The notes below the pieces were generated by a model. The model made no database searches, was not told the DNA's origin, and saw only the letters and a program-made list of their open reading frames with translations. A program made the position numbers and the translations under genes. Positions 1 through 64,000 of a stretch of 64,000 nt of DNA are shown piece after piece. Numbering within the stretch: position 1 is the first letter of the stretch; every line of letters starts with the position of its first letter. The stretch comes from Actinokineospora pegani. GTDB lineage: Bacteria > Actinomycetota > Actinomycetes > Mycobacteriales > Pseudonocardiaceae. The DNA lies in assembly GCF_009745975.1 (NCBI RefSeq), contig NZ_WHOL01000060.1, positions 1 to 64,000 on the forward strand, in the 5' to 3' direction.

Positions 1-117
1 TACCGGCACCTCCACCCCGCACCGCCAGAAACCACCCCGATCACGACTCTCATCGAACGGACTTCCGAAACACGGCCCGGTAGACAGGTGCCGACCCCGG
101 CAGGAACGGAGATCACC

Positions 118-834
118 ATGACCGAGCGCCCCACCCTGGTCTGCTTCCACCACGCGGGCGGCACCGCCTCCGTCTTCCGCACCTGGAAGCAGGAGGCCGA
201 CTTCCCCGTGCACGCGGTGCAGCTACCCGGCCGGGAGAGCCGGGTCGGCGAACCCCGGCACACCAGCCTGCCCGCGCTGGTCGACTCGCTCCTGCGGGAA
301 CTGGAGGACGTGCTCGCGGGCCCGCACGTGCTCTTCGGCCACAGCATGGGCGCGCTCGTCGCCCACGCCCTCACCCGCCGCAGGCTCGCCCTGGGCCTCC
401 GCGAACCCCTGGCACTGCTCGTGGCCGCCTACGTCGCCCCGCACGAGGAACCCGTCCGCCTCGCCCTCGAGCGCATGACCGACCTGGAACTGGCCACGAC
501 CCTCTGCGACATCGACGGCCTGCACCCCCAGTTCCTCGAACGCCCCGAATGGCTCGGCCCCCTGCTCGCCGTGGTCAAGGACGACCTGCGCGTCTGCGCC
601 AGCCACCACCACGGTCCGACCGCCCCGCTGCCCGTCCCCGTCCACGCCTTCGGCGGCACCGACGACCCGCTGGTCGCCCCGGCCAAGCTGGTGTCGTGGG
701 AGGCCCACACCACCGCGGAGTTCGGCCTGACCTGGGTCCCGGGCGGCCACTTCATGGTGACGGCGAGGGGGTCGACGCTGCGCGAGGACGTGTTCGCGCT
801 GACCCGCCGCTTCGCCGGGGCGCCGGTCGGCTGA
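118..834 (+). CDS. Type II thioesterase (alpha/beta hydrolase)
   Basis: A 238-residue stand-alone thioesterase of the kind that removes wrong acyl groups from carrier proteins of NRPS or PKS assembly lines in the cytoplasm. The nucleophile elbow GHSMG, an acidic residue in GTDDP and the late histidine in PGGHF make the expected Ser-Asp-His triad, and the length is normal for the family. The ATG at 118 is preferred over the in-frame GTG at 88 because a GGA-rich ribosome site lies just before it and homologues begin close to RPTLVCFHHAGG. The frame is open to the left edge of the window, so the gene's upstream context is unseen. Its assembly-line partner is not next to it here. Family assignment is firm; the pathway it serves is unknown. 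Confidence 0.88.
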   Translation: MTERPTLVCFHHAGGTASVFRTWKQEADFPVHAVQLPGRESRVGEPRHTSLPALVDSLLRELEDVLAGPHVLFGHSMGALVAHALTRRRLALGLREPLALLVAAYVAPHEEPVRLALERMTDLELATTLCDIDGLHPQFLERPEWLGPLLAVVKDDLRVCASHHHGPTAPLPVPVHAFGGTDDPLVAPAKLVSWEAHTTAEFGLTWVPGGHFMVTARGSTLREDVFALTRRFAGAPVG

Positions 835-851
835 GCGGGTCGACTCACGCG

Positions 852-888
852 GCGGGCGGGGAGGACCTGATTCCTCCCTGCCACCCGC
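852..888. terminator. Hairpin between convergent genes
   Basis: GGGAGGA at 859-865 pairs with TCCTCCC at 872-878, and an outer GCGGG/CCCGC pair extends the stem, followed by a short T run on the plus strand. It lies in the 58-base gap between the thioesterase and the convergent ATPase gene, so it could stop transcription from both sides. Confidence 0.5.
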
Positions 889-892
889 GTTT

Positions 893-3800
893 TCAGTCCA
901 CCTCCCCCGGGTCGCGCAGGGCCCGCTCGATGACCTCCGCCTCCGTCAGCGGGCTGGCCGCGTGGTGGGTCAGGCACAGCGGCGCGGTGATCCTGGCGAA
1001 GCCGGTTCCCTCGCCCGCGCAGTAGAACTGGCCCGCGGTGAGCCGGGAGATGTCGAGGACGGTGCTGCCCTTGGCCTTGGCGTACTCGCGGGCGGACTCG
1101 ATCTGGGTCGGGCTGTTGAGGAGGCCGTAGAACTGCGTCGTCGCGTTGCCGACGATGCGGTTGTGGATGCCGCGCGGGGACTGGGTGGCGAAGACCAGGC
1201 CCAGGCCGTACTTGCGGGCCTGGGCGGCCAGGGACGTGGTGCTCTCGGTGCACGCGGTCATCCGGCCGGAGGGGGCCAGGGTCTGGGCCTCGTCCATCAC
1301 CAGCAGGCCGCCGAGGGGGCGGTCGCCCGCCGGGTTGCGCTTGACCCAGGCGAACAGGGCCATCTGGAGCTGGTTGACGAAGCTCTGGCGCTGCTCGGCG
1401 GCGGGCAGGCCGATCATGCTGATCACCGAGACCCTGGCGCGCTTGCCCGGGCCCGGGGTGAGCAGCTCGCCGGGGTCGAGCGGGGCGCCGGAGCCGCCGA
1501 AGAGGGAGTCGTTGATCATCTCGGCGGCGAGGGTGTCGGCCAGGTCGGCGGCCAGGCGGGTGGCGTTGTTGATCCGGCTGAGGTCCGCGGGCAGGTCGGC
1601 GAGCAGGTCGAGGAACGCGGCGAGGTCGCCCCCGCCGGAGCGGGCGAAGGACGTCAGCGCCTCGCGGAGCACGGCCCGGTTGCGCTTGGCCCTGGGCGTG
1701 TCGCCGTCGACCTTGGCCCGGGGGGCCAGCACGGACACCGCCGAGTCCAGGGCCAGGGTGAACTCGTCGTCGTCCTCGAGCACGGCGGCGAAGTCCGGCA
1801 GCGGCCGCAGCGACAGCGGGCGGCCCCCGCCGCGGCGCGGCGTCCACACCACGACCTCGGTGCCCGCCAGGTACGCCCGCGCCCGCTCCTGGTCGCCCGC
1901 GCCCCACCCGGCGGGTGGCTGCGGCCAGGCGTCGCCGAGGCGGGCCAGGTCGTTGTTGGGGTCGAGCACGATGCTCGACACCCCGCGCAGCGCGCACTCC
2001 TCGATGATGCGGCGCAGCAGCACGGTCTTGCCCGAGCCGCTGCCCGCGAACACCACCACGTGCTTGCGCAGCGACTCCAGCGGCAGCTCCACGGCGTCGC
2101 CCGTGGCCGTGTCGACCCCGACCGGCAGCGCCCCGGGACCGCTGGACTTGTCCGGGTCGGCGCTGGGCCACCCCGGCGGCCGCTCCCCCTCGGCCGCCGG
2201 GACGGGCGTCACGGGCGCCGCTGTCGGCAGCGTCGCCTGGAACAGCGCGGTGGCTCCGGCGGGCCTGCGCTCGCGCAGCCACGCGCCGAGCCCCTTCGCG
2301 CCCTCGGTGCGCAGCACGTCGAGCGCCGCGAACACCCGCAGGTCGTCGGGCTCGAGGTCGAGGCACGCGCCGCCCTCGTCGACGAACTCCGCGAGCCTGG
2401 CGCGGGCCTTGGGCCCCGGCGACCACGTCGCGGGCCGCAGCAGGAACACCCGGCGGTCGGGCGCGGAGCGGGACAGGCCGCCGTCGGTCCAGGCGCGGTT
2501 GAGCCGGGCCAGCAGGGCGCGGGCGTTCGGGTTGGCGATGGAGCGGAACGACCAGTGCGCCTCGGCCTCGGTCTCGTCGTCGAGCCGCAGGCGCAGCCGG
2601 GCGTGCAGCGGCGGGTTGGCGCCGGGCAGTGGGTCGGCGGAGTAGTCCTCGCGGTTGTCCTGCTCCTCGATCCACGCGCGCAGCCCGGCGCCGAGCAGGG
2701 CGGCCATCGCGGTGTTCTCGGTGTCGGGGTGGGTGGCCGCGGCGGTGTCGGCCTCTGCGACCAGGCGGGCGAACCGCTCGTCGAGGGCGGCCATCTCGTC
2801 CGGGCGCGCGGTCGGCGCCGGGATCGGGGCCCGGGCGGCGACGGCGGCGTTGTTGTCGTCGTCGTCGTCCAGGGACGCCAGCTCGCTGAACTCGTCGCTG
2901 TCCAGGCACGCCTTGATGTGCCGGTCGATGCGCTGGAGCAGGCCGCGCGGGGTGAACCGGCGCGCGGCCGCGAACGCCTCCGGCAGCACCGGCCAGGTGG
3001 GGTGGGGCGGGGTGCGGGCGACGGCGAGCAGCCGGGGGACGAAGTGCGCGGCCACCAGGTCGCGGCCCACCTCCGGCGACGGGACGCGTTCGAGGCTGGG
3101 GGCCTTGCGGAAGCGGTCGTCGAAGGAGTTGACGGCGTTGTCGCGCAGCAACCGCCAGGACTTCTCCAGGCAGCTCACCAGGGTCACGGTGCGGGGCATG
3201 ACCTCGCGCAGCTCCATCAGCCCGCTGCTGAGCTGCTCGGCGAGCGGGTTGGGCGCCTCCGCGCCCGCCGCCGCGCCCGAACCGGTGGTGGAGACGTCGA
3301 TGAGCGAGTCGATCTGGTCGATGGCCAGCAGCAGCGGGCCGGTGGCGGCCAGCAGCACGGCCAACTCGTGGGCGATCCGCTTGGGCGGGGGCGGCGGGGG
3401 CAGGGTCCCCCAGCGCCGCACGCCCCCGTCCGGCAGGGGCTTCGAGGTCAGGTACGCCTCGCCGTCGTCCATGGCCTCGATCGGCTGGGACGCGAACAGC
3501 AGCAGCGCGCGCAGGGTGTGCCTGCACTCCGCGCCGAGCCGCCGGTCGCGCACCCGGACCGCCCGCACGAACGCCTCCAGCGCCGCCGACTCGGGCTCCT
3601 CGGCCGCCAGGACGGCGTCCGCGACGCCGCCGGGCACGCGCGCCCAGGCCGCGAGCAGCCGCACCAGGTCGTGCAGCGGCGGCGGGGTGTCCTGGTCCGG
3701 CGACCGGTTGAGGTCGGTGAGCAGGGAGTTGACGATGTTCTCCCAGAAGCCCTGGCCGGGACGCAGCTCCACCAGGCAGAAGTAGCCGCCGTCCTTGCGC

Positions 3801-4039
3801 ACCTGCTCGCGCACCCACCGGATCAGGTGCGTCTTGCCCGCGCCGTTCTGCCCGACCATCGCCACGCCGACCGGGCTGCCGGTGCCGCGCCGCACGTCGT
3901 CGAACGCGGTGAGCACGGTCGTCGCCACCTGGTTGTTCAGCCCGGCGACGTGCGCCTCCAGCGGCTGCCAGACGTCCTCGCGCGTGGGCGCCCAGCTCAC
4001 CTGCAGCGCCTCCAGCGCGACGCGCTCCTCCGGTGTCAC
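893..4039 (-). CDS. Dual P-loop ATPase: N-terminal AAA domain plus C-terminal HerA-like domain
   Basis: A 1048-residue cytoplasmic protein with two separate NTPase domains. The N-terminal one has Walker A GQNGAGKTH near residue 65 and a Walker B-like LLLAIDQID near 238. The C-terminal one has AGSGSGKTVLLRR near 666 and VMDEAQTLAP near 915, followed by FATQSP, the pattern of HerA/VirB4/FtsK-type DNA-translocating ATPases. The middle region is unrecognised. The GTG start at 4039 overlaps the stop of the upstream wHTH-like gene (GTGA), so the two proteins are translationally coupled and probably work together. HerA-type ATPases occur in DNA end processing, conjugation and several antiphage systems. 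Which applies here cannot be decided from sequence; a defence role is inference only. Confidence 0.8.
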   Translation of the reverse strand: MTPEERVALEALQVSWAPTREDVWQPLEAHVAGLNNQVATTVLTAFDDVRRGTGSPVGVAMVGQNGAGKTHLIRWVREQVRKDGGYFCLVELRPGQGFWENIVNSLLTDLNRSPDQDTPPPLHDLVRLLAAWARVPGGVADAVLAAEEPESAALEAFVRAVRVRDRRLGAECRHTLRALLLFASQPIEAMDDGEAYLTSKPLPDGGVRRWGTLPPPPPPKRIAHELAVLLAATGPLLLAIDQIDSLIDVSTTGSGAAAGAEAPNPLAEQLSSGLMELREVMPRTVTLVSCLEKSWRLLRDNAVNSFDDRFRKAPSLERVPSPEVGRDLVAAHFVPRLLAVARTPPHPTWPVLPEAFAAARRFTPRGLLQRIDRHIKACLDSDEFSELASLDDDDDNNAAVAARAPIPAPTARPDEMAALDERFARLVAEADTAAATHPDTENTAMAALLGAGLRAWIEEQDNREDYSADPLPGANPPLHARLRLRLDDETEAEAHWSFRSIANPNARALLARLNRAWTDGGLSRSAPDRRVFLLRPATWSPGPKARARLAEFVDEGGACLDLEPDDLRVFAALDVLRTEGAKGLGAWLRERRPAGATALFQATLPTAAPVTPVPAAEGERPPGWPSADPDKSSGPGALPVGVDTATGDAVELPLESLRKHVVVFAGSGSGKTVLLRRIIEECALRGVSSIVLDPNNDLARLGDAWPQPPAGWGAGDQERARAYLAGTEVVVWTPRRGGGRPLSLRPLPDFAAVLEDDDEFTLALDSAVSVLAPRAKVDGDTPRAKRNRAVLREALTSFARSGGGDLAAFLDLLADLPADLSRINNATRLAADLADTLAAEMINDSLFGGSGAPLDPGELLTPGPGKRARVSVISMIGLPAAEQRQSFVNQLQMALFAWVKRNPAGDRPLGGLLVMDEAQTLAPSGRMTACTESTTSLAAQARKYGLGLVFATQSPRGIHNRIVGNATTQFYGLLNSPTQIESAREYAKAKGSTVLDISRLTAGQFYCAGEGTGFARITAPLCLTHHAASPLTEAEVIERALRDPGEVD

Positions 4040-4689
4040 GGCGCGGTGATGGCGAGCAGGTGCTTGTCCTCCCCGCCGACGCGCAGCGACGCCGCCCGCT
4101 GCGCGTCGGTCAGCGACTTGCGGTTCGCCTCCGGGATCAACGACACCCCCGCCTGATCGTCGAGGTCGAGCAGCGCCCGGTCCACCTCGGCGTGGTCGCC
4201 GCCGACCGCCGCGCGCAGCGCGGCCAGGTCGACGTACTCCCCCGGCTCGGCCAGCTCCGCGTAGGCCGCGCGCAGCTTGTCGACGAGGGTGGTCCCCGCA
4301 GCGGTGTCGTCCGTAGCGGTGTTGTTCGTGGCGGCGGCGTACACCTCGGCCACCTTGATCCCGCTGCGTTCGAGGAACCCGGCGTAGTCGGCCAGCACGG
4401 TCGACTCGATGCGGTGGGAGCGCTCCGCGCCCTTCGGCGGGCCCGCCGCGGCCTCGAAAGCGCCCTGGCGCCACCCGGGGTCGGTGAGCTCGTGGAAGTA
4501 CGGGCCGGAGCGCTCCCGCTCCCGCCGCACCTGGATCAGCCCCCGCTCCCGCAGCCGGTCCCGCACCGACTTGGGGACGGTGAACCCGAAGCGCTCCTTG
4601 ATCTCGGTGTTCGAGACTTCCCGCTTGAGGTGCATCAGGACGAGGAGGACCTGCCGGTCCGCGGGCAGCAACCGCGCCAATTCGCTCAC
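4036..4689 (-). CDS. Winged-helix-like protein, partner of the dual ATPase
   Basis: A 217-residue protein. Residues about 10-60 look like a winged helix: helices around LLPADRQVLLVLMHL and VSNTEIKERFGF, then a VRDRLRERGLI recognition-helix-like stretch. A charged RRERER stretch follows, and the remainder is helical and alanine-rich with no recognised domain. It is the first gene of the two-gene minus-strand operon and its TGA overlaps the GTG of the ATPase gene. It could be an autoregulator or a DNA-binding adaptor for the ATPase. The GTG start has only a weak ribosome site, so the N-terminus is slightly uncertain. No specific family was recognised. Confidence 0.6.
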   Translation of the reverse strand: MSELARLLPADRQVLLVLMHLKREVSNTEIKERFGFTVPKSVRDRLRERGLIQVRRERERSGPYFHELTDPGWRQGAFEAAAGPPKGAERSHRIESTVLADYAGFLERSGIKVAEVYAAATNNTATDDTAAGTTLVDKLRAAYAELAEPGEYVDLAALRAAVGGDHAEVDRALLDLDDQAGVSLIPEANRKSLTDAQRAASLRVGGEDKHLLAITAP

Positions 4690-4724
4690 GGGGGTCAGTC
4701 CACCGCCCGCACCCCGGCCGAGTA

Positions 4725-4739
4725 CAGGTCAATAACCTG
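4725..4739. promoter_or_regulatory. Inverted repeat upstream of the wHTH-ATPase operon
   Basis: CAGGT-CAATA-ACCTG, a perfect 5-base inverted repeat 36 bases upstream of the GTG start at 4689, in one of the few AT-richer spots of this region. Its position suits an operator for the wHTH-like product. Short arms mean it could be chance. Confidence 0.3.
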
Positions 4740-4772
4740 ACAAAACCGGGACACCCCGGCTCGCGGGGGCGC

Positions 4773-6203
4773 TCAGCGGCCCATGACCTCGTCGTAGAGC
4801 GCGGTCGCCTGGGCGGACGGGGTCGGAACGCCCGGCACGACGCGGAACCCGCCCCCGGCGACGAGGAACAGCCCGGGGCGGGTGCGGTGCAGGCGTTCGG
4901 CCAGCAGGTGCAGGTGGGTCACCGCCACCACCCGGACACCGGAGTCGACCAGCGCGCCGAACACGCCCTCGGCGATCTCGGCGCCCTCGTGGTCGGTCGT
5001 GGACGCGAACGACTCGTTGGACAGCAGCAGCGCGCCCGGCCGGGCCCGGTCGACGACCGCGCTCATCCGGCCCAGCTCCTCGTCGAGCCGCCCGCTGGCC
5101 ATCGACCGGTCCTCGGCCCGGGTGAAGTGGGTGAGCACGGCGGGCGCGGGCGGCGCGGCGAAGGCCTCCGCGCACACGAACATCCCCGCCTGCGCCATCA
5201 CCTGCGCCAGCCCCAGCGACCGCAGGAAGGTCGACTTGCCACCGCGGTTGGCCCCGGTGACCACCACCAGCGGCAGCCCGTCGGTGGCGATGTCGTTGCC
5301 CACCACGGCTTCCCGGGACCACAGCGCCAGGCACGGCTCCCACAGGCCCCGCGCGGTCACCGACGCCGCGTCCGGGTCGGGCCAGCAGGTCGGCCCGGCC
5401 AGCTCCTCGGCGAGGTTCAGGCACCCCAGGTAGAACGACAGCTCCGCGCGGAGCACGCGGAAGTACCCGGTCACGTGCGCGGCGGACTCCGTCACCGCCG
5501 CGGCGATGTCGCCCAGCACCTCGTTGCGGAAGGCGGCCATGGCCCCCCAGTCCTGCTCGTCGTGACCGGTGATCCGGTGGCGCAGAACGGACTTGCGCAA
5601 CCGCTTGAGCACGGCCGCGTCCCCCGGCTCGTGGACGCGGTAGTGCACCTGCCCCGGCCCGTCCCCGAGCCGCGCGCCGACCACGATCCCGTCCTCGAAC
5701 CGCAGCCCCCGCAAGACCGCGGCGACCTCGCCCAGGTAGGCCTCCCCCACCCGCTCCCGCAGCTCCGCGAACAACCGGACCAGCGGCGGCGCGGTGAACC
5801 GGCCGCCGGAATCGCGCAGCGCGCGCAGGTGGTCGCTCGCGACCTCCAGCACCCGCACCGAACGCCGCAGCAGCCCCTCGCCCCTGCCGTGCGGGAGGGC
5901 CTGCTCGGCGCGGACGGCCGTGTCTGCGAGCTGGTGCAGCGCGCGCAGCTCGGCCGGGTGCGCCAGGAAGTCGGCGAGGACGGACTGGCGGTGGTCGATC
6001 ACCGCGGTGTCCCGCAGCGGGTCGAGCAGCACGCGACGGGCGATGGCGCGCACGTGCTCGTCGCCACGGGACATCGCGTCCCACACCACGTCGAGCCGGA
6101 GATCGGCGACGAGGTGTTCGTCGGCAGGGTGCTCGTCGGCAGGGTGCTCGTCGGCGGGGTCGCGGACGAGGTCGCCGTCGGGGAACAGCAGCAGCGGCCT
6201 CAC
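4773..6203 (-). CDS. MutS-like ATPase, second of a tandem pair
   Basis: A 476-residue protein with the lever and ATPase part of the MutS family but no N-terminal mismatch-reading domain. The P-loop is TGANRGGKST, and the Walker B region reads LLLSNESFAST, with Asn where classical MutS has Asp. A conserved TTDHEGAEIA helix and VTHLHLL follow. Short MutS-like proteins of this kind are common in actinomycetes and their substrate is not established. The GTG start at 6203 overlaps the TGA of the upstream paralogue (GTGA). This implies coupled translation and perhaps a heterodimer, as MutS-family ATPases act as dimers. Classical mismatch repair is unlikely without the recognition domain. Confidence 0.8.
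   Translation of the reverse strand: MRPLLLFPDGDLVRDPADEHPADEHPADEHLVADLRLDVVWDAMSRGDEHVRAIARRVLLDPLRDTAVIDHRQSVLADFLAHPAELRALHQLADTAVRAEQALPHGRGEGLLRRSVRVLEVASDHLRALRDSGGRFTAPPLVRLFAELRERVGEAYLGEVAAVLRGLRFEDGIVVGARLGDGPGQVHYRVHEPGDAAVLKRLRKSVLRHRITGHDEQDWGAMAAFRNEVLGDIAAAVTESAAHVTGYFRVLRAELSFYLGCLNLAEELAGPTCWPDPDAASVTARGLWEPCLALWSREAVVGNDIATDGLPLVVVTGANRGGKSTFLRSLGLAQVMAQAGMFVCAEAFAAPPAPAVLTHFTRAEDRSMASGRLDEELGRMSAVVDRARPGALLLSNESFASTTDHEGAEIAEGVFGALVDSGVRVVAVTHLHLLAERLHRTRPGLFLVAGGGFRVVPGVPTPSAQATALYDEVMGR
6114..6158. repeat. Three tandem 15-bp units inside the MutS-like gene
   Basis: Three copies of a 15-base unit (plus-strand form GTGCTCGTCGGCAGG with single-base changes) encode a repeated five-residue PADEH stretch near residue 20 of the downstream MutS-like protein. 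The repeat keeps the reading frame, so copy-number change would lengthen or shorten an acidic N-terminal loop without breaking the gene. Confidence 0.85.
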
Positions 6204-7675
6204 CGGGCCAACCTCCCCAGGACCTGGTCGCGGGTCAGGCCGTGGCGGCGGACGACGTCGAGGGCGTGCCCGCGGCCGTCGGCGGAGCGGCGGGTCACCG
6301 CGAAGGAGCGGTCGGGGCTGCTGGCCATGCTCACCGCCGCCGGGCTCCACCGCGCCAGGTCGGCGGTGAAGCTGACCCAGCACACCGCCGCGCCCGCCGT
6401 GTCCAGCTCAGCGAGCACGCGGCGGCTCAGCTCGGCGGCGTCGTCGGCGGTCGTGGAGGTGAAGATCTCGTTGAGCACCACGGCCGAGCGCGGGCCCGCC
6501 TCGGCCAGCAGCGCGCGCAAGCGCAGCAGCTCTTCCTCCAACTTGCTCGCGCCCTGCTCCTCCGCGCGCTCGAAGTGGGTCAGCACCCGGTCGACCGCGG
6601 CCACCCGCGCCGACGCGGCGGGCACCGGCAGCCCCAGCGCGGCCAAGTGGTGCACCTGCCCGAACGCCCGCGCGAAGGTGGTCTTGCCACCCTGGTTCGG
6701 ACCCGAGACGACCAGCACCCGCTCGCCGTCACCCAGCAGCAGGTCGTTGCCCACCACCGGTTCGCCCCGCGCCGCCGCCTTGGCCGCCAGCGCGAGGTCG
6801 TAGACCCCGCGCGCGTCCAGACCCGGCCCGTCGGTCACCTCGGGGTAGCAGACCGGCATGCCCGCCGCCCGGATCGGCGCGAGGAAGTCCAGGTACCCCA
6901 GGCAGAACCGCAGCTCCCGGTCGAGCAGCGCCACCTCCTCGGCGACGAACCCGCGGTGGCGGCGGGCGAACGCGTCCACCTCGGCGAAGACCCCGGGGTG
7001 CAGGCGGACCACGAGGTCCAGCACCCCCTCCTCGACCGCGTCCAGCCCCACCCCGATGGGCCGCCCCGGCCGCCGCACGGGCACGGTCGCGTGCCGGAAC
7101 CGGTCGAACAGCGTCACCACCCTGGCCGCGTGGTCGGCACGGGTGTCGGCCGCGGGGCAGGCGGAGACGACGTCGGCGTGCAGCAGCAGGTCGTAGCGCA
7201 CGTCGGCGAGCAACCCGCGCACCCGCGCCGCCTCATCGGCCGCCCTGGTGAAACCGGACGAGCGCACCAGCTCCGACAACCCGTCCCGCACCCCGGTCAG
7301 CGCCTCGGACACCGCGGGCGCCAACCCGTCCGCGAACGCCACGACCGCCCGCTGGTGCCCGGTCACCGCCGCCAGGAACCACCGCCCGGCGCTCGGCGGG
7401 TGCGTCATCCCGTCGATCCGCGCCAACCACGCCCTGGTCTCAGCCATCGATCTGGTGAACCCCCGCGCCGCGGCGAGCACCCCGGGCCGCTCGAGGTCCT
7501 GGAACAACCGCTGCCGGTAGCCGATCGACGCGGGGTCGGGCAGGTGCCGCAGGTAGTCGGCCAACGCCGGGTCCGCCCGCGTGACAGCCGCGGCGACCTG
7601 GTCGAGGTTGATGTCGGCGAAGCACCCCGAGCGATCTCCGGCGACCGGCTCGCCGAGCAGGCTGGGAATCGACAC
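6200..7675 (-). CDS. MutS-like ATPase, first of a tandem pair
   Basis: A 491-residue paralogue of the next gene. It carries a P-loop SGPNQGGKTTF near residue 325 and a Walker B region VVLNEIFTSTT, again with Asn-Glu instead of Asp-Glu. The N-terminal two thirds are helical and match the core/lever region, with no mismatch-recognition domain. The GTG start at 7675 is chosen because translation from it gives SIPSLLGEP and longer starts add arginine-rich sequence unlike a protein N-terminus; the ribosome site is weak. Followed by the second MutS-like gene with a 4-base overlap. The shared Asn-Glu change suggests a subfamily trait rather than inactivation. Confidence 0.8.
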   Translation of the reverse strand: MSIPSLLGEPVAGDRSGCFADINLDQVAAAVTRADPALADYLRHLPDPASIGYRQRLFQDLERPGVLAAARGFTRSMAETRAWLARIDGMTHPPSAGRWFLAAVTGHQRAVVAFADGLAPAVSEALTGVRDGLSELVRSSGFTRAADEAARVRGLLADVRYDLLLHADVVSACPAADTRADHAARVVTLFDRFRHATVPVRRPGRPIGVGLDAVEEGVLDLVVRLHPGVFAEVDAFARRHRGFVAEEVALLDRELRFCLGYLDFLAPIRAAGMPVCYPEVTDGPGLDARGVYDLALAAKAAARGEPVVGNDLLLGDGERVLVVSGPNQGGKTTFARAFGQVHHLAALGLPVPAASARVAAVDRVLTHFERAEEQGASKLEEELLRLRALLAEAGPRSAVVLNEIFTSTTADDAAELSRRVLAELDTAGAAVCWVSFTADLARWSPAAVSMASSPDRSFAVTRRSADGRGHALDVVRRHGLTRDQVLGRLAR

Positions 7676-7752
7676 CCGTCGAACGTTAGCGAACCGGGGA
7701 CCACCCGCGGGCGGGACCGCGAATCCGCGGTGCCCACGGCGCACCCGATTCA

Positions 7753-7767
7753 CGTTTTGACAAAACG
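7753..7767. promoter_or_regulatory. Inverted repeat in the divergent promoter of the TrxR-like gene
   Basis: CGTTTT-GAC-AAAACG, a perfect 6-base inverted repeat containing a TTGACA hexamer. It lies 46 bases before the flavoenzyme start and 78 bases upstream of the divergent MutS-like gene. It could be an operator overlapping a -35 element. No regulator gene is adjacent, so the binding protein is unknown. Confidence 0.4.
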
Positions 7768-7812
7768 GCAACTTGGTTTGCGCTTCCGCCGCCCCCGGCG
7801 CATGGTGGTCCC

Positions 7813-8790
7813 ATGAACGAAGACACCTTGAGCCCCAGCTACGACGTCGTGGTCATCGGCGGCGGCGCCGCGGGCCTGAGCGGCGCCCTCATGCTCGCCA
7901 GGGCCCGCCGCGCCACCGCCGTCATCGACGCGGGCCACCCCCGCAACGCCCCCGCGGGCGGTGTCCACGGCCTCCTCGGCCGGGAGGGCGTCCCGCCCCT
8001 GGAACTGGCCGCCCGGGGGCGCGCCGAGGCCCGCTCCTACGGCGCCCACATCATCACCGGCGAGGTCGTGACCACCACCCGGAACCCGACCGGCGACTTC
8101 ACCGTCACCCTGGCCGACGGCCGCACCACGACCGCCCGCCGCCTCCTCATCACCACCGGCCTCGAGGACGTCCTCCCGGACATCCCCGGCGCGGCGGCCC
8201 GGTGGGGCAAGGACCTGGTCCACTGCCCCTACTGCCACGGCTACGAGGTCCGCGACCAGCCCCTGGGCGTCATCGCCACCGGCCCCATGTCCGTCCACCA
8301 GGCCCTCTTGTTCCGCCAGTGGACCGCCGACCTGGTCCTGTTCACCCACGACCAGCCCCTGCCGTCCGAAGAGGACGCCGAGAAGCTCGCCGCCCGGGGC
8401 GTCCAGGTCATCACCGGCCCGATCGCCTCGCTGGACACCACCGACGGCAGGCTGACCGCCATCACCCTCGCCGACGGCCGCTCCATCCCCCGCGCCGCCG
8501 CGGCCGCCGCCACCGGCATGCGGGCCCGAGCGGGCTTCATCGCCGGCCTGGACCTGGCCCTGGCGCCCCACCCCTCCGGCATGGGCCACTACCTGCCCGC
8601 CGAGCCGACCGGGAAGACCACCGCCCCGGGGGTCTGGGCCGCGGGCAACGTCACCGACCTCTCCGCCCAGGTGGGCGCCGCGGCCGCAGGCGCGGCCCTG
8701 GCCGCCGCCCACCTCAACGGGGACCTCGTCACCGAGGAGACCCAGGCGGCGGTCGACGCCCACCGGGCGCGGGCGACCACGGCGGTGTGA
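7813..8790 (+). CDS. Thioredoxin reductase-like FAD/NAD(P)H oxidoreductase
   Basis: A 325-residue flavoprotein. The N-terminal FAD-binding GGGAAGLSGALMLAR begins near residue 12, and a redox-active CPYC lies in HCPYCHGYE near residue 137. A second nucleotide-binding region has a weakened GxGxxG (ATGPMS), and the C-terminal GVWAAGNVTD is the FAD-contact motif. The family reduces thioredoxins or other dithiol partners in the cytoplasm, and close relatives oxidise dithiols in natural-product pathways. No thioredoxin gene is adjacent and the neighbours do not define a pathway. The ATG at 7813 is the natural start. Confidence 0.85.
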   Translation: MNEDTLSPSYDVVVIGGGAAGLSGALMLARARRATAVIDAGHPRNAPAGGVHGLLGREGVPPLELAARGRAEARSYGAHIITGEVVTTTRNPTGDFTVTLADGRTTTARRLLITTGLEDVLPDIPGAAARWGKDLVHCPYCHGYEVRDQPLGVIATGPMSVHQALLFRQWTADLVLFTHDQPLPSEEDAEKLAARGVQVITGPIASLDTTDGRLTAITLADGRSIPRAAAAAATGMRARAGFIAGLDLALAPHPSGMGHYLPAEPTGKTTAPGVWAAGNVTDLSAQVGAAAAGAALAAAHLNGDLVTEETQAAVDAHRARATTAV

Positions 8791-8800
8791 GCCCACCCGC

Positions 8801-8820
8801 ACCCGGCGCGCGGGCCGGGT
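8801..8820. terminator. Hairpin between convergent genes
   Basis: ACCCGGC at 8801-8807 pairs with GCCGGGT at 8814-8820 in the 49-base gap between the TrxR-like gene and the convergent hydrolase gene. GC-rich stem without a clear T tract, as is common in actinomycetes. Confidence 0.45.
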
Positions 8821-8839
8821 TCTGGCACGGGAGCGGGTG

Positions 8840-9643
8840 TCAGGCGTGGAGCATCTCGTCGAGGCGGCGGGCCCACTGCCGGGCGTGGGAGAGGTAGCCG
8901 ACGTGGCCGCCGGGGAAGACCGAGACCCCGGTGCCGGTCTTCTCGGCGAGGATGGTGGTGGCGCGGGTGGGCGGGGTGTCGACCGAGTCCTCGCCCACGG
9001 CGGGGAACAGGTGGGCGCTGTTGGCCGCCAGGGCCGCGAGGTCGGGTTCGTAGTCGACGAAGGACATCATCTCGTGCCGGAAGAAGAAGGCGCCGTTGGC
9101 GGCGATGCGCGCGGCGGCGGCGCGGGCCTCGGGCGGGCTGTCCGGGTCGTCCTCGGCGGGGCCGGAGCCGTTGGCGAACACGGCCATGCCCGCGGCGACG
9201 CCGCCGCGCTCGAACTCGGCGAGGGCGACGCGGAGGAAGGCCAGGTTCTCCGCGCGCTCGGGGGTGAGGGTGAAGGCGGGGGCCTCGTGGGCGACGGCGC
9301 GGCGGAGCAGGTCGGGGCGGCGGGCGACGAGGTCCACCGCCACCAGGGCGCCGGAGCTGGAGCCGAACACGTCCGCCGGGCCGCGGCCGAGGTGCTCGAC
9401 GAGGGCGGCCGCGTCGTCGCCGTGCACCTCGATCCGCTGGGGGTGGGGCTCGCCGTCGAGCAGGCTGCGGGAGTTGCCCCGGCGGTCGTAGCGCACGACG
9501 GTGTGGCGGTCCTCGAAGTGGCCGCGCACGAGGTCGTAGTGCGAGGTGTCGCTCGTCCCGCCGCCGATGAACAGCAGCAGCGGGCCGGAGCCGGACGTCT
9601 CGTAGTACAGCGTGGCGCCAGGAACCTTCAGCGTCTCTCCCAT
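8840..9643 (-). CDS. Alpha/beta hydrolase
   Basis: A 267-residue alpha/beta-fold hydrolase. It has an oxyanion-hole region LLFIGGGTSD, a strand-turn YDRRGNSRS, a nucleophile elbow GSSSGA (Ser in place of the usual second-position residue) and a late FPGGHVGYL providing the histidine. Similar actinomycete proteins are annotated broadly as hydrolases or peroxidase-like enzymes; substrate is not predictable. It stands alone, divergent from the PPOX-fold gene with about 150 bases between them, so the two may share a regulatory region. Confidence 0.8.
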   Translation of the reverse strand: MGETLKVPGATLYYETSGSGPLLLFIGGGTSDTSHYDLVRGHFEDRHTVVRYDRRGNSRSLLDGEPHPQRIEVHGDDAAALVEHLGRGPADVFGSSSGALVAVDLVARRPDLLRRAVAHEAPAFTLTPERAENLAFLRVALAEFERGGVAAGMAVFANGSGPAEDDPDSPPEARAAAARIAANGAFFFRHEMMSFVDYEPDLAALAANSAHLFPAVGEDSVDTPPTRATTILAEKTGTGVSVFPGGHVGYLSHARQWARRLDEMLHA

Positions 9644-9796
9644 TCCCGCGACGCTAGGCGCCGTCGCGGGACACCCACTCGAGCCGCACGGGAGCCCGAC
9701 TGGCGATAGGCACCGCTAATCGCCGGACCTGTTGTCCCGCGGCGCGATCCCGACCTAACCTCGGGACAACCGTTGCGGCATCAGGAAGGAAGCCCG

Positions 9797-10315
9797 ATGA
9801 CGACCACGACAGAACCCGCCCCCACGCTCGACTACCGCTTCAGCGAGCCGGGTGCGGACGCCACCTCGTGGGCCGACACCGTCGCGCTGCTGGAGACCGC
9901 GGAGCTGTACTGGCTCACCACGGTCCGCGCCGATGGACGCCCGCACGTCACCCCCGTCGTGGCCGTCTGGCACGACAACGCCATCTACTTCACCACCGCG
10001 CCCATCGAGCAGAAGATGCGCAACATGGAGGCCAACCCCGAGGTCGTGGTCACCACCGGGGTGGCCACCTGGGTCAAGGGCCTCGACGTCGTCGTCGAGG
10101 GCGACGTCCACGTCATCACCGACGTCGAGCACCTGCAGCGCCTCACCTCGGTCTTCGACGCCAAGTACGACGACGACCGCGGCTGGAACCTGGAGGTCAC
10201 CGACATCGGCGAGGCGCGCGTGGCCAACCACCCAGCCGTGGTGCTGCGGGTCGTCCCGACCAAGGTCTTCGCCTTCGCCAAGGACCCGCACACCCAGACC
10301 CGCTTCAAGTTCTGA
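9797..10315 (+). CDS. PPOX-class (pyridoxamine-phosphate-oxidase fold) flavin or F420 enzyme
   Basis: A 172-residue split-barrel protein of the PPOX superfamily. Family signs are ELYWLTTVRADGRPHVTPVVAVW near residues 36-58, the strand AIYFTTAPIEQKMRN, and VVVTTGVATW further on. Such proteins bind FMN, F420 or heme-degradation products, and the sequence alone does not decide which. The ATG at 9797 follows a good AGGAAGGA ribosome site. An upstream in-frame start would add only a short non-conserved stretch. Monocistronic, closed by two hairpins. Confidence 0.82.
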   Translation: MTTTTEPAPTLDYRFSEPGADATSWADTVALLETAELYWLTTVRADGRPHVTPVVAVWHDNAIYFTTAPIEQKMRNMEANPEVVVTTGVATWVKGLDVVVEGDVHVITDVEHLQRLTSVFDAKYDDDRGWNLEVTDIGEARVANHPAVVLRVVPTKVFAFAKDPHTQTRFKF

Positions 10316-10331
10316 GCGGACAGGCACAACC

Positions 10332-10426
10332 GGCCCCCACCGCCCGGCGGTGGGGGCCTGCTCGCGTGCCCGGGGGAACGGGGCGAACGGCTCGTCCCCC
10401 ACCCGGGAGACCGGGCGGGGGACGAG
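10332..10426. terminator. Two strong hairpins between convergent genes
   Basis: The first hairpin pairs GGCCCCCACCG (10332-10342) with CGGTGGGGGCC (10348-10358). The second pairs CTCGTCCCCC (10391-10400) with GGGGGACGAG (10417-10426). Placed in the gap between the PPOX gene and the convergent epimerase gene, they most likely serve one strand each. Confidence 0.75.
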
Positions 10427-10435
10427 GGGGCGGGC

Positions 10436-11359
10436 CTACTTGGTGTACGGGGTGGTGAACTCGTCAGCGGGCTCGTCCGCCAGGATCGCCGACAGCACGT
10501 CCTCGTAGTCGGCGTACCGGAAGGCGAACCCCGCCTGGGTCAGCTTGGTCGGGAGCACCCGCAGGCTGATCAGCGCCAGCTCGTCGGCCGCCTCGCCCAG
10601 CATCAGGCGCACCAGCGACTTCGGCATCGACAGCAGGACCGGGCGGGACAGGGCGCGGCCCAGGGTCTTGGTGAAGTCCTTGTTGGTCACCGGGTTCGGG
10701 GAGCAGAGGTTGACCGGGCCCCGCACCGACTCGTTCTCGACGACGAAGCGGATGGCGGCGACGGTGTCGGGGAGGCTGATCCAGGCGATGTACTGGCCGC
10801 CGTCGCCGAGCCAGCCGCCCATGCCGAGGCGGATGGCGGGGCGCATCTGGTGGATGAGGCCGCCGTCGCGGGACAGGACCAGGCCGATGCGCAGGGAGGT
10901 GACGCGGGTGCCCGCCTCGCGGGCGGGGGTGAGGGCGGCCTCCCAGTCGACGGCGAGGTCGGCGAGGAAGCCGCCGCCGCGCGGGGCCGACTCGTCCACG
11001 GCGGTGGTGCCGGTGTGGCCGTAGTAGCTGAGGGTGGAGGCGTTGACCAGGGTGGGGATGCCGCGGGCCGCGACGGCCTCGGCCAGGACCCTGGCCGGGA
11101 CGATGCGGCTGCCGCGGGAGCGCAGCTTGCCCTGCTCGGACCAGCGGCCCTGGAACGACGCCCCGCAGAGGTTGACGACCGCGTCGACGTCGTCGAGCGC
11201 GTCCGGGGCGATGGTGCCCGCCACCGGGTCCCACTCGAACTCGTCCACGGCGACCGGGGCGCGGCGCACGAGACGGCGCACCCGGTGGCCTGCCGCGCGC
11301 AGTTCGTAGACGAGCGCGCTACCGATAAGACCAGAAGAACCCGCGACAAGGATCAGCAT
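10436..11359 (-). CDS. TIGR01777-type NAD-dependent epimerase (SDR fold)
   Basis: A 307-residue extended SDR protein of the YfcH/TIGR01777 family. It has the N-terminal Rossmann motif VAGSSGLIGSALV, then VNLCGASFQGRW, NASTLSYYGHTG with the Tyr region, and a C-terminal DUF1731-like tail with ALISLRVLPTKLTQAGF. Members are widespread and their substrate is generally unknown. The ATG at 11359 is preceded by GAAAGG at proper spacing; the longer upstream frame lacks a ribosome site. It is alone on the strand. Confidence 0.85.
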   Translation of the reverse strand: MLILVAGSSGLIGSALVYELRAAGHRVRRLVRRAPVAVDEFEWDPVAGTIAPDALDDVDAVVNLCGASFQGRWSEQGKLRSRGSRIVPARVLAEAVAARGIPTLVNASTLSYYGHTGTTAVDESAPRGGGFLADLAVDWEAALTPAREAGTRVTSLRIGLVLSRDGGLIHQMRPAIRLGMGGWLGDGGQYIAWISLPDTVAAIRFVVENESVRGPVNLCSPNPVTNKDFTKTLGRALSRPVLLSMPKSLVRLMLGEAADELALISLRVLPTKLTQAGFAFRYADYEDVLSAILADEPADEFTTPYTK

Positions 11360-11488
11360 GCCTTTCACGGTAAACCCAGGAAAGGCCCCGGCACGGCGGA
11401 CGGTGATAAGGGTTGACACCTCTTCCGATCGCCCGCCGTGCCCCGAACCGGTCCGTGTTGGAAATTACCGGCTCGACCCGGGAGAATA

Positions 11489-11905
11489 TCAGGGGGTCGG
11501 CAGGGAATCCCAGATCTGGAGGTAGTGCTCGTTGTACATCAGACCGAGGACGTTGCCGAACGGGTCGCGCACGGACGCGGTCACGAAGCCCTCGCCGTGC
11601 TTGATCGGCCGCTGGTGCACCGTCGCGCCGAGGGCGACGAAGCGGTCCATGACCGGCTCGATCTCGTCGACGTGCCAGTAGACCATCGCCCCGGCCGGGC
11701 CGTCCGCGCCGCGGTGCGGGGCGAACCTGGAGTCCAGGATGCCGAGTTCGTGCTGGTAGTCGCCGATTCGGAACTCGATGTAGGCGGGCCGGTCGTCGAC
11801 CGGGCGCTCGAAGTAGGCCTCGACGCCGAGCGCCTCGGCGTACCAGTCCCTGGCCTCGGCGACGTCGTCGGCGAAGAAGTTCACCGTGGTGAGACCTCGC
11901 AGCAT
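11489..11905 (-). CDS. VOC family (glyoxalase-fold) protein
   Basis: A 138-residue protein with the paired beta-alpha-beta-beta-beta modules of the vicinal oxygen chelate superfamily. It begins LTTVNFFADDVAEARDWY, the usual first strand and helix, and ends DPFGNVLGLMYN, the usual last strand with the acidic metal-ligand position. Members are dioxygenases, isomerases or drug-binding resistance proteins; no evidence picks one. The ATG at 11905 follows GAGAGGAG. Divergent from the aldehyde dehydrogenase operon across a long spacer. Confidence 0.82.
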   Translation of the reverse strand: MLRGLTTVNFFADDVAEARDWYAEALGVEAYFERPVDDRPAYIEFRIGDYQHELGILDSRFAPHRGADGPAGAMVYWHVDEIEPVMDRFVALGATVHQRPIKHGEGFVTASVRDPFGNVLGLMYNEHYLQIWDSLPTP

Positions 11906-12241
11906 GATGTTCGCGCTCCTCTCCTGGAAGATCAACGGGGATTGCGCCGTCCAGCGCAACCCGCTGGTCCGACGGCGTGACTGTAAATCGTCGCCCGACC
12001 ACCGGTCCACTTGACAAATCAGACACCCGAAACCGCCGGACCACCGCCGCGGAATGGCTGCACCACCGCTGAGCTGGTGGTAATCTCCGAATGGAGGACG
12101 ACGCACCGGACGATCATTCCCGGAATCCGATCGTTCCGATAACCAATGCTGATCGCCGCACCATTGTCCGGGTGGGCGAAATCGCCATACGGTTGTCGTC
12201 GACGCACGGCCCACTCCACGACGACGAGCGAAGGGGGCGAC
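11906..12241. other. 336-base divergent intergenic region
   Basis: No convincing gene. It separates the VOC gene (minus) and the aldehyde dehydrogenase operon (plus) and should hold both promoters. A TTGACA occurs at 12011-12016 without a matching -10. TTGTCC at 12164 followed after 17 bases by ATACGG is a possible promoter for the plus-strand operon. A purine-rich ribosome site (GAAGGGGG) ends the region. Confidence 0.4.
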
Positions 12242-13822
12242 GTGAAGTTCGGCGTTCTTCCGGCCTACATCGGCGGCCGAGACATCACCGGAGACGACCC
12301 GCGGTACGTGCACACCGTCACCGCGCGCGCCATCCTCGAGGACACCTTCCCCGCCCTGGCCCTCAAGCGCGACCTCGACCTCGGGGTCGTGGCCGCGGAC
12401 ACGGCCGGGCCCGCGGTCATCGGGGCCTGCGTGGTCGCCGACGAGGCGGTCGCGGAGCAGGCGCTGGCGGCGGCGGCGCAGGCGGCCCCGCTGTGGGCCA
12501 AGGTGCCGGTCGAGCAGCGGCTCGACATCGCCCGCAGGATCACCGAACGGCTGCTGGAGCACCAGGACGCCCTGGTGGAGATCCTGGTCGCCGAGGGCAC
12601 CCCGCGCTCGGCCGCCATCGGCATGATCGCCGGGGTCCCGCTCACCGGGTGGAGCGAGCAGACGCTGCGGTGGTGCGCCGACCAGCTCGAGGAGCGGCGC
12701 ACCGACGGCGCCCGCGAGATGATCCTGCGCCGCCTCCCCGACGGCGTCGTGTGCGTCAACCCGCCGCAGAACGCCGCGATGGTCAACGCGCTCAACGGGT
12801 TGGCCGCGATCGTCGCGGGCAACACCGTCGTGGTGCGCGCCCCGCGCGGGGTCGGCCTGAGCTGCATGTACCTCGTGCGCGAGGTCGTCGGGCCGGTGCT
12901 GGCGGAGGCGGGCGCCCCGGCGGGGGTGGTCAACGCGTTCTGCGGGCCGCCGAGCCTGGAGGCGTGGCTGGCCAGCGAGCACGTCGACGACATCCTCTAC
13001 TTCGGCGGGTCCAAGACCGGCATGGAGTTCGAGGGCAAAGCGGTCGCGGCGGGCAAGAAGCCGATCCTGGAGCTGGCGGGCAACGACTGCTGTGTGGTCT
13101 GGCGCGACGCCGACCTGGACGCGGCGGTGGAGACCATCACCCAGTTCTTCCTCAACTCCGGGCAGGTCTGCTTCGTGCCCAACCAGGTCGTGGCGCACCC
13201 GGCGATCGCCGAGGAGCTCATCGCCAGGCTGGCCGAGGCGTGCGGGCGGATCACCCCCGGCTACCCGGACGACCCGAGCGTGGTCCTGACCCCGGTGCTG
13301 GGCATGGAGTGGTTCTTCGGCTGCCTGGGCGAGGCGCTGGCCAAGGGCGCCGAGCTGGTGTGCGGCGGGCGGCGGCTGGAGGTCGACGGCACCCCGTCGG
13401 ACACCGGGTTCTTCGCCGAGCCGACGATCGTGCGCCTCAGCGGCCTGGAGGGCGCGCGCTCGCTGTCGGTGGTGCGGGACGAGACGTTCTTCCCGCTGCT
13501 GCCGATCATCGTCCCCGAGGTGACCACGCCGGACGGCGAACTGCTCGAGCAGGTGCTGGAGTTCGTCAACTCCAACGCCTACGGCCTGCGCAACTCGGTG
13601 CTGACGACCGGGGAGGACACCATCGCGTTCTTCCTCGACGGGATCACCAACGCGGGTGGCCTGAAGATCAACGATTCGCACGGCGGCTTCCTGCCGTTCC
13701 TGCCCAACCAGGGCGGGACCGGGCTCACCGGGGGCGCCTTCGGCGAGGCCAGCCACCCGGTGCTGCGCACGACCCGCTACCAGGGCGTCAGCATCCAGCG
13801 ACCGGCCACCCGGGCGCTGTAG
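12242..13822 (+). CDS. Aldehyde dehydrogenase family protein
   Basis: A 526-residue NAD(P)-dependent aldehyde dehydrogenase. The general-base region is KPILELAGND, the catalytic cysteine lies in NSGQVCF near residue 305, and the cofactor region reads FGGSKTGMEFEGK. About 60 N-terminal residues precede the canonical fold, slightly longer than usual. The GTG at 12242 has an AAGGGGG site just upstream. First gene of a three-gene operon with an SRPBCC protein and a flavin monooxygenase, which suggests that an aldehyde from oxidative degradation or tailoring is taken to an acid. The substrate is unknown. Confidence 0.85.
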   Translation: MKFGVLPAYIGGRDITGDDPRYVHTVTARAILEDTFPALALKRDLDLGVVAADTAGPAVIGACVVADEAVAEQALAAAAQAAPLWAKVPVEQRLDIARRITERLLEHQDALVEILVAEGTPRSAAIGMIAGVPLTGWSEQTLRWCADQLEERRTDGAREMILRRLPDGVVCVNPPQNAAMVNALNGLAAIVAGNTVVVRAPRGVGLSCMYLVREVVGPVLAEAGAPAGVVNAFCGPPSLEAWLASEHVDDILYFGGSKTGMEFEGKAVAAGKKPILELAGNDCCVVWRDADLDAAVETITQFFLNSGQVCFVPNQVVAHPAIAEELIARLAEACGRITPGYPDDPSVVLTPVLGMEWFFGCLGEALAKGAELVCGGRRLEVDGTPSDTGFFAEPTIVRLSGLEGARSLSVVRDETFFPLLPIIVPEVTTPDGELLEQVLEFVNSNAYGLRNSVLTTGEDTIAFFLDGITNAGGLKINDSHGGFLPFLPNQGGTGLTGGAFGEASHPVLRTTRYQGVSIQRPATRAL

Positions 13823-13844
13823 ACACAGAGGGAGAGGACCCGCC

Positions 13845-14354
13845 ATGACATCCCGAATCCTGAGACTCACCCTGCCCGGCACCGCGGCCAGGATCGTCGA
13901 GGCCCTGGCCGAGGACATCCGCTTCCCCGGGATGGCCGAAGACGTCATCTCGGTCTCGGCCGCGGGCGCGGACCTGCGCTCGTGGGTGCTGGCCTTCCGC
14001 GGCGGCACCGCGCGCTGGACCCAGCGGGTGACCCGCACGGCCGGGGACGGCAGGCACACCGTGGCCTTCGAGCAGGTCTCGGGCGACTTCACCGCCCTGC
14101 GCGGGTCCTGGACCTGCACCGACACCGACGCCGGGTGCGAGGTGGTCTACGAGGTCGTGTTCAGCACCAGCGTCCCGCACCTGGCCGGGGCCATCAACTC
14201 CGCGGTCGGCCGGGTGCTCGTGCGCAGCGCCCACCAGATCGTCTCCGCGCTCGGCCCGGTCCGGGTCGTCGCGGGCGGGCAGTACCTGTCCGACCTGCCG
14301 GAGGGCTTCCTGCCCGGCCGGGTCCTCCCCGACCCCGTCCGGCTGTCGGCGTAG
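13845..14354 (+). CDS. SRPBCC (START/polyketide cyclase-like) protein
   Basis: A 169-residue protein whose alternating strands fit the SRPBCC helix-grip fold: TARWTQRVTRT, HTVAFEQVSGDFTALRGSW, CEVVYEVVFST, then a long C-terminal helix after HLAGAINSAVG. The fold binds hydrophobic ligands and includes polyketide aromatases and lipid-transfer proteins. It lies 22 bases after the aldehyde dehydrogenase and 36 before the monooxygenase, which carries a similar domain at its own C-terminus. A shared substrate is therefore likely. Catalysis is not shown. Confidence 0.7.
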   Translation: MTSRILRLTLPGTAARIVEALAEDIRFPGMAEDVISVSAAGADLRSWVLAFRGGTARWTQRVTRTAGDGRHTVAFEQVSGDFTALRGSWTCTDTDAGCEVVYEVVFSTSVPHLAGAINSAVGRVLVRSAHQIVSALGPVRVVAGGQYLSDLPEGFLPGRVLPDPVRLSA

Positions 14355-14390
14355 TCGGCCGCGGCCTTCCGAACACGAGGAGAAGCAAGG

Positions 14391-16304
14391 ATGAAGCGCG
14401 TCTGCGTCATCGGCGCCGGGTCCGCGGGCATCGCCACCTGCCAGGTGCTGCACGCCCGGGGCATCGAGTTCGACTGCTACGAGGCCGGTTCCGGGATCGG
14501 CGGGAACTGGCGCTACCAGAACGACAACGGCATGTCGTCGGGGTACCGGTCGCTGCACATCAACACCTCCCGCAAGATCACCGAGTACCGCGCGTACCCG
14601 ATGCCGTCGGACTACCCGCCGTACCCGAGCCACGTGCAGATGCTGGCGTACCTGGAGTCCTACGTGGACCACTTCGGCTTCCGCGGCTCGATCGCCTTCC
14701 GCAGCGAGGTCACCTCGGTCGAGCCCGTCACGGGCGGCGGCTGGGCGGTGACCGTGCTCGACCGCGACTCCGGGGAGAGCACCACCACCGCGTACGAGTC
14801 CGTGGTCGTGGCCAACGGGCACCACTGGGACCCGCGCGACCCGGAGCCGTCGTTCCCCGGCGAGGACACCTTCACCGGCGTGCGGACCCACTCCCACTAC
14901 TACCGCACCCCCGACGAGTACGCGGGCAAGCGGGTCCTGGTGCTGGGGTTCGGCAACTCCGCCTCCGACATCGCGGTGGAGACCTCGAACGTCGCCGAGC
15001 GCACGTTCCTGACACTGCGCCGGGGCGGGTACGTCTTCCCCAAGTTCATGTTCGGCAAGCCCGCCGACGACATGATCAACCCGGTGGTCACCAAGATGCT
15101 GCCGCGCGAGGTGCAGCGCTGGATCATGTGGGTGCTGCTGCGGCTGAGCATCGGCAAGGTGGAGGACTTCGGCCTGCCCGCGCCGAGCCACAAGCTGTTC
15201 AACGCCCACCCCACGGTCTCGGAGACGCTGCTGCCCAAGCTGGGCCACGGCGACATCGCGGTCAAGCCGAACATCAGCCACTTCGACGGCGGCACCGTGC
15301 ACTTCGTCGACGGCAGCGCGGAGGAGATCGACGCGGTCGTCTACTGCTCCGGGTACAAGACCTCCTTCCCGTTCCTGAGCGAGAGCGTGGTCGCGCCGAC
15401 CGACAACGAGGTGTCGCTGTTCCACCGCATGGTGGACCCGGCGCACCCGGGGCTGTACTTCATCGGGCTGTTCCAGCCGCTGGGGTCGGTCACCGTGCTG
15501 TCGGAGACCCAGTCGCACTGGCTGGCCGACCTGCTCGACGGCACCGCGAAGCTGCCGTCGGTGCGCGCGATGCGCAAGGAGATCAGCGACTACCGCGAGC
15601 GCCTGCGGAAGCGGTACGTGACCTCCAAGCGGCACACCATGCAGGTGGACCACTACCCCTACATCGCCGAGCTGGCCAAGGCGCGGCGCGAGGGCGCCAA
15701 GCTGGCCAAGGCGGCGCGCGCGGCCGAGGACAAGGCCCTGGGCGCGCTCCCGGCGTCGTCGTTCGAGCCGGAGTCGGTGTCGCTGCGGATCGCGGCGGCC
15801 CCGGAGCTGGTGTGGGACCTCATCTCCGACGTCACCCGCACCGGCGAGTGGAGCCCGGAGTGCCGCAGGTGCTTCTGGCGCGGCGGGGAGCGCGGCGTGG
15901 GCGCCAAGTTCATCGGCGTCAACCGCAAGGGCTGGGTCGTCTGGGTCACCTCGAACACGGTGGAGAAGTCGGAGCGCGGTCGGTCGTTCGCCTTCCGCAC
16001 CGACACCAACGGGGTGCGCTGGGGCTACGAGCTGCGGCCCGACGGCGACGGCACCGTCGTCACCCAGACGTGGGACTACTCGGGCCAGACCGCGGCCCAG
16101 CGCGCCCGCACCGCCTCGTTCGCCACCATGGCGCTCGGCGGGTACGCCGAGCACACGCGGGAGCTGCGCGATGGCATCCGCACCACGCTGGAGCGGGTCA
16201 AGGCGGCCGCGGAGGCGGTGACCCCGGCCAGGGCGCCGGAGGTCGACCGCACGCGGCTCGGCGCCGACACCCCCGGCGGGGGCAAGACCACCAAGGCGGC
16301 GTGA
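14391..16304 (+). CDS. FMO-type flavin monooxygenase fused to a C-terminal SRPBCC domain
   Basis: A 637-residue fusion. Residues 1-450 are a class B flavin monooxygenase: FAD motif VIGAGSAGIATCQVL at the N-terminus, the FMO fingerprint around FTGVRTHSHYYRTP, and an NADPH motif VLGFGNSASDIA near residue 182. Residues about 475-625 begin VSLRIAAAPELVWDLISDV and form an SRPBCC domain. A linker rich in Ala and Lys joins them. The fused domain may present a hydrophobic substrate to the oxygenase. It is the last gene of the operon and is followed at once by a strong hairpin. Neither part alone would be unusual; the fusion is. Confidence 0.85.
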   Translation: MKRVCVIGAGSAGIATCQVLHARGIEFDCYEAGSGIGGNWRYQNDNGMSSGYRSLHINTSRKITEYRAYPMPSDYPPYPSHVQMLAYLESYVDHFGFRGSIAFRSEVTSVEPVTGGGWAVTVLDRDSGESTTTAYESVVVANGHHWDPRDPEPSFPGEDTFTGVRTHSHYYRTPDEYAGKRVLVLGFGNSASDIAVETSNVAERTFLTLRRGGYVFPKFMFGKPADDMINPVVTKMLPREVQRWIMWVLLRLSIGKVEDFGLPAPSHKLFNAHPTVSETLLPKLGHGDIAVKPNISHFDGGTVHFVDGSAEEIDAVVYCSGYKTSFPFLSESVVAPTDNEVSLFHRMVDPAHPGLYFIGLFQPLGSVTVLSETQSHWLADLLDGTAKLPSVRAMRKEISDYRERLRKRYVTSKRHTMQVDHYPYIAELAKARREGAKLAKAARAAEDKALGALPASSFEPESVSLRIAAAPELVWDLISDVTRTGEWSPECRRCFWRGGERGVGAKFIGVNRKGWVVWVTSNTVEKSERGRSFAFRTDTNGVRWGYELRPDGDGTVVTQTWDYSGQTAAQRARTASFATMALGGYAEHTRELRDGIRTTLERVKAAAEAVTPARAPEVDRTRLGADTPGGGKTTKAA

Positions 16305-16308
16305 CGCC

Positions 16309-16336
16309 GGGGCGCCGGGTCCCCGCCCGGCGCCCC
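16309..16336 (+). terminator. Rho-independent-type hairpin after the monooxygenase operon
   Basis: GGGGCGCCGGG (16309-16319) pairs perfectly with CCCGGCGCCCC (16326-16336), six-base loop, 5 bases after the stop codon. No T tract. Confidence 0.7.
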
Positions 16337-16456
16337 GCGCGCGCCCCGGTCCGCCCACCCCCGGTCGACGCGGGCCCCCGCGCACCGGGGGCGGGCGGAC
16401 CGCGTTCGTGAGTACGATCCTGGCCTGCCGCAGGTCCGGGGTCCGTTGAGAGAGCG

Positions 16457-17074
16457 GTGACGCACGTGCTGGTCAACACGATTACCGAGGGCAACCTCCA
16501 CTTCCCGACGGTGGCCGACTTCGCCCAGTGGATGGAGGCCAACCACACCGAGGTCGACGAGGTGTGGGTGGCGCTGCCGAAGAAGGGCACCGACGTCGGG
16601 TCGCTGACCCGGGGCGAGGCGCTGGACGTGGCCCTGTGCTACGGCTGGATCGACGGCAAGGCCTACTCCGGCGACGTGCCGGAGGGCTGGTGGGCGCAGC
16701 GGTTCTCGCCCCGGCGCAAGCGCAGCCCGTGGTCGAAGATCAACTGCGCCCGGGTGCGGGAGCTGATCGCCGAGGGCCGGATGCGCCCGCCCGGGCAGGA
16801 GCAGATCGACCTGGCCAAGGCCGACGGCCGCTGGGACGCCGCCTACGCCCCGCAGAGCGAGGCCGTGGTGACCCCGGAGCTGCAGGCCGCCCTGGACGCC
16901 TCGCCCGCGGCCTCGGCGGCCTTCGACCGGCTCAGCCGCAGCAACCGCTACCAGATCCTGCTGACACTGGCGAAGGCGGTGAAGCCGGAGACCAAGACCC
17001 GGCGCATCGCCGACTACATCGACCGGCTCGAGTGCGGCGACCCCGTGATCGGGGCGCGCAAGCCGAAGAGCTGA
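16457..17074 (+). CDS. YdeI/OmpD-associated family protein
   Basis: A 205-residue cytoplasmic protein of the YdeI family. Typical sequences are ADFAQWMEANH, EVWVALPKKG, EALDVALCYGWIDGK, the basic FSPRRKRSPWSKIN and the C-terminal TRRIADYIDRL. Family members have been tied to bacteriocin or peptide stress tolerance in some bacteria, but the molecular activity is not established. The GTG start at 16457 gives the conserved N-terminus. Single gene followed by hairpins. Confidence 0.82.
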   Translation: MTHVLVNTITEGNLHFPTVADFAQWMEANHTEVDEVWVALPKKGTDVGSLTRGEALDVALCYGWIDGKAYSGDVPEGWWAQRFSPRRKRSPWSKINCARVRELIAEGRMRPPGQEQIDLAKADGRWDAAYAPQSEAVVTPELQAALDASPAASAAFDRLSRSNRYQILLTLAKAVKPETKTRRIADYIDRLECGDPVIGARKPKS

Positions 17075-17093
17075 GGCAGCGCATTTCCGATAA

Positions 17094-17216
17094 GGGCCGA
17101 AAGGCCCGGTTAATCATTTCCCGGATAGCCAAAAGAACGGGTGCCAACCGACAGCGGCCCGGCAATGGAAAAGGGCCGACCGGCCACCCCCTGCCAGGGG
17201 TTCACCCGATCGGCCC
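17094..17216. terminator. Two hairpins between YdeI and the convergent SARP gene
   Basis: GGGCC-GAAA-GGCCC at 17094-17107 has a GNRA-type tetraloop and is followed by a T-containing stretch, fitting termination of the YdeI gene. A larger stem pairs 17173-17183 with 17206-17216 (one mismatch) around an inner CCCCT/AGGGG pair, and probably stops the minus-strand SARP gene. Confidence 0.65.
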
Positions 17217-17264
17217 AGCCCCGGGGGTGGGTGCGTCCCGATATGCGGGACGCCACCCCCCGGC

Positions 17265-18131
17265 TCAGACGAGTAGCCGCTGCAGGTGCCCGGCCTGCGC
17301 CTGGTCGAGCCGGGCGTCGGCGGTGAGGATGGCGTGCTGCAGCTCGCGGACGCGGCGCGACGGGCTGACGCCGAGCTCCTCGGACAGCTTGGCGCGCAGC
17401 CCCTGGTAGGCGTCGAGGGCCTGCCACTGCCGCCCGGAGCGGAACAGCGCCAGCATGTGCTGGGCGCACAGGTTCTCGTTCATCGGGTACCGGGCCGTCA
17501 GCGCCGCCAGCTCGCTGAGCAGCAGGCTGTGCCGCCCGCAGCGCATCTCGGCGTCGATGCGGGCCTCGACGACCGACAGCCTGCTCTCCTCCAGCCTGGT
17601 CAGCTCGATGGCCAGCGACTCCCCCGTCGGCACGTCGACCAGGGCCGGACCGCGCCAGGCCTCGAGCGCCGAGCGCAGCAGCCTGGCCGCGGACTCCGCG
17701 TCGCCCGCCTCCGCCGCCCGGCGCCCGGAGCGGGCCAGCCGCTCGTAGTCGTGCACGTCGACGGCCTCGGCGGGCAGGTCGAGCAGGTAGCCGCCGTACC
17801 GGGTGGCCAGGACCCCGGCCGCGCCGGGGCCGATGAGCTTGCGCAACTGCTTGATGTAGGTCTGCAGGGTGGTGCGCGCGCTCGGTGGCCGACGCTCCCC
17901 CCACAGCTCCTCCACCAGCGCGGCGACCGGCACCACCTCGCCGACGCGCAGCGCGAGCAGGGCGAACACCTGCCGGGGCTTGGCCGCGGTGGGCAGCACG
18001 GACCGGCCCGCCCTGGTGGCCTCGAGCAGGCCGAGGACCCGGACCCGCAGCGCGGGGCCCCCGTCGTCCTGACCTGTGGTGACGGTGGTCGTGGCGGTGG
18101 TGGCGGTGGTGGTGTGCGCGACCGCGGTCAT
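17265..18131 (-). CDS. SARP-family transcriptional activator (RiPP side)
   Basis: A 288-residue Streptomyces-antibiotic-regulatory-protein type activator. After a Thr/Ala-rich N-terminal tail of about 25 residues come an OmpR-type winged helix (LRVRVLGLLEATRAG, KPRQVFALLALR, ARTTLQTYIKQLRKL) and a bacterial transcriptional activation domain ending in RRVRELQHAILTAD. Such proteins activate nearby biosynthetic genes by binding direct repeats near the -35 region. The ATG at 18131 follows GGGGAGGG. It is divergent from the RiPP precursor, which makes it the best candidate activator of that operon. Confidence 0.9.
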   Translation of the reverse strand: MTAVAHTTTATTATTTVTTGQDDGGPALRVRVLGLLEATRAGRSVLPTAAKPRQVFALLALRVGEVVPVAALVEELWGERRPPSARTTLQTYIKQLRKLIGPGAAGVLATRYGGYLLDLPAEAVDVHDYERLARSGRRAAEAGDAESAARLLRSALEAWRGPALVDVPTGESLAIELTRLEESRLSVVEARIDAEMRCGRHSLLLSELAALTARYPMNENLCAQHMLALFRSGRQWQALDAYQGLRAKLSEELGVSPSRRVRELQHAILTADARLDQAQAGHLQRLLV

Positions 18132-18361
18132 GGTCTGACCCTCCCCTGCGCTGGTGTTGCGGTGGACGGGTGCAAGTCCACCGCAGGAGGGGCGACCGAC
18201 CCCAGTGCCACTACCACCAATCGCGCGTGAAGTCACCCCGCATCCAGGTGTGAGAAGTTCATGTCCATTCACGTTAGCGCGTAACTACCGGCTTTTTCCC
18301 CGCCCATTAAGAATTCAGCTCAACGAATTCCGGAGCGGCACGAAGCCAAAGGGGCGCGAAC
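18132..18361. promoter_or_regulatory. Divergent promoter region of the SARP and RiPP precursor genes
   Basis: A 230-base spacer, AT-richer near the precursor. TTCATG at 18258 and TTCACG at 18268 form a direct repeat with roughly one-helical-turn spacing, resembling a SARP site. An AAAGGGGCG ribosome site precedes the precursor ATG. No gene seen. Confidence 0.4.
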
Positions 18362-18526
18362 ATGAACACCATGGCCACCACCTCCGACATCCACTTCGAC
18401 ATCCACTTCAACGACGACTTCGCCATCTACGAGCTCGACCAGGCCCGCGGCGCGTTCGACCTCGCCTTCACCTGCCTGTGCGTCATCGACGGCGCGTTCA
18501 CCGCGCCGAGCACCCCGGCCGTCTGA
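18362..18526 (+). CDS. Putative RiPP precursor peptide (azol(in)e-type)
   Basis: A 54-residue peptide directly upstream of a YcaO cyclodehydratase gene, 15 bases apart. The N-terminal part has a repeated DIHF and an acidic, hydrophobic NDDFAIYELDQ, as expected for a leader read by a RiPP recognition domain. The C-terminal part contains Cys38 and Cys40 in TCLC, plus Thr37, Thr47, Ser50 and Thr51, which are candidates for heterocyclisation; the peptide ends in PAV. A strong ribosome site and its position after a SARP-facing promoter support expression. Leader cleavage site and product are not predictable. It matched no precursor family that I recognise. Confidence 0.75.
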   Translation: MNTMATTSDIHFDIHFNDDFAIYELDQARGAFDLAFTCLCVIDGAFTAPSTPAV

Positions 18527-18541
18527 GCCGGGGGCCGGGCG

Positions 18542-20812
18542 ATGCGAGGGCAGGACAGGATCGGGTTCCGCCGCCACCTGCGGCCCGAGATCGTCGAGGG
18601 CGAGGCGGTGTACCTGTTCGCCGAGAACGGGGTCACCGCGCTGCGCGGCCGGGCCATCGAGCTGCTGGCCGCCCGGCTCGACGGCACCAGGCGGGTGCCC
18701 GAGCTGCTGCGGGACCTGCCCGCCGGGGTGAGCGCCGAGCAGGTCGACCGGATGCTGGACCGGTTGGGCGCCGCGGGGCTGATCGGCCCCCGGCCCGACC
18801 CCGACCCCGGGCAGGACGCCGCCGCGCTGGCCTACTGGGACGCCGCCGGGCTCGACCCGGCGGCCGCCGCGGCCGCCGCGCTGGCCGCCGAGGTGACCGT
18901 GCTGCGGGTCGGCTCCGCCGACGCCGAGGGCCTGGCGGGCGCGCTGCGCCGGGCCGGGCTGGCCACGACCGCGACCGCCGGGCCCACCGACCCGCTGTCC
19001 CCCCGCTCGACGCTGTCCGTCGTGGTCTGCGACGACTACCTGCGCCCGGAGCTGCGGGGGGTCGACCTGGCCCACCGGGCGGCGGGGCGGCCCTGGCTGC
19101 TGGTCAAGCCGACCGGCGCCCAGGTGTGGGTCGGGCCCGTGTTCACCCCCGGCGACGGCGCGTGCTGGCGCTGCCTGGCCACCCGGCTGGCGGCCAACCG
19201 GCCCACCGAGGCGCACGTGCAGAACCGCAGCGGCCGCACCGGGCCCGCGGCCCGCCCGGACATCGGCCTCGCGCCCGTGTCGGGGGCGGCCGTCGAGGTC
19301 GCCGCGGCGGAGGCGGCCAAGTGGCTGGCCGGACACCGCCACCCCGGCCAGCGCGAGGTCTGGGTGCACGACAGCCTGACCATGCGCGCCACCCACCACC
19401 AGGTGCGCGCCCTGCCGCAGTGCCCGTCGTGCGGCGACGAGGACCTGGTGCGCGCCCGGGCGCTGCTGCCGGTGCGGCTGGCCCCCCGGCCCAAGCGGTC
19501 GAGGGCGGGCGGCGGGCACCGGTCCCGCAGCCCGGAGGAGGTCCTGGAGCTGCACCGGCACCTGGTCAGCCCGATCACCGGGGTGGTCACCGACATCCGC
19601 CGCGACGGCCGGGGGCACCCGCTGTTCCAGTCCTTCCGCTCCGGCACCAACATCGCCGCGGGCGACGGGTTCGACGCGCTGCGCTCGACGCTGCGCGACG
19701 ACAACGGCGGCAAGGGCGCCACCGCGCTGGAGGCGGAGGTCGGCGCGCTCTGCGAGGCCGTCGAGCGGCACAGCGGCGCCTTCCACGGTGACGAGGCCGT
19801 CGTGGTGGCCAGTTACGCCGAGCTCGGTGAGCGCGCCGTGCACCCGGACGCGGTGCAGCTGTTCGACAAGCGCCAGTTCGCCGACCGGGACCGCGCCAAC
19901 GCCGCGCACTCGGTGCTGCAGTGGGTGCCGGAGCGCTTCGACGAGGAGGCGGAGCTGCCCTGGACCCCGGTCTGGTCGCTGACCAGGGGTGAGCACCGGC
20001 TGCTGCCCACGGCGTCGCTGTACTACGGCGGGCCGGGTCCGGCGTCGGTGACCGCGAACTCCAACGGGTGCGCCGCGGGGTGCAGCGTGGAGGACGCCGT
20101 GCTGCAGGGGCTGCTGGAGCTCGTGGAGCGCGACGCGGTGGCGCTGTGGTGGTACAACCGCACCCGCGCGCCCGGCGTCGACCTCGGCTCGCTGGGCGAC
20201 CCGTTCGTCGACGAGGTGCGCCGGGCCTACGCCGAGCTGGGCCGCGAGGTCTGGGTGCTGGACCTGACCGCGGACCTGGACGTGCCGGTGTTCGCCGCGC
20301 TGACCCGGCGGGTGCGCGGGCCGCGGGAGGAGGTGCTGCTCGGCTTCGGGGCGCACCTGGACCCCCGGTGCGCGCTGCGCCGGGCGCTGACCGAGCTGAA
20401 CCAGATGATGCCCGCGGTCAGCGACCTGCGCGAGCATGTCCTCGCCGCGATGGACCCGGACCTGCGCGGGTGGCTCACCGGCCCGGGGACCCGGGCGAAC
20501 CCGCACCTGCTGCCGGACCCGTCGGCGCCGGTCAGGGGGATCGGCGACTACGCCGACCAGACCGCCGCCGACCTGCTCAGCGACGTGGAGACCATCCAGC
20601 ACCGCCTGGAGGCGCTGGGCATGGAGGTGCTCGTGCTCGACCAGACGCGGCCGGACACCGGGCTGCCCGTCGTCCGCGTGGTCGTGCCCGGGTTGCGCCC
20701 GTTCTGGTCCAGACTGGCTCCAGGCAGGCTCTACGACGTCCCGGTATCCCTGGGGCGGGTCGACCGGCCCACCGCGTACGACGACATGAACCCGATCCCG
20801 GTGTTCCTCTGA
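18542..20812 (+). CDS. Fused azoline-forming cyclodehydratase (E1-like plus YcaO)
   Basis: A 756-residue fusion of the leader-binding/E1-like partner and the YcaO domain, as in single-chain TOMM cyclodehydratases. Residues 1-90 look like a leader-binding winged helix (VEGEAVYLFAENG). Residues 90-320 form the E1-like part, with zinc-ligand pairs CWRC and CPSC. The YcaO domain follows from about 350, with FRSGTNIAAGDG, ALEAEVGALCEAVERHSG and LLELVERDAVALWW lining the ATP site. The C-terminus PIPVFL matches the proline-rich tail of heterocyclising YcaO proteins. It would convert Cys, Ser or Thr of the precursor to azolines using ATP. Its ATG follows the precursor stop by 15 bases. Confidence 0.9.
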   Translation: MRGQDRIGFRRHLRPEIVEGEAVYLFAENGVTALRGRAIELLAARLDGTRRVPELLRDLPAGVSAEQVDRMLDRLGAAGLIGPRPDPDPGQDAAALAYWDAAGLDPAAAAAAALAAEVTVLRVGSADAEGLAGALRRAGLATTATAGPTDPLSPRSTLSVVVCDDYLRPELRGVDLAHRAAGRPWLLVKPTGAQVWVGPVFTPGDGACWRCLATRLAANRPTEAHVQNRSGRTGPAARPDIGLAPVSGAAVEVAAAEAAKWLAGHRHPGQREVWVHDSLTMRATHHQVRALPQCPSCGDEDLVRARALLPVRLAPRPKRSRAGGGHRSRSPEEVLELHRHLVSPITGVVTDIRRDGRGHPLFQSFRSGTNIAAGDGFDALRSTLRDDNGGKGATALEAEVGALCEAVERHSGAFHGDEAVVVASYAELGERAVHPDAVQLFDKRQFADRDRANAAHSVLQWVPERFDEEAELPWTPVWSLTRGEHRLLPTASLYYGGPGPASVTANSNGCAAGCSVEDAVLQGLLELVERDAVALWWYNRTRAPGVDLGSLGDPFVDEVRRAYAELGREVWVLDLTADLDVPVFAALTRRVRGPREEVLLGFGAHLDPRCALRRALTELNQMMPAVSDLREHVLAAMDPDLRGWLTGPGTRANPHLLPDPSAPVRGIGDYADQTAADLLSDVETIQHRLEALGMEVLVLDQTRPDTGLPVVRVVVPGLRPFWSRLAPGRLYDVPVSLGRVDRPTAYDDMNPIPVFL

Positions 20813-20861
20813 CCCGACAGGGCCGCCGGACGCGATCCGCGCTGAAGCTGAGAGTTGTGCC

Positions 20862-21515
20862 GTGACACCACCTTTCCCCTCCGGGCGACCGCTGTTCTCG
20901 CTGCGGGAGGACGCGCTCGTGCGCGCGGACCGGGACCGGCTGACCGTGCGCAGCCGGTGGGGCCCGGTCCACGTGGCCGACGACAGCCCGCTGGTGCGCG
21001 AGGCGCTGCACCGGATGAGCCTGGGCCCGGTCTCGCTGGAGCACATCCCGGTGTTGTCCGCCGAGCTGGACCGGTGGCGCGCCGACGGGTCCTGCGGGCC
21101 GCAGTGGTCCCGACTGAAAAGGACACTCGACCAACTGGGCGGGTGTGTTATTCCCTCACTGGGACTGCACAACGGCGCCGGGCCGATCCTGTCGCTGGTC
21201 GCCGTCACCGCCGACGCGTGGTTCGACTGGCCGGACATCGCCGACACCGAGGCGGTCCACCTCGCGCGCGGCGCGGCCATCACCGACCCCGGCGGGGGTC
21301 TCGTCCTGGGCGCCCCCGGCGCCCGCTACGCCGTGCACCTGCACCGCCCACCCGCGACGGGGATAGCGAAACTGCTGGGGGCGGGCGAGAACACGGTCGT
21401 GGGGCTGGCCGAGCGGTTGCGCGTGGACCGCGCGGTGGTCGCCGACGTGGTGGCGTACCTGGCGAGCGCGGACCTGGTGCTGCGCGGCCGCGACCGCGCC
21501 GCGGACCACGGGTAA
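20862..21515 (+). CDS. SagB-like N-terminal modules without a flavin domain
   Basis: A 217-residue protein that resembles only the N-terminal half of SagB-type peptide dehydrogenases. The first module has FSLREDALVRAD and LTVRSRWGPVHVAD. A second related module has VHLARGAAITDP, LVLGAPGA and a helical ending. The FMN nitroreductase domain that oxidises azolines to azoles in SagB is absent, and there is no room for it before the kinase gene. It may act as a separate substrate-binding partner for a dehydrogenase encoded elsewhere, or be a relic. The GTG start at 20862 has a weak ribosome site but follows the YcaO gene by 49 bases. Confidence 0.65.
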   Translation: MTPPFPSGRPLFSLREDALVRADRDRLTVRSRWGPVHVADDSPLVREALHRMSLGPVSLEHIPVLSAELDRWRADGSCGPQWSRLKRTLDQLGGCVIPSLGLHNGAGPILSLVAVTADAWFDWPDIADTEAVHLARGAAITDPGGGLVLGAPGARYAVHLHRPPATGIAKLLGAGENTVVGLAERLRVDRAVVADVVAYLASADLVLRGRDRAADHG

Positions 21516-21637
21516 GCCGCTGTGCCGCGCGGCAGATCTCGCCACCGGGCCGACACCAGCACCGGGTCCGACTAGCATCGGCACCCGCACCACCGGCGGC
21601 GAGTGCCGCTCCGCACCCCAGCGCACGGGAGAACTCT

Positions 21638-24010
21638 GTGGCGGGAAGCCCCGGGACGACACCGGACACGGACAGCCGCGCTCGGGCGAGCAGGCTCGCC
21701 CCGACCCTGGCTCTGCTCATCACCACGGTCGTGTTCACCGGCTTCAGCGTCAACGCCTTCCAGCGAGTCGTGCAGCAGGACCCCTCGCTCACGCACGTCC
21801 TGCCCGCCGCCGCCGCGCTGGTGGCGGTGCTGGCGCTGCAAGTCGGCTTCTTCAGCAACCCGCGCCGGGAGCGCGCGCTGCACACCCCCACCGGCTACGC
21901 CGCGCTGGCGCTGCAAGCGGTGCTCTCGGGCGTGCCGCTGCTCTACTACGGCGACGCCTGGGGCGGCATCCCGGCCATGTTCGCCGGGTCGGCGCTGGTG
22001 GTGCTGCGCGGCCCGGCGGGGTGGGTGGTCCTGGGCCTGACCGCGGTGGCAAACGGGGTGAACGGCTACCTCACCACCGCCGACCCGGTGGTGGAGGCGG
22101 CGTACTACGCCGCGGCCGTCGTCGTCAGCGCGCTCGTGGTCTACGCCATGGTGCAGCTCCGCTCGCTCGTGGGCCAGCTCAACGGGGCGCGGGAGGAGCT
22201 GGCGACGCTGGCCGTGGCCCGCGAGCGGCTGCGCTTCGCCAGGGACCTGCACGACCTGCTCGGGTTCTCGCTGTCGGCCATCACGCTCAAGTCCGAGCTG
22301 GCGCACCGCCTGCTGGTCTCGGCGCCACGGCGCGCGGTGGCGGAACTGCGGGAGATCCTGGGGATCGCGCGCCAGGCGCTCGTGGACGTGCGCGCCGTGG
22401 CGTCGTCGTACCGGGCGCTGTCGCTGGAGGACGAGCTGGAGTCCGCGCGGTCGGTGCTGGGCGCGGCCGAGGTCGCGGTCGTGGTGGAGCACGGCGGGCC
22501 GGGGCAGGCGGGCGCGCTCGCCGGGCTCTCCCAGCCCGCGCGCACCGTGCTGGCGACCGTGCTGCGCGAGGGCGTGACGAACCTGCTGCGGCACAGCAAG
22601 GCGGAGAACTGCCACATCCGCTTCACCCGTTCGGGCGACAACGTGGTGCTCGAGGTGGTCAACGACGGTGTGCGCCCGCCGCAGGACGCCGACCACCGGC
22701 CCGGCAACGGGATCGACAACCTCACCACCCGGGTGCGGGCGCTGGGCGGGGCGCTGGACGCGGCCCCCGCCGACGAGGACACCTTCCGGTTGCGCGTCAC
22801 CGTCCCGGCCGCGCGGGAGCCGCTCGTCGGCGGTGAGGCCGACGCCCCCGACGACACCGACGCCCTCGACAACCCCGACGACCCGGCCCCGCGCTCCTCG
22901 GCGCTGCGGCCGGGCAAGGGCGCCGCGGTGGGCACCGCCGTGTTCGTCGGCTACGCCTTCACCTCCTCGTCGTTCGTGTTCAACATGAGCGACGGCGCGC
23001 CCGTGTGGGAGAAGGTGCTGGCCGTGCTGTGCGTGCTGGCGTCGCTGGGGATCGCGCTCGGCTTCTTCGCCAGGCCCGCGGCGCGGGTGCGGTCGACTCG
23101 CGGGCGGGTGCTGCTCGGCGTGCTCGCCGCGCTGCTGCTCGCGCCGATCCTGGTGCTGGGGTCGGCGTTCCCGGTCGCGCCCGGGTTCCTGGCGGGCAGC
23201 CTGCTGCTGGCGCTGCCCGCGCGGGCGGGCGTCCCGCTGTTCCTGACCGTGGTGGCCGGGATCGTCACCGCGCACGTGCTGCTCACCGGCAACCCCATCA
23301 TGATCACCTATGGGCTGCTGGTGACGGTGAACCAGGGGCTGGTGGTCTTCGGCCTGACCTGGCTGCGGTCGCTGGCCGAGGAGCTGCAGGCGGCGCGCTC
23401 GGAACTGGCCGACATGGCCGTCACCCGCGAGCGGCTGCGCTTCGCCAGGGACCTGCACGACCTGCTCGGGTTCTCGCTGTCGGCGGTCACGCTCAAGTCC
23501 GAGCTGACCCTGCGGCTGGTCGAGCGCGACCCGGAGCGCGCCCAGCAGGAGCTGGCGGGCATCGTCGACATCTCCCGCCAGGCGCTCGCCGACGTCCGCT
23601 CGGTCGCCTCCGCCTACCGCGAGCTGGCGGTCGAGGAGGAGGTCGCCGCCGCCCGGGCGCTGATGACCGCGGCCAACATCGACGTCACCGTCCGGATGCA
23701 GGACCTCGAGCTGGCGCCCGCCGCCCGCACCACCCTCGCCACCGTCCTGCGCGAGGGCGTCACCAACCTCCTGCGGCACAGCGACGCCACCCACTGCGAG
23801 ATCACCCTGACCCGCGAGGGCGACCGGGCCGTCCTGCAGATCACCAACGACGGCCTGGGCCCCGACGGCGGTCCCACCCTGCTCGGCGGCAGCCGGGGCG
23901 GCGACGGCATCCCCAACCTCAGCGCCCGGGTGGCCGAGCTCCACGGCGCCCTGGACGTCCGCGTCGTCGAGGACCGCTACCGCCTGCGCGCCGAGGTCCC
24001 CCTGCGCTGA
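21638..24010 (+). CDS. Tandem double sensor histidine kinase (NarL/DesK type)
   Basis: A 790-residue membrane protein made of two complete kinases. Half one has several N-terminal membrane helices, then a HisKA_3 motif RDLHDLLGFSLSA near residue 204 and an HATPase domain with REGVTNLLRHS near 308 and GNGIDNLTTRV. After a Pro/Asp-rich linker (about 415-425) come new membrane helices, a second RDLHDLLGFSLSA near 606, a second REGVTNLLRHS and DGIPNLSARV. Both His boxes and N boxes are intact. The GTG at 21638 follows GGGAGA. It would sense a signal at the membrane and phosphorylate LuxR-type regulators such as those at 26357 and 26981. Internal duplication is evident in the DNA. Confidence 0.88.
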   Translation: MAGSPGTTPDTDSRARASRLAPTLALLITTVVFTGFSVNAFQRVVQQDPSLTHVLPAAAALVAVLALQVGFFSNPRRERALHTPTGYAALALQAVLSGVPLLYYGDAWGGIPAMFAGSALVVLRGPAGWVVLGLTAVANGVNGYLTTADPVVEAAYYAAAVVVSALVVYAMVQLRSLVGQLNGAREELATLAVARERLRFARDLHDLLGFSLSAITLKSELAHRLLVSAPRRAVAELREILGIARQALVDVRAVASSYRALSLEDELESARSVLGAAEVAVVVEHGGPGQAGALAGLSQPARTVLATVLREGVTNLLRHSKAENCHIRFTRSGDNVVLEVVNDGVRPPQDADHRPGNGIDNLTTRVRALGGALDAAPADEDTFRLRVTVPAAREPLVGGEADAPDDTDALDNPDDPAPRSSALRPGKGAAVGTAVFVGYAFTSSSFVFNMSDGAPVWEKVLAVLCVLASLGIALGFFARPAARVRSTRGRVLLGVLAALLLAPILVLGSAFPVAPGFLAGSLLLALPARAGVPLFLTVVAGIVTAHVLLTGNPIMITYGLLVTVNQGLVVFGLTWLRSLAEELQAARSELADMAVTRERLRFARDLHDLLGFSLSAVTLKSELTLRLVERDPERAQQELAGIVDISRQALADVRSVASAYRELAVEEEVAAARALMTAANIDVTVRMQDLELAPAARTTLATVLREGVTNLLRHSDATHCEITLTREGDRAVLQITNDGLGPDGGPTLLGGSRGGDGIPNLSARVAELHGALDVRVVEDRYRLRAEVPLR
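22220..22300 (+). repeat. 81-bp direct repeat, copy 1 (kinase His box)
   Basis: The segment encoding RERLRFARDLHDLLGFSLSA and the following helix is repeated at 23426-23506 with only two base differences, far more similar than the flanking sequence. It shows a recent duplication or gene conversion inside the double kinase gene. Confidence 0.9.
23426..23506 (+). repeat. 81-bp direct repeat, copy 2 (kinase His box)
   Basis: Second copy of the repeat at 22220-22300, two mismatches, giving Ile to Val at one residue. Distance between copies is 1206 bases, so recombination between them would delete exactly one kinase unit in frame. Confidence 0.9.
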
Positions 24011-24031
24011 GCGGGCCGCCCGGCGGGCGGG

Positions 24032-25147
24032 TCAGCGTCCATACCGGACACGACCGCCGGAACCGCCCTCCCCCAGGGGGATGGCGGCGCGGAGGTGGTA
24101 GTGGTCGGCGCCGACGCGGCCCGCGGTGAGGACGCCGTCGAGGGCGTGGACCCGCTCGCAGAGGTTGCGGACGCCGCTGCCGCCGTCGAGGGGGGCGTCG
24201 TGGGCGCCGTCGTTGAGGATGTCCATGGTGACCGCCCCGGCGTCGCGGCGGACGCGGATCTCGCAGAAGCGGGCGGCGCTGTGCCGCAGGACGTTGGTGA
24301 CGCCCTCGCGCAGCACCACCGCCAGCACCGTCCCGGCGGGCTCGGGCACGGACCCGCCGTCCAGCTCGACCCGCACCGCGACACCCGCCGAGGCCAGCAG
24401 GGACCGGGCGGAGCGGATGCTGTCGTGCACCGACAGCAGCCGGTAGCCCATCGCCACCGACCGCACGTCCGAGAGCGTGCGGTCGGCGATCGTCAGCACC
24501 TCGCCGACGGCCTCCTTGGCCGCGCCCGGGTTCGCGGGCAGCAGCCGGTGCGCCAGCTCGGACTTGAGCTTGATCGCGAAGATCCCGGAGCCGAGCAGGT
24601 CGTGCAGGTCGCGCGAGACCCGCAGGCGCTCCTCGGAGACCGCGCCCGCCTGCGCCACCGGACCCGACCACCTGGCCCGGCCGCGCGGCAGCGCCCACAC
24701 CACCAGCCCGGTCGAGGCCGTCGTCGCCGCGCTCAGCGCCGCCGTGGTCACCCCCGCCCCGGTGAGCAGCGGCGCCGCGGCGGACAGCGCGCAGAGCGCC
24801 GCGAACGCCACCCAGCGCGCCGGGCCGCGCAGCAGCAGCAGCGCGCTGCCGCCCGCGAGCCCGACGGCGGCGATCCACGGGTGGCCGAACAACAGCACCG
24901 GGACCGCCACGAACGCCACCTGCCCGACCAGTGCGGCGTAATGCCGAAATCCGGGATGAACCGTTTCACCGCGGTGCACGAACAACACCTGGGCCGACAA
25001 CAACAACACGATGTCGAGCACAACCACCGCCGAATGGCGGAAATCGCGATCGAGGGTGAGCACGTGCGTGATCTCGATGGCGGCCATCGCGCACAGAACG
25101 GTCGCCGCCGAGGCCGGGCGGCGTCGCGGTCGAGTCCCGGTTGGCAT
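24032..25147 (-). CDS. Sensor histidine kinase (NarL/DesK type)
   Basis: A 371-residue kinase with about four to five N-terminal membrane helices (residues 15-160). It carries a HisKA_3 phosphoacceptor motif RDLHDLLGSGIFAIKLKSEL near 180 and an HATPase domain with REGVTNVLRHS near 285 and GSGVRNLCERV. It is a paralogue of both halves of the convergent double kinase, sharing SELAHRLL. The likely partners are the LuxR-type regulators downstream. It is convergent with the double kinase gene, 21 bases apart. Confidence 0.88.
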   Translation of the reverse strand: MPTGTRPRRRPASAATVLCAMAAIEITHVLTLDRDFRHSAVVVLDIVLLLSAQVLFVHRGETVHPGFRHYAALVGQVAFVAVPVLLFGHPWIAAVGLAGGSALLLLRGPARWVAFAALCALSAAAPLLTGAGVTTAALSAATTASTGLVVWALPRGRARWSGPVAQAGAVSEERLRVSRDLHDLLGSGIFAIKLKSELAHRLLPANPGAAKEAVGEVLTIADRTLSDVRSVAMGYRLLSVHDSIRSARSLLASAGVAVRVELDGGSVPEPAGTVLAVVLREGVTNVLRHSAARFCEIRVRRDAGAVTMDILNDGAHDAPLDGGSGVRNLCERVHALDGVLTAGRVGADHYHLRAAIPLGEGGSGGRVRYGR

Positions 25148-25449
25148 TGCCTGACCCCCACACGCCGTGCTGCCCGGATCTTACAAGGGTGCGGGGCCGC
25201 CGTGATCCCGCGTGCGAGGTAAATATTCTCCGACGTGAATGACATTCCGTCACCGCCTCGGAATTCAGTGGACCTCTCGCGGTTTCCCGGGTTCATTCGT
25301 GAAAACCTCACGTCCGCCGCGGTAGGGGTTCACCGGTGATCCGTGTGGTCGTCCGTGGCGCGGGGCGCCGCCGGTGCAGTGGACTGGGGGCATCGAGGAA
25401 CCGGGCGGCGACGACCCGGGCGCCGCTGCCGCAGGTGGGGAGAGTCCAC
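25148..25449. promoter_or_regulatory. 302-base divergent region between kinase and second SARP
   Basis: No gene seen. The region is relatively AT-rich at 25210-25330. GGTTCATTC and GGTTCACC occur about 35 bases apart upstream of the SARP; these could be activator half-sites but are not strong. A GGGGAG ribosome site lies directly before the SARP ATG. Confidence 0.35.
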
Positions 25450-26265
25450 ATGGAGATCAAGGTGCTGGGACCGCTGGAGGCCACGCTCGCCGGGGCGTCG
25501 ATCACGCCGACGGCGAGCAAGCCCAGACAGCTGCTGGCCCTGCTCGGCCTGCAGGCGGGCAACGTCGTGACCGTCCCGGCGCTGATCGAGGAGCTGTGGG
25601 GCAGCGCCCCGCCGCGCTCGGCGCTGACCACCCTGCAGACCTACGTGCTACAGATCCGCCGCCGCGTCGAGGCGGCGTCGGCGCACCCGGCGGCCAAGGA
25701 CGTGCTGGTCACCCGCTACGGCGGCTACCTGCTCGCGGTCGACCGCGACGGTGTCGACGCCACCGCGTTCGACCGGGCCGCCAGGGCGGGCCAGGAGGCG
25801 CTCGAGGCCGGGCGCCTCGAGCAGGCCTCGGCGCTGTTCACCTCCGCGCTGCGGGTCTGGCGCGGCCCGGTGCTGGCCGACGTCAAGGTCGGCCCCCGGC
25901 TGGGCATGGAGGTCGCCAGGCTGCGCGAGGGCAGGCTGGGCGTGCAGGAGGCGCGCATCGACGTGGAGCTGCGGCTGGGCCGCCACCAGGCGCTGCTCGG
26001 GGAGCTGTCGGTGCTGACCGCCCAGCACCCGATGCACGAGAACTTCCGCGCCCAGCACATGCTCGCGCTCTACCGCTCCGGCCGCCGCTGGCGCGCGCTG
26101 GAGGAGTACCGCTCGCTGCACGACAAGCTGATCGAGGAGCTGGGCCTGGGCCCGTCGGAGCGGCTGCGCGGGTTGCAGCGGGCGATCCTGAGCGCCGACT
26201 CGGTCCTCGACGTGGCCGACCGGGACGCGCCGGGCAGGGGTGCGCGACCACAGCTCGCGTCATGA
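25450..26265 (+). CDS. SARP-family transcriptional activator (second copy)
   Basis: A 271-residue SARP with winged helix MEIKVLGPLEATLAGA, KPRQLLALLGLQ and ALTTLQTYVLQIRRR, then the activation domain (FDRAARAGQEALEAG, MHENFRAQHMLALYRSGRRW) ending ERLRGLQRAILSAD. It lacks the Thr-rich N-terminal tail of the SARP at 17265 but is clearly related. The ATG at 25450 follows GGGGAG. Its neighbours are a kinase and two response regulators, suggesting a cascade from phosphorelay to SARP to biosynthetic operons. Confidence 0.9.
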   Translation: MEIKVLGPLEATLAGASITPTASKPRQLLALLGLQAGNVVTVPALIEELWGSAPPRSALTTLQTYVLQIRRRVEAASAHPAAKDVLVTRYGGYLLAVDRDGVDATAFDRAARAGQEALEAGRLEQASALFTSALRVWRGPVLADVKVGPRLGMEVARLREGRLGVQEARIDVELRLGRHQALLGELSVLTAQHPMHENFRAQHMLALYRSGRRWRALEEYRSLHDKLIEELGLGPSERLRGLQRAILSADSVLDVADRDAPGRGARPQLAS

Positions 26266-26356
26266 GCGCGTTCTCGACGCCCGTCCGGGCGGGAGCGCGC
26301 GGGCGCGGTCGCGCGGCACTATGGTGTGCCGCACCAGGTGGCGGGAGGCGTCGGGG

Positions 26357-26962
26357 ATGATCAGGGTCTTGCTCGCGGAGGACATGCACATGGTCCGGGG
26401 CGCGCTGGTCGCACTGCTCGACCTGGAGCCCGACATCGAGATCGTCGCCGAGGTCGAGTCCGGCGACCAGATCGTGACGATGGCCAGGGCGCACACCCCG
26501 GACGTCGCGGTGATCGACATCGACCTGCCGGTCCTCGACGGCCTCACCGCCGCCGCCACGATCCGGACCACCCTGCCCGGCGTGCGCACCCTGATGCTCA
26601 CGTCCCTGGCCCGGCCGGGCACCCTGCGCCGCGCGCTGGCCGCGGGCGTGGACGGGTTCATCCTCAAAGACGCCCCGCCCGCCAAGCTCGCCGCCGCCAT
26701 CCGCGACGTCTCCCAGGGCAAGCGCGTCGTGGACTCGCAGTTGGCGCTGGCCGCCTGGGACCGCGGCGAGTGCCCGCTGACCGAGCGCGAGCTCGAGGTG
26801 CTGCGGCTGGCCGCGGTCGGCACGGACGCCCCGGACATCGCCAAGGCCCTGATGCTGTCCTCGGGCACCGTCCGCAACTACCTGACGACCATCGTGGGCA
26901 AGCTCGACGCCCGCAACCGCGTGGACGCGATCCGCATCGCCGCCGACGCGGGCTGGATCTGA
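26357..26962 (+). CDS. LuxR-type response regulator
   Basis: A 201-residue NarL-type regulator. The receiver domain has the acidic pair LLAEDMH, the phospho-acceptor Asp in AVIDIDLP near residue 54, Thr/Ser in LTSLARP, and the Lys in FILKDAPP. The C-terminal LuxR helix-turn-helix reads LTERELEVLRLAA and SSGTVRNYLTTIV. It is close in sequence to the convergent regulator at 26981, so the pair arose by duplication. Probable targets of phosphorylation are from the neighbouring kinases. The ATG at 26357 is preceded by GGGAGG. Confidence 0.9.
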   Translation: MIRVLLAEDMHMVRGALVALLDLEPDIEIVAEVESGDQIVTMARAHTPDVAVIDIDLPVLDGLTAAATIRTTLPGVRTLMLTSLARPGTLRRALAAGVDGFILKDAPPAKLAAAIRDVSQGKRVVDSQLALAAWDRGECPLTERELEVLRLAAVGTDAPDIAKALMLSSGTVRNYLTTIVGKLDARNRVDAIRIAADAGWI

Positions 26963-26980
26963 CCGGTCCGCCCCGGCGGG

Positions 26981-27586
26981 TCAGAGCCAGCCGGAGGTGC
27001 GGGCGATGCGGACCGCGTCGACCCGGTTGCGCGCCTCGAGCTTCATCGAGACCGTCGTCAGGTAGTTGCGGACCGTGCCGACCGACAGGAACAGGGTGCG
27101 GGCGATCTCGCCCGCGTCGGCGCCGTCGGCGGCCAGCCGCAGCACCTCCAGCTCGCGCGGGGTCAGCGGGCACTCGTCGCCGTCCCAGGCGGCCAGCGCC
27201 AACTGCGAGTCGATGACCCGGCGGCCGACCGAGACGCCGCGGATGGCGTCGCACAGCTCGTTGATCGGGGCGTCCTTGAGGATGAACCCGTTGACCTTGG
27301 CGCTCAGCGCCCGGCGCAGGGTGCCGGGGCGGCCGAGGCTGGTGAGCATCAGCGTGCGGGTGGCGGGCGCGGTCTCGTGGATCAGCGCCGCCGCGGACAG
27401 GCCGTCCATCCCCGGCAGGTCGATGTCGAGCACGGCGACGTCGGGCTGGCTCTTGGTGACGGCGGGGATGATGTCGTCGCCGCTGGCGACCGAGGCGACC
27501 ACCTGCATGTCGGGTTCGAGGTCGAGCAGTGCGACGAGGGCGCCCCGCAGCATTCGCAGGTCCTCGGCGAGCAATACCTTGATCAT
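26981..27586 (-). CDS. LuxR-type response regulator (paralogue)
   Basis: A 201-residue NarL-type regulator with the same length and layout as the convergent gene 18 bases away: LLAEDLRM, phospho-acceptor in AVLDIDLPG, FILKDAP, then LTPRELEVLRLAA and SVGTVRNYLTTVS. Two regulators for two kinase genes (three kinase units) suggests paired systems. It faces the aryl module, whose last gene ends at 27843, but is on the same strand and is separated from it by a terminator. The ATG at 27586 follows GAGGGGG. Confidence 0.9.
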   Translation of the reverse strand: MIKVLLAEDLRMLRGALVALLDLEPDMQVVASVASGDDIIPAVTKSQPDVAVLDIDLPGMDGLSAAALIHETAPATRTLMLTSLGRPGTLRRALSAKVNGFILKDAPINELCDAIRGVSVGRRVIDSQLALAAWDGDECPLTPRELEVLRLAADGADAGEIARTLFLSVGTVRNYLTTVSMKLEARNRVDAVRIARTSGWL

Positions 27587-27801
27587 GGTTCCCCCTCGGG
27601 GCGGCACCGTGCGCGAGAAGTCTTCCACTCCGCGTTCACCCCGGTCCACGCGTTCGCGGCGATTGCGCCGAACGCGCCGCGACCTGGGTCGAAATGCCCT
27701 GCCGAACGCGGCGTGGAGAGCGCGTGCCGCCGTGTCCGGGATCGGCACAGGTGGGCACACCGGTCCGCGGATTCCCCCGACATCCGCCGGACAAGGGTAG
27801 A

Positions 27802-27836
27802 CGGGTGGTCCGCGCGGTGCCAACGCGGACCACCCG
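27802..27836 (-). terminator. Terminator of the aryl operon
   Basis: CGGGTGGTCCGCG (27802-27814) pairs perfectly with CGCGGACCACCCG (27824-27836), nine-base loop, just after the PhzE-like stop codon in the direction of transcription. Confidence 0.8.
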
Positions 27837-27842
27837 CCCGGG

Positions 27843-29747
27843 TCACCAGCGGCCGGCGACCAGTTCGCCGAGCACCTCGGCCAGCACGTCGCGCCCGTTG
27901 CGCGACAGCACCGAGGCGAGGTGGCACTGCACCGAGGCGAACCCCGGCCCGCGCAGCGCGTGCACCTCGTCCTCGGCGCCGCCGGTGCTCTCGCCGAAGA
28001 CCTCGACCACCCCGCCGCGTGCCGGGCAGTCGAGCCGGTCCGCGGCGGAGCGGGCCGAGAAGGTGTTGTAGAAGCCGACCAGCTCGGTGCGCCCGAACAG
28101 GCCGACCTTGCGCTGCACGCCCTGGTTGGGCTCGGCGCGGCGGCGCACCGGCAGGCCGAGCATCGTGGAGAGCACCTGGTGGCCCAGGCACACCGCGAAG
28201 AACGGGGTGTCCGAGGCCAGCAGCCTGGCCACCACCGCGCGCAGCACGGCGATCTTGGGGTGGGCCACCTCGCGCGGGTCGCCGGGGCCGGGGCCGACGA
28301 TGACCAGGTCCCAGCCCGCGTCGAGGTCGTAGTCGCCGTCGAAGCGGGTGACCGTGACGCTCGGGCCCAGCGAGCCGATCAGGCCGCGGGCCATGTGGGT
28401 GAAGGTGTCCTCGGCGTCGATGACCAGGATGCGCTTGCCCAGCAGCCCCGGGTCGTGGCGCGCCCGGGCGGCGGGCTCGGCGAACCAGAAGTCGGCCACC
28501 GGCACGTTGCGCTCGGCCAGCGCCCTGGCCACCGCCGGGTGCCCGGTGACGTCCGGGATCTCGGCCACGGCGGGCAGCGACTCCCCCGCCAGCGCGGCGA
28601 GCAGACCCGCGGCCTTGGCCCTGGTCTCCTGCGCCTCGGCCGCCGGGTCGGAGTCGCGGACCAGGGTGGCGCCGACGCCGAGGGTCATCCGCCCGGCCGC
28701 CGACACCTCGGCGGTGCGGATCATGATGGCCGAGTCGAGCCGCTGCCCGCCGCGGGCGTCGCGGCCGAACAGCGCCACCACCCCGGCGTAGTGGCCCCGG
28801 CCGTGCGGCTCGTGCTTGGCCACCACCCGGCAGGCGCTCTCCAGCGGCCCGCCGGTGACGGTCGGCGCGAACAGCGTGCCGCGCAGCACCTCCCGCGCCT
28901 CCAGCGACGAGCGGCCCTCGATCAGGTACTCGGTGTGGGCGACCCTGGCCATCTGCTTGAGGTACGGGCCGTGGGCGCGGGCGCCGAGGTCGCACACCCT
29001 GCCCATCATCTTGAGCTCCTCGTCGAGGACCATGTACAGCTCGTTGGCCTCCTTGGTGTCGGCGAGGAAGGCCAGCACGCCGTCGAGGTCGGGGCCGTGC
29101 TCGGGGTAGCGGTGGGTGCCGCTGATCGGGTTCATCACCACGGTCCCGGCGTCCAGGCTGACGTGGCGCTCCGGGGAGGCGCCGATGAACGCGCGGTCCC
29201 CGGTCCAGACCAGGTAGGTCCAGTACGAGCCGGGGTCGCGGCCGAGCAGCCTGCCGAAGAAGGCCAGCGCGGTCTCGCGCGACCAGTCGCCGATCTCGGC
29301 GGTGAAGGCCCGCTTGATGACGAAGTTCGCCCCGGTCCCCCGCCCGATCTCCTCGACCAGCACCTGGCGGACGACCTCGGCGTAGGCGTCGTCGTCGAGG
29401 TCGAACGCCCCGCCCGCCAGCGCGATGGGCAGGTCGGGCAGGGCCGCGGCCACCTGCGCGAGCGGCAGCGCCGCCTGGTCGGTGACCGTCATGGTGATCA
29501 GCGGCGCGCCGTCGTCGCGGCAGGCGAAGCCGCGCTCGCGCACCTGCCGGTAGGGCAGCAGCGCCAGCACCTCGTGCCGGTCCCGGCCGCCCGCGGCGGG
29601 CAGCGGGATGTCGGCGACCAGGTCGACCTCGCCCACCTGCCCGAGCAGCAGGTCGACGGTCTCGGCGCCGCCCGCGCCGGGGCGGTGCAGCAGCGCGAAG
29701 GCGGGGGCGTCGCCGCCCAGGATCGTGTCCAACCAGGTGGCGCCCAC
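27843..29747 (-). CDS. PhzE-like 2-amino-2-deoxyisochorismate synthase with fused amidotransferase
   Basis: A 634-residue two-domain enzyme. Residues 1-420 are a chorismate-using synthase (FIGASPERHVS, VVMNPISGTHRYP, MARVAHTEYLIEG). Residues 430-634 are a class I glutamine amidotransferase with nucleophile Cys in AVCLGHQ. In this family glutamine ammonia converts chorismate to 2-amino-2-deoxyisochorismate, the first step to 3-hydroxyanthranilate or phenazines. The late motif reads QCHLASVLS: the catalytic His is present, but the Glu of the usual HxE triad is Ala. The glutaminase may therefore be weak or rely on free ammonia. GTG start, three bases after the isochorismatase stop; last gene of its operon. 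Confidence 0.88.
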   Translation of the reverse strand: MGATWLDTILGGDAPAFALLHRPGAGGAETVDLLLGQVGEVDLVADIPLPAAGGRDRHEVLALLPYRQVRERGFACRDDGAPLITMTVTDQAALPLAQVAAALPDLPIALAGGAFDLDDDAYAEVVRQVLVEEIGRGTGANFVIKRAFTAEIGDWSRETALAFFGRLLGRDPGSYWTYLVWTGDRAFIGASPERHVSLDAGTVVMNPISGTHRYPEHGPDLDGVLAFLADTKEANELYMVLDEELKMMGRVCDLGARAHGPYLKQMARVAHTEYLIEGRSSLEAREVLRGTLFAPTVTGGPLESACRVVAKHEPHGRGHYAGVVALFGRDARGGQRLDSAIMIRTAEVSAAGRMTLGVGATLVRDSDPAAEAQETRAKAAGLLAALAGESLPAVAEIPDVTGHPAVARALAERNVPVADFWFAEPAARARHDPGLLGKRILVIDAEDTFTHMARGLIGSLGPSVTVTRFDGDYDLDAGWDLVIVGPGPGDPREVAHPKIAVLRAVVARLLASDTPFFAVCLGHQVLSTMLGLPVRRRAEPNQGVQRKVGLFGRTELVGFYNTFSARSAADRLDCPARGGVVEVFGESTGGAEDEVHALRGPGFASVQCHLASVLSRNGRDVLAEVLGELVAGRW

Positions 29748-29750
29748 GGT

Positions 29751-30395
29751 CTACTCCCCTCCGGTCAGCGCCGCCAGGGCGGCCCGGGTCGAGATGGTGA
29801 CCGAGCAGCGCGACGACGCGTAGGTCAGCGCCATCCGGTGGTGCTCGGCGGTGAAGTCGGCGACCGCGTCGGCGACCACGAACGTCTGGATGTCGTTGCT
29901 GAAGCCCTCGTGCGCGGTCATCAGGATGCCGACGTGGGCGTAGACGCCGCAGATGACCAACTGGTCGCGGCCCTCCGCGCGCATCCGCGCCAGCAGGTCG
30001 GTGCGGGCGAACGCGCTGGGCCGCCACTTGGTCAGCACCAGGTCGCCCTCGGCGGGGGCCAGGCTGGGCAGGATCTCCCGGTGCTCGGGCTCGGCGCTCA
30101 TGCCGGGGCCCCAGAAGTCCATCAGCAGCCCCCGGTCCTGGGCGGACATGCCGCCGGGCTGGGCGGTGTAGGCCACCTGGGCGCCGTGCTCGGTGAACGC
30201 CGCGCGCAGCAGGGAGACGTTGGCGACCAGGTCGGTCATCGGCTCCTCGGTGTGCCGGAACGGGCTGAGGAAGAAGTTCTGCATGTCGTGCACCAGCAGC
30301 ACCGCGCGCGCCGGGTCGATGGTCCAGCGCGCGATGTTCTCCGGCAGCTCGTGCTCAGCGGGCATCGGGTAGGACTCGATCACTGGGATCGCCAT
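29751..30395 (-). CDS. PhzD/EntB-type isochorismatase
   Basis: A 214-residue cysteine-independent isochorismatase. Residues match the family: catalytic Asp in LLVHDMQNFFL near 38, Lys in LTKWRPSAFARTDL near 122, and GVYAHVGILMTA near 151. It should remove pyruvate from 2-amino-2-deoxyisochorismate made by the next enzyme in the operon, giving trans-2,3-dihydro-3-hydroxyanthranilate. There is no fused aryl carrier domain, unlike EntB; a separate carrier lies at 32727. The ATG at 30395 follows an AGGAGAG site. A strong hairpin separates it from the preceding gene. Confidence 0.9.
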   Translation of the reverse strand: MAIPVIESYPMPAEHELPENIARWTIDPARAVLLVHDMQNFFLSPFRHTEEPMTDLVANVSLLRAAFTEHGAQVAYTAQPGGMSAQDRGLLMDFWGPGMSAEPEHREILPSLAPAEGDLVLTKWRPSAFARTDLLARMRAEGRDQLVICGVYAHVGILMTAHEGFSNDIQTFVVADAVADFTAEHHRMALTYASSRCSVTISTRAALAALTGGE

Positions 30396-30426
30396 GGTCT
30401 CTCCTGTTCGGGGTGGGTGGGGGTGG

Positions 30427-30467
30427 CCCCGGCGGTCCGCGCGCGGCGCGGGCGCGGACCGCCGGGG
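30427..30467 (-). terminator. Strong hairpin inside the aryl operon
   Basis: A perfect 15-base stem (30427-30441 with 30453-30467) in the 80-base gap between the DhbA-like and PhzD-like genes, both on the minus strand. It could attenuate transcription or protect the mRNA end and so lower PhzD/PhzE output relative to the upstream genes. Confidence 0.6.
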
Positions 30468-30475
30468 CGGCAGGC

Positions 30476-31252
30476 TCAGGCGCCGAGGGTCGCGCCCCCG
30501 TCGACGGTCAGGTCGTGCATCGTGATGTGGGCGGCCCGGTCGGAGAGCAGGAACAGCACCGCGTCGGCGATGTGCTCCGGTTGCGCCAGCCGACCCAGCG
30601 GGATGCCGAGCCGGTAGGTCTGCGGGGAGCCCTCGACCGACACCCGCAGCGCGTCGGTGTCCGAGTCCGCCCACAGCGAGGTCAGCATCGGGGTCTGCGT
30701 CGACCCCGGGGCCACGACGTTGCAGCGGATCCCGTGCCCGGCCAGCTCCAGGCCCAGGCACTTGGTGAAGCTGGCCGACGCCGCCTTGGACGCGGCGTAG
30801 GCGGCCATGTTCCAGCGCGGGGTCGTCGCGGAGTTCGACGCGACGGTCACGATCGACCCGCCGCGGCGCGGGACCATCCGCCTGGCCACCGCCCTGCTGA
30901 CGTTGAACACCCCGGTCGTGTTGACCGCGAACGTGATGTCCCAGTCCTCCTGCGTGAGGTCGACGGCCCCCGCGGTGCGCAGCACGCCCGCGGCGTTGAC
31001 CAGGTAGCTGATGGGGCCGATCTCGCTCTCGACCTTGGCGACGGCCGCGTCGACCTGCGCGCCGGAGGACACGTCGACGGTGAAGCCGCGCACGGCGTGC
31101 CCCTGCTCGTTGAGGGCCTTGACCAACAGCTCCAGCGCCTCGGTGTCGGCGTCCACCGCGGCCACGGCCGCGCCGTCCGCGGCGAGCGCGCGGACCACCG
31201 CCTCGCCGATGCCGCCTGCCGCCCCGGTGACCAGGGCAGTCTTCATCCACAT
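30476..31252 (-). CDS. DhbA/EntA-type SDR dehydrogenase
   Basis: A 258-residue classical SDR with the NAD motif TGAAGGIGEAVV, NAAGV, the catalytic Ser in VASNSAT and YAASK (Tyr-x-x-x-Lys). It is close to 2,3-dihydro-2,3-dihydroxybenzoate dehydrogenases. Placed with PhzE- and PhzD-like genes, the expected reaction is aromatisation of dihydro-3-hydroxyanthranilate to 3-hydroxyanthranilate. The ATG at 31252 is chosen for its GAGGGG spacing. A GTG at 31261 that would overlap the amidohydrolase stop is an alternative. Confidence 0.85.
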   Translation of the reverse strand: MWMKTALVTGAAGGIGEAVVRALAADGAAVAAVDADTEALELLVKALNEQGHAVRGFTVDVSSGAQVDAAVAKVESEIGPISYLVNAAGVLRTAGAVDLTQEDWDITFAVNTTGVFNVSRAVARRMVPRRGGSIVTVASNSATTPRWNMAAYAASKAASASFTKCLGLELAGHGIRCNVVAPGSTQTPMLTSLWADSDTDALRVSVEGSPQTYRLGIPLGRLAQPEHIADAVLFLLSDRAAHITMHDLTVDGGATLGA

Positions 31253-31257
31253 GGCAA

Positions 31258-32727
31258 TCACCCCTCGACGTTCTCCCGGCGCCGCGCCGTCATCCTCGCC
31301 ACCACCTCCGGGGGTATCCCGAGGCAGCGGACGGAGAAGGACCCCACGGCGTCGAGGTAGTCCAGTTCAAGCCGGGTCTCGTCGACCGCGGTGGCGCGAC
31401 CGCCCCGCACCAGCACCCGGCCCGCGACGACGACGGTGTCGACGTCGGCGGACCCGCCGAGGGCCAGGAAGCCCTCCAGCGGCCGGGGGTTGAGCAGGTA
31501 GCGCCAGTCGTCGGCCCGGATCAGCACCAGGTCGGCCTGCTTGCCGACCTCCACGCTGCCGATCTCGTCGGCCCAGTCCAGGCCGCGGGCGGCGATGCGC
31601 GTGGCCATGGCCAGCGCGTCGGTGGGCAGCACCTCCGTCGGGTCGGCGTACATCTCGTTGACGACCTGGTAGGCCGCCTTCATCGCCTCGGCCATGCCGG
31701 GGACCGGCAGCGCGGCGCCGTCGGTGGACAGCGACACCTCCAGCCCCGCCCTGCGCAGCTCGGGCACCGCGCGGGTCTCGGTGAGGGTCGACTCGCCTGC
31801 GTGGCCGTACTTCGCGGGGGACACGCTGATGTGGACACCGCTGTCCACCAGCAGCTTGCGCTCGTCGTCGTCGACGAACGCGGTGTGCACCGCGGTGAAG
31901 CCGGGACCCAGCAGCCCCAGGTCGGCGAACCGGCGCACGGGGCTGGCCCCGTGGTAGACCAGGCTCGCGTCGTACTCGTTGCGCAGCGCGCCCACGTGGG
32001 TGGCGAACGGCACCCCGTGGCGGGCGACCAGCTCGGCGAAGCCGCGGCCGAGCTCGTCGGTCATGTTGACCCCGTAGACCGAGGTCGGTCGGGCCTTGAG
32101 CAGGCCGGTGGTGTCCGCCGCGGCGCGCGCCAGCAGCGCGTCGAGGTCGGCGAGCAGGGTGTCGGCGTCGCGGGTGCGGCGGAACCGGGTCTCCCCCGGC
32201 GCGCAGACCGCGTCGCTGGCCCAGGTGCTGACCGAGGCGCGCATCCCCAGGTGCAGGGCGGCGTCGGCGAGCGCGTCGGGCCGGTTGAACGAGCCGACGT
32301 CGCCGAGGGTGGTGACCCCGGTGCGCAGCTGCGTCCACATCGAGTAGCGGGCGATCGCCGCGGCCTCGTCGGGGGTGAGCCCGCCGATGCGGTCGGTGAA
32401 CGAGTCGAAGGCGACCGAGACCGCGGGCAGGTCGCCGCCCAGGGCCATGAACGCGGGCTTGTCGTCGCGGTCGTGCGGGGTGCGCAGCGCACCCCGGAAC
32501 GGCAGCCGCATCGCGAACAGGTCGTGCCAGTGGGCGTTGACGAAGCCGGGCAGCACCATCATCCCGGTCGCGTCGAGCACCTGGGCGTCGGCGGGCGCCG
32601 CCGCGAGGGCGTCCGGCCCGACCGCGGTGATCCTGCCGTCCACCGCGAGCACCGCGCCGCCGGGCACGACGCCCGCGGCGGCGTCGGCGGTGTAGAGGCA
32701 ACCGCCCTTGACCAGCAGCGCCGCCAT
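31258..32727 (-). CDS. Amidohydrolase, candidate benzoxazole-forming cyclase
   Basis: A 489-residue metal-dependent amidohydrolase. Metal ligands are visible in NAHWHD, THVG, VHTAF and STDGAA. In nataxazole, caboxamycin and A33853 pathways a homologous amidohydrolase closes the benzoxazole ring after an AMP ligase joins two aryl acids. The setting here matches: aryl carrier, salicylate-type ligase and 3-hydroxyanthranilate enzymes in one operon. The start ATG overlaps the carrier stop (TGATG), so expression is coupled. General deaminase or hydrolase activity is the alternative; context makes the cyclase role more likely. Confidence 0.75.
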   Translation of the reverse strand: MAALLVKGGCLYTADAAAGVVPGGAVLAVDGRITAVGPDALAAAPADAQVLDATGMMVLPGFVNAHWHDLFAMRLPFRGALRTPHDRDDKPAFMALGGDLPAVSVAFDSFTDRIGGLTPDEAAAIARYSMWTQLRTGVTTLGDVGSFNRPDALADAALHLGMRASVSTWASDAVCAPGETRFRRTRDADTLLADLDALLARAAADTTGLLKARPTSVYGVNMTDELGRGFAELVARHGVPFATHVGALRNEYDASLVYHGASPVRRFADLGLLGPGFTAVHTAFVDDDERKLLVDSGVHISVSPAKYGHAGESTLTETRAVPELRRAGLEVSLSTDGAALPVPGMAEAMKAAYQVVNEMYADPTEVLPTDALAMATRIAARGLDWADEIGSVEVGKQADLVLIRADDWRYLLNPRPLEGFLALGGSADVDTVVVAGRVLVRGGRATAVDETRLELDYLDAVGSFSVRCLGIPPEVVARMTARRRENVEG

Positions 32728-32993
32728 CACCGCACCCGCGGCGGCGCGGCGAGGTAGGCCGCCCAGGCGTCGATGGTGGGGACCGCGGCCAGCTCGGCGA
32801 GCACGACCCGCAGGCCCGCGCGGCGCCACTTCGTGCTCAGCCGCATCATCTCCAGCGAGCCCAGGCCGAGGAACACGAGGTTGGCGTCGCCGTCGATCTC
32901 GGCCGGGTCGACGCCGATGAGGTCGGCGACCTGGGCGCGCAGCGAGTCCGCTGTGGTCAGGTCCGGTGTGGACAGTTCGGGGGTGGCAGACAT
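32727..32993 (-). CDS. Free-standing aryl carrier protein
   Basis: An 88-residue carrier protein. The phosphopantetheine-accepting Ser is in FLGLGSLEMMRL near residue 46, followed by STKWRRAGL and PTIDAWAAYLA, a pattern closest to the aryl carrier domain of EntB. It should hold salicylate or 3-hydroxyanthranilate as a thioester after activation by the adjacent AMP ligase. Lies between the ligase and the amidohydrolase genes and is translationally coupled to the latter. Confidence 0.88.
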   Translation of the reverse strand: MSATPELSTPDLTTADSLRAQVADLIGVDPAEIDGDANLVFLGLGSLEMMRLSTKWRRAGLRVVLAELAAVPTIDAWAAYLAAPPRVR

Positions 32994-33008
32994 GGCTGGT
33001 GTCTCCTC

Positions 33009-34658
33009 TCAGGCTTGCGCCGTGACCCAGTCGCGGGCGATGGCGGGGTCGCAGGCCGCGGCGGCCAGGACCTTCTTGTCGACCTTGCCCAGCGGCGTGA
33101 GCGGGAAAGCGGCGACGTACTCCACGCGGTCCGGGAGCTTGTACTCGGCCAGGCCGCGCTCGTGCAGGGCGCGCTTGAGCTCGGGCAGCGCGGGCTGCCC
33201 GTCCGCCTCCGCGCACACCAGGAAGGCGTAGATGCGCTCGCCGAGGAACTCGTCGGGCACCGGGACCACGGCCGCGCGGGAGACCGACGGGTGGGTCACC
33301 AGGTGGCCCTCGACCTCGCCCGCGGAGATCTTGTCGCCGCCGCGGATGACCACGTCCTTGATCCGGCCCTCGATGACGAGCTTGCCCTCGGGGGTGAGCC
33401 GGGCCAGGTCGCCGGAGCGGTAGAAGCCGTCCTCGGTGAACGCCTTCGCGTTGTGCTCGTCGGCGCGGTAGTAGCCCTGCAACGTGTACGGGCCGCGGGC
33501 CAGCAGCTCACCGGTGCCCCCGGGGCCGACCGCGGCGCCGTTCTCGTCGACGATGCGCACCTCGTCGAACGGCGAGATCGGTGTGCCCTGGGTGTGGACC
33601 ACGGTGTGGTCGTCGTCGGCCGCGTCGGTCATCGACAGCAGTCCCTCGGCCATGCCGAACACCTGCTGCAACCGCGCCCCCAGCTCGGGCTCGACGCGCG
33701 CGGCCAACTCCGGCTGCAACCGGGCGCCGCCGATCTGGACCGTCCTGAGCGTGGACAGGTCCGGGGACAGCCACTCGGCCGCCTCCAGCCACAGGTGCGC
33801 GACGGTCGGCACCAGGCTGGTGAACGTCACCGCCTCCTCGGCGATGAGCCGGAAGCAGTCCTCGGCGCCCGGGTCGTCGGCGAGCACGACCGTGCCGCCC
33901 ACCCCGAGCACGCCGACCACACCGGGGCAGCCCCAGGTGAAGTTGAACTCCACCGGCAGCGCGGCCAGGTAGACGTCGTCGGCGGTGGTGCCGCAGTACC
34001 GCGCGACCTCCCTGGTCTGGTAGGCGTAGTCGTCGTGCGTGCGGGGGATCAGCTTCGGCAGCGCCGTGGTGCCGCCGGAGAGCAGGAAGAACGCGACGTC
34101 GGACGGGTCGGCCGCGGGCAGCGGCGCGGGCTCGGCGTCCACTGAGGACAGCGGGACGACGCGCGGGTCGGTCGAGCAGCCGCTGCCGTGGGCGAACACC
34201 GTGCGCAGGGTGGGGACCTCGCCGAGCATCCGCTCGGCGAGCTGGGTGTGGTCGTAGCCGCGGTGCACGCCGGGGATCACGTAGCCCACCGCGCCGGACA
34301 GCGCCAGCAGGTGCCGGATCTCGTTGGCGCGGTGCGAGGTCAGCGCGAAGACCGGCTTCGCGCCCACCCGGAACAGCGCGAAGGCGACCACGACGAACTC
34401 GGGGACGTTGGGCAGCTGCAGCACGACCCGGTCGCCGGGGCCGATGCCCTGGGCGCCGAACCCGGCGGCGACGCGGTCGACGCGGTCGGCCAGCTCGGCG
34501 TAGGTCAGGCGGGTCGTGCCGTGGACCAGGGCGACGGCGGCGCCGTCGCGCTCGGCCCAGCGGCGGGGCAGCTCGCCCAGGGGCTCACCGCGCCACAGCC
34601 CGGCGCGGGCGTAGGCGGCCGCGCGCTCGGCGGGCCACGGGGTGCATCCGTCCAGCAT
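33009..34658 (-). CDS. Aryl acid-AMP ligase, predicted salicylate-specific
   Basis: A 549-residue adenylating enzyme of the DhbE/EntE/MbtA group: SGGTTALPKLIPRTH P-loop, YYRADEHN, YRSGDLARL, and the C-terminal Lys in PLGKVDKK. The pocket segment reads EFNFTWGCPG. By alignment to DhbE its Asn matches Asn235, which contacts the ring hydroxyl, and its Cys falls at Ser240. Cys at this place is the known mark of salicylate rather than 2,3-dihydroxybenzoate activators. A salicylate synthase gene in the same operon agrees. It would load the carrier encoded next to it. Confidence 0.85.
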   Translation of the reverse strand: MLDGCTPWPAERAAAYARAGLWRGEPLGELPRRWAERDGAAVALVHGTTRLTYAELADRVDRVAAGFGAQGIGPGDRVVLQLPNVPEFVVVAFALFRVGAKPVFALTSHRANEIRHLLALSGAVGYVIPGVHRGYDHTQLAERMLGEVPTLRTVFAHGSGCSTDPRVVPLSSVDAEPAPLPAADPSDVAFFLLSGGTTALPKLIPRTHDDYAYQTREVARYCGTTADDVYLAALPVEFNFTWGCPGVVGVLGVGGTVVLADDPGAEDCFRLIAEEAVTFTSLVPTVAHLWLEAAEWLSPDLSTLRTVQIGGARLQPELAARVEPELGARLQQVFGMAEGLLSMTDAADDDHTVVHTQGTPISPFDEVRIVDENGAAVGPGGTGELLARGPYTLQGYYRADEHNAKAFTEDGFYRSGDLARLTPEGKLVIEGRIKDVVIRGGDKISAGEVEGHLVTHPSVSRAAVVPVPDEFLGERIYAFLVCAEADGQPALPELKRALHERGLAEYKLPDRVEYVAAFPLTPLGKVDKKVLAAAACDPAIARDWVTAQA

Positions 34659-34661
34659 CGC

Positions 34662-35702
34662 TCACTCCTGGTTCTCGTCGGGGGAGGCGGTGATCTCCAC
34701 GACCGCGCACCCGGCCTCCATGCCGGGGGCGTTGGCGATCAACATGACGTGGTCGCCGGGGACCACGGCGCCGGTGCGCCACAGCCGCTCCAGGCCGATG
34801 AACGGGTCGGCCGCGCCGACGTGGCCGGTGGTGCGGGTGATCTCCCAGGTGCCGCGCTCGGCGTCGACGCCGAGGGCGTCGAGGTAGATCGCGTGCAGCG
34901 GGCCGCGGGCGAAGCCGACGTGGCAGACCCGGGTGATCTTGTCCATCGGCACCCCGGCGTCGGCCAGGGCGGTCTCGGCCGCGCCCGCGACGCACTCGCC
35001 GAGGTCGCCGATCGGCGGGGCGACCCCGCGCGACCACTGCTCGCGCCAGTGCTCGCTGCGCTGCTCGAAGTTGAGCGAGACGCCCCGGGTGATGCCGGGC
35101 GGGAAGAGCCGCTCGCCGCCGCGGTGCAGCTCCTCCATCCCGGGGTTGCTGTAGGCCGCCACCGAGGCGACCCTCGCGAACCCGCCGCGGCGGGAGACCA
35201 CCGCGGCGGCGGCCCCGTCGGCGAGCAGGAACAACTTGGCCGCGTTCCACCGGTCGACGATGGGGGCGGAGAAGTTGTCCGAGGTGGTCAGCAGGACGGC
35301 GTCCGCCCCGCGCTCGGCGGTGAGCCGGTGCGCGGCCAGCTCGAGGGCGGCGATCATCCCGACGCAGCCCTGCCGCAGCTCCACCGCCGAGATCGGCCGG
35401 TCGACGGTCTCGCGCAGCACGTAGTGCGGCGCGGACCACCCGTCGGGCCCCTGGTGGTAGGTGGTGGCGTGCAGCAGCGCGGCGAAGTCGTCGGCCGCCA
35501 GGCCGGACCGGGCGATGGCGGCCCTGGCCGCGCTGACCGCCATGTCCGGCGCGGGCAGGTCACCGGCGACCAGGACGGACTCGAAGCCCGCCGCGGCCCG
35601 GTCGGCCTCGGCGTACCAGCCCTGCTCGACCGCGTGCGCGGTGGTCACCGCCGGGGGCAGGAAGGTCCCCACCGCGGCGAGGTGGACGTCGTCGACGCGC
35701 AT
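34662..35702 (-). CDS. KSIII-like acyltransferase with Cys nucleophile
   Basis: A 346-residue thiolase-fold protein of the KASIII group. The nucleophile Cys is in ELRQGCVGM near residue 125. A His is present in VCHVGF, but the usual Asn loop is TGHVGAAD with His. This departure from true ketosynthases is typical of KSIII homologues that transfer an acyl or aryl group to O, N or S (CerJ/ChlB3-like, and BomK in A33853 biosynthesis). It probably moves the salicyl or hydroxyanthranilyl unit. Operon position is between the salicylate synthase (3-base gap) and the AMP ligase. Confidence 0.78.
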   Translation of the reverse strand: MRVDDVHLAAVGTFLPPAVTTAHAVEQGWYAEADRAAAGFESVLVAGDLPAPDMAVSAARAAIARSGLAADDFAALLHATTYHQGPDGWSAPHYVLRETVDRPISAVELRQGCVGMIAALELAAHRLTAERGADAVLLTTSDNFSAPIVDRWNAAKLFLLADGAAAAVVSRRGGFARVASVAAYSNPGMEELHRGGERLFPPGITRGVSLNFEQRSEHWREQWSRGVAPPIGDLGECVAGAAETALADAGVPMDKITRVCHVGFARGPLHAIYLDALGVDAERGTWEITRTTGHVGAADPFIGLERLWRTGAVVPGDHVMLIANAPGMEAGCAVVEITASPDENQE

Positions 35703-35705
35703 GGC

Positions 35706-37070
35706 TCACCGTCCCCCGCGGGCCGGGGTGTCGGCGGGGTCGGTGGCGGGCACCAGGTATCGCGCGACGCTGTCCATCTTCTCGCTGGTCTCCTCGTACT
35801 CGCGCTCCGGCGAGGAGGCCGCGACGATCCCGGCGCCCGCGCGCAGCCAGGTGCGCCCGTCCTGGCGGTAGGCCGAGCGCAGCACCAGGGCCGCGTCCAT
35901 CTCGCCGGACTGGTCGACGGTCAGCACCGCGCCGCTGTAGAGGCCGCGCGACTCCGCCTCGAAGCCGCGGATGGCGTCGTAGGCCGGGGCCTTGGGCACC
36001 CCGGAGGCGGTGACGGCCGGGAAGACCGCGCCGAAGGCGTCCCAGGGGCCGAAGCCGGGCGCGAGCTGCCCGGCGACCTTCGAGGCCAGGTGCTGGCAGG
36101 TGCCGCGGGACTTGACGACCATGAACTCCGGGACCTCGATGGAGCCGGGGACGCAGACGTCGGTGAGCTCGTCGGTGCCGACCTTGACCGAGATCGCGTG
36201 CTCGTAGACCTCCTTGGCCGAGCCGAACAGGTCGCTGCGCAGTTGGGCGTTGACCGCCTCGTCGTCGGTCAGCGCGCGGGTGCCCGCCAGCGGCTGGCTG
36301 ACCACCCGGCCCGCGGCGTCGACCTGGACCACGATCTCCGGGCTGAAGCCCAAGGCCTCCAGGCCGCCGAGGTTGAGCAGGAACGAGCGCGCCGGGTTGT
36401 TGCCCTTGCGCCCGACCTGGTAGGTGCCCGCCAGGTCGACGTCGAAGTCGACGTCGACGACCCGGGAGAGGATGACCTTGTCCAGGTTGCCCGCGGCGAT
36501 CGAGTCGACCGCGTTCTGGACCGAGCCCTGGTACTGCTCGACCCCGCGCCCGCGCACGGCCAGCGGCGTCGGAGCGGCCACGGGGGCGTCGACGGCGGCG
36601 GTGATGGCGGTGATGAGCGCGGTCAGGGTGGCCTGGTCGGCGGCGCGCAGGTGCGCGGCGCCCTCGATGATCCGGACCTCGGCCGCGGGGACGACCAGGT
36701 GCACCAGGCGGTTGTCGCTGACGTGGGTCAGGTCGCCGTCCTTGGCGTAGGACAGCTCGAAGGTGGCCCAGCCGTAGGCGCGCCACCCGGGGATCGCCAC
36801 GGTGTCCAGCAGCGACGAGATCTGGCGCAGCGGCGCGCCGTCCCAGGGCAGGGAGACCTTCTCCGCGCCCTCCTGGCTCAGCTCGGCGCCGGTGCGGTCC
36901 AGCGTCAGCTCGGCGCGCACGCCGCCCGCGTAGGAGAAGGCGCCACCGGTCTCGTAGACGACGTAGGACTCGAACAGGCCGGAGCGGGCCAGGCGGGTCG
37001 CGGCGGTGAGGGCGTCGACGGCGAGCGGGAGCTGGGTCTCGAAGTAGTGCCGCGAGATCGTGGAAGTCAT
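35706..37070 (-). CDS. Salicylate synthase (MbtI/Irp9 type)
   Basis: A 454-residue chorismate-using enzyme very like MbtI: LAGTRALTDDEA, SAKEVYEHAISV, FMVVKSRGTCQHL, FPAVTASGVPKAPA, RGLYSGAV, and WLRAGAGIVAASSPEREYEET with the metal-binding Glu residues. It converts chorismate to isochorismate and then salicylate plus pyruvate without a separate lyase. First gene of the long aryl operon. The ATG at 37070 follows GAGAGGA, 30 bases downstream of a GTTACC-type box. Salicylate is predicted to be one of the two aryl halves of the product. Confidence 0.9.
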   Translation of the reverse strand: MTSTISRHYFETQLPLAVDALTAATRLARSGLFESYVVYETGGAFSYAGGVRAELTLDRTGAELSQEGAEKVSLPWDGAPLRQISSLLDTVAIPGWRAYGWATFELSYAKDGDLTHVSDNRLVHLVVPAAEVRIIEGAAHLRAADQATLTALITAITAAVDAPVAAPTPLAVRGRGVEQYQGSVQNAVDSIAAGNLDKVILSRVVDVDFDVDLAGTYQVGRKGNNPARSFLLNLGGLEALGFSPEIVVQVDAAGRVVSQPLAGTRALTDDEAVNAQLRSDLFGSAKEVYEHAISVKVGTDELTDVCVPGSIEVPEFMVVKSRGTCQHLASKVAGQLAPGFGPWDAFGAVFPAVTASGVPKAPAYDAIRGFEAESRGLYSGAVLTVDQSGEMDAALVLRSAYRQDGRTWLRAGAGIVAASSPEREYEETSEKMDSVARYLVPATDPADTPARGGR

Positions 37071-37099
37071 CTGCGCGTCCTCTCGGGTGGGAACCGATC

Positions 37100-37132
37100 T
37101 TGTTACCACCTAAAAAACTACAGCGGTAACAA
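37100..37132. promoter_or_regulatory. GTTACC-N17-GGTAAC box, salicylate synthase operon
   Basis: TTGTTACC (37100-37107) and GGTAACAA (37125-37132) are perfect 8-base inverted arms around an A/T-rich centre containing ACCTAAAAAACT. The same box with identical 23-base spacing of the half-sites occurs at 41812 and 43373. It sits 30-62 bases before the salicylate synthase start, where a repressor would block the promoter. Confidence 0.75.
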
Positions 37133-37220
37133 CGAGGGCGATACGGCTGCGCGATAAGGCCTCATACTCGTTTGCGAAACATCCGCGCCATCGACGAAAA
37201 GCGTTGTGGCACAACGGAAA

Positions 37221-37252
37221 AGCCGGGCCACGGGAACCCCCGTGACCCGGCT
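37221..37252 (-). terminator. Terminator of the KSIII-DAHP-NRPS operon
   Basis: AGCCGGG/CCCGGCT (37221-37227 with 37246-37252) around an inner ACGGG/CCCGT pair, 27 bases after the NRPS stop and upstream of the next operon's promoter box. Confidence 0.75.
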
Positions 37253-37278
37253 CGGCGCACTCCGCTGTGGCCGACGAC

Positions 37279-39606
37279 TTACCCGGCCCGCTCCTCCATG
37301 GCGGTGATGGCCTGGGCCATGCCCGCGATGCTGGGGCTGTCGAACAGCTCGAAGAACAGGTCCTCCAACTCCCGGTCGACGGCGAACCTCTTGCCGATCT
37401 GGGCGGTCAGCGAGGCGGCCCGCATGGAGTCGCCGCCGAGGTCGAAGAAGTTGTCCAGCACGCCGACCAGCTCCAGGTCGAGCGCGTCGGCCCAGATCTG
37501 CTGCAGCGCGCGCTCGAGGTCGGTGCGCGGCTCCTGGTAGTCGGTGTCGACGTCCGGGCGCGACCTCGGCGGCTCCGGCAGGTTGGCCCGGTCGATCTTG
37601 CCGTTGGTGGTCAGGGCGAACACGCCGACCACGTAGGCGGCCGGGACCATGAACGTCGGCAGCTTCTGCCGCAGCGCCCGCCGGACCTCGGCGACCACCG
37701 GCTCCCGCCCGGGGTCGGCCTCGAGGTAGGCCACCAGGCGGGTGTCGCCCTTGTCGTCGGCCTTGGCGACCACCGCGGCCTGGCCCACCCCCGGCTGGGT
37801 GGCCAGCACCGCCTCGATCTCGCCGAGGTGCACGCGGTTGCCGCGCACCTTGACCTGGTTGTCGGTGCGCCCGACGATCTCGATGTCGCCGTCCGGCCAG
37901 TACCGGGCCAGGTCCCCGGTGCGGTAGAGCACCGGGTGGCGGTCGGGGTCGATCGGGTTCGGGATCCACTTCTGGGCGGTGGCCTCCGGCTGGTTGAGGT
38001 ACCCGGCGGAGAGGCTGTCGCCCGCGATGGCCAGCTCGCCGACCACCCCCGGCGGGACCGGCTTGAGGTCGTCGCCGAGCACGAACGTGCGCACGTTCTG
38101 GGTCGGGCGGCCGATGGGCGGGGTGCGCCGCGCCCTGCCGTCCGCGCCGAGGGCCTGGCCGAGCTCGGTGATGTCGCAGATCGCCACGACCGTGGCCTCG
38201 GCGGAGCCGTAGAGGTTGAGCACGTGGAACGGCAGCGAGGCCGCGGGCCAGGACTGCACGCGCTCGCCGCAGATCCGGATGTTCTCCAGCGCGGTCTCCT
38301 CGGGCCAGTCGAGGGTCAGGATGCGCTCGCAGACCGCCTTCATCAGCAGCGTGTGGGTGATCTCCTCGCTGACGAACCAATCGCGCAGCCACTCCGGCGA
38401 GGTCACCACGGACGGCTCGGGGATGCGCACGGGCGCGCCCGCCGCCAGCACCGAGAAGCACTCGACCTCGACCATTCCGTAGCCGGGCGCGGCCAGCCAG
38501 GTGCCCCGCGACCGGTCGGTGATGCCGCACAGGGTGCGCATGCTGTAGATGAGGTTCCGCGCGGCCCCGTGCCGCACCAGCACCGCTTTCGGCACACCGG
38601 TCGAGCCGGAGGTGTAGCAGATGTGGATGAAGTCGTCGGCCTCCACGGCGACGCCCAGCGGCGTGGTCGGCTCGGTCCTCCAGTCGGTGGTGTCGACGGG
38701 GACCACCGGGGCGCTGCCGCCCGCGACGACGTGCTCGTGCGCGGAGAGGGTCAGCACGACCGCGGCGGCCGCGTGCTCGACCATGAACCGCACGCGCTCG
38801 GCGGGGAAGTCCGGGTCGAGCAGGATCGCCGCGGCGCCGAGCTTGAAGCAGGCGATCTGCGCGACCAGGCTCTCCGGGCCGCGCGGGAAGCAGGTGCCGA
38901 CGGTGTCGCCGCGGCCGACGCCCAGGCGCTGCAACCGGTGCGCGAGCTGGGTCGACTGCGCGTCGAGCTCGCCGAAGCTGAGCCGCCCGCCCGGCCACAC
39001 CACCGCGTCCTGGTCCGGGGTGCGCGCGGCGATGGCCGCGATCTCCTCGTGGAAGAAGCCGCCGGGCACGTCCTCGTCGGTCTGGTTCCAGGCGACCAGG
39101 ATGCGGTGCAGGTCCTCCTCGTCGAGCAGCTCGATGTCGGCGACCCTGGTCGCGGGCGCGGCGGCCAGGGCCCGGCCGAGGTGGGTGGCGTACTGGTCCG
39201 CGGCGTCCGCGCCGAACTCCGAGACCGCCATCAGCAGCTCGACGCCGGTCGGGGCGCTCACGACGGTCAGCGCGGCCAGCGCGGCGTCGGCGTCGTCGAC
39301 GACCGTGGCGTGGAAGGCGGTGCCCGCGGCCTCGACCGGGGTGATCTCGACGGCGGCGTGCAGTTCGCTCAGCGTGGTCTCGCCGGTGACGGCCAGGTGC
39401 ACCGCGCCCGCGCCGCCGCGGCCGATGGCGACGGCGGACTCGCCGGTGTAGCGGTGGACCAGGGCGGCGACGGCCGCGATGACGGTGGTGTCCTGGCTGG
39501 CGGGTGGCTCGACCGGCCCCGCGACCGACCTGCGGTGCACCGGGCCGGTGCGGTCCTCGGCCGCGGGGCGCGCGAGCGGCAGCGACGCGTTCTTCGACGT
39601 GCTCAT
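37279..39606 (-). CDS. NRPS protein: condensation remnant, adenylation and carrier domains
   Basis: A 775-residue NRPS protein. Residues 1-185 resemble the C-terminal half of a condensation domain with no HHxxxDG. An adenylation domain (about 190-690) has YTSGSTGVPKAV, NLYGSAEAT, GYLNQPEATAQKW, YRTGDLARY and TNGKIDR with its catalytic Lys. A carrier domain follows with DLGGDSMRAA near 740. At the first substrate-pocket position, where alpha-amino-acid activators carry Asp (FDxS), the sequence is PGYGMVEVE, so Asp is missing. The substrate may be an aryl, beta-amino or other unusual acid. It ends its operon before the hairpin at 37221. Confidence 0.82.
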   Translation of the reverse strand: MSTSKNASLPLARPAAEDRTGPVHRRSVAGPVEPPASQDTTVIAAVAALVHRYTGESAVAIGRGGAGAVHLAVTGETTLSELHAAVEITPVEAAGTAFHATVVDDADAALAALTVVSAPTGVELLMAVSEFGADAADQYATHLGRALAAAPATRVADIELLDEEDLHRILVAWNQTDEDVPGGFFHEEIAAIAARTPDQDAVVWPGGRLSFGELDAQSTQLAHRLQRLGVGRGDTVGTCFPRGPESLVAQIACFKLGAAAILLDPDFPAERVRFMVEHAAAAVVLTLSAHEHVVAGGSAPVVPVDTTDWRTEPTTPLGVAVEADDFIHICYTSGSTGVPKAVLVRHGAARNLIYSMRTLCGITDRSRGTWLAAPGYGMVEVECFSVLAAGAPVRIPEPSVVTSPEWLRDWFVSEEITHTLLMKAVCERILTLDWPEETALENIRICGERVQSWPAASLPFHVLNLYGSAEATVVAICDITELGQALGADGRARRTPPIGRPTQNVRTFVLGDDLKPVPPGVVGELAIAGDSLSAGYLNQPEATAQKWIPNPIDPDRHPVLYRTGDLARYWPDGDIEIVGRTDNQVKVRGNRVHLGEIEAVLATQPGVGQAAVVAKADDKGDTRLVAYLEADPGREPVVAEVRRALRQKLPTFMVPAAYVVGVFALTTNGKIDRANLPEPPRSRPDVDTDYQEPRTDLERALQQIWADALDLELVGVLDNFFDLGGDSMRAASLTAQIGKRFAVDRELEDLFFELFDSPSIAGMAQAITAMEERAG

Positions 39607-39640
39607 GTGTTCTCCCTGCTCACTGTCGGCGGTTCGGTGG

Positions 39641-40729
39641 TCAGCCCGCGAGGGCGCTGTCGGCGGCGGCGCGGCGGGCGCCGATCGCGGCGGCCAGCTT
39701 CTCGACCAGGCGGACGGTGCCCGACCAGTCGACGCAGGCGTCGGTGACGCTCTGGCCGTAGGTCAGCTCGTCGGCTTTGCCCAGCACCAGCTTCTGGGCG
39801 CCCTCGGCGAGGAAGCTCTCCAGCATGATCCCGGCGATGCCGCGCTCGCCGCGGGCGATGCGGTGCGCCAGGTTGGCCACCACCAGCGGCTGGCGCCGGT
39901 GGTCCTTGCCGGAGTTCCCGTGGCTGGCGTCGACGACCACGCCGGTGCCGATCTCGGCCTGGCGCAGCAGCTCCAGGCTCTTGGCCACCTCGATCGGGCC
40001 GTAGTTGGGGCCCGCGCTGCCCCCGCGCAGCACCACGTGCCCGTCGGGGTTGCCGGTGGTGGTCACCAGCGCGGTGCGGCCGTCGTCGGTGATGGCCGGG
40101 AAGGTGTGCGGCTGCGCGGCGGAGACGATCGCGTCGACGGCGTCGAGCACGTCGCCGTTGGTGGCGTTCTTGTACCCGATCGGGATTGACAGGCCGCTGG
40201 TGAACTGGCGGTGCGTCTGGCTCTGCACGGTCCTGGCCCCGACGCAGCCCCAGGCGACCAGGTCGGCGAGGTAGGCGGGCACGGCGGGGTCGAGGAACTC
40301 GCAGGCCACCGGCAGGCCGCCGGCGGCGATCTGGGCCATCAGGCCGCGGGTGAGCCGCAGGCCGGAGTTGAGGTCGTTGGAGCCGTCCAGGTGCGGGTCG
40401 CTGAGCAGGCCCTTCCACCCCACGCGGGTGCGCGGCTTCTCGACGTAGACGCGCATCACCACGACCAGCTCGTCCTCGACCTCGCGGGCCAGGGCGGCGA
40501 GCCGCTCGGCGTAGGCCAGCGCGGCGGCCGGGTCGTGCACCGAGCACGGGCCGGTGATGACCACCAGCCGGTCGTCGGCGCCGGAGAGCACCCGGCGGAT
40601 CGCGTCCGAGCCGGACAGCGCGGTCTGCCTGGCCGAGGGTGGGGCGGGGATCTCGGCGCGCAGCTCGGCGGGCGAGACAAGCGGCTCCACGCGGGAAATG
40701 CGGGCGTCGACGGTCCGGATCGAGCGCAT
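39641..40729 (-). CDS. DAHP synthase (class I, AroF/G/H type)
   Basis: A 362-residue 3-deoxy-D-arabino-heptulosonate 7-phosphate synthase: ITGPCSVHDP, VYVEKPRTRVGWKGL, ARTVQSQTHRQF, VLRGGSAGPNYGP, VDASHGNSGKDH and GIMLESFLAEGAQ. It joins PEP and erythrose 4-phosphate to start the shikimate pathway. A class I enzyme is unusual for primary metabolism in actinomycetes, which mostly use class II, and copies inside gene clusters commonly boost chorismate for aryl products. Here two chorismate-consuming synthases need it. Middle gene of a three-gene operon. Confidence 0.92.
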   Translation of the reverse strand: MRSIRTVDARISRVEPLVSPAELRAEIPAPPSARQTALSGSDAIRRVLSGADDRLVVITGPCSVHDPAAALAYAERLAALAREVEDELVVVMRVYVEKPRTRVGWKGLLSDPHLDGSNDLNSGLRLTRGLMAQIAAGGLPVACEFLDPAVPAYLADLVAWGCVGARTVQSQTHRQFTSGLSIPIGYKNATNGDVLDAVDAIVSAAQPHTFPAITDDGRTALVTTTGNPDGHVVLRGGSAGPNYGPIEVAKSLELLRQAEIGTGVVVDASHGNSGKDHRRQPLVVANLAHRIARGERGIAGIMLESFLAEGAQKLVLGKADELTYGQSVTDACVDWSGTVRLVEKLAAAIGARRAAADSALAG

Positions 40730-40772
40730 GGTGGGGTCCTTCCGGGACGGTGAGCGGGGTCTGGGACGCGGG

Positions 40773-41789
40773 TCAGGCGGGGACGGTGAGAACGGCGGCG
40801 GAGAAGGTGAAGCCCATGGCGGTGCCCAGCACCAGCAGCGTCGAGCCGGGGGCGAGCAGGTCGTTGGCGGCGAGGTGGGCCAGGGCGTAGAGCTGGTCGG
40901 CGGGGCCGAGGTGGCCGATGGTCAGCCCGGTCTCCAGCAGGGTGTTGCGGGGGGTGAACCGCAGCGGGCGCAGGAAGCTGTCCTTGAACAGCGCCCGTCC
41001 CACGAACGGGGTGATGAACCAGTCGACGTCGTCCAGCTCGACCTCGGCCTCGGCCAGGGCGCGGCCGACGACGCTGGCGGTGCGCTCGCCGGAGCGCCTG
41101 CGCACCTCGCTGAGCGAGATCCCGCCGTGCGCCAGGAACTCCCGGGTGCGCTTGCGCATATCGGGTTGGCCGTCCGCCGAGGCGGTGAACGGCTCCGCGC
41201 CCCGGCTCAGGCCCTCCAGCGCGGCGTCGGTCTCGGTGACGATGCTGTGCAGCCGCAGCAGCCCGCGCTCGCGCGCCACCACCGCGGCGGCGCCGCCGTC
41301 GCCGAAGACCATGCCCGGGGACAGGTACCAGCGGTCGACCGGCGGGGCGAACCGGTCGCCGAGGGTGATCAGCGCGGTGTCGCGCTGCCCCGCCAGGAGG
41401 GTGTTCGCCGCCAGCTCCAGGCTGGTGAGCGAGCCGTTGGAGGCCGCGGAGACGACCGTCGGCTGCCCCTCGACGTTGAGCCCGATCAACTCCTTGGTGA
41501 TCCAGCAGGCGACCGGCCACATGTCCAGGCCCTGGAAGTTGCTGTGGCTGTGCAGGTGCAGCGTCGAGGGCCCCACCTCGACACCGCGCTCGGCGGCCTC
41601 CTTGATCGCCAGCCTGCCCGCGGTCACCGCCAGCTCGGGCGGCGCGGCGTCGGCCTGGGCGACCGAGACCATGCCGGTGGCGGCCGCGACGTCGGCGGAG
41701 TAGGACCCGTCCGCGATCGCCTGCTCGATGGGGACGAGGTCACCGAGGGTGCCGCCGGTGCCCGCGATCCAGATGTCGGGGAAGCGCAT
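40773..41789 (-). CDS. KSIII-like protein with Ser at the nucleophile position
   Basis: A 338-residue paralogue of the KSIII-like protein at 34662. Aligned on the shared SLELAAN/ALELAAH helix, the nucleophile Cys is replaced by Ser (VVSAASNGSLTSLELA). The late loop is IGHLGPAD, and no His matches the usual ketosynthase position. A Ser nucleophile is known from DpsC of daunorubicin biosynthesis, so acyl transfer remains possible; a structural partner of the other KSIII is an alternative. ATG at 41789 with a GGAAGGA site, 23 bases from the regulatory box. First gene of its operon. Confidence 0.75.
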   Translation of the reverse strand: MRFPDIWIAGTGGTLGDLVPIEQAIADGSYSADVAAATGMVSVAQADAAPPELAVTAGRLAIKEAAERGVEVGPSTLHLHSHSNFQGLDMWPVACWITKELIGLNVEGQPTVVSAASNGSLTSLELAANTLLAGQRDTALITLGDRFAPPVDRWYLSPGMVFGDGGAAAVVARERGLLRLHSIVTETDAALEGLSRGAEPFTASADGQPDMRKRTREFLAHGGISLSEVRRRSGERTASVVGRALAEAEVELDDVDWFITPFVGRALFKDSFLRPLRFTPRNTLLETGLTIGHLGPADQLYALAHLAANDLLAPGSTLLVLGTAMGFTFSAAVLTVPA

Positions 41790-41811
41790 CGCCGGTTCCT
41801 TCCTGGTTGAG

Positions 41812-41840
41812 GTTACTAGCAAAAAGGTTACGGTGGTAGC
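41812..41840. promoter_or_regulatory. GTTACT-N17-GGTAGC box, KSIII-DAHP-NRPS operon
   Basis: Degenerate copy of the shared box. Half-site spacing is 23 bases as in the other two copies, with an AAAAA run in the centre. It ends 23 bases before the start codon at 41789. Two mismatches in the arms suggest weaker binding and leakier expression. Confidence 0.65.
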
Positions 41841-41922
41841 ACGGGGGCGACAACGGGCCCGTGATTAGTTCTGCTGTTCATTCCGCGCGGCCGATTTCAA
41901 CGGGCGCAACGGGTTGCGCGCG

Positions 41923-43101
41923 TCAGCCGCCGCCGTGCAGCCAGGCGACCTCGTCGTGCAGGTCCTCTGTGGTCAGCGCGCCGAGCATCGTGTTGCGCGC
42001 CAGGGCCGCCTCGCCCGCCGGGTGGTAGAGCCTGCTGCCCAGCTCCCGCGCGACGAGCTGCGTCCGGGCGGCGCGGTGCCCGCGGTCGGCGTTGTACTTC
42101 TCCAACCGCTGCGGCACCTCCCCCGGCGCGTCGAGCAGCTCCCCGAGGGCCACCGCGTCCTCCAGTGCCTGGCACGCGCCCTGGGCGGCGTACTGCAACA
42201 TCGGGTGCGCGGCGTCGCCGAGCAGCGCGACCCGGCCGTCGGTCCAGGTGCGCAGCGGGTCGCGGTCGCACAGCACCCAGGACTTCCAGTCGGCGCCCAG
42301 TTCCAGCAACCGCCTCGCGGTCTCCCCGAGGTCGGGGAACTGCTCCAGCACGAAGTCCCGGCCGACCGGTTTCCCGGTGACCTCCTCGGTCGCCGCGTCG
42401 TCGCGGGTGGCCGCCAGGTTCAGGAACTCGCCGCCGCCGATGGGGTAGTGCACGAAGTGCCACTTCGGCCCGGCCCAGAGCGTGACGAGGTTCCACCGCA
42501 GGTCCTCGGGCACCCGGTCCATCGGGATGACGCTGCGGTAGATGGTGTGCCCCGAGACGCGCGGGCCGCCGTCGCCGACCATCTGCGCCCTGATCGCGCT
42601 GCGGATGCCGTCGGCGCCGATGACCGCGTCACCGGTGAAGGCCCCGCCGCGGGCGGTGTGGGCGGTCGCGGTCCCGTCGGCCTGGGCGTAGTGGGTGGTG
42701 CGCTCCCCGGCGTGCAGGGTGACCCCGGGCGTCGCGCGACAGGCCTCGAGCAGGGTCTGGTGGAGATCGCCCCGGTGGACGACGGCGTACGGGTTGCCGA
42801 AGCGCTCGCGGTAGGCCCCGGTCAGCGGCATCCCGGCTACGCGCTCGCCGGTGGTGCCGTCCATGAACCGCAACTCGTCGATGAACACCGCCCTGGCGCG
42901 GGCGCCGTCGCCGACCCCGAGGCGGTCGAGTGCCCGGAAAGCGTTGGGCCCCAACTGGATTCCCGCGCCGATCTCGGCGAAGCGCTCCGCGCGCTCCAGC
43001 ACGTCGACGCGGTGCCCGCGCCGCGCGATGGACAGGGCGGCGGCGAGCCCCCCGATCCCGCCGCCGACCACCACGACGTCAAGGGTGGACCTGTCAGTCA
43101 T
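41923..43101 (-). CDS. FAD-dependent aromatic hydroxylase (salicylate/3-hydroxybenzoate hydroxylase-like)
   Basis: A 392-residue class A flavin monooxygenase. It has the FAD motif VVGGGIGGLAAALSIARRG, the DG motif GADGIRSAIRAQ near residue 170, and GDAAHPMLQYAAQGACQALEDA near 290. Overall it resembles salicylate 1-hydroxylase and 3-hydroxybenzoate 6-hydroxylase. It could hydroxylate the aryl product or its precursor, or detoxify excess salicylate. It follows a 78-residue protein gene by 9 bases in a two-gene operon under the shared box, so it belongs to the same regulon. Confidence 0.85.
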   Translation of the reverse strand: MTDRSTLDVVVVGGGIGGLAAALSIARRGHRVDVLERAERFAEIGAGIQLGPNAFRALDRLGVGDGARARAVFIDELRFMDGTTGERVAGMPLTGAYRERFGNPYAVVHRGDLHQTLLEACRATPGVTLHAGERTTHYAQADGTATAHTARGGAFTGDAVIGADGIRSAIRAQMVGDGGPRVSGHTIYRSVIPMDRVPEDLRWNLVTLWAGPKWHFVHYPIGGGEFLNLAATRDDAATEEVTGKPVGRDFVLEQFPDLGETARRLLELGADWKSWVLCDRDPLRTWTDGRVALLGDAAHPMLQYAAQGACQALEDAVALGELLDAPGEVPQRLEKYNADRGHRAARTQLVARELGSRLYHPAGEAALARNTMLGALTTEDLHDEVAWLHGGG

Positions 43102-43110
43102 GTCGACCCC

Positions 43111-43347
43111 TCACGCCGCCCGCAGCCGCTGCTGCGCCCCGTCGGCCAGGACCCGCTCCGCCCGCGTGGCCGCCAGCCGCGCCTGGTGCGCCGCGTCGGC
43201 CGCCTCCGGCCCCCCGCGCTCGGCGATGCGCGCGAACAGCCCCGCCTTGCGCCGGTACCAGGCGGCCACCACCTCCGGCGAGGCGTTCAACCCCGGTCTG
43301 GCGAACTGCAACTCCCCGAACTCGTGCAGGATCTCAAGGTGGCTCAT
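43111..43347 (-). CDS. Small helical protein of unknown function
   Basis: A 78-residue protein with a short N-terminal stretch (LEILHEFGELQFARPG) and two charged, alanine-rich helices (PEVVAAWYRRKAGLFARIAE and a following helix). No signal peptide, membrane segment or known motif. Good GGGAGGG ribosome site. It begins the operon of the aromatic hydroxylase and is controlled by the same box as the aryl genes, so a role as a small partner of the hydroxylase or of the aryl pathway is plausible but unproven. Confidence 0.7.
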   Translation of the reverse strand: MSHLEILHEFGELQFARPGLNASPEVVAAWYRRKAGLFARIAERGGPEAADAAHQARLAATRAERVLADGAQQRLRAA

Positions 43348-43372
43348 GCGCCCTCCCAGGGATGCGGTGATG

Positions 43373-43401
43373 GTTACCACCTAAAACTGTATGGCGGTAA
43401 C
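43373..43401. promoter_or_regulatory. GTTACC-N17-GGTAAC box, hydroxylase operon
   Basis: GTTACC (43373-43378) and GGTAAC (43396-43401) with centre ACCTAAAACTGT, nearly identical to the box at 37100 over its length. It lies 26-54 bases before the start at 43347. Confidence 0.75.
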
Positions 43402-43455
43402 ACCCCTCGGACAACGCCCCCGCGATAAGGGTTTCTGCTCACCCGGGACAGGCGC

Positions 43456-43496
43456 GGACCGGCCCCGGTGGCGTCAATCGCCACCGGGGCCGGTCC
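43456..43496 (-). terminator. Very strong hairpin after the MFS gene
   Basis: A perfect 18-base stem (43456-43473 with 43479-43496) and a five-base TCAAT loop, 30 bases past the MFS stop codon. It isolates the exporter transcript from the hydroxylase operon. Confidence 0.85.
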
Positions 43497-43526
43497 GGGT
43501 CAGTCGGGGAGTGCGCTAAGCCCCCT

Positions 43527-44969
43527 TCAGGCACTTGCCAGCGGGGCCTCGGCCTCGGGCGCGCGCTCCACGGGAGCGGCGGCCGGGGCCTGCTTGGACA
43601 GGGAGGGAACCAGGAACAGCGAGATGAGCAGCACCAGGGTCGCGATGCCCGCGGAGAACCAGAAGGCGCTCTGCACGCCCGCGACCGTGATCGCGCCCGT
43701 CGCGTCGCCGGTGAGCGTGGCGATGGTGACCGCGACCGCGAGCAGGAGACCGACGCCGAGCTGGCGGTTGGAGTTGTACAGGCCGGAGGCGAGACCCATC
43801 TGCTGGGGCGCGACACCGGTCATGGCGGCGGCGGCGGTGCTGATCATCATTACCGTGATGCCGACGCCGAGGGCGAGCCCGCCCGGGAGCACGTTGGCGG
43901 CGAAGGAGCCGTCGGCCGGGGTGAGCGCGAGCCACAGCGAGCCCGCGATCAGGAAGACCGAGCCGAAGACCAGGACCGGGCGGGCGCCCAGCTTGGCCGT
44001 CGACTTGGCCACCGGCAGCGAGGCGAACACGACCACCAGCGCCTGCGGGAAGAACGCCAGGCCCGTCAGGATGGCCGAGAAGCCCAGCACGTGCTGCAGG
44101 TACAGCGTGATGAAGAACGTCGAGATCGACATCACGCCGCCGGACAGGAACGCCACCAGGTTGCCGCTGGTGACACCGCGGTTGGCGAAGATGGACAGCG
44201 GCACCAGCGGGTTGGCCACCTTCGCCTGCAGGCCGATGAAGGCCGCCAGGAGCACGACGCCGCCGACGAGCGGGACCAGGGTGCCGCCGGCGCCCCAACC
44301 CTGCTCCGAGGCGATCGTCAGCGCGTAGGCGATCGAGCACATGCTCGCGGTCACCAGGATGGCGCCCGGGACGTCGATCCTGGCCTTGCGGGTCTGGGCG
44401 CTGTCGTCGGTCAGCTTCATCGCCGCGGCGACGACCATGTAGATCCCGACCGGGATGTTGACGAACATGACCGCGCGCCAGCCGAAGACCTCGGTGAGGA
44501 CGCCGCCCGCGAGCACGCCGCCCGCGAAGCCGACCGAGGACACGGCGCCGAACACGCCCATCGCCTTGGCGCGCTCGGCGCCCTCCGGGTACCCGGCGCC
44601 GATCATCGCCAGCACGGCGGGGGCGACGGCGGCCGCCGACAGGCCCTGCAGCGCGCGGGAGACGATGAGCAGCAGCGGGGAGTCGGCGAACCCGCCGACC
44701 AGCGAGGCCAGGGTGAACACGGCCAGGCCCCACACGAACATGCGCTTGCGGCCGATGATGTCGCCGACGCGGCCGCCCAGCAGCAGGAAGCCACCGTAGA
44801 ACAGCGCGTAGGCGCCGACCACCCACGGCATGGCGCCGTCGGTGAACGCCAGGTCCGTCTTGATCCACGGCAGGGCCACGTTCACGATCGCGAAATCGAG
44901 CGTGAGGATGAACTGCGCCAGGCACAGCAGCATCAGCGGGGGCCGCTTGGTTGCCACCTGAGTGCTCAT
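43527..44969 (-). CDS. MFS drug exporter (DHA2-like)
   Basis: A 480-residue inner-membrane transporter with about fourteen predicted hydrophobic helices. It has the MFS motif A around GGRVGDIIGRKR and a motif C-like GVLAGGVLTEVFGWR, and ends in a hydrophilic Ala/Pro/Glu-rich tail. Such proteins export antibiotics using the proton gradient, and here it probably provides self-resistance to the aryl product. The ATG at 44969 follows an AGGAGAAAGGA site. Divergent from the CGNR-type regulator gene, the usual arrangement for a regulated exporter. Confidence 0.9.
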   Translation of the reverse strand: MSTQVATKRPPLMLLCLAQFILTLDFAIVNVALPWIKTDLAFTDGAMPWVVGAYALFYGGFLLLGGRVGDIIGRKRMFVWGLAVFTLASLVGGFADSPLLLIVSRALQGLSAAAVAPAVLAMIGAGYPEGAERAKAMGVFGAVSSVGFAGGVLAGGVLTEVFGWRAVMFVNIPVGIYMVVAAAMKLTDDSAQTRKARIDVPGAILVTASMCSIAYALTIASEQGWGAGGTLVPLVGGVVLLAAFIGLQAKVANPLVPLSIFANRGVTSGNLVAFLSGGVMSISTFFITLYLQHVLGFSAILTGLAFFPQALVVVFASLPVAKSTAKLGARPVLVFGSVFLIAGSLWLALTPADGSFAANVLPGGLALGVGITVMMISTAAAAMTGVAPQQMGLASGLYNSNRQLGVGLLLAVAVTIATLTGDATGAITVAGVQSAFWFSAGIATLVLLISLFLVPSLSKQAPAAAPVERAPEAEAPLASA

Positions 44970-45090
44970 GATTCCTTTCTCCTGTCTTGTCGTGTGAGAG
45001 CACGGCGAACGAGGTCGGTGCTGGACCGACCACACCAGGCCGTGCGGGATTTCTCCTGCATTCCTGCTGGATGACGAGGACACGGCCTCC

Positions 45091-45119
45091 GTTACCGGTG
45101 CACGCGGCACACCGGTGGC
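45091..45119. promoter_or_regulatory. Possible degenerate GTTACC box upstream of the exporter
   Basis: GTTACC at 45091 and GGTGGC at 45114 keep the 23-base spacing of the aryl boxes but match only partly. An ACCGGTG/CACCGGT inverted repeat (45094-45100 with 45110-45116) overlaps it. 122 bases from the exporter start, so either element could act on it. Confidence 0.3.
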
Positions 45120-45233
45120 GAACCCATGGCGGGGTCTGTCGCTCCCAACGGTGGAACAGGGCTGGAACCGACCGGCCACGGGACGGCGTCCCGGACAAGT
45201 CGTGAACACGTCACTACCAGCGAATCCGCTTGG

Positions 45234-45249
45234 CAGGTAACGTTACCTG
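45234..45249. promoter_or_regulatory. Perfect palindrome at the CGNR gene start
   Basis: CAGGTAACGTTACCTG, a perfect 16-base palindrome ending 4 bases before the ATG at 45254. It contains the same GGTAAC and GTTACC half-sites as the aryl boxes, here back to back. The position fits tight autoregulation by the encoded protein. Confidence 0.75.
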
Positions 45250-45253
45250 GGTG

Positions 45254-45817
45254 ATGGGACAACCAGGAGACAGAGCGGCGGCCCCGGGCGGGCTCGCCCT
45301 CGTGCAGTCGTTCGTCAACAGCGTCAACGTCGAGCACGGACCGGACGAGTTCGAGACCACCGACGGGCTCGCGCGGTGGTTGGGCCGCAACGGCTTCACC
45401 GCCGCGGACCTCGGTGAGCCGGACCGCCGGGACGCGGTGGCGCTGCGCGAGGCGCTGCGCTCGCTGCTGCGGGAGAACAACGGCGCCGAGCAGGACACCG
45501 CGGCGCACCGGGTGGTCGAGCACGTCGCCAGGGACTGCCCGCTGGTGCTGCGGGTCGGGGCGGGCGGCATCGCCCTGGGCCCGGCGCACGACGACGTGCG
45601 CGGCGCGCTGGGCGCGGTGCTGGCGAAGGTGGCCGAGGCGGCCACGGACGGTTCGTGGCAGCGGTTGAAGGCGTGCCAGGAACACCGGTGCGAGTGGGCC
45701 TTCTACGACCGCTCCCGCAACCGGGCGAGCCGCTGGTGCTCGATGCAGGTGTGCGGCACGCGGGCGAAGATGCGCGTCTACCGGCAGGGCAAGCGCGAAC
45801 AGGGTGATCAAGGTTGA
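45254..45817 (+). CDS. CGNR-type zinc-finger regulator
   Basis: A 187-residue protein with the ABATE-like N-terminal domain (LALVQSFVNSVN, LARWLGRNGF, LREALRSLLREN) and a C-terminal CGNR zinc finger: KACQEHRCEWAFYDRSRNRASRWCSMQVCGTR. The last motif is CGTR instead of CGNR. Proteins of this family are putative stress- or ligand-responsive DNA-binding regulators. It is divergent from the exporter and has a palindrome of aryl-box half-sites at its start, which makes it the prime candidate to control the three aryl operons. The ATG at 45254 or GTG at 45251 lacks a clear ribosome site, so leaderless translation is possible. Confidence 0.85.
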   Translation: MGQPGDRAAAPGGLALVQSFVNSVNVEHGPDEFETTDGLARWLGRNGFTAADLGEPDRRDAVALREALRSLLRENNGAEQDTAAHRVVEHVARDCPLVLRVGAGGIALGPAHDDVRGALGAVLAKVAEAATDGSWQRLKACQEHRCEWAFYDRSRNRASRWCSMQVCGTRAKMRVYRQGKREQGDQG

Positions 45818-45901
45818 CACCGTGTGGCTCCCCTCGGTGATGACGCAGCCACGTGGACCGAGATCAAGTATGTGCGCGGGATCGGTCCCCGGACCAGGGC
45901 G

Positions 45902-45949
45902 GCGGTCACCACTGCGGCGTGCGTTTCTCACGCCGTCAGCGGTGACCGC
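45902..45949. terminator. Nested hairpin between convergent genes
   Basis: GCGGTCACC (45902-45910) pairs with GGTGACCGC (45941-45949), enclosing GGCGTG/CACGCC. It lies between the CGNR gene and the end of the AmCP operon and can serve both strands. It also marks the border between the aryl and AmCP modules. Confidence 0.7.
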
Positions 45950-45958
45950 TCACGCCTG

Positions 45959-47104
45959 TCAGGGCGCGTGCTCGCGGCCGAGCAGCGACCGGGCGACCAC
46001 GAGCTTAGTGGCCGCGGCGGTGCCGTCGGCGAGCTGCATGCCGATGACGTCGCGCAGCCGCTGGGCGATCGGGCCGTCCTCGGTGTAGCCGAGGTGCCCG
46101 AGCACGAGCAGCGCCTGCTGCACGGCCTCGACGGCGGCCTTGGGGGCCCACCACTTGGCCATGTTCGACGGCAGCACCGGGTCCAGGCCCTCGTCCTGCC
46201 TGGTCAGCGCCTCGAGGGCGACCAGCCGGGCGGCGTGCAGGACCGTGGCGTGCTCGACCAGCGAGAACGCCACCGACTGGTACTTGGACAGCGGCTGGCC
46301 GAAGGCGACCCTGCTCTTGGCGTGGGCGATCGCCTCGTCCAGCGCGGCGCGGGCGACCCCCAGCGCCATCAGGGCGATGAGCGCGCGGGAGAACCCGAAG
46401 CCGCGCATCACCTCGATGAACCCGTCGCCGGGCCCGCCGACGACGTCCTCGCGGCCCACGCGCACCCGGTCGAAGACGAGGTCGCCGCGACCACCCGCCC
46501 GGCAGCCCAGGTCGTTGGTGCGCTCGCGGGTGACGCCCGGGTCGTCGAGTCCGATGTAGAACGCGGTGACCCCGCGCGCGCCGGGGCCGCCGGTGCGGGC
46601 GAAGACCAGCCCGTGGGTGGCGTAGGCGGTGGCCATGATCGAGGCCTTGACCCCGGTCAGCACCCAGCCGTCGCCGTCGGGCTCGGCGGTCATGGCGATG
46701 TTGGCCGCGTCGGTGCCGTGGTCGGGCTCGGTCAGCGCGACCGCGACGACGGCCTCGCCGCGGGCGATCGGGGGCAGCCAGCGCCGGAGCTGCTCCGGGG
46801 TGCCGTTGGCGGCGAGCACCCCGGCGACCAGCGCGGCGTTGAGGACGGGGAAGCAGACCGTCAGGTCCGCCGCCGCCAGCTCCTCCAGCGCGATGCCCGC
46901 GCTGACCGCGTCCAGCTCCAGGCCGCCGTGCTCGGCGGGCACGCGCAGGCCGTAGAGGCCCTCGGCGGCGATCTCGGCGATCAGGCCGTCGCGGTAGCTG
47001 CCGCGCACGTCGTTGTCCCGGCGGTGCGGGGCGATGCGGGACGCGGCGAAGTCGGCGGTGCTCTTGGCGAACGCCTTCTGCTCCGCGGTGAACTCGAAGT
47101 CCAT
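45959..47104 (-). CDS. Acyl-CoA dehydrogenase
   Basis: A 381-residue flavoprotein with the three-part acyl-CoA dehydrogenase fold: N-terminal helices, middle VVAVALTEPDHGTDAANI, and C-terminal FGQPLSKYQSVAF and LVLGHLGYTEDGPIAQRLRDV. It would introduce a double bond into an acyl-CoA in the cytoplasm, passing electrons to ETF. Last gene of the minus-strand AmCP operon, 11 bases after the acyl-CoA ligase gene, with which it forms a ligase-dehydrogenase pair like that used on cyclic carboxylates. The ATG at 47104 follows GGAGGG. The actual acyl substrate is unknown. Confidence 0.88.
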   Translation of the reverse strand: MDFEFTAEQKAFAKSTADFAASRIAPHRRDNDVRGSYRDGLIAEIAAEGLYGLRVPAEHGGLELDAVSAGIALEELAAADLTVCFPVLNAALVAGVLAANGTPEQLRRWLPPIARGEAVVAVALTEPDHGTDAANIAMTAEPDGDGWVLTGVKASIMATAYATHGLVFARTGGPGARGVTAFYIGLDDPGVTRERTNDLGCRAGGRGDLVFDRVRVGREDVVGGPGDGFIEVMRGFGFSRALIALMALGVARAALDEAIAHAKSRVAFGQPLSKYQSVAFSLVEHATVLHAARLVALEALTRQDEGLDPVLPSNMAKWWAPKAAVEAVQQALLVLGHLGYTEDGPIAQRLRDVIGMQLADGTAAATKLVVARSLLGREHAP

Positions 47105-47115
47105 CGTGGACCCTC

Positions 47116-48753
<1,638 letters not shown>

Positions 48754-48762
48754 GATGGGGAC

Positions 48763-49719
48763 CTATCCCTTCACGCTCGACGTGGCCCGCTCGACGATGG
48801 CCGCGGCGGTGACGCCCGCGCGGTCGAGCAGGTAGCGCTGGGAGCCGGAGACCGAGACGAACCGGTCCGGCATCCCGAGCCGGTGCACGCGCACCGGCAG
48901 CAGTTCGGTCAGCGCCTCGGCCACCGCGGCGCCGAAGCCACCGGCCCGCCAGTGCTCCTCGACGGTGATGACCGTCCCGGTGATGCCCGCGGCCGCGGCC
49001 AGGGTCGCGGTGTCCAGCGGCTTGACCGTGTGCACGTGCAGGACCGTGGCGTCGATGCCGAGTCCGGACAGCTCCTCGGCCGCCTCCCACGCCGAGAGCA
49101 CCGGGTAGGCGCCGCAGGCGGCGATGGTGACGTCGGTGCCCTGGCGCAGCACCTGGGCCTGGCCGAGGACGACCGGCGGCCCGGCGGGCAGGTCCGGCAC
49201 GGCGTTGCGCCCCAGCCGCAGGTACACCGGGCCGGGCAGCGCGAGCGCCTGGCGCACCAGGGAGTCCGTGCTGGCGGCGTCCGCGGCGACGACCACGGTC
49301 ATGTTGGGCAGCACCCGCATCGCCGCGATGTCCTCGAGCGAGTGGTGGGTGGCGCCCAGGTGGCCCGCCGACACCCCGGAGTGGGTGGCGGCGATCCGCA
49401 CGGGCAGGTCGTTGTAGGCAATGTTGATCTTGACTGCCTCGATGGCGCGCGACGACGCGAACGCCGCCATGGTGTTGGCGAACGGGACCCGGCCCTGCTT
49501 GGCCAGCCCCGCCGCCGCGCCCATCAGGGTGTGCTCGGCGATGCCGATGTTGACGTAGCGGCCCGCCGCGGGGCCGAAGTCGACCCCACCGAACAGGCCG
49601 GTGTCGGTGTCGAGGCAGACCACCCGCTCGTCGCGGGGCATCAGCTCGGTGAGGATGTCCCGGTAGACCTCGCGGGAGGAGGGGGCCTTGGGCGGCGCGG
49701 GGACCGCGGGGGCGCTCAC
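48763..49719 (-). CDS. Transketolase, C-terminal subunit
   Basis: A 318-residue pyrimidine-binding plus C-terminal domain of a split transketolase: RYVNIGIAEHTLMGAAAGLA with the catalytic Glu, FANTMAAFASSRAIEAVK, HSGVSAGHLGATHHSLEDIA. Its GTG start overlaps the stop of the N-terminal subunit gene (GTGA). Together they form a thiamine-diphosphate enzyme. In AmCP pathways such as vazabitide this pair adds a two-carbon ketol unit to the carrier-bound glutamate semialdehyde, which is its most likely role here. About 15 N-terminal residues are Pro/Ala-rich. Confidence 0.88.
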   Translation of the reverse strand: MSAPAVPAPPKAPSSREVYRDILTELMPRDERVVCLDTDTGLFGGVDFGPAAGRYVNIGIAEHTLMGAAAGLAKQGRVPFANTMAAFASSRAIEAVKINIAYNDLPVRIAATHSGVSAGHLGATHHSLEDIAAMRVLPNMTVVVAADAASTDSLVRQALALPGPVYLRLGRNAVPDLPAGPPVVLGQAQVLRQGTDVTIAACGAYPVLSAWEAAEELSGLGIDATVLHVHTVKPLDTATLAAAAGITGTVITVEEHWRAGGFGAAVAEALTELLPVRVHRLGMPDRFVSVSGSQRYLLDRAGVTAAAIVERATSSVKG

Positions 49720-50621
49720 GGGCGACGCGCCTTGCGCAGGGCCTCGAGCGCCAGCCGGTGCTGCCGCCCGCCGAGCTTGGCGTAGTGGCTGCGGGCCTGG
49801 TCCTCCACCATCGGCAGCCCCTTGCCCTTGACGGTCCTGGCGATGACGACGGTGGGGCGCCGGTCCTGCCCCGGCGCGGCGGAGAGGGCGTCGGTGAGCG
49901 CGTCCACGTCGTGGCCGTCGACCTCGAACACCCGCCAGCCGAACGCCCGCCACCGGTCGGCCAGCGGCTCCAGGTCGTTGACCTCGGCCGTGGCGCCGGT
50001 GATCTGCAGGCCGTTGCGGTCGACGACCGCGACCAGCCCGTCGAGCCGGTGCGCCGCGGCGACCGAGGCCGCCTCCCACACCGAGCCCTCCTGCAACTCC
50101 CCGTCGCCCATGACGACGAAGGTCCTGCGGTCGGTGTCGTCGAGCCGGTTGGCCAGCGCGAAGCCGATGCCCAGCGCCAAGCCGTGGCCGAGCGACCCGG
50201 TCGGCATCTCCACCCCGGGCACCTCCGTGTTGGGGTGCGCCATGAGCGGGCTGCCGTGCTCGCCGTACTCGGCCAGCCGCTCGACCGGGAAGTACCCGGC
50301 CTCGGCCAGCGTGGCGTAGAGCCCGATCCCGCCGTGGCCCTTGCTCAGCAGCAGGACGTCGCGGTCGGGCCAGGCCGGGAAGCCCGGGTCGACCAGCATC
50401 ACCCGGAAGTAGAGGACGGACAGGATCTCCACCAGCGACATCGAGCCGCCGACGTGGCCGCCCTCGCGACCGGCGCACATGGTGACGACGTGCTCGCGGA
50501 TCCGTGCGGTGACCTCGGTGAGGTCGGTTCGGTCGGTCTGCCGGTGCTCGGCCCCTGTGGCCGGGGCGGCTGCGGGCGCGGTCGGCGCCTGGCCGCCGCG
50601 CACCGCGAACGTGCTGCTCAT
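49716..50621 (-). CDS. Transketolase, N-terminal subunit
   Basis: A 301-residue thiamine-diphosphate-binding subunit: REGGHVGGSMSLVEIL, LLSKGHGGIGLYA, GSLGHGLALGIG, MGDGELQEGSVWEAA with the metal-binding GDG, and VDRNGLQITG. The N-terminus has about 30 extra residues rich in Ala, Pro and Thr, apparently disordered, before the first conserved helix. It is encoded between LysY and the C-terminal subunit. The two-carbon acceptor is inferred to be the AmCP-bound semialdehyde. The unusual tail could be a targeting or linker element. Confidence 0.88.
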   Translation of the reverse strand: MSSTFAVRGGQAPTAPAAAPATGAEHRQTDRTDLTEVTARIREHVVTMCAGREGGHVGGSMSLVEILSVLYFRVMLVDPGFPAWPDRDVLLLSKGHGGIGLYATLAEAGYFPVERLAEYGEHGSPLMAHPNTEVPGVEMPTGSLGHGLALGIGFALANRLDDTDRRTFVVMGDGELQEGSVWEAASVAAAHRLDGLVAVVDRNGLQITGATAEVNDLEPLADRWRAFGWRVFEVDGHDVDALTDALSAAPGQDRRPTVVIARTVKGKGLPMVEDQARSHYAKLGGRQHRLALEALRKARRP

Positions 50622-50646
50622 GCCCTTTGTGTCCTTTCGACCGGGG

Positions 50647-51672
50647 TCAGTTGGGGTGCAGGCCGGTGAACTCCAGCCCAGCGCGCTCGGGCAGCCCGTG
50701 GCGCACGTTCATGCACTGGACCGCGTTGCCCGCCCCGCCCTTGACCAGGTTGTCCAGCGCCGCGATGACCGTGATGTGGCCGGACCCCGCCTCCAGGGCG
50801 AACCCGACGTCGCAGAAGTTCGAGCCGGACAGGATCTTGGCGTCGGGGAAGCGGTGCAGGCCCCGGCGCTCGGCGACCACGCGGACGAACGGCTCGTCGG
50901 CGTAGGCGGCGCGGTAGGTCTTGCGGACCGCCCGCTCGTCCACCCCGGGGGCCAGCCGGGTGCGGCAGACGAGCTGCACGCCGCGCACCGCCTCGACGCC
51001 GGTGGCCGACATCCGGATCGGCAGGCCGGTGGCCTGGGCGATCTCCGCCTCGTGCCGGTGGCGGACCGGGGCGAACACGCGCATCGCGCCGCTGCGCTCG
51101 GAGTGGGTGTTCTCCACCCCGGCCCTGGCCCCCGACCCGCTGGAGCCGGTGCGCGCGTCGACGGTGACGTCCCCGGCGAGCAGGCCCGCCTTGGCCAGCG
51201 GGGTCAGCCCGAGGATGCCCGCGGTGGCCATGCAGCCGGGGACGCTGATCCGGTCCGCGGTGCGCAGCTCCTCGCGGTGCAGCTCCGGCAGCCCCGTGGT
51301 GAAGCTGTCGAGCAGCTCCGGCGCGCTGTGCCGGACCCCGTAGTAGGCCTGGTAGGCCTCCGGGCAGCCGAGCCGGAAGTCGCCGGACAGGTCGATGACC
51401 GTCTTCGCCAGCCCGAGGAAGTCGGGCATCCTGGTCATGGTCTCCTTGTGCGGGGTCGCCAGGAACACCACGTCGTACTGGTCGAGCGCGTCCTCGTCGG
51501 AGAAGGCGAGCCTGGTGCGCCCGCGCAGGTTCGGGTGCACCCCGTCGACCTGGCGGCCCTGCAGGCTGCGCGAGGTCGCCGCGGCGACCTCCACGTCCGG
51601 GTGCGTGGTGAGCACCCGCAGCAGCTCGCCGCCGATGTACCCGGCGGCCCCGACCACGGCGACCCTGATCAT
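50647..51672 (-). CDS. lysY: LysY-type AmCP-glutamyl phosphate reductase
   Basis: A 341-residue ArgC/LysY-family reductase: NADP motif VGAAGYIGGELLRVL, catalytic Cys in SVPGCMAT near residue 148, and a late His in HITVIAALDNLVKGGAGNAVQ. It reduces the carrier-bound acyl phosphate to the semialdehyde. The neighbours LysX (4-base ATGA overlap) and LysW show it works on an amino-group carrier protein rather than on free N-acetyl glutamyl phosphate. Primary arginine synthesis is unlikely given the transketolase and sulfur genes around it. Confidence 0.9.
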   Translation of the reverse strand: MIRVAVVGAAGYIGGELLRVLTTHPDVEVAAATSRSLQGRQVDGVHPNLRGRTRLAFSDEDALDQYDVVFLATPHKETMTRMPDFLGLAKTVIDLSGDFRLGCPEAYQAYYGVRHSAPELLDSFTTGLPELHREELRTADRISVPGCMATAGILGLTPLAKAGLLAGDVTVDARTGSSGSGARAGVENTHSERSGAMRVFAPVRHRHEAEIAQATGLPIRMSATGVEAVRGVQLVCRTRLAPGVDERAVRKTYRAAYADEPFVRVVAERRGLHRFPDAKILSGSNFCDVGFALEAGSGHITVIAALDNLVKGGAGNAVQCMNVRHGLPERAGLEFTGLHPN

Positions 51673-52535
51673 CGGACGCCCCTCGCCGCGGCCAGGTCCA
51701 CGATCCGCTCCGCGACGTCCACACCGGAGTGCGCGCCCTGGAAGCCCCTGAACTCCACCCTGTCGTTGACCTCGAGCACGGTGAGCCCTCCTTCGGTGTC
51801 CTCGATGAGGTCGACCCCGGCGATGTCGGCGCCGACCGCCGCCGCGGCCCGCGCGGCCAGGTCGGTGATCTCGTCGGTCAGCGCGCACACCTGGCTGACC
51901 GCGCCGCGCGCGACGTTGGTGCGCCACTGGTCGCCGCGGCGGCGGGTGGCCCCGATCGGCTCCCCGCCGACCACGACGACCCGGATGTCGTTGTCGGCCT
52001 TGGGCACGAGCGCCTGCAGGTAGACCACGTGCGACTGCGGGGAGGGCAGCGCCTCGATGTGCTCGAGGACCGCCGCGGCCATCGCCCGGTCGGTGACCTG
52101 GGTGACGAGCCTGCCCCAGGACCCGACGAGCGGCTTGACCACGGCGGGGTAGCCCAGCTCGTCGAGCGCCTTGAGCGCGGCGTCCGGGGTCAGCGCCAGC
52201 GAGGTCGCCGGTGTCGGCAGCCCGGCGCGCAGCAGCGCCGCCGAGGTGAGCCACTTGTCGCCGCTGACGTGGGTGGCCGCGGCGGAGTTGAGCACGACCA
52301 CCCCGACCGATTCCAGCGCGCTCGCGGCGTAGCGGGCGCGGAAATGGCCGACCTCGCGGTTGATGACGAGCCCAGGACCGGTCCAGGAATTCCCGCCCGC
52401 GATGTGCAGCGTGCGCGGGTCGAGGTGCTCGAAAGCGATGCCCCTGCGGTCGAGAGCGGCCATGATGGACTTTTCCTCGAACCGCACTCGAGAGGCCAGG
52501 ATACCGAGTGCGGCGGCGTCGGAGTTCATCGTCAT
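51669..52535 (-). CDS. lysX: LysX-type ATP-grasp ligase (glutamate or aminoadipate to AmCP)
   Basis: A 288-residue ATP-grasp enzyme of the LysX/RimK group: LGYPAVVKPLVGSWGRLV, YLQALVPKADNDIRVVVVGG, and the metal-binding VLEVNDRVEFRGFQG. It joins the amino group of an alpha-amino acid to the C-terminal Glu of LysW by an isopeptide-type bond, protecting and carrying it through later steps. Glutamate is the expected substrate if the product is a DADH-type amino acid. The ATG at 52535 follows AAGGGAAG, 37 bases after LysW. Confidence 0.92.
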   Translation of the reverse strand: MTMNSDAAALGILASRVRFEEKSIMAALDRRGIAFEHLDPRTLHIAGGNSWTGPGLVINREVGHFRARYAASALESVGVVVLNSAAATHVSGDKWLTSAALLRAGLPTPATSLALTPDAALKALDELGYPAVVKPLVGSWGRLVTQVTDRAMAAAVLEHIEALPSPQSHVVYLQALVPKADNDIRVVVVGGEPIGATRRRGDQWRTNVARGAVSQVCALTDEITDLAARAAAAVGADIAGVDLIEDTEGGLTVLEVNDRVEFRGFQGAHSGVDVAERIVDLAAARGVR

Positions 52536-52572
52536 GCTTCCCTTTTGTGGCTCGTCGTTGTGGCGGACCCCG

Positions 52573-52755
52573 TTACTCGCCCCAGTCCTCCTCGACCTCG
52601 GGCGCGAGCTCGAGCAGCGGCGGCTCGACGGACTTGACCTCCAGCTCGCTGCGGCACTCGACGCACTCGACGATCTCGCTGACCCGCGCGTCGGCGTCCA
52701 GGCCGACCTGCGCGTCGCACTCCGGGCACACGGCGCCGGAAATGGTCTTCTGCAT
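52573..52755 (-). CDS. lysW: Amino-group carrier protein (LysW type)
   Basis: A 60-residue acidic carrier. The N-terminal CPECDAQVGLD and the later VECVECRSELEV supply four zinc ligands. The acidic C-terminus ends in EDWGE, the hallmark of LysW, whose last Glu side chain accepts the amino acid. Known AmCPs hold the substrate for LysX, LysZ, LysY and LysK. In vazabitide, azinomycin and ficellomycin clusters an AmCP carries intermediates toward azabicyclic, aziridine-bearing amino acids. First gene of the seven-gene minus-strand operon, directly opposite the shell-protein operon. Confidence 0.95.
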   Translation of the reverse strand: MQKTISGAVCPECDAQVGLDADARVSEIVECVECRSELEVKSVEPPLLELAPEVEEDWGE

Positions 52756-53007
52756 GACTTCGCCCCTCGTTGTCGCTGTGCGTGACGGTATGGGATCAAT
52801 TTAGGCCCCGAACGTGAAAATATCCAATAAAGTCCCCTTCTCAATGCACACCGAGTGGGTTATGTGCTGGCCGTATAACCGGGTTCCGAGAACAACATAA
52901 GCAGGGCTTTTCGCACGGACGGTAAATCAGCGGCCGGTGAACCCTATGCTCGGTGCGAAGCGATTTCCCATTCCCAGCACCTCCCCGGTTTCGAGCAAGG
53001 AGCGCAG
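52756..53007. promoter_or_regulatory. Divergent promoter region between LysW and shell-protein operons
   Basis: A 252-base AT-richer spacer, no gene seen. GGTTAT (52858-52863) and ATAACC (52875-52880) form an inverted repeat with 11-base spacer near its middle, a candidate operator for both operons. An AAGGAG site precedes the shell-protein ATG. No GTTACC-N17 box is present, so the AmCP module is not obviously under the aryl regulator. Confidence 0.45.
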
Positions 53008-53865
53008 ATGACAGGGACTCTCCTCCCCGCGGACGTGGCCCAGACCCCCGGCGAGGCGTTCGCCGCCGCCGCGGCCGCCGCGGGCCCCGGCGACCTGGTG
53101 GTGCCGTTCAGCACGCACCTGCCCGCGGCGTTCCCGCTGTTCGCCTCGCGGCCCCGCTACCCCGTCCGCCACCTGCTCAAGACCGCGGCGACACCGGACG
53201 GCCCGGCCACGTTCGTGCACGAGCCGCCGGTGGGCGCGCTCGCCGCCGCGGGCACCAGCTACGCCGCCACCCCGGAGGCCGCGTTCGCGCCGGTGCTGCA
53301 GCGGACCCCGCTGACCGACCTGGTCGCGCGCGTCCCCGCGCCCGCGGGCATCCTCGACCACCCCGAGCTGCTGCCGCAGTACGTGGACTTCCGCGTGCTG
53401 GTCCGGCTCTCGGTGGTGGAGAACCAGTCGCTGCTGACCGGCACCGCCGACGGCGCGATCAAAGGCCTGCTCAACCTGCCCGGCACGCGCGACATCGCCT
53501 CCCCGCACGGCCTGGCCGCCGCGGTGACCGAGACCGCGGCCGAGGTCGAGGAGACCGGCGGGTCCTGCGACGGCGTCGTCGCGCACCCGTTCACCTACTG
53601 GGAGATGGTGCGCACCGGCCTGCTGGAGCGGCTGCGGGGCGCGGGCGTCACCGTCTCGCGCACCAGGATGATCCCGCGCGACACCCTGCTGCTCGGCGAC
53701 TTCCGGGCCGCCTTCACGCTGCTGCTGCCCGACGTCGCGCACATCGCGCTGCGCCGGGGCGCGGGCGCCGACGGCGGGGACGTGTTCGAGGCGTCGAGCC
53801 GGATCGGGCTCGCGGTGCACCTGCCGCAGCACCTGATCGCGCTGACCTGGCAGTCGGGCGAGTAG
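53008..53865 (+). CDS. HK97-fold encapsulin-like shell protein (natural-product encapsulin type)
   Basis: A 285-residue protein with the layout of HK97-type capsid/encapsulin proteins. A short N-terminal arm (1-45) and an extended-loop region (about 48-90, with FVHEPP) come first. The P-domain spine helix follows: YVDFRVLVRLSVVENQSLLTG (126-145), then TADGAIKGLLNLPG. The A-domain has DGVVAHPFTYWEMVRTG (188-204) and MIPRDTLLLGDFRAAFTLLL (221-240), and the final P-domain strand is FEASSRIGLAVHLPQH (260-275). No other phage gene is near. It leads an operon with sulfotransferase, SDR and LysZ-LysK, next to LysW. This fits the encapsulins described inside actinomycete biosynthetic clusters (family 3). 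It should self-assemble into a cytoplasmic protein cage enclosing pathway enzymes; the cargo is unknown. Confidence 0.8.
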   Translation: MTGTLLPADVAQTPGEAFAAAAAAAGPGDLVVPFSTHLPAAFPLFASRPRYPVRHLLKTAATPDGPATFVHEPPVGALAAAGTSYAATPEAAFAPVLQRTPLTDLVARVPAPAGILDHPELLPQYVDFRVLVRLSVVENQSLLTGTADGAIKGLLNLPGTRDIASPHGLAAAVTETAAEVEETGGSCDGVVAHPFTYWEMVRTGLLERLRGAGVTVSRTRMIPRDTLLLGDFRAAFTLLLPDVAHIALRRGAGADGGDVFEASSRIGLAVHLPQHLIALTWQSGE

Positions 53866-53869
53866 TCCG

Positions 53870-54790
53870 GTGTCGCGGCCGAGGGTCCTCTACATCACGG
53901 GCTGGATGCGCAGCGGCAGCACGCTGCTGGGCAACGTCCTCAACGAGCTTCCCGGCGTGCTGCACGTCGGCGAGCTGCACTACCTGTGGCGCAACGGGGT
54001 GCTCAAGCAGGGCACCAACACCACCTGCGGGTGCGGTCGCGACATCACCGCGTGCGCGCTGTGGTCGGCGGTGCTCGACGACGACGGATCGTCGGCCCTG
54101 GCGGCGGCGCGCCGGATGATGGGCCAGCAGCGGCGGCACCTGCGCACCCGGCACACCGCCGCCCGCCTGCGCGACTGGCAGGACGGCGGCGGGCCCCCGC
54201 CCGGCGTCGCCGAGGCGACCGGCCGCACCGCCGCGGTCTACCACCTGCTGGCCGCGGGCGGCGCCGACCGGCTCGTCGTCGACGGGTCGAAGTACCCGGC
54301 CGAGGCGGCGGCGCTGCTCGGTCGGTCCGATGTGGACGTCCGGGTGCTGCACGTGGTGCGCGACCCGAGGCCGACGGCGTTGTCCTACAAGCGCGCCAAG
54401 GACTACATCGACCCGATGGGACCGGCCCGCAGCAGCGCCTACTGGACGGCGTTCAACGCCGCCTCCGAGCTGCTGGGCCGGGCCGCGCCGGAGCGCTACC
54501 TGCGCGTCCGGCACGAGGACCTGTGCGCGGACCCGCGCTCGGTGATCGCCGCCGTCATGGCCTTCGCGGGCCTCGACGGCGACAACCCGGTCGACGACCG
54601 GGGCCGGGTCGCGCTCGGCGTCAACCACACCGTCACCGGGAACCCCGACCGGCTCAGCACCGGCGTGACCGCCATCCGGTCCGACGAGCGGTGGCGGACG
54701 GCGCTGTCGCGGCGGGAGATCACCGCCGCGACAGCGACCGCCGCCCCGCTGCTGACCCGCTACGGCTACCCCCTGCTGCCCGCCGGTTAG
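53870..54790 (+). CDS. PAPS-dependent sulfotransferase
   Basis: A 306-residue sulfotransferase with the 5-prime phosphosulfate loop in VLYITGWMRSGSTLLGNVL at the N-terminus and the 3-prime phosphate loop VVRDPRPTALSYKRAKDY near residue 160. A Cys cluster TTCGCGRDITAC lies near residue 48. It transfers sulfate from PAPS to a hydroxyl; in the aziridine logic this makes the leaving group next to the amine. GTG start 4 bases after the shell-protein stop, so co-translation is expected. PAPS is supplied by the CysD/CysNC genes downstream. The acceptor is inferred, not shown. Confidence 0.87.
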   Translation: MSRPRVLYITGWMRSGSTLLGNVLNELPGVLHVGELHYLWRNGVLKQGTNTTCGCGRDITACALWSAVLDDDGSSALAAARRMMGQQRRHLRTRHTAARLRDWQDGGGPPPGVAEATGRTAAVYHLLAAGGADRLVVDGSKYPAEAAALLGRSDVDVRVLHVVRDPRPTALSYKRAKDYIDPMGPARSSAYWTAFNAASELLGRAAPERYLRVRHEDLCADPRSVIAAVMAFAGLDGDNPVDDRGRVALGVNHTVTGNPDRLSTGVTAIRSDERWRTALSRREITAATATAAPLLTRYGYPLLPAG

Positions 54791-54817
54791 GCCGTCGCGA
54801 AGGAGCTGGAGAACACC

Positions 54818-55588
54818 ATGGACCTGGGCATCAAGGACCGCGTCGCCGCGGTCGCGGCCTCCAGCAGCGGCCTGGGCCTGGCCGTGGCCAAGGCGCTGGC
54901 CAGGGAGGGCGCGCACGTGTCCCTCTGCGGGCGCGACCCGGCCCGGCTGGCCAGGGCGCACGCCGAGGTCAACGCCGAGGGCCCCGGCGAGGTGCTCAGC
55001 CACCCCGTCGACATCGGCGACGAGGCCGCGGCCGCGGCGTGGGTGCGCCACACCGCCGACACCTTCGGCGGGCTCGACGTCGTGGTGACCAACACCGGCG
55101 GCGTCCCGTTCGGGCCGGTGGACAGCTTCGGCGTCGCCGACGTGCGCGAGGCCGTCGAGCAGAACCTGCTCCCGCACGTGGCCATCACCCTGGCCGCGCT
55201 GCCGATCCTGCGGGCCCGCGGCTGGGGCCGGGTGCTGATGATCGCCTCCGAGGCGGTCCGGCAGCCGCACCCCGAGTCGGGCCTGTCGTCGGTGGCGCGG
55301 CTCGGGGTGCTCGGCCACATGAAGGGGCTGGTGCACGCGTTCGGCGCGAGCGGGGTCACGGTCAACGTGCTCGCGCCGGGCTTCCACCGCACACCGATCC
55401 TCGACGAGCAGTTCGGCGCGGAGGTGGACGCGGAGCTGGCGAAGGTGGCCGGTCGCATCCCGCTGGGGCGCATCGGCGACGTCGACCACTTCGGCGCGCT
55501 GGCCGCCTTCCTCGCCAGTGAACAGGCCGACTACGTCACCGGAACGGTCCTCGTGGCCGACGGCGGCAACACCCGGGGATTCGCCTGA
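54818..55588 (+). CDS. Short-chain dehydrogenase/reductase with altered catalytic Tyr
   Basis: A 256-residue SDR with cofactor motif ASSSGLGLAVAKALAREG and NTGG, and the catalytic Ser region MIASEAVRQ. At the YxxxK position the sequence is LSSVARLGVLGHMK: the Lys is kept but Tyr is replaced in an S-S-x-x-R pattern, seen in a subgroup of 3-oxoacyl-reductase-like SDRs. It may reduce or oxidise the ketol or hydroxyl formed after two-carbon extension. Operon-linked to the shell protein, sulfotransferase and LysZ-LysK, all within 35-base gaps. The ATG at 54818 follows AAGGAG. Confidence 0.83.
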   Translation: MDLGIKDRVAAVAASSSGLGLAVAKALAREGAHVSLCGRDPARLARAHAEVNAEGPGEVLSHPVDIGDEAAAAAWVRHTADTFGGLDVVVTNTGGVPFGPVDSFGVADVREAVEQNLLPHVAITLAALPILRARGWGRVLMIASEAVRQPHPESGLSSVARLGVLGHMKGLVHAFGASGVTVNVLAPGFHRTPILDEQFGAEVDAELAKVAGRIPLGRIGDVDHFGALAAFLASEQADYVTGTVLVADGGNTRGFA

Positions 55589-55620
55589 CCCGTCAGGCCC
55601 CGCCGAACCAGGAGGGAACG

Positions 55621-57525
55621 ATGTCCGCACTCGGACACGTCGCCAGCGCGCGCAGCGCCGCGCTGTACGTGGTCAAGATCGGCAGCGCCTCGCTGCACCA
55701 CGAGAACGTCTTCGACGAGCTGGCCCAGATCCGGCAGCGCGGCGCCAGGGTGCTGCTGGTGGCGGGGGGCGCGGCGGGCATCGTCGAGCACTACGCCGCC
55801 CTGGGCAGGGACATCCGCTTCCTGCGCCTGCGCAACGGCGACGACGTGCGCTACTGCCCGCCGGAGGAGATGGCGCACATCGTCGGCGCCTACGAGCGGG
55901 TCACCCTCCCGAGGGTGCGCCGGGCGCTGGCCACCAGGGGGCTGACCGTGCACGCCGCGGTCGCCGACGACGACGCCGTGGTGGCCGGGACGGCGAACCC
56001 GCCGATCCGGGCCGTGCGCGACGGGAAGGTCACCATCATCCGCGACCACCGGGCGGGCACGGTGTCCGGTGTGGACACCGACCGGCTGCTGGCGCTGCTG
56101 GAGGCCTTCGACGTGGTGTGCCTGTCGCCGCCGGTGGCCGACGCCGCGGGCGGCTCGCCGCTCAACGTCGACGCCGACGTGCTGGCCGCGGAGCTGGCCA
56201 ACGCGCTCGACGCCGACCACCTGCGGCTGGTGACCGGCACCCCCGGGCTGCTGGCCGACCCGGCCGACCCGACCTCGCGGGTGGCCGACGTGCTGCCGGG
56301 CGAGGGCGGGCGCCACGCCAAGGGCCGGATGCGGCAGAAGGTGCGCGCCGCCGAGATCGCGCTGACCGGCGCGGCGGACGTCGCCATCACCGGTCCGCAC
56401 GTGCTCACCCCCGCCTCCGGCACCCGGTTCTGGCGGGCCACCCCGCCCGCGGCGGACCTGTCGCTGCTGACCAGGGCCGTGGAGATCTCCTCGGTCTCGG
56501 CCGACGAGCGCGAGCTGGCCGACTACCTCGTCGACTGGTGCACCGAGCACGGCGTCGACGCGCGCGTCGACGCCGCGGGCAACCTCGTGGCCGTGCGCGG
56601 CAGCGGCCCGCAGCGGCTGCTCATGCTGGGGCACATCGACACCGTGCCGCACCGCTGGCCCGCCCGGTGGGCGGACGGGGTGCTGCACGGCCGGGGCTGC
56701 GTGGACGCCAAGGGCTCGCTGGTGGCGTTCCTGGAGACCCTGGCCGAGACCAGCGTCCCGCCCTGGGCGCAGATCCGGGTCGTCGGCGCGGTCGAGGAGG
56801 AGATGACGGCCGCGGGCGCGTTCCACGTCCGCGACCACTACCCCGCCGACGCGGTGGTCATCGGCGAGCCCAGTGGTTCCGGCGCGCTGACCATCAGCTA
56901 CAACGGCCTGCTCAAGGTCCGCCTGTCGATCGCCACGCCCGTGGGCCACACCGCGGGCAACGGCGTCTCCACGGCGGCCGACCAGCTCGTCGACGTGATC
57001 ACCCGGCTGCGCGCCGAGATCGCCGCGTTCTCCCCGGAGGCGATGGTCGCGGTGCTGGGCGTCGACGCCAGGAACGCGGGCGACTTCCAGCGCGGCGAGG
57101 CCGTGTTCGACGTCCGGGTCCCGCGCGCCACCGACGTGCACGACCTGGCCACCCTGGTCACCGGGGCGGCGGCCCCGGCCGAGGCGACGGTCCTGCGCGC
57201 GACCCCCGGCCTGGCCACGGCCCGCACCAGCGCGCTGGTGAAGGCCTTCTCCCGCGCCTTCGGCGACAACGGGGTCGCCCCGCGCTTCCTGGCGAAGAAG
57301 GGCAGCAGCGACATGAACACCCTCGCCACCACCTGGCGGGACGTGCCGATGGTCGCCTACGGCCCCGGGGACGCCGCGCTGGACCACACCCCCGAGGAGC
57401 ACATCGCCGCCGAGGAGTTCCGCCTCGCGCGCCGGGTGCTGGGGCGGGCGGTGCGGAACTGGCTCGACCAGGCGGGCAGGGTCGCCACGACCACCGAGGC
57501 CCGTGGCGAGGGCACAGCCCAGTGA
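55621..57525 (+). CDS. LysZ-LysK fusion: AmCP-glutamate kinase plus AmCP hydrolase
   Basis: A 634-residue fusion. Residues 10-270 are an amino-acid-kinase domain of the LysZ type (LYVVKIGSAS, VLLVAGGAAGIVEHY, DADHLRLVTGTPGLL, GRMRQKVRAAEIAL), which would phosphorylate the carrier-bound side-chain carboxylate. Residues about 280-615 are an M20 peptidase of the LysK type with metal and catalytic residues in LGHIDTVPH, GRGCVDAKGSL, GAVEEEMTA, GEPSG, KKGSSDMNT and the late HTPEEH. It would release the finished amino acid from LysW. One polypeptide thus holds an early and the final carrier step. The last 20 residues form a polar tail, and a strong terminator follows. Confidence 0.9.
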   Translation: MSALGHVASARSAALYVVKIGSASLHHENVFDELAQIRQRGARVLLVAGGAAGIVEHYAALGRDIRFLRLRNGDDVRYCPPEEMAHIVGAYERVTLPRVRRALATRGLTVHAAVADDDAVVAGTANPPIRAVRDGKVTIIRDHRAGTVSGVDTDRLLALLEAFDVVCLSPPVADAAGGSPLNVDADVLAAELANALDADHLRLVTGTPGLLADPADPTSRVADVLPGEGGRHAKGRMRQKVRAAEIALTGAADVAITGPHVLTPASGTRFWRATPPAADLSLLTRAVEISSVSADERELADYLVDWCTEHGVDARVDAAGNLVAVRGSGPQRLLMLGHIDTVPHRWPARWADGVLHGRGCVDAKGSLVAFLETLAETSVPPWAQIRVVGAVEEEMTAAGAFHVRDHYPADAVVIGEPSGSGALTISYNGLLKVRLSIATPVGHTAGNGVSTAADQLVDVITRLRAEIAAFSPEAMVAVLGVDARNAGDFQRGEAVFDVRVPRATDVHDLATLVTGAAAPAEATVLRATPGLATARTSALVKAFSRAFGDNGVAPRFLAKKGSSDMNTLATTWRDVPMVAYGPGDAALDHTPEEHIAAEEFRLARRVLGRAVRNWLDQAGRVATTTEARGEGTAQ

Positions 57526-57536
57526 GCGACACGCGG

Positions 57537-57569
57537 AAGGGCCCCGGCGCACTCAGCGCCGGGGCCCTT
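57537..57569 (+). terminator. Terminator of the shell-protein operon
   Basis: AAGGGCCCCGGCGC (57537-57550) pairs perfectly with GCGCCGGGGCCCTT (57556-57569), five-base ACTCA loop, 12 bases after the LysZ-LysK stop. Confidence 0.9.
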
Positions 57570-57804
57570 CCACTGCGGTCACCCCGCTTGCCCGAGGGGC
57601 GGGCCCCCGGTCGCTGTTCTCTCCACAGCGGGCGTCCGTCGCGCCCCGCCCTGCCGGAGCGCGACCGCCGGGCGCCCGCGGGTCGGCGACGAACCGCGGA
57701 CCCGCGGGCCCACCGGGTCGAGAGCAGCGATCACGCCCGCGTCGTGCCCAGGTGGCTGTCGAGGTGGTGGCGCCGCAGGCCCTCCCCCGGCCCGGGCCCG
57801 GGCG

Positions 57805-58677
57805 TCACTCGGCGAACGGGTACCCGTGCAGCGCGTTCTGCAGGGCCCGCTTGGCGATCCGGACGAACCCGGGCGAGGCCGCGCCCGCCGACACCGCCAT
57901 GGTCACCGGCAGCGGCCCGGGCGGGGGCGGCAGGTCGCGCCTGGTGCGCTCGAGGCCCCACAGCTCGTCGCCGTTGGACACCAGGCAGGCCACCCCGAGC
58001 CCGGCCTTGGTCGCCGCGCGCAGCCCGATCAGCTCGGCGCCCTCGTACCCCACCCGCCACGGCACGTCCGAGGCGTTGAAGGTGTCCACGATCCGCCCGC
58101 GCAGCGTGCACGGCTCGGTGAACAGGGTCAGCGGCAGCGCCGCCCCCTCGCCGTGCACCGGCTGGCCGAACCAGTCCATCTTGACCCGGCCGAGCTCGTA
58201 GGTCGCGCCCGCGGAGTGCTGGGGCCGGGGCTGCAGCAGCAGCACCAGGTCCAGCCGCCCGGCGGCCACGTGCGACTCCAGCGACTCGCTCATCCCGGTG
58301 CGGACGCTGATCTGGGCGTGCGGCATGGCCTTGGCCAGCAGGGCCAGGATCTGCGGCAGCGCCTCGGCGAGCTGGTCGCCCACCCCCAGCGCCAGCCGGA
58401 TCTTGCCCTGGGGCGGCACGAACCGCTCCACGGCCTCGTCGTTGAGCGCGACGATGCGCCTGGCGTAGCCGAGCAGCTCCTCGCCCTGTGTGCTCAGCCG
58501 CAGGTCGCGACCGGTCGACAGGAAGATGGGGCCCTTGACCAGCGTGCCGAGCTGGCGGATCTGCTGGCTGACCGCGGGCTGGGTGATGTGCAGCGCCTCG
58601 GCCGCCCGGCGGAAACCGCCGAGGTCGACGACGGTGACCAGTGCTCGTAATCGGTTGATCTGCAGGTCGTGGTACAT
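57805..58677 (-). CDS. LysR-family transcriptional regulator
   Basis: A 290-residue LysR-type protein. The N-terminal helix-turn-helix has LRALVTVVDLGGFRRAAEALHITQPAVSQQIRQL, and a co-inducer domain follows from about residue 88 (KIRLALGVGDQLAEALPQIL). LysR proteins often respond to a pathway metabolite and sulfur-assimilation genes are frequent targets, so it may control the upstream cysDNQ genes or the divergent AmCP operons. The ATG at 58677 has an ideal AGGAGG site. It lies 46 bases downstream of CysQ on the same strand and may be co-transcribed with the sulfate genes. Confidence 0.9.
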   Translation of the reverse strand: MYHDLQINRLRALVTVVDLGGFRRAAEALHITQPAVSQQIRQLGTLVKGPIFLSTGRDLRLSTQGEELLGYARRIVALNDEAVERFVPPQGKIRLALGVGDQLAEALPQILALLAKAMPHAQISVRTGMSESLESHVAAGRLDLVLLLQPRPQHSAGATYELGRVKMDWFGQPVHGEGAALPLTLFTEPCTLRGRIVDTFNASDVPWRVGYEGAELIGLRAATKAGLGVACLVSNGDELWGLERTRRDLPPPPGPLPVTMAVSAGAASPGFVRIAKRALQNALHGYPFAE

Positions 58678-58723
58678 CGTGCACCTCCTGTGCACCGCTC
58701 CCGCCCGGGCTCCCGGGCGGGTC

Positions 58724-59455
58724 TCACCGCTCCCGGATGGCCGCCAGCAGCGGTCCCGCCACCTCCTGGCGGCAGATGAGCAGGTCGGGCAGGTACGGGT
58801 GGGGCCGGTTGTAGTCCAGCGGCGAGCCGTCGACCCGGGAGGCGTGCAGGCCCGCGGCGAGCGCGACGCCGACCGGCGCGGCCGAGTCCCACTCCCACTG
58901 CCCGCCCGCGTGCAGGTAGGCCAGCGCCTCTCCGCGCAGCACCGCCATCGCCTTGGCCCCGGCCGAGCCCATCGGCGCGGTCCGGGCGTCGACGGCCGCG
59001 GCGACCCCGGCGGCGAACGCGGGCGGCCTGCTGTCGCTGACCAGCACCAGCCGGGGCACCGCCCAGCCCGGCATCGGCACCGGCTCGTCGGCCGAGCAGT
59101 GCACCAGGTCGAGCGCGGGCTGGGCGACCGCGGCCGCGGTGACGCCCTGGCCGCGCCGCCACAGCGCCACGTGCACGGCCCAGTCGTCGCGGTCGGGCAG
59201 CGCGTACTCCCTGGTGCCGTCGAGCGGGTCGATGATCCAGACCCGGTCGGCGCCGAGCCTGGCCGGGTCGTCGACGGCCTCCTCCGACAGCACCGCGTCG
59301 CCCGGCCGCCACGCGGCCAACTCCGCCAGCAGCATGGCGTTGGACTCGGTGTCGCCCCGGTCGCCGAGGTCGGGCCCGCCCCCGTCGCGCAGCTTGAGCA
59401 GCAGCCGACCGGCCTCCTCGGCCAGCCGCGCGGCCAGCCTCGCGTCGCCGTTCAC
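58724..59455 (-). CDS. cysQ: CysQ-type 3'(2'),5'-bisphosphate nucleotidase
   Basis: A 243-residue inositol-monophosphatase-fold enzyme: metal-binding [22 protein letters not shown] near residue 84, and [16 protein letters not shown] near 195. It hydrolyses PAP, the inhibitory by-product of PAPS-dependent sulfation, to AMP. The GTG start overlaps the CysNC stop (GTGA), so it is made together with the PAPS-forming enzymes. The presence of CysQ without PAPS reductase or sulfite reductase genes points to sulfation rather than cysteine synthesis. Confidence 0.88.
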
Positions 59456-61275
59456 CGGTCGAGGAAGGCGAGCACGGTCGCGGCGAGCGCGGCCGGGTCG
59501 CCGTCGGTCGGGCGCAGCACCAGCTCCGCGCGCTCGGGGGCCTCGTACGGGTCGTCGACCCCGGTGAAGCCGCGGATCTCGCCCGCCGCCGCCTTGGCGT
59601 AGAGGCCCTTGGGGTCGCGGGCCTGGCAGTCGGCGATCGGGGTGTCGACGAACACCTCGACGAACGGCAGCCCCTCGGCCTCGTGCGCGGCCCGGACGGC
59701 GGCGCGGTCGGCGGCGTACGGGCTGATCAGCGACACGATCGCGACCGTGCCCGCGTCGGCGAGCAGCCGGGCCACCGCACCGGTGCGGCGCACGTTCTCG
59801 GTCCGGTCGGCCGCGCCGAAGCCCAGGTCGGAGTTGAGGCCGTGGCGCAGGTTGTCCCCGTCGAGCAGGTAGGCCGGGCGGCCCGCGGCGACCAGCCGCC
59901 GCTCCAGCTCGACCGCGATGGTCGACTTGCCCGAGCCGGACAGCCCGGTCAGCCAGATCGTGCGCCCCCGGGTGGCCCGCTGGTCGCGGGTGACCGCCGA
60001 GCCGTGCCAGACCACGTGCGAGGCGGCCACCCGCGGCCCGAGGACCATCCCGGCTGCCACGGTGTTGTTGGTCGCCTCGTCGACCAGGATGAAGCTGCCG
60101 GTGCCGCGGTTGCGCTTGTACGGGTCGAACAGCAGCGGGGTCCGCGTGTGCAGCCGGACGCGGCCGATCTCGTTGAGCGCCAGGCCCGCCGCGGACTCGT
60201 CGCGGTGCAGGGTGTTGATGTCGAGCCGGTAGTCCAGCTCGCGCACCGACCCGGTGACCGCCTGCGAGGTGTGCTTGACGGTGTAGCGCGCCCCGGGGCG
60301 CAGCTCGGACTGCTCGGTGAGCCAGCAGACCATCGCGTCGAGGTCCTGCCCGACGTGCGGGCGGTTGTTCGGGCGGCAGATCAGGTCGCCCCGGCTGATG
60401 TCGATGTGGTCGGCCAGCTCCATGGTCACCGCCTGGGGCGCGAACGCCTCGGCCACCTCGCGGCCGCCCGGGCCCCAGATGCGCTCGACGGTGGAGCTGA
60501 AGCCCGAGGGCAGCACGGTCACCTCGTCGCCCGGCCGGAACACCCCGCCCGCGACGGTGCCCGCGTAGCCGCGGAAGTCCTGGTGCGGGCGGATCACGTA
60601 CTGCACCGGGAACCGCGCGTCGATGAGGTTCTGGTCGGAGGCGACGTGCACCTCCTCCAGGTGGTGCAGCAGCGAGCTGCCCTCGTACCAGGGCATCTCC
60701 GCGCTGCGGTTGACCACGTTGTCGCCCAGCAGCGCCGAGACCGGGATGAACGACAGGTCGGGCACGTCGAGCTTGATCGAGAACCGGCGGAACTCCTCGC
60801 GGATCTCCTCGAAGCGCTCCCTGGACCAGCCGACCAGGTCCATCTTGTTCACGCACACCACCAGGTGCGGGATGCCCAGCAGGCTGGCGATGAACGCGTG
60901 GCGCCGCGACTGCTCCAGCACGCCCTTGCGGGCGTCGACCAGGACCAGCGCCAGGTCCGCCGTCGACGCGCCGGTCACCATGTTGCGGGTGTACTGCAGG
61001 TGCCCGGGGGTGTCGGCGATGACGAACTTGCGCTTGGGGGTGGCGAAGTAGCGGTAGGCCACGTCGATGGTGATGCCCTGCTCCCGCTCGGCGCGCAGGC
61101 CGTCGGTGAGCAGCGACAGGTCCGGGGTGTCGGCGCCGCGCTCGCGGCTGGTCCGCTCCACCGCGGCCAACTGGTCGGTGAAGATCGTCTTGGAGTCGTA
61201 GAGCAGGCGCCCGATCAGCGTCGACTTCCCGTCGTCGACGCTGCCCGCGGTGGCGATCCGGAGTAGCGGTCCCAT
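59452..61275 (-). CDS. cysNC: CysNC: sulfate adenylyltransferase subunit 1 fused to APS kinase
   Basis: A 607-residue bifunctional protein. Residues 1-420 are the elongation-factor-like GTPase CysN ([30 protein letters not shown]). Residues 430-607 are APS kinase CysC ([47 protein letters not shown]). With CysD it makes APS and then PAPS, the sulfate donor for the sulfotransferase in the neighbouring operon. The ATG overlaps the CysD stop (TGATG). CysNC fusions are well known; here it forms part of a dedicated cluster set. Confidence 0.93.
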
Positions 61276-62186
61276 CAGAAGTACCCCTCCTTCTTGCGGT
61301 CTTCCATGCCTGCCTCGGAGATCCGGTCGTCGGCCCTGGTGGCGCCGCGCTCGGTGACGCGGGTGGCGGCGACCTCGTCGACCACCTGCGCGGGGGTCGC
61401 GGCGTCGGACTCGACGCAGCCGGTCCCGGTGGCGTCGCCGACGGTGCGGAAGCGGACCAGCGCCTCGACGGGCTCCTCGCCGTCGAGCAGCGTGATGAAG
61501 CGGGTGTGCGCCAGCAGCATCCCGTCGCGGTGCACCACGGGCCTGCGGTGGGCGTAGTAGATCGGCGGCAGCGGGATGCCCTCGTCGCGGACGTACTGCC
61601 AGATGTCGAGCTCGGTCCAGTTGCTCAGCGGGAACACCCGGATGTGCTCGCCCTTGCGGTGCCTGCCGTTGTAGAGGTTCCACAGCTCGGGCCGCTGGTT
61701 GCGCGGGTCCCACTGGCCGTAGGCGTCGCGGAAGGAGAACACCCGCTCCTTGGCCCGCGCCTTCTCCTCGTCGCGCCTGCCGCCGCCGAAGACCGCGGTG
61801 AAGGCGTTCTCGGTGATGCCGCGCAGCAGGGCCGTGGTCTGCAGCCGGTTGCGGCTGGCGCGCGGCCCGGTCTCCTCCACCACCCGGCCCGCGTCGATGT
61901 CGTCCTGGACGCTGCTGACCACCAACCGGACGCCCAGCCGCTCGACGGTCTCGTCCCGGAAGGCGATGACCTCGTCGAAGTTGTGCCCGGTGTCGACGTG
62001 CATCACCGGGAACGGCAGCGGCGCGGGCCAGAACGCCTTGGCCGCCAGGTGCAGCATCACCACCGAGTCCTTGCCGCCGGAGAACAGCAGCACCGGCTTC
62101 TCGAAGGTCGCGGCGACCTCCCGGAAGATGTGCACCGCCTCGGCTTCCAGCGCGCTCAGGTGCGAGAGCTCGTACGTGGTAGACAC
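61275..62186 (-). CDS. cysD: CysD: sulfate adenylyltransferase subunit 2
   Basis: A 303-residue ATP sulfurylase subunit of the PP-loop type: [63 protein letters not shown], and the C-terminal RKKEGYF typical of CysD. It forms APS from ATP and sulfate with CysN. First gene of the cysD-cysNC-cysQ operon. The GTG at 62186 was chosen because it leads directly into [19 protein letters not shown], the family N-terminus, with a GAGGGG site upstream. Confidence 0.93.
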
Positions 62187-62340
62187 TTCGCGGACCCACC
62201 CCTCCGACACAGATTCCGAAAGATGAAGACTGACACCCCGATGACGATTCCTGATGCAATTCCGCTTGAACGCTGATCGGCCGGTGAAAACACATGCCGA
62301 AAGCGGTGAGGGATTCAGGGAGCCATTCGGGAGGAAAACA

Positions 62341-62358
62341 CGGGGAGCACGCTCCCCC
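62341..62358 (-). terminator. Short hairpin after the zinc-ribbon gene
   Basis: CGGGGAG (62341-62347) and CTCCCCC pair around CACG, 8 bases beyond the stop of the cysteine-rich gene in its direction of transcription. It would separate that gene from cysD. Confidence 0.4.
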
Positions 62359-62365
62359 GGCACGA

Positions 62366-62977
62366 TCAGCCCTTGCGCTCGGCCCGCCGCCTGCGCGAGC
62401 GGTGCCCGCCGCGCGGCTTGCTCGACAGGGCCAGCCACGCCTCGGGCCCCCACTCGTGCCCGCCGTCGCAGCGGACCACCCGCTCGCCGGGGTCGGCGGC
62501 GCGCACGTCCTGCCCGCAGTCGGGCCGCTGGCAGCAGCCGAGCACGTCGCGCTCCCTGGCCGCGTGGTCGACCACCAGCCGACCGGCCTCGGCCAGCTCG
62601 CCGACCTCGGCGTGGAAGTCGCCCGCGGCGTCGTGGCTGGCCAGCCACGCGAGGTTCATGTCGAGGAAGACCACCAGGTCCTCCACCGCGGGCGAGCCCG
62701 GCCCGACCGTGCCGCGCTCGCCGACCACCAGCCCGCACCACGAACCGAGGACGTCGACGACGTCGGCGCGCACCCGCACCGCCTCCTGGCGCACCCCGCT
62801 GTCGCGCACCCCGGGGTCGCGCTGGCCGCCCAACCGGGTGCCGCACCCCCGGTGCAAGCCCGGCAACGACAACAATTCCCTGCCTAACACCTGTCTGCAC
62901 TGCCCGCACAACCGGAAACCGGCATTCACGGGACGCGCGCAGACCGGTGAATCGCACACCGCCTCGGCGTCGCCCAT
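62366..62977 (-). CDS. Cysteine-rich zinc-ribbon protein of unknown function
   Basis: A 203-residue protein with two Cys clusters: [25 protein letters not shown] at the N-terminus and CCQRPDCGQ near residue 160, with a basic RSRRRR tail. Similar proteins occur widely in actinomycetes near accessory or mobile regions, without known function. They may bind zinc and nucleic acid. The ATG at 62977 follows GAGGAGGGG; upstream in-frame starts lack such a site. It lies just beyond cysD on the same strand and ends the recognisable cluster. Confidence 0.75.
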
Positions 62978-63280
62978 CACCCCTCCTCGCGTCGGTCGAC
63001 GATGAGCCTGTTCACCGGCGATGGACCGGCGGTCGCACAGGTCTCGAATCCGACTGCACCAGAACAGGACCGAAGGCGGTTGTTCTTCACAATGCGGGCC
63101 ATTTTCCCGAAAAGAACCTACCGCGAATGCGCGGATTCGGCTAATCGGAATAATGCGACGTGACCTCGACACCCGGCGGCGGTGAACCCCTCAACTCCCG
63201 GCGCCGTCCGGGCACCGGGACCGCGGCGGGACTCCTCGCCCGGCCTCGACCGGGGCTCCAGCGCCCCGCGCTGCAGGCGC
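62978..63280. other. 303-base intergenic region
   Basis: No convincing gene. AT-richer between 63050 and 63160, fitting the promoter of the zinc-ribbon gene (minus strand). The part near 63200-63280 is GC-rich and may hold the end of the metallophosphoesterase transcript, but no clean hairpin was found. Confidence 0.4.
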
Positions 63281-63775
63281 CTAGGTAACCGGCACTATCC
63301 CGGCGGCGACCAGCAGGCCGTCTTCGACGGTCAGCAGCCCGAGCGTGCCGTGCGGCTGGCGACGGCGGTCGGTCGGCGAGCCGGGGTTGAACACGCGCAG
63401 GCCCGCCTCGGTGTGGTCGAGCGGGATGTGGGAGTGGCCGAACACCACCAGGTCGGCGTCGGGGAAGCGCTCGCGCATCCGAGCCGCCCGCCCGGCCTTC
63501 TGCCCGCTGTCGTGGATCATGGCCACCCGCAGCCCGGCGAGGTCCAACTCCAGGGTCTCCGGCGCGCCCCACTCGGCGATGTCGGGCCCGTCGTTGTTGC
63601 CCCGCACCACGTGCACCGGCGCGTAGGCCGCCAGCTCGTCGAGCACCCCGGGCACGCACACGTCACCCGCGTGCAGGATCACGTCGGCGTCCCGCAGGTG
63701 CTCGGCCACCCTCGGCGGGCACGCCTTCCACCGCCGCGGCGCATGGGTGTCCGACAGCACAACGACTCGCACCAC
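63281..63775 (-). CDS. YfcE-type metallophosphoesterase
   Basis: A 164-residue small calcineurin-like phosphodiesterase. All metal motifs are present: LSDTHAP at the N-terminus, LHAGDVC, VRGNNDGPD, IHDSG, and VFGHSHIPLD. The family hydrolyses phosphodiesters with Mn or Fe ions in the cytoplasm and the cellular substrate is generally unknown. The GTG at 63775 gives the canonical N-terminus VRVVVLSDTHAP. It looks like ordinary chromosomal background flanking the cluster. Confidence 0.88.
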   Translation of the reverse strand: MVRVVVLSDTHAPRRWKACPPRVAEHLRDADVILHAGDVCVPGVLDELAAYAPVHVVRGNNDGPDIAEWGAPETLELDLAGLRVAMIHDSGQKAGRAARMRERFPDADLVVFGHSHIPLDHTEAGLRVFNPGSPTDRRRQPHGTLGLLTVEDGLLVAAGIVPVT

Positions 63776-63975
63776 CCCATCATGCTCCCCACGGGGCCCG
63801 GCCCGCTCGCCCCACCCACCCCGGACAGCCGACGGCCGCCGTCGTCGCGGCCGAGCAGGCGACCGCGCGGCGGCGGCCCGCGGTCACCCGACCGGGGGGT
63901 GCGTCCCCCGTCCGGGCCACCAGGCAGAATGGGACGCTGCGTGGCACAGGGCGGCGGGACGAGGAGGGCACAGCG

Positions 63976-64000
63976 GTGGGACAGGGTGAACTGCGCGGGG
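63976..64000 (+). CDS. Possible start of a gene cut by the window edge
   Basis: A GTG at 63976 follows GAGGAGG with eight-base spacing and opens a frame to the end of the window (VGQGELRG). Only eight codons are visible, so no product can be named. Confidence 0.35.

Follow-up and report, generated by a model that had tools for sequence, protein, structure and literature searches.

A Family 3 encapsulin shell gene in an amino-group carrier protein cluster of Actinokineospora pegani, and the sulfotransferase clade linked to it

Introduction

The closest described relatives of the locus considered here are the Family 3, or "natural product", encapsulins, of which Andreas and Giessen listed 132 in 2021, distributed over six classes of gene cluster (PMC8346489). 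The parts of that paper drawn on here name conserved pairs of a sulfotransferase (ST) and an SDR-family oxidoreductase as well as LysW-like amino-group carrier proteins (AmCPs), and raise the possibility of a nanoreactor that holds reactive intermediates. In the same parts, a single Family 3 cluster is reported to have been studied by experiment, the chloromyxamide cluster of Myxococcus sp. MCy10608, associated with peptides of 6-chloromethyl-5-methoxypipecolic acid, and the role of its shell is stated as unknown; what Family 3 encapsulins enclose, and why, is left open there. In the open PMC literature after 2021 we found no Family 3 structure and no demonstrated sulfotransferase cargo, and the assembly of any Family 3 member is not shown in the open literature that was covered.

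Related chemistry is known from the azinomycin and vazabitide pathways, in which, according to the portions of the papers used here, an aminotransferase first gives DADH, and AziU3/U2 then close the aziridine by eliminating sulfate from O7-sulfo-DADH (PMC9570651; PMC12559475; PMC11168924).

The DNA analysed in this work, hereafter the window, is a stretch of 64,000 nucleotides from Actinokineospora pegani (contig NZ_WHOL01000060.1, positions 1 to 64,000). A first-pass annotation of its sequence had proposed that an encapsulin-like shell protein lies in an AmCP cluster and forms a new kind of biosynthetic organelle, dedicated to AmCP chemistry and to an aziridine-type amino acid. Such an organelle would not be a new idea, since the parts of PMC8346489 cited above, from 2021, already place LysW-like AmCPs in Family 3 clusters and put forward a nanoreactor. 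What the present comparison adds is the suggestion, drawn from gene content, that the shell tracks sulfation and not carrier-protein chemistry.

The shell protein

By profile score and predicted structure, the shell gene product is indeed a shell protein of the Family 3 encapsulins. It scores 327.1 bits against the Family 3 profile (NCBIfam NF041188, encap_f3), for which the cut-off is 180, and its model shows a complete HK97 fold in which 245 of the 268 residues of HK97 prohead I are aligned. Both the HK97 fold and the Family 3 membership put forward in the first-pass annotation are thereby confirmed at the level of profile and model. The closest folds are the HK97 and D3 proheads, with 19% identity over the aligned part, and a sequence search of the PDB returned weak matches only, mostly to phage capsids. 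Membership in Family 1 was considered and rejected: the protein reaches 13.1 bits with the Pfam profile Linocin_M18, below the cut-off of 24.3, and a search of the genome with this profile gave no match. Residues such as E138, N139, C187, D188 and P273-Q274-H275 are invariant in 41 aligned shell sequences, with C187, Q274 and H275 varying in a wider set (n=13). Most likely, the protein self-assembles into a small cage.

The gene cluster around the shell

The genes surrounding the shell gene are collected in Table 1. Their Pfam and TIGR domains bear out the proposed placement of the shell gene in an AmCP cluster together with a sulfotransferase and an SDR.

Table 1. Shell gene and surrounding genes in the window
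Feature	Positions	Strand	Basis or remark
Family 3 encapsulin shell protein (HK97 fold), 285 aa	53008..53865	+	
Sulfotransferase (ST), 4 bases after the shell gene	53870..54790	+	Sulfotransfer_3 49.4 bits; shell-linked clade and clade signature
SDR-family oxidoreductase	54818..55588	+	adh_short_C2 146.9 bits
Fused LysZ-type kinase and LysK-type hydrolase	55621..57525	+	AA_kinase, Peptidase_M20; TIGR01902 over cut-off
LysR regulator	57805..58695	-	HTH_1, LysR_substrate
CysQ-like phosphatase (putative PAP removal)	58724..59455	-	Inositol_P 92.9 bits
CysN-CysC fusion (putative sulfate activation to PAPS)	59452..61275	-	GTP_EFTU 148.9 bits, APS_kinase 219.5 bits
CysD-type sulfate adenylyltransferase subunit (probable)	61275..62210	-	PAPS_reduct 153 bits; named from domain and place beside CysN
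LysW amino-group carrier protein, 60 aa	52573..52755	-	Zn_ribbon_LysW 52 bits; TIGR01206 53.6 bits, cut-off 53.2
LysX-type ATP-grasp ligase	51669..52529	-	RimK, LysX_preATP_grasp; TIGR00768 over cut-off
LysY/ArgC-type semialdehyde-forming reductase	50647..51672	-	TIGR01850 348.6 bits, cut-off 233.6
Transketolase, N-terminal half	49716..50621	-	Transketolase_N 166.5 bits
Transketolase, C-terminal half	48763..49719	-	Transket_pyr, Transketolase_C
AMP-forming acyl ligase	47116..48753	-	AMP-binding 271.4 bits
Acyl-CoA-dehydrogenase-like enzyme	45959..47104	-	acyl-CoA dehydrogenase N, middle and C domains
CGNR zinc-finger regulator	45302..45817	+	zf-CGNR, ABATE; labelled in 19/53 loci
MFS exporter	43527..44969	-	MFS_1 178.7 bits
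FAD-binding oxidoreductase			left end of the listed surroundings, after the MFS exporter

Judged by domains, with some equivalog models not reached, all the functions of the AmCP pathway are encoded, namely the LysW carrier, which is the single match of its kind in the whole genome, and LysX, LysY, LysZ and LysK. The models for [LysW]-lysine hydrolase and [LysW]-aminoadipate kinase score below their cut-offs with the LysZ-LysK fusion, and the LysX-type ligase, whose start was set by reading frame at 52529, upstream of the 52487 given by the gene caller, obtains 259.2 bits with LysX_arch, just under the required 275.6.

A promoter scan of 52400-58800 gave a single weak site of the sigma-70 type, located upstream of LysW on the minus strand, where 0.1 was expected. 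No RNA family reached its Rfam gathering score, no tRNA was found in the window, and a search for plasmid copies gave no match. Adjoining the AmCP cluster, a minus-strand gene set at 27843-41789 resembles one for a chorismate-derived aromatic starter: it comprises a DAHP synthase, two chorismate-binding enzymes (one with a glutaminase domain), an isochorismatase, an SDR, two adenylating enzymes, carrier domains and two KASIII-like proteins. Elsewhere in the window are a YcaO-domain protein of 756 aa (18542-20812, plus strand), far from the shell cluster, and a minus-strand group at 893-7675, in which an ATPase of 1048 aa with domains of the HerA/AAA type is accompanied by a protein of 217 aa that matches no Pfam family and by two neighbouring proteins that have MutS domain V.

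Companions of the shell across genomes

A collection of genomes from 84,980 species was scanned with the window-type shell, which gave 53 loci (the first set), and their neighbours were labelled with the proteins of the window as queries (phmmer, >30 bits). A second set of 20 loci came from the order of the window and included divergent shell classes. In the first set, 51 loci have an ST and at least 46 an SDR; the acyl ligase is labelled in 44, the dehydrogenase in 34, CysNC in 31, LysX in 26 and LysY in 25. The SDR count is a lower bound, as the gene caller was crude, set some starts short, and missed at least the shell-adjoining SDR in two cases (G279 and G240). In the second set, 16 of the 20 loci carry the same ST family, and two others (L085 and L088) have a Sulfotransfer_5 protein instead, encoded by a gene whose last four bases lie within the shell gene, so the reaction, sulfation, appears to be kept there. 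The remaining exceptions have the look of decayed clusters: L099 has its ST in two broken pieces, L098 retains the SDR, without an ST and with an IS1595-type transposase beside the SDR, and L068, from the first set, has a shortened SDR and no ST. The first-set locus L074 starts at a contig edge 350 bases before the shell gene, so that its left side is unseen.

The AmCP genes behave differently, being present in 30 and absent in 38 of the 68 scorable loci, where one locus that entered from two collections (L064 and L086) is counted twice, both in the 68 and in the 30. Six of 74 loci were left out of this scoring, five at contig ends (L055, L074, L078, L084 and L100) and L046, which has LysZ-LysK and whose stretch is without LysX and LysY. 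On a quick tree of the shell, the AmCP pattern takes at least four changes, three of them forced by well-supported branches. Given an ST in nearly every locus and AmCP genes in 30 of 68, gene content suggests that what stays constant beside the shell is the sulfotransferase (or the sulfation reaction) rather than the amino-group carrier. The claim that the shell is dedicated to AmCP chemistry is not supported by this comparison. As to the make-up of individual clusters, the LysZ-LysK fusion is labelled in 25 of the 53 loci, with L064 having two separate genes, and a DegT/DnrJ-type aminotransferase occurs in the AmCP-free clusters L062, L069, L072, L076, L092 and L096 (Pfam, all six of six hand-picked proteins).

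The ST gene follows the shell gene directly, on the same strand, in 38 of the 53 first-set loci, and in 21 of these 38 the two genes, as called, overlap; this adjacency and overlap are what would be expected of a shell and its cargo. In at least ten Actinomadura-type loci the ST lies several kb from the shell gene and on the opposite strand. The distribution of the shell itself is uneven. Of 397 genomes sampled from the order, 23 exceed the cut-off, and no shell match came from the seven further members of the genus of the window that are among the 397.

A shell-linked sulfotransferase clade

When the 397 genomes were searched with the ST of the window, each of the 20 best matches (≥214 bits) had a shell gene less than 3 kb away, and the match ranked after them, at 177 bits, came from a genome without one; no shell gene was found in any of the stretches around unlinked STs (20 + 43). 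In a maximum-likelihood tree, one branch separates 68 shell-linked STs from 23 unlinked ones, with support of 99/98 and in 200 of 200 bootstrap trees, the 23 having been hand-picked from down the list of 69 unlinked matches. A larger tree, made by a quick method without bootstrap, contains the same branch (SH-aLRT 98) between 68 shell-linked STs and 68 of the 69 unlinked ones, the stretch of L145 having given no called ST. Both trees leave out the six of 74 shell loci that lack an over-threshold ST (L068, L074, L085, L088, L098 and L099), and the unlinked STs were gathered by similarity to the ST of the window within one order, so that the split might not hold once further unlinked relatives are added.

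The two groups also differ in their alignment. Eight columns after residue 177 of the window ST are filled in 63-68 of the 68 unlinked sequences and in none of the 68 shell-linked ones; 67 of the 68 shell-linked sequences have residues 46-48, which all 68 unlinked ones lack. Taken together, trees and alignment suggest that the shell-linked STs are a clade of their own with a loop signature, which is new here. The motif RYGYP near the C-terminus (37/68 shell-linked, 0/23 unlinked) is a variant of R[YF].Y, found in 18 of the 23 unlinked STs, and is not claimed as part of this signature. By its best matches, the SDR is nearly as shell-specific as the ST, with 22 of the 24 best in the 397 genomes shell-linked and the other two interleaved.

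Search for a targeting peptide

No conserved targeting peptide was found among the listed ends of the labelled neighbour proteins in the 53 loci, and the ST of the window ends a few residues past its conserved core. The sole striking C-terminal motif is WPGE, which after a linker ends four Streptomyces STs (4 of the 51 first-set STs), from species that form one clade in the ST tree. It was rejected as a cargo signal because at the DNA level it shares bases with the ribosome-binding site of the gene that follows, with GGTGA(G/A) immediately ahead of the overlapping SDR start, which explains the motif at least in part; two sisters without WPGE keep GGTGAG.

A proposed pathway and the place of the shell in it

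From the families encoded, LysX would load glutamate onto LysW, and LysZ together with LysY would convert it into a LysW-tethered semialdehyde, to which the split transketolase would add two carbons to give a C7 keto-polyol, the presumed substrate of the SDR. CysD and CysNC would supply PAPS, with CysQ removing PAP, and the ST would sulfate a hydroxyl, either as the final sulfate ester or as a good leaving group for ring closure. LysK would release the product. The shell may serve to keep an electrophilic product, or the turnover of PAPS and PAP, out of the cytoplasm, and AmCP chemistry would be one of several routes that supply a module of shell plus sulfotransferase. A LysW of 60 residues is unlikely to pass the normal encapsulin pore, so an enclosed step would probably act on the released small molecule.

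The reading that we favour, at roughly even confidence, is that the shell forms a small cage which holds or docks the ST encoded directly after it; for the ST lying inside the cage as such, we see about an even chance, and the SDR is a possible second guest. The larger ST tree and the signature make the clade firmer and leave these chances unchanged, as they have no bearing on enclosure, and co-inheritance of ST and shell does not prove it.

A broader and more tentative view, which we would not yet bet on, is that Family 3 encapsulins are in general "sulfosomes", cages that house a dedicated ST across unrelated natural-product pathways, in which a reactive sulfate ester is made and used away from the rest of the cell. 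The ester would then depart as a ring closes, an aziridine forms or a halide takes its place; AmCP, NRPS or other chemistry could equally well lie upstream, and even one ST family could give way to another as long as sulfation stays.

Alternative readings

A shell gene that is only a phage capsid gene or prophage relic, caught in the cluster by chance, seems extremely improbable. Although the closest folds are those of the HK97 and D3 proheads, the protein exceeds the encap_f3 cut-off, is conserved to the same degree as its cluster and is accompanied by an ST in 51 of 53 loci, which come from 12 named genera and one uncultured bin; without a match in phage records or in PHROG, this origin was rejected. 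Adjacent phage structural genes had been named beforehand as one of the findings that would speak against an encapsulin, and among the genes called in the window no phage structural or packaging gene adjoins the shell (Pfam, PHROG, phage records). Just past CysD, at 62366-62890 on the minus strand, a gene without a Pfam family matches PHROG 908, of unknown function (E 2.7e-12). Harder to dismiss, though still unlikely in our estimate, is that the HK97-fold protein no longer forms a closed cage; its role would then be that of an open scaffold, of a protein for product binding or self-protection, or of a chaperone for the ST. No Family 3 structure had been solved as of the 2021 paper, to judge by the parts used here (PMC8346489). 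The weak PDB sequence matches, the failure to find a targeting peptide and the invariant residues of the 41 aligned shells, which exceed the apparent need of a passive wall, all lean this way, against which stands the completeness of the modelled fold. It is also rather unlikely that the shell is a mere operon neighbour of the ST and acts at another point of the pathway, for instance around the SDR or around the acyl ligase with the dehydrogenase. The SDR is linked nearly as tightly as the ST, the other two enzymes are frequent companions, and in L062, L066 and L067 it is the SDR that directly follows the shell, with the ST several kb off; the counterexamples are L085 and L088, where another ST family stands beside the shell and no SDR is labelled in either.

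We consider it improbable that the cage encloses the AmCP-tethered steps and is where an alkylating amino acid of the aziridine type is made or held. The genes for LysW, LysX, LysY, LysZ and LysK and the transketolase pair are present, and a route to an aziridine through sulfate elimination is known from azinomycin and vazabitide; the majority of scorable shell loci, however, lack AmCP genes, and LysW is probably too large for the pores. No aminotransferase family for the C6 amine turned up in a Pfam search of the called genes of the window; an aminotransferase may lie elsewhere in the genome, and DegT-type ones do occur in AmCP-free shell clusters, as noted for the six hand-picked proteins. 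Nor was a candidate aziridine synthase recognised among the genes of the window; within 39641-62890, only 43111-43347 (78 aa) and 62366-62890, whose protein has no PDB relative, are without a Pfam family. The C7-backbone genes (LysW, LysX, LysZ, LysY and transketolase) and sulfate activation fit the class of compound named in the first-pass proposal, but the proposal of an aziridine-type amino acid is not supported. In view of the missing aminotransferase family, the alpha-amine of glutamate is the likelier nucleophile, with a pipecolate or similar ring as the likelier outcome, and an enzyme encoded elsewhere could supply the amine.

If the favoured reading of a cage around sulfation is right, it would describe a protein organelle for sulfate-ester chemistry and provide a handle for genome mining, since the shell together with this ST clade would mark clusters that make electrophilic or sulfated amino acids. 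The comparison narrows the cargo candidates to one step, sulfation, and the question of cargo becomes open to test through an ST clade that is recognisable by its loop signature.

Comparison with known systems

From the phage capsids HK97 gp5 and the D3 prohead, the shell of the window differs in sequence, at the low identity given above, and in being without phage neighbours or phage sequence matches; from Family 1 encapsulins such as EncA of Myxococcus xanthus, it differs in falling below the Linocin_M18 cut-off. The azinomycin and vazabitide azabicycle pathways, in the portions of PMC9570651 used here, share with the window the glutamate kinase, the semialdehyde reductase, the split transketolase and the logic of sulfation, whereas the window has no aminotransferase family and no recognised aziridine synthase, and carries a shell gene. 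The likeness to the chloromyxamide cluster is drawn from its published description: its 6-chloromethyl-5-methoxypipecolate has a C7 skeleton, presumably glutamate plus two carbons, which would fit the route proposed here. With the Family 3 encapsulins, as far as the parts of PMC8346489 drawn on and the profile NF041188 describe them, the window shares the profile match, the HK97 fold and a natural-product cluster with sulfotransferase, SDR and LysW-type AmCP, and nothing was found that sets its shell apart from them. The shell thus belongs to a known family, and the advance made here is the dedicated sulfotransferase clade linked to it.
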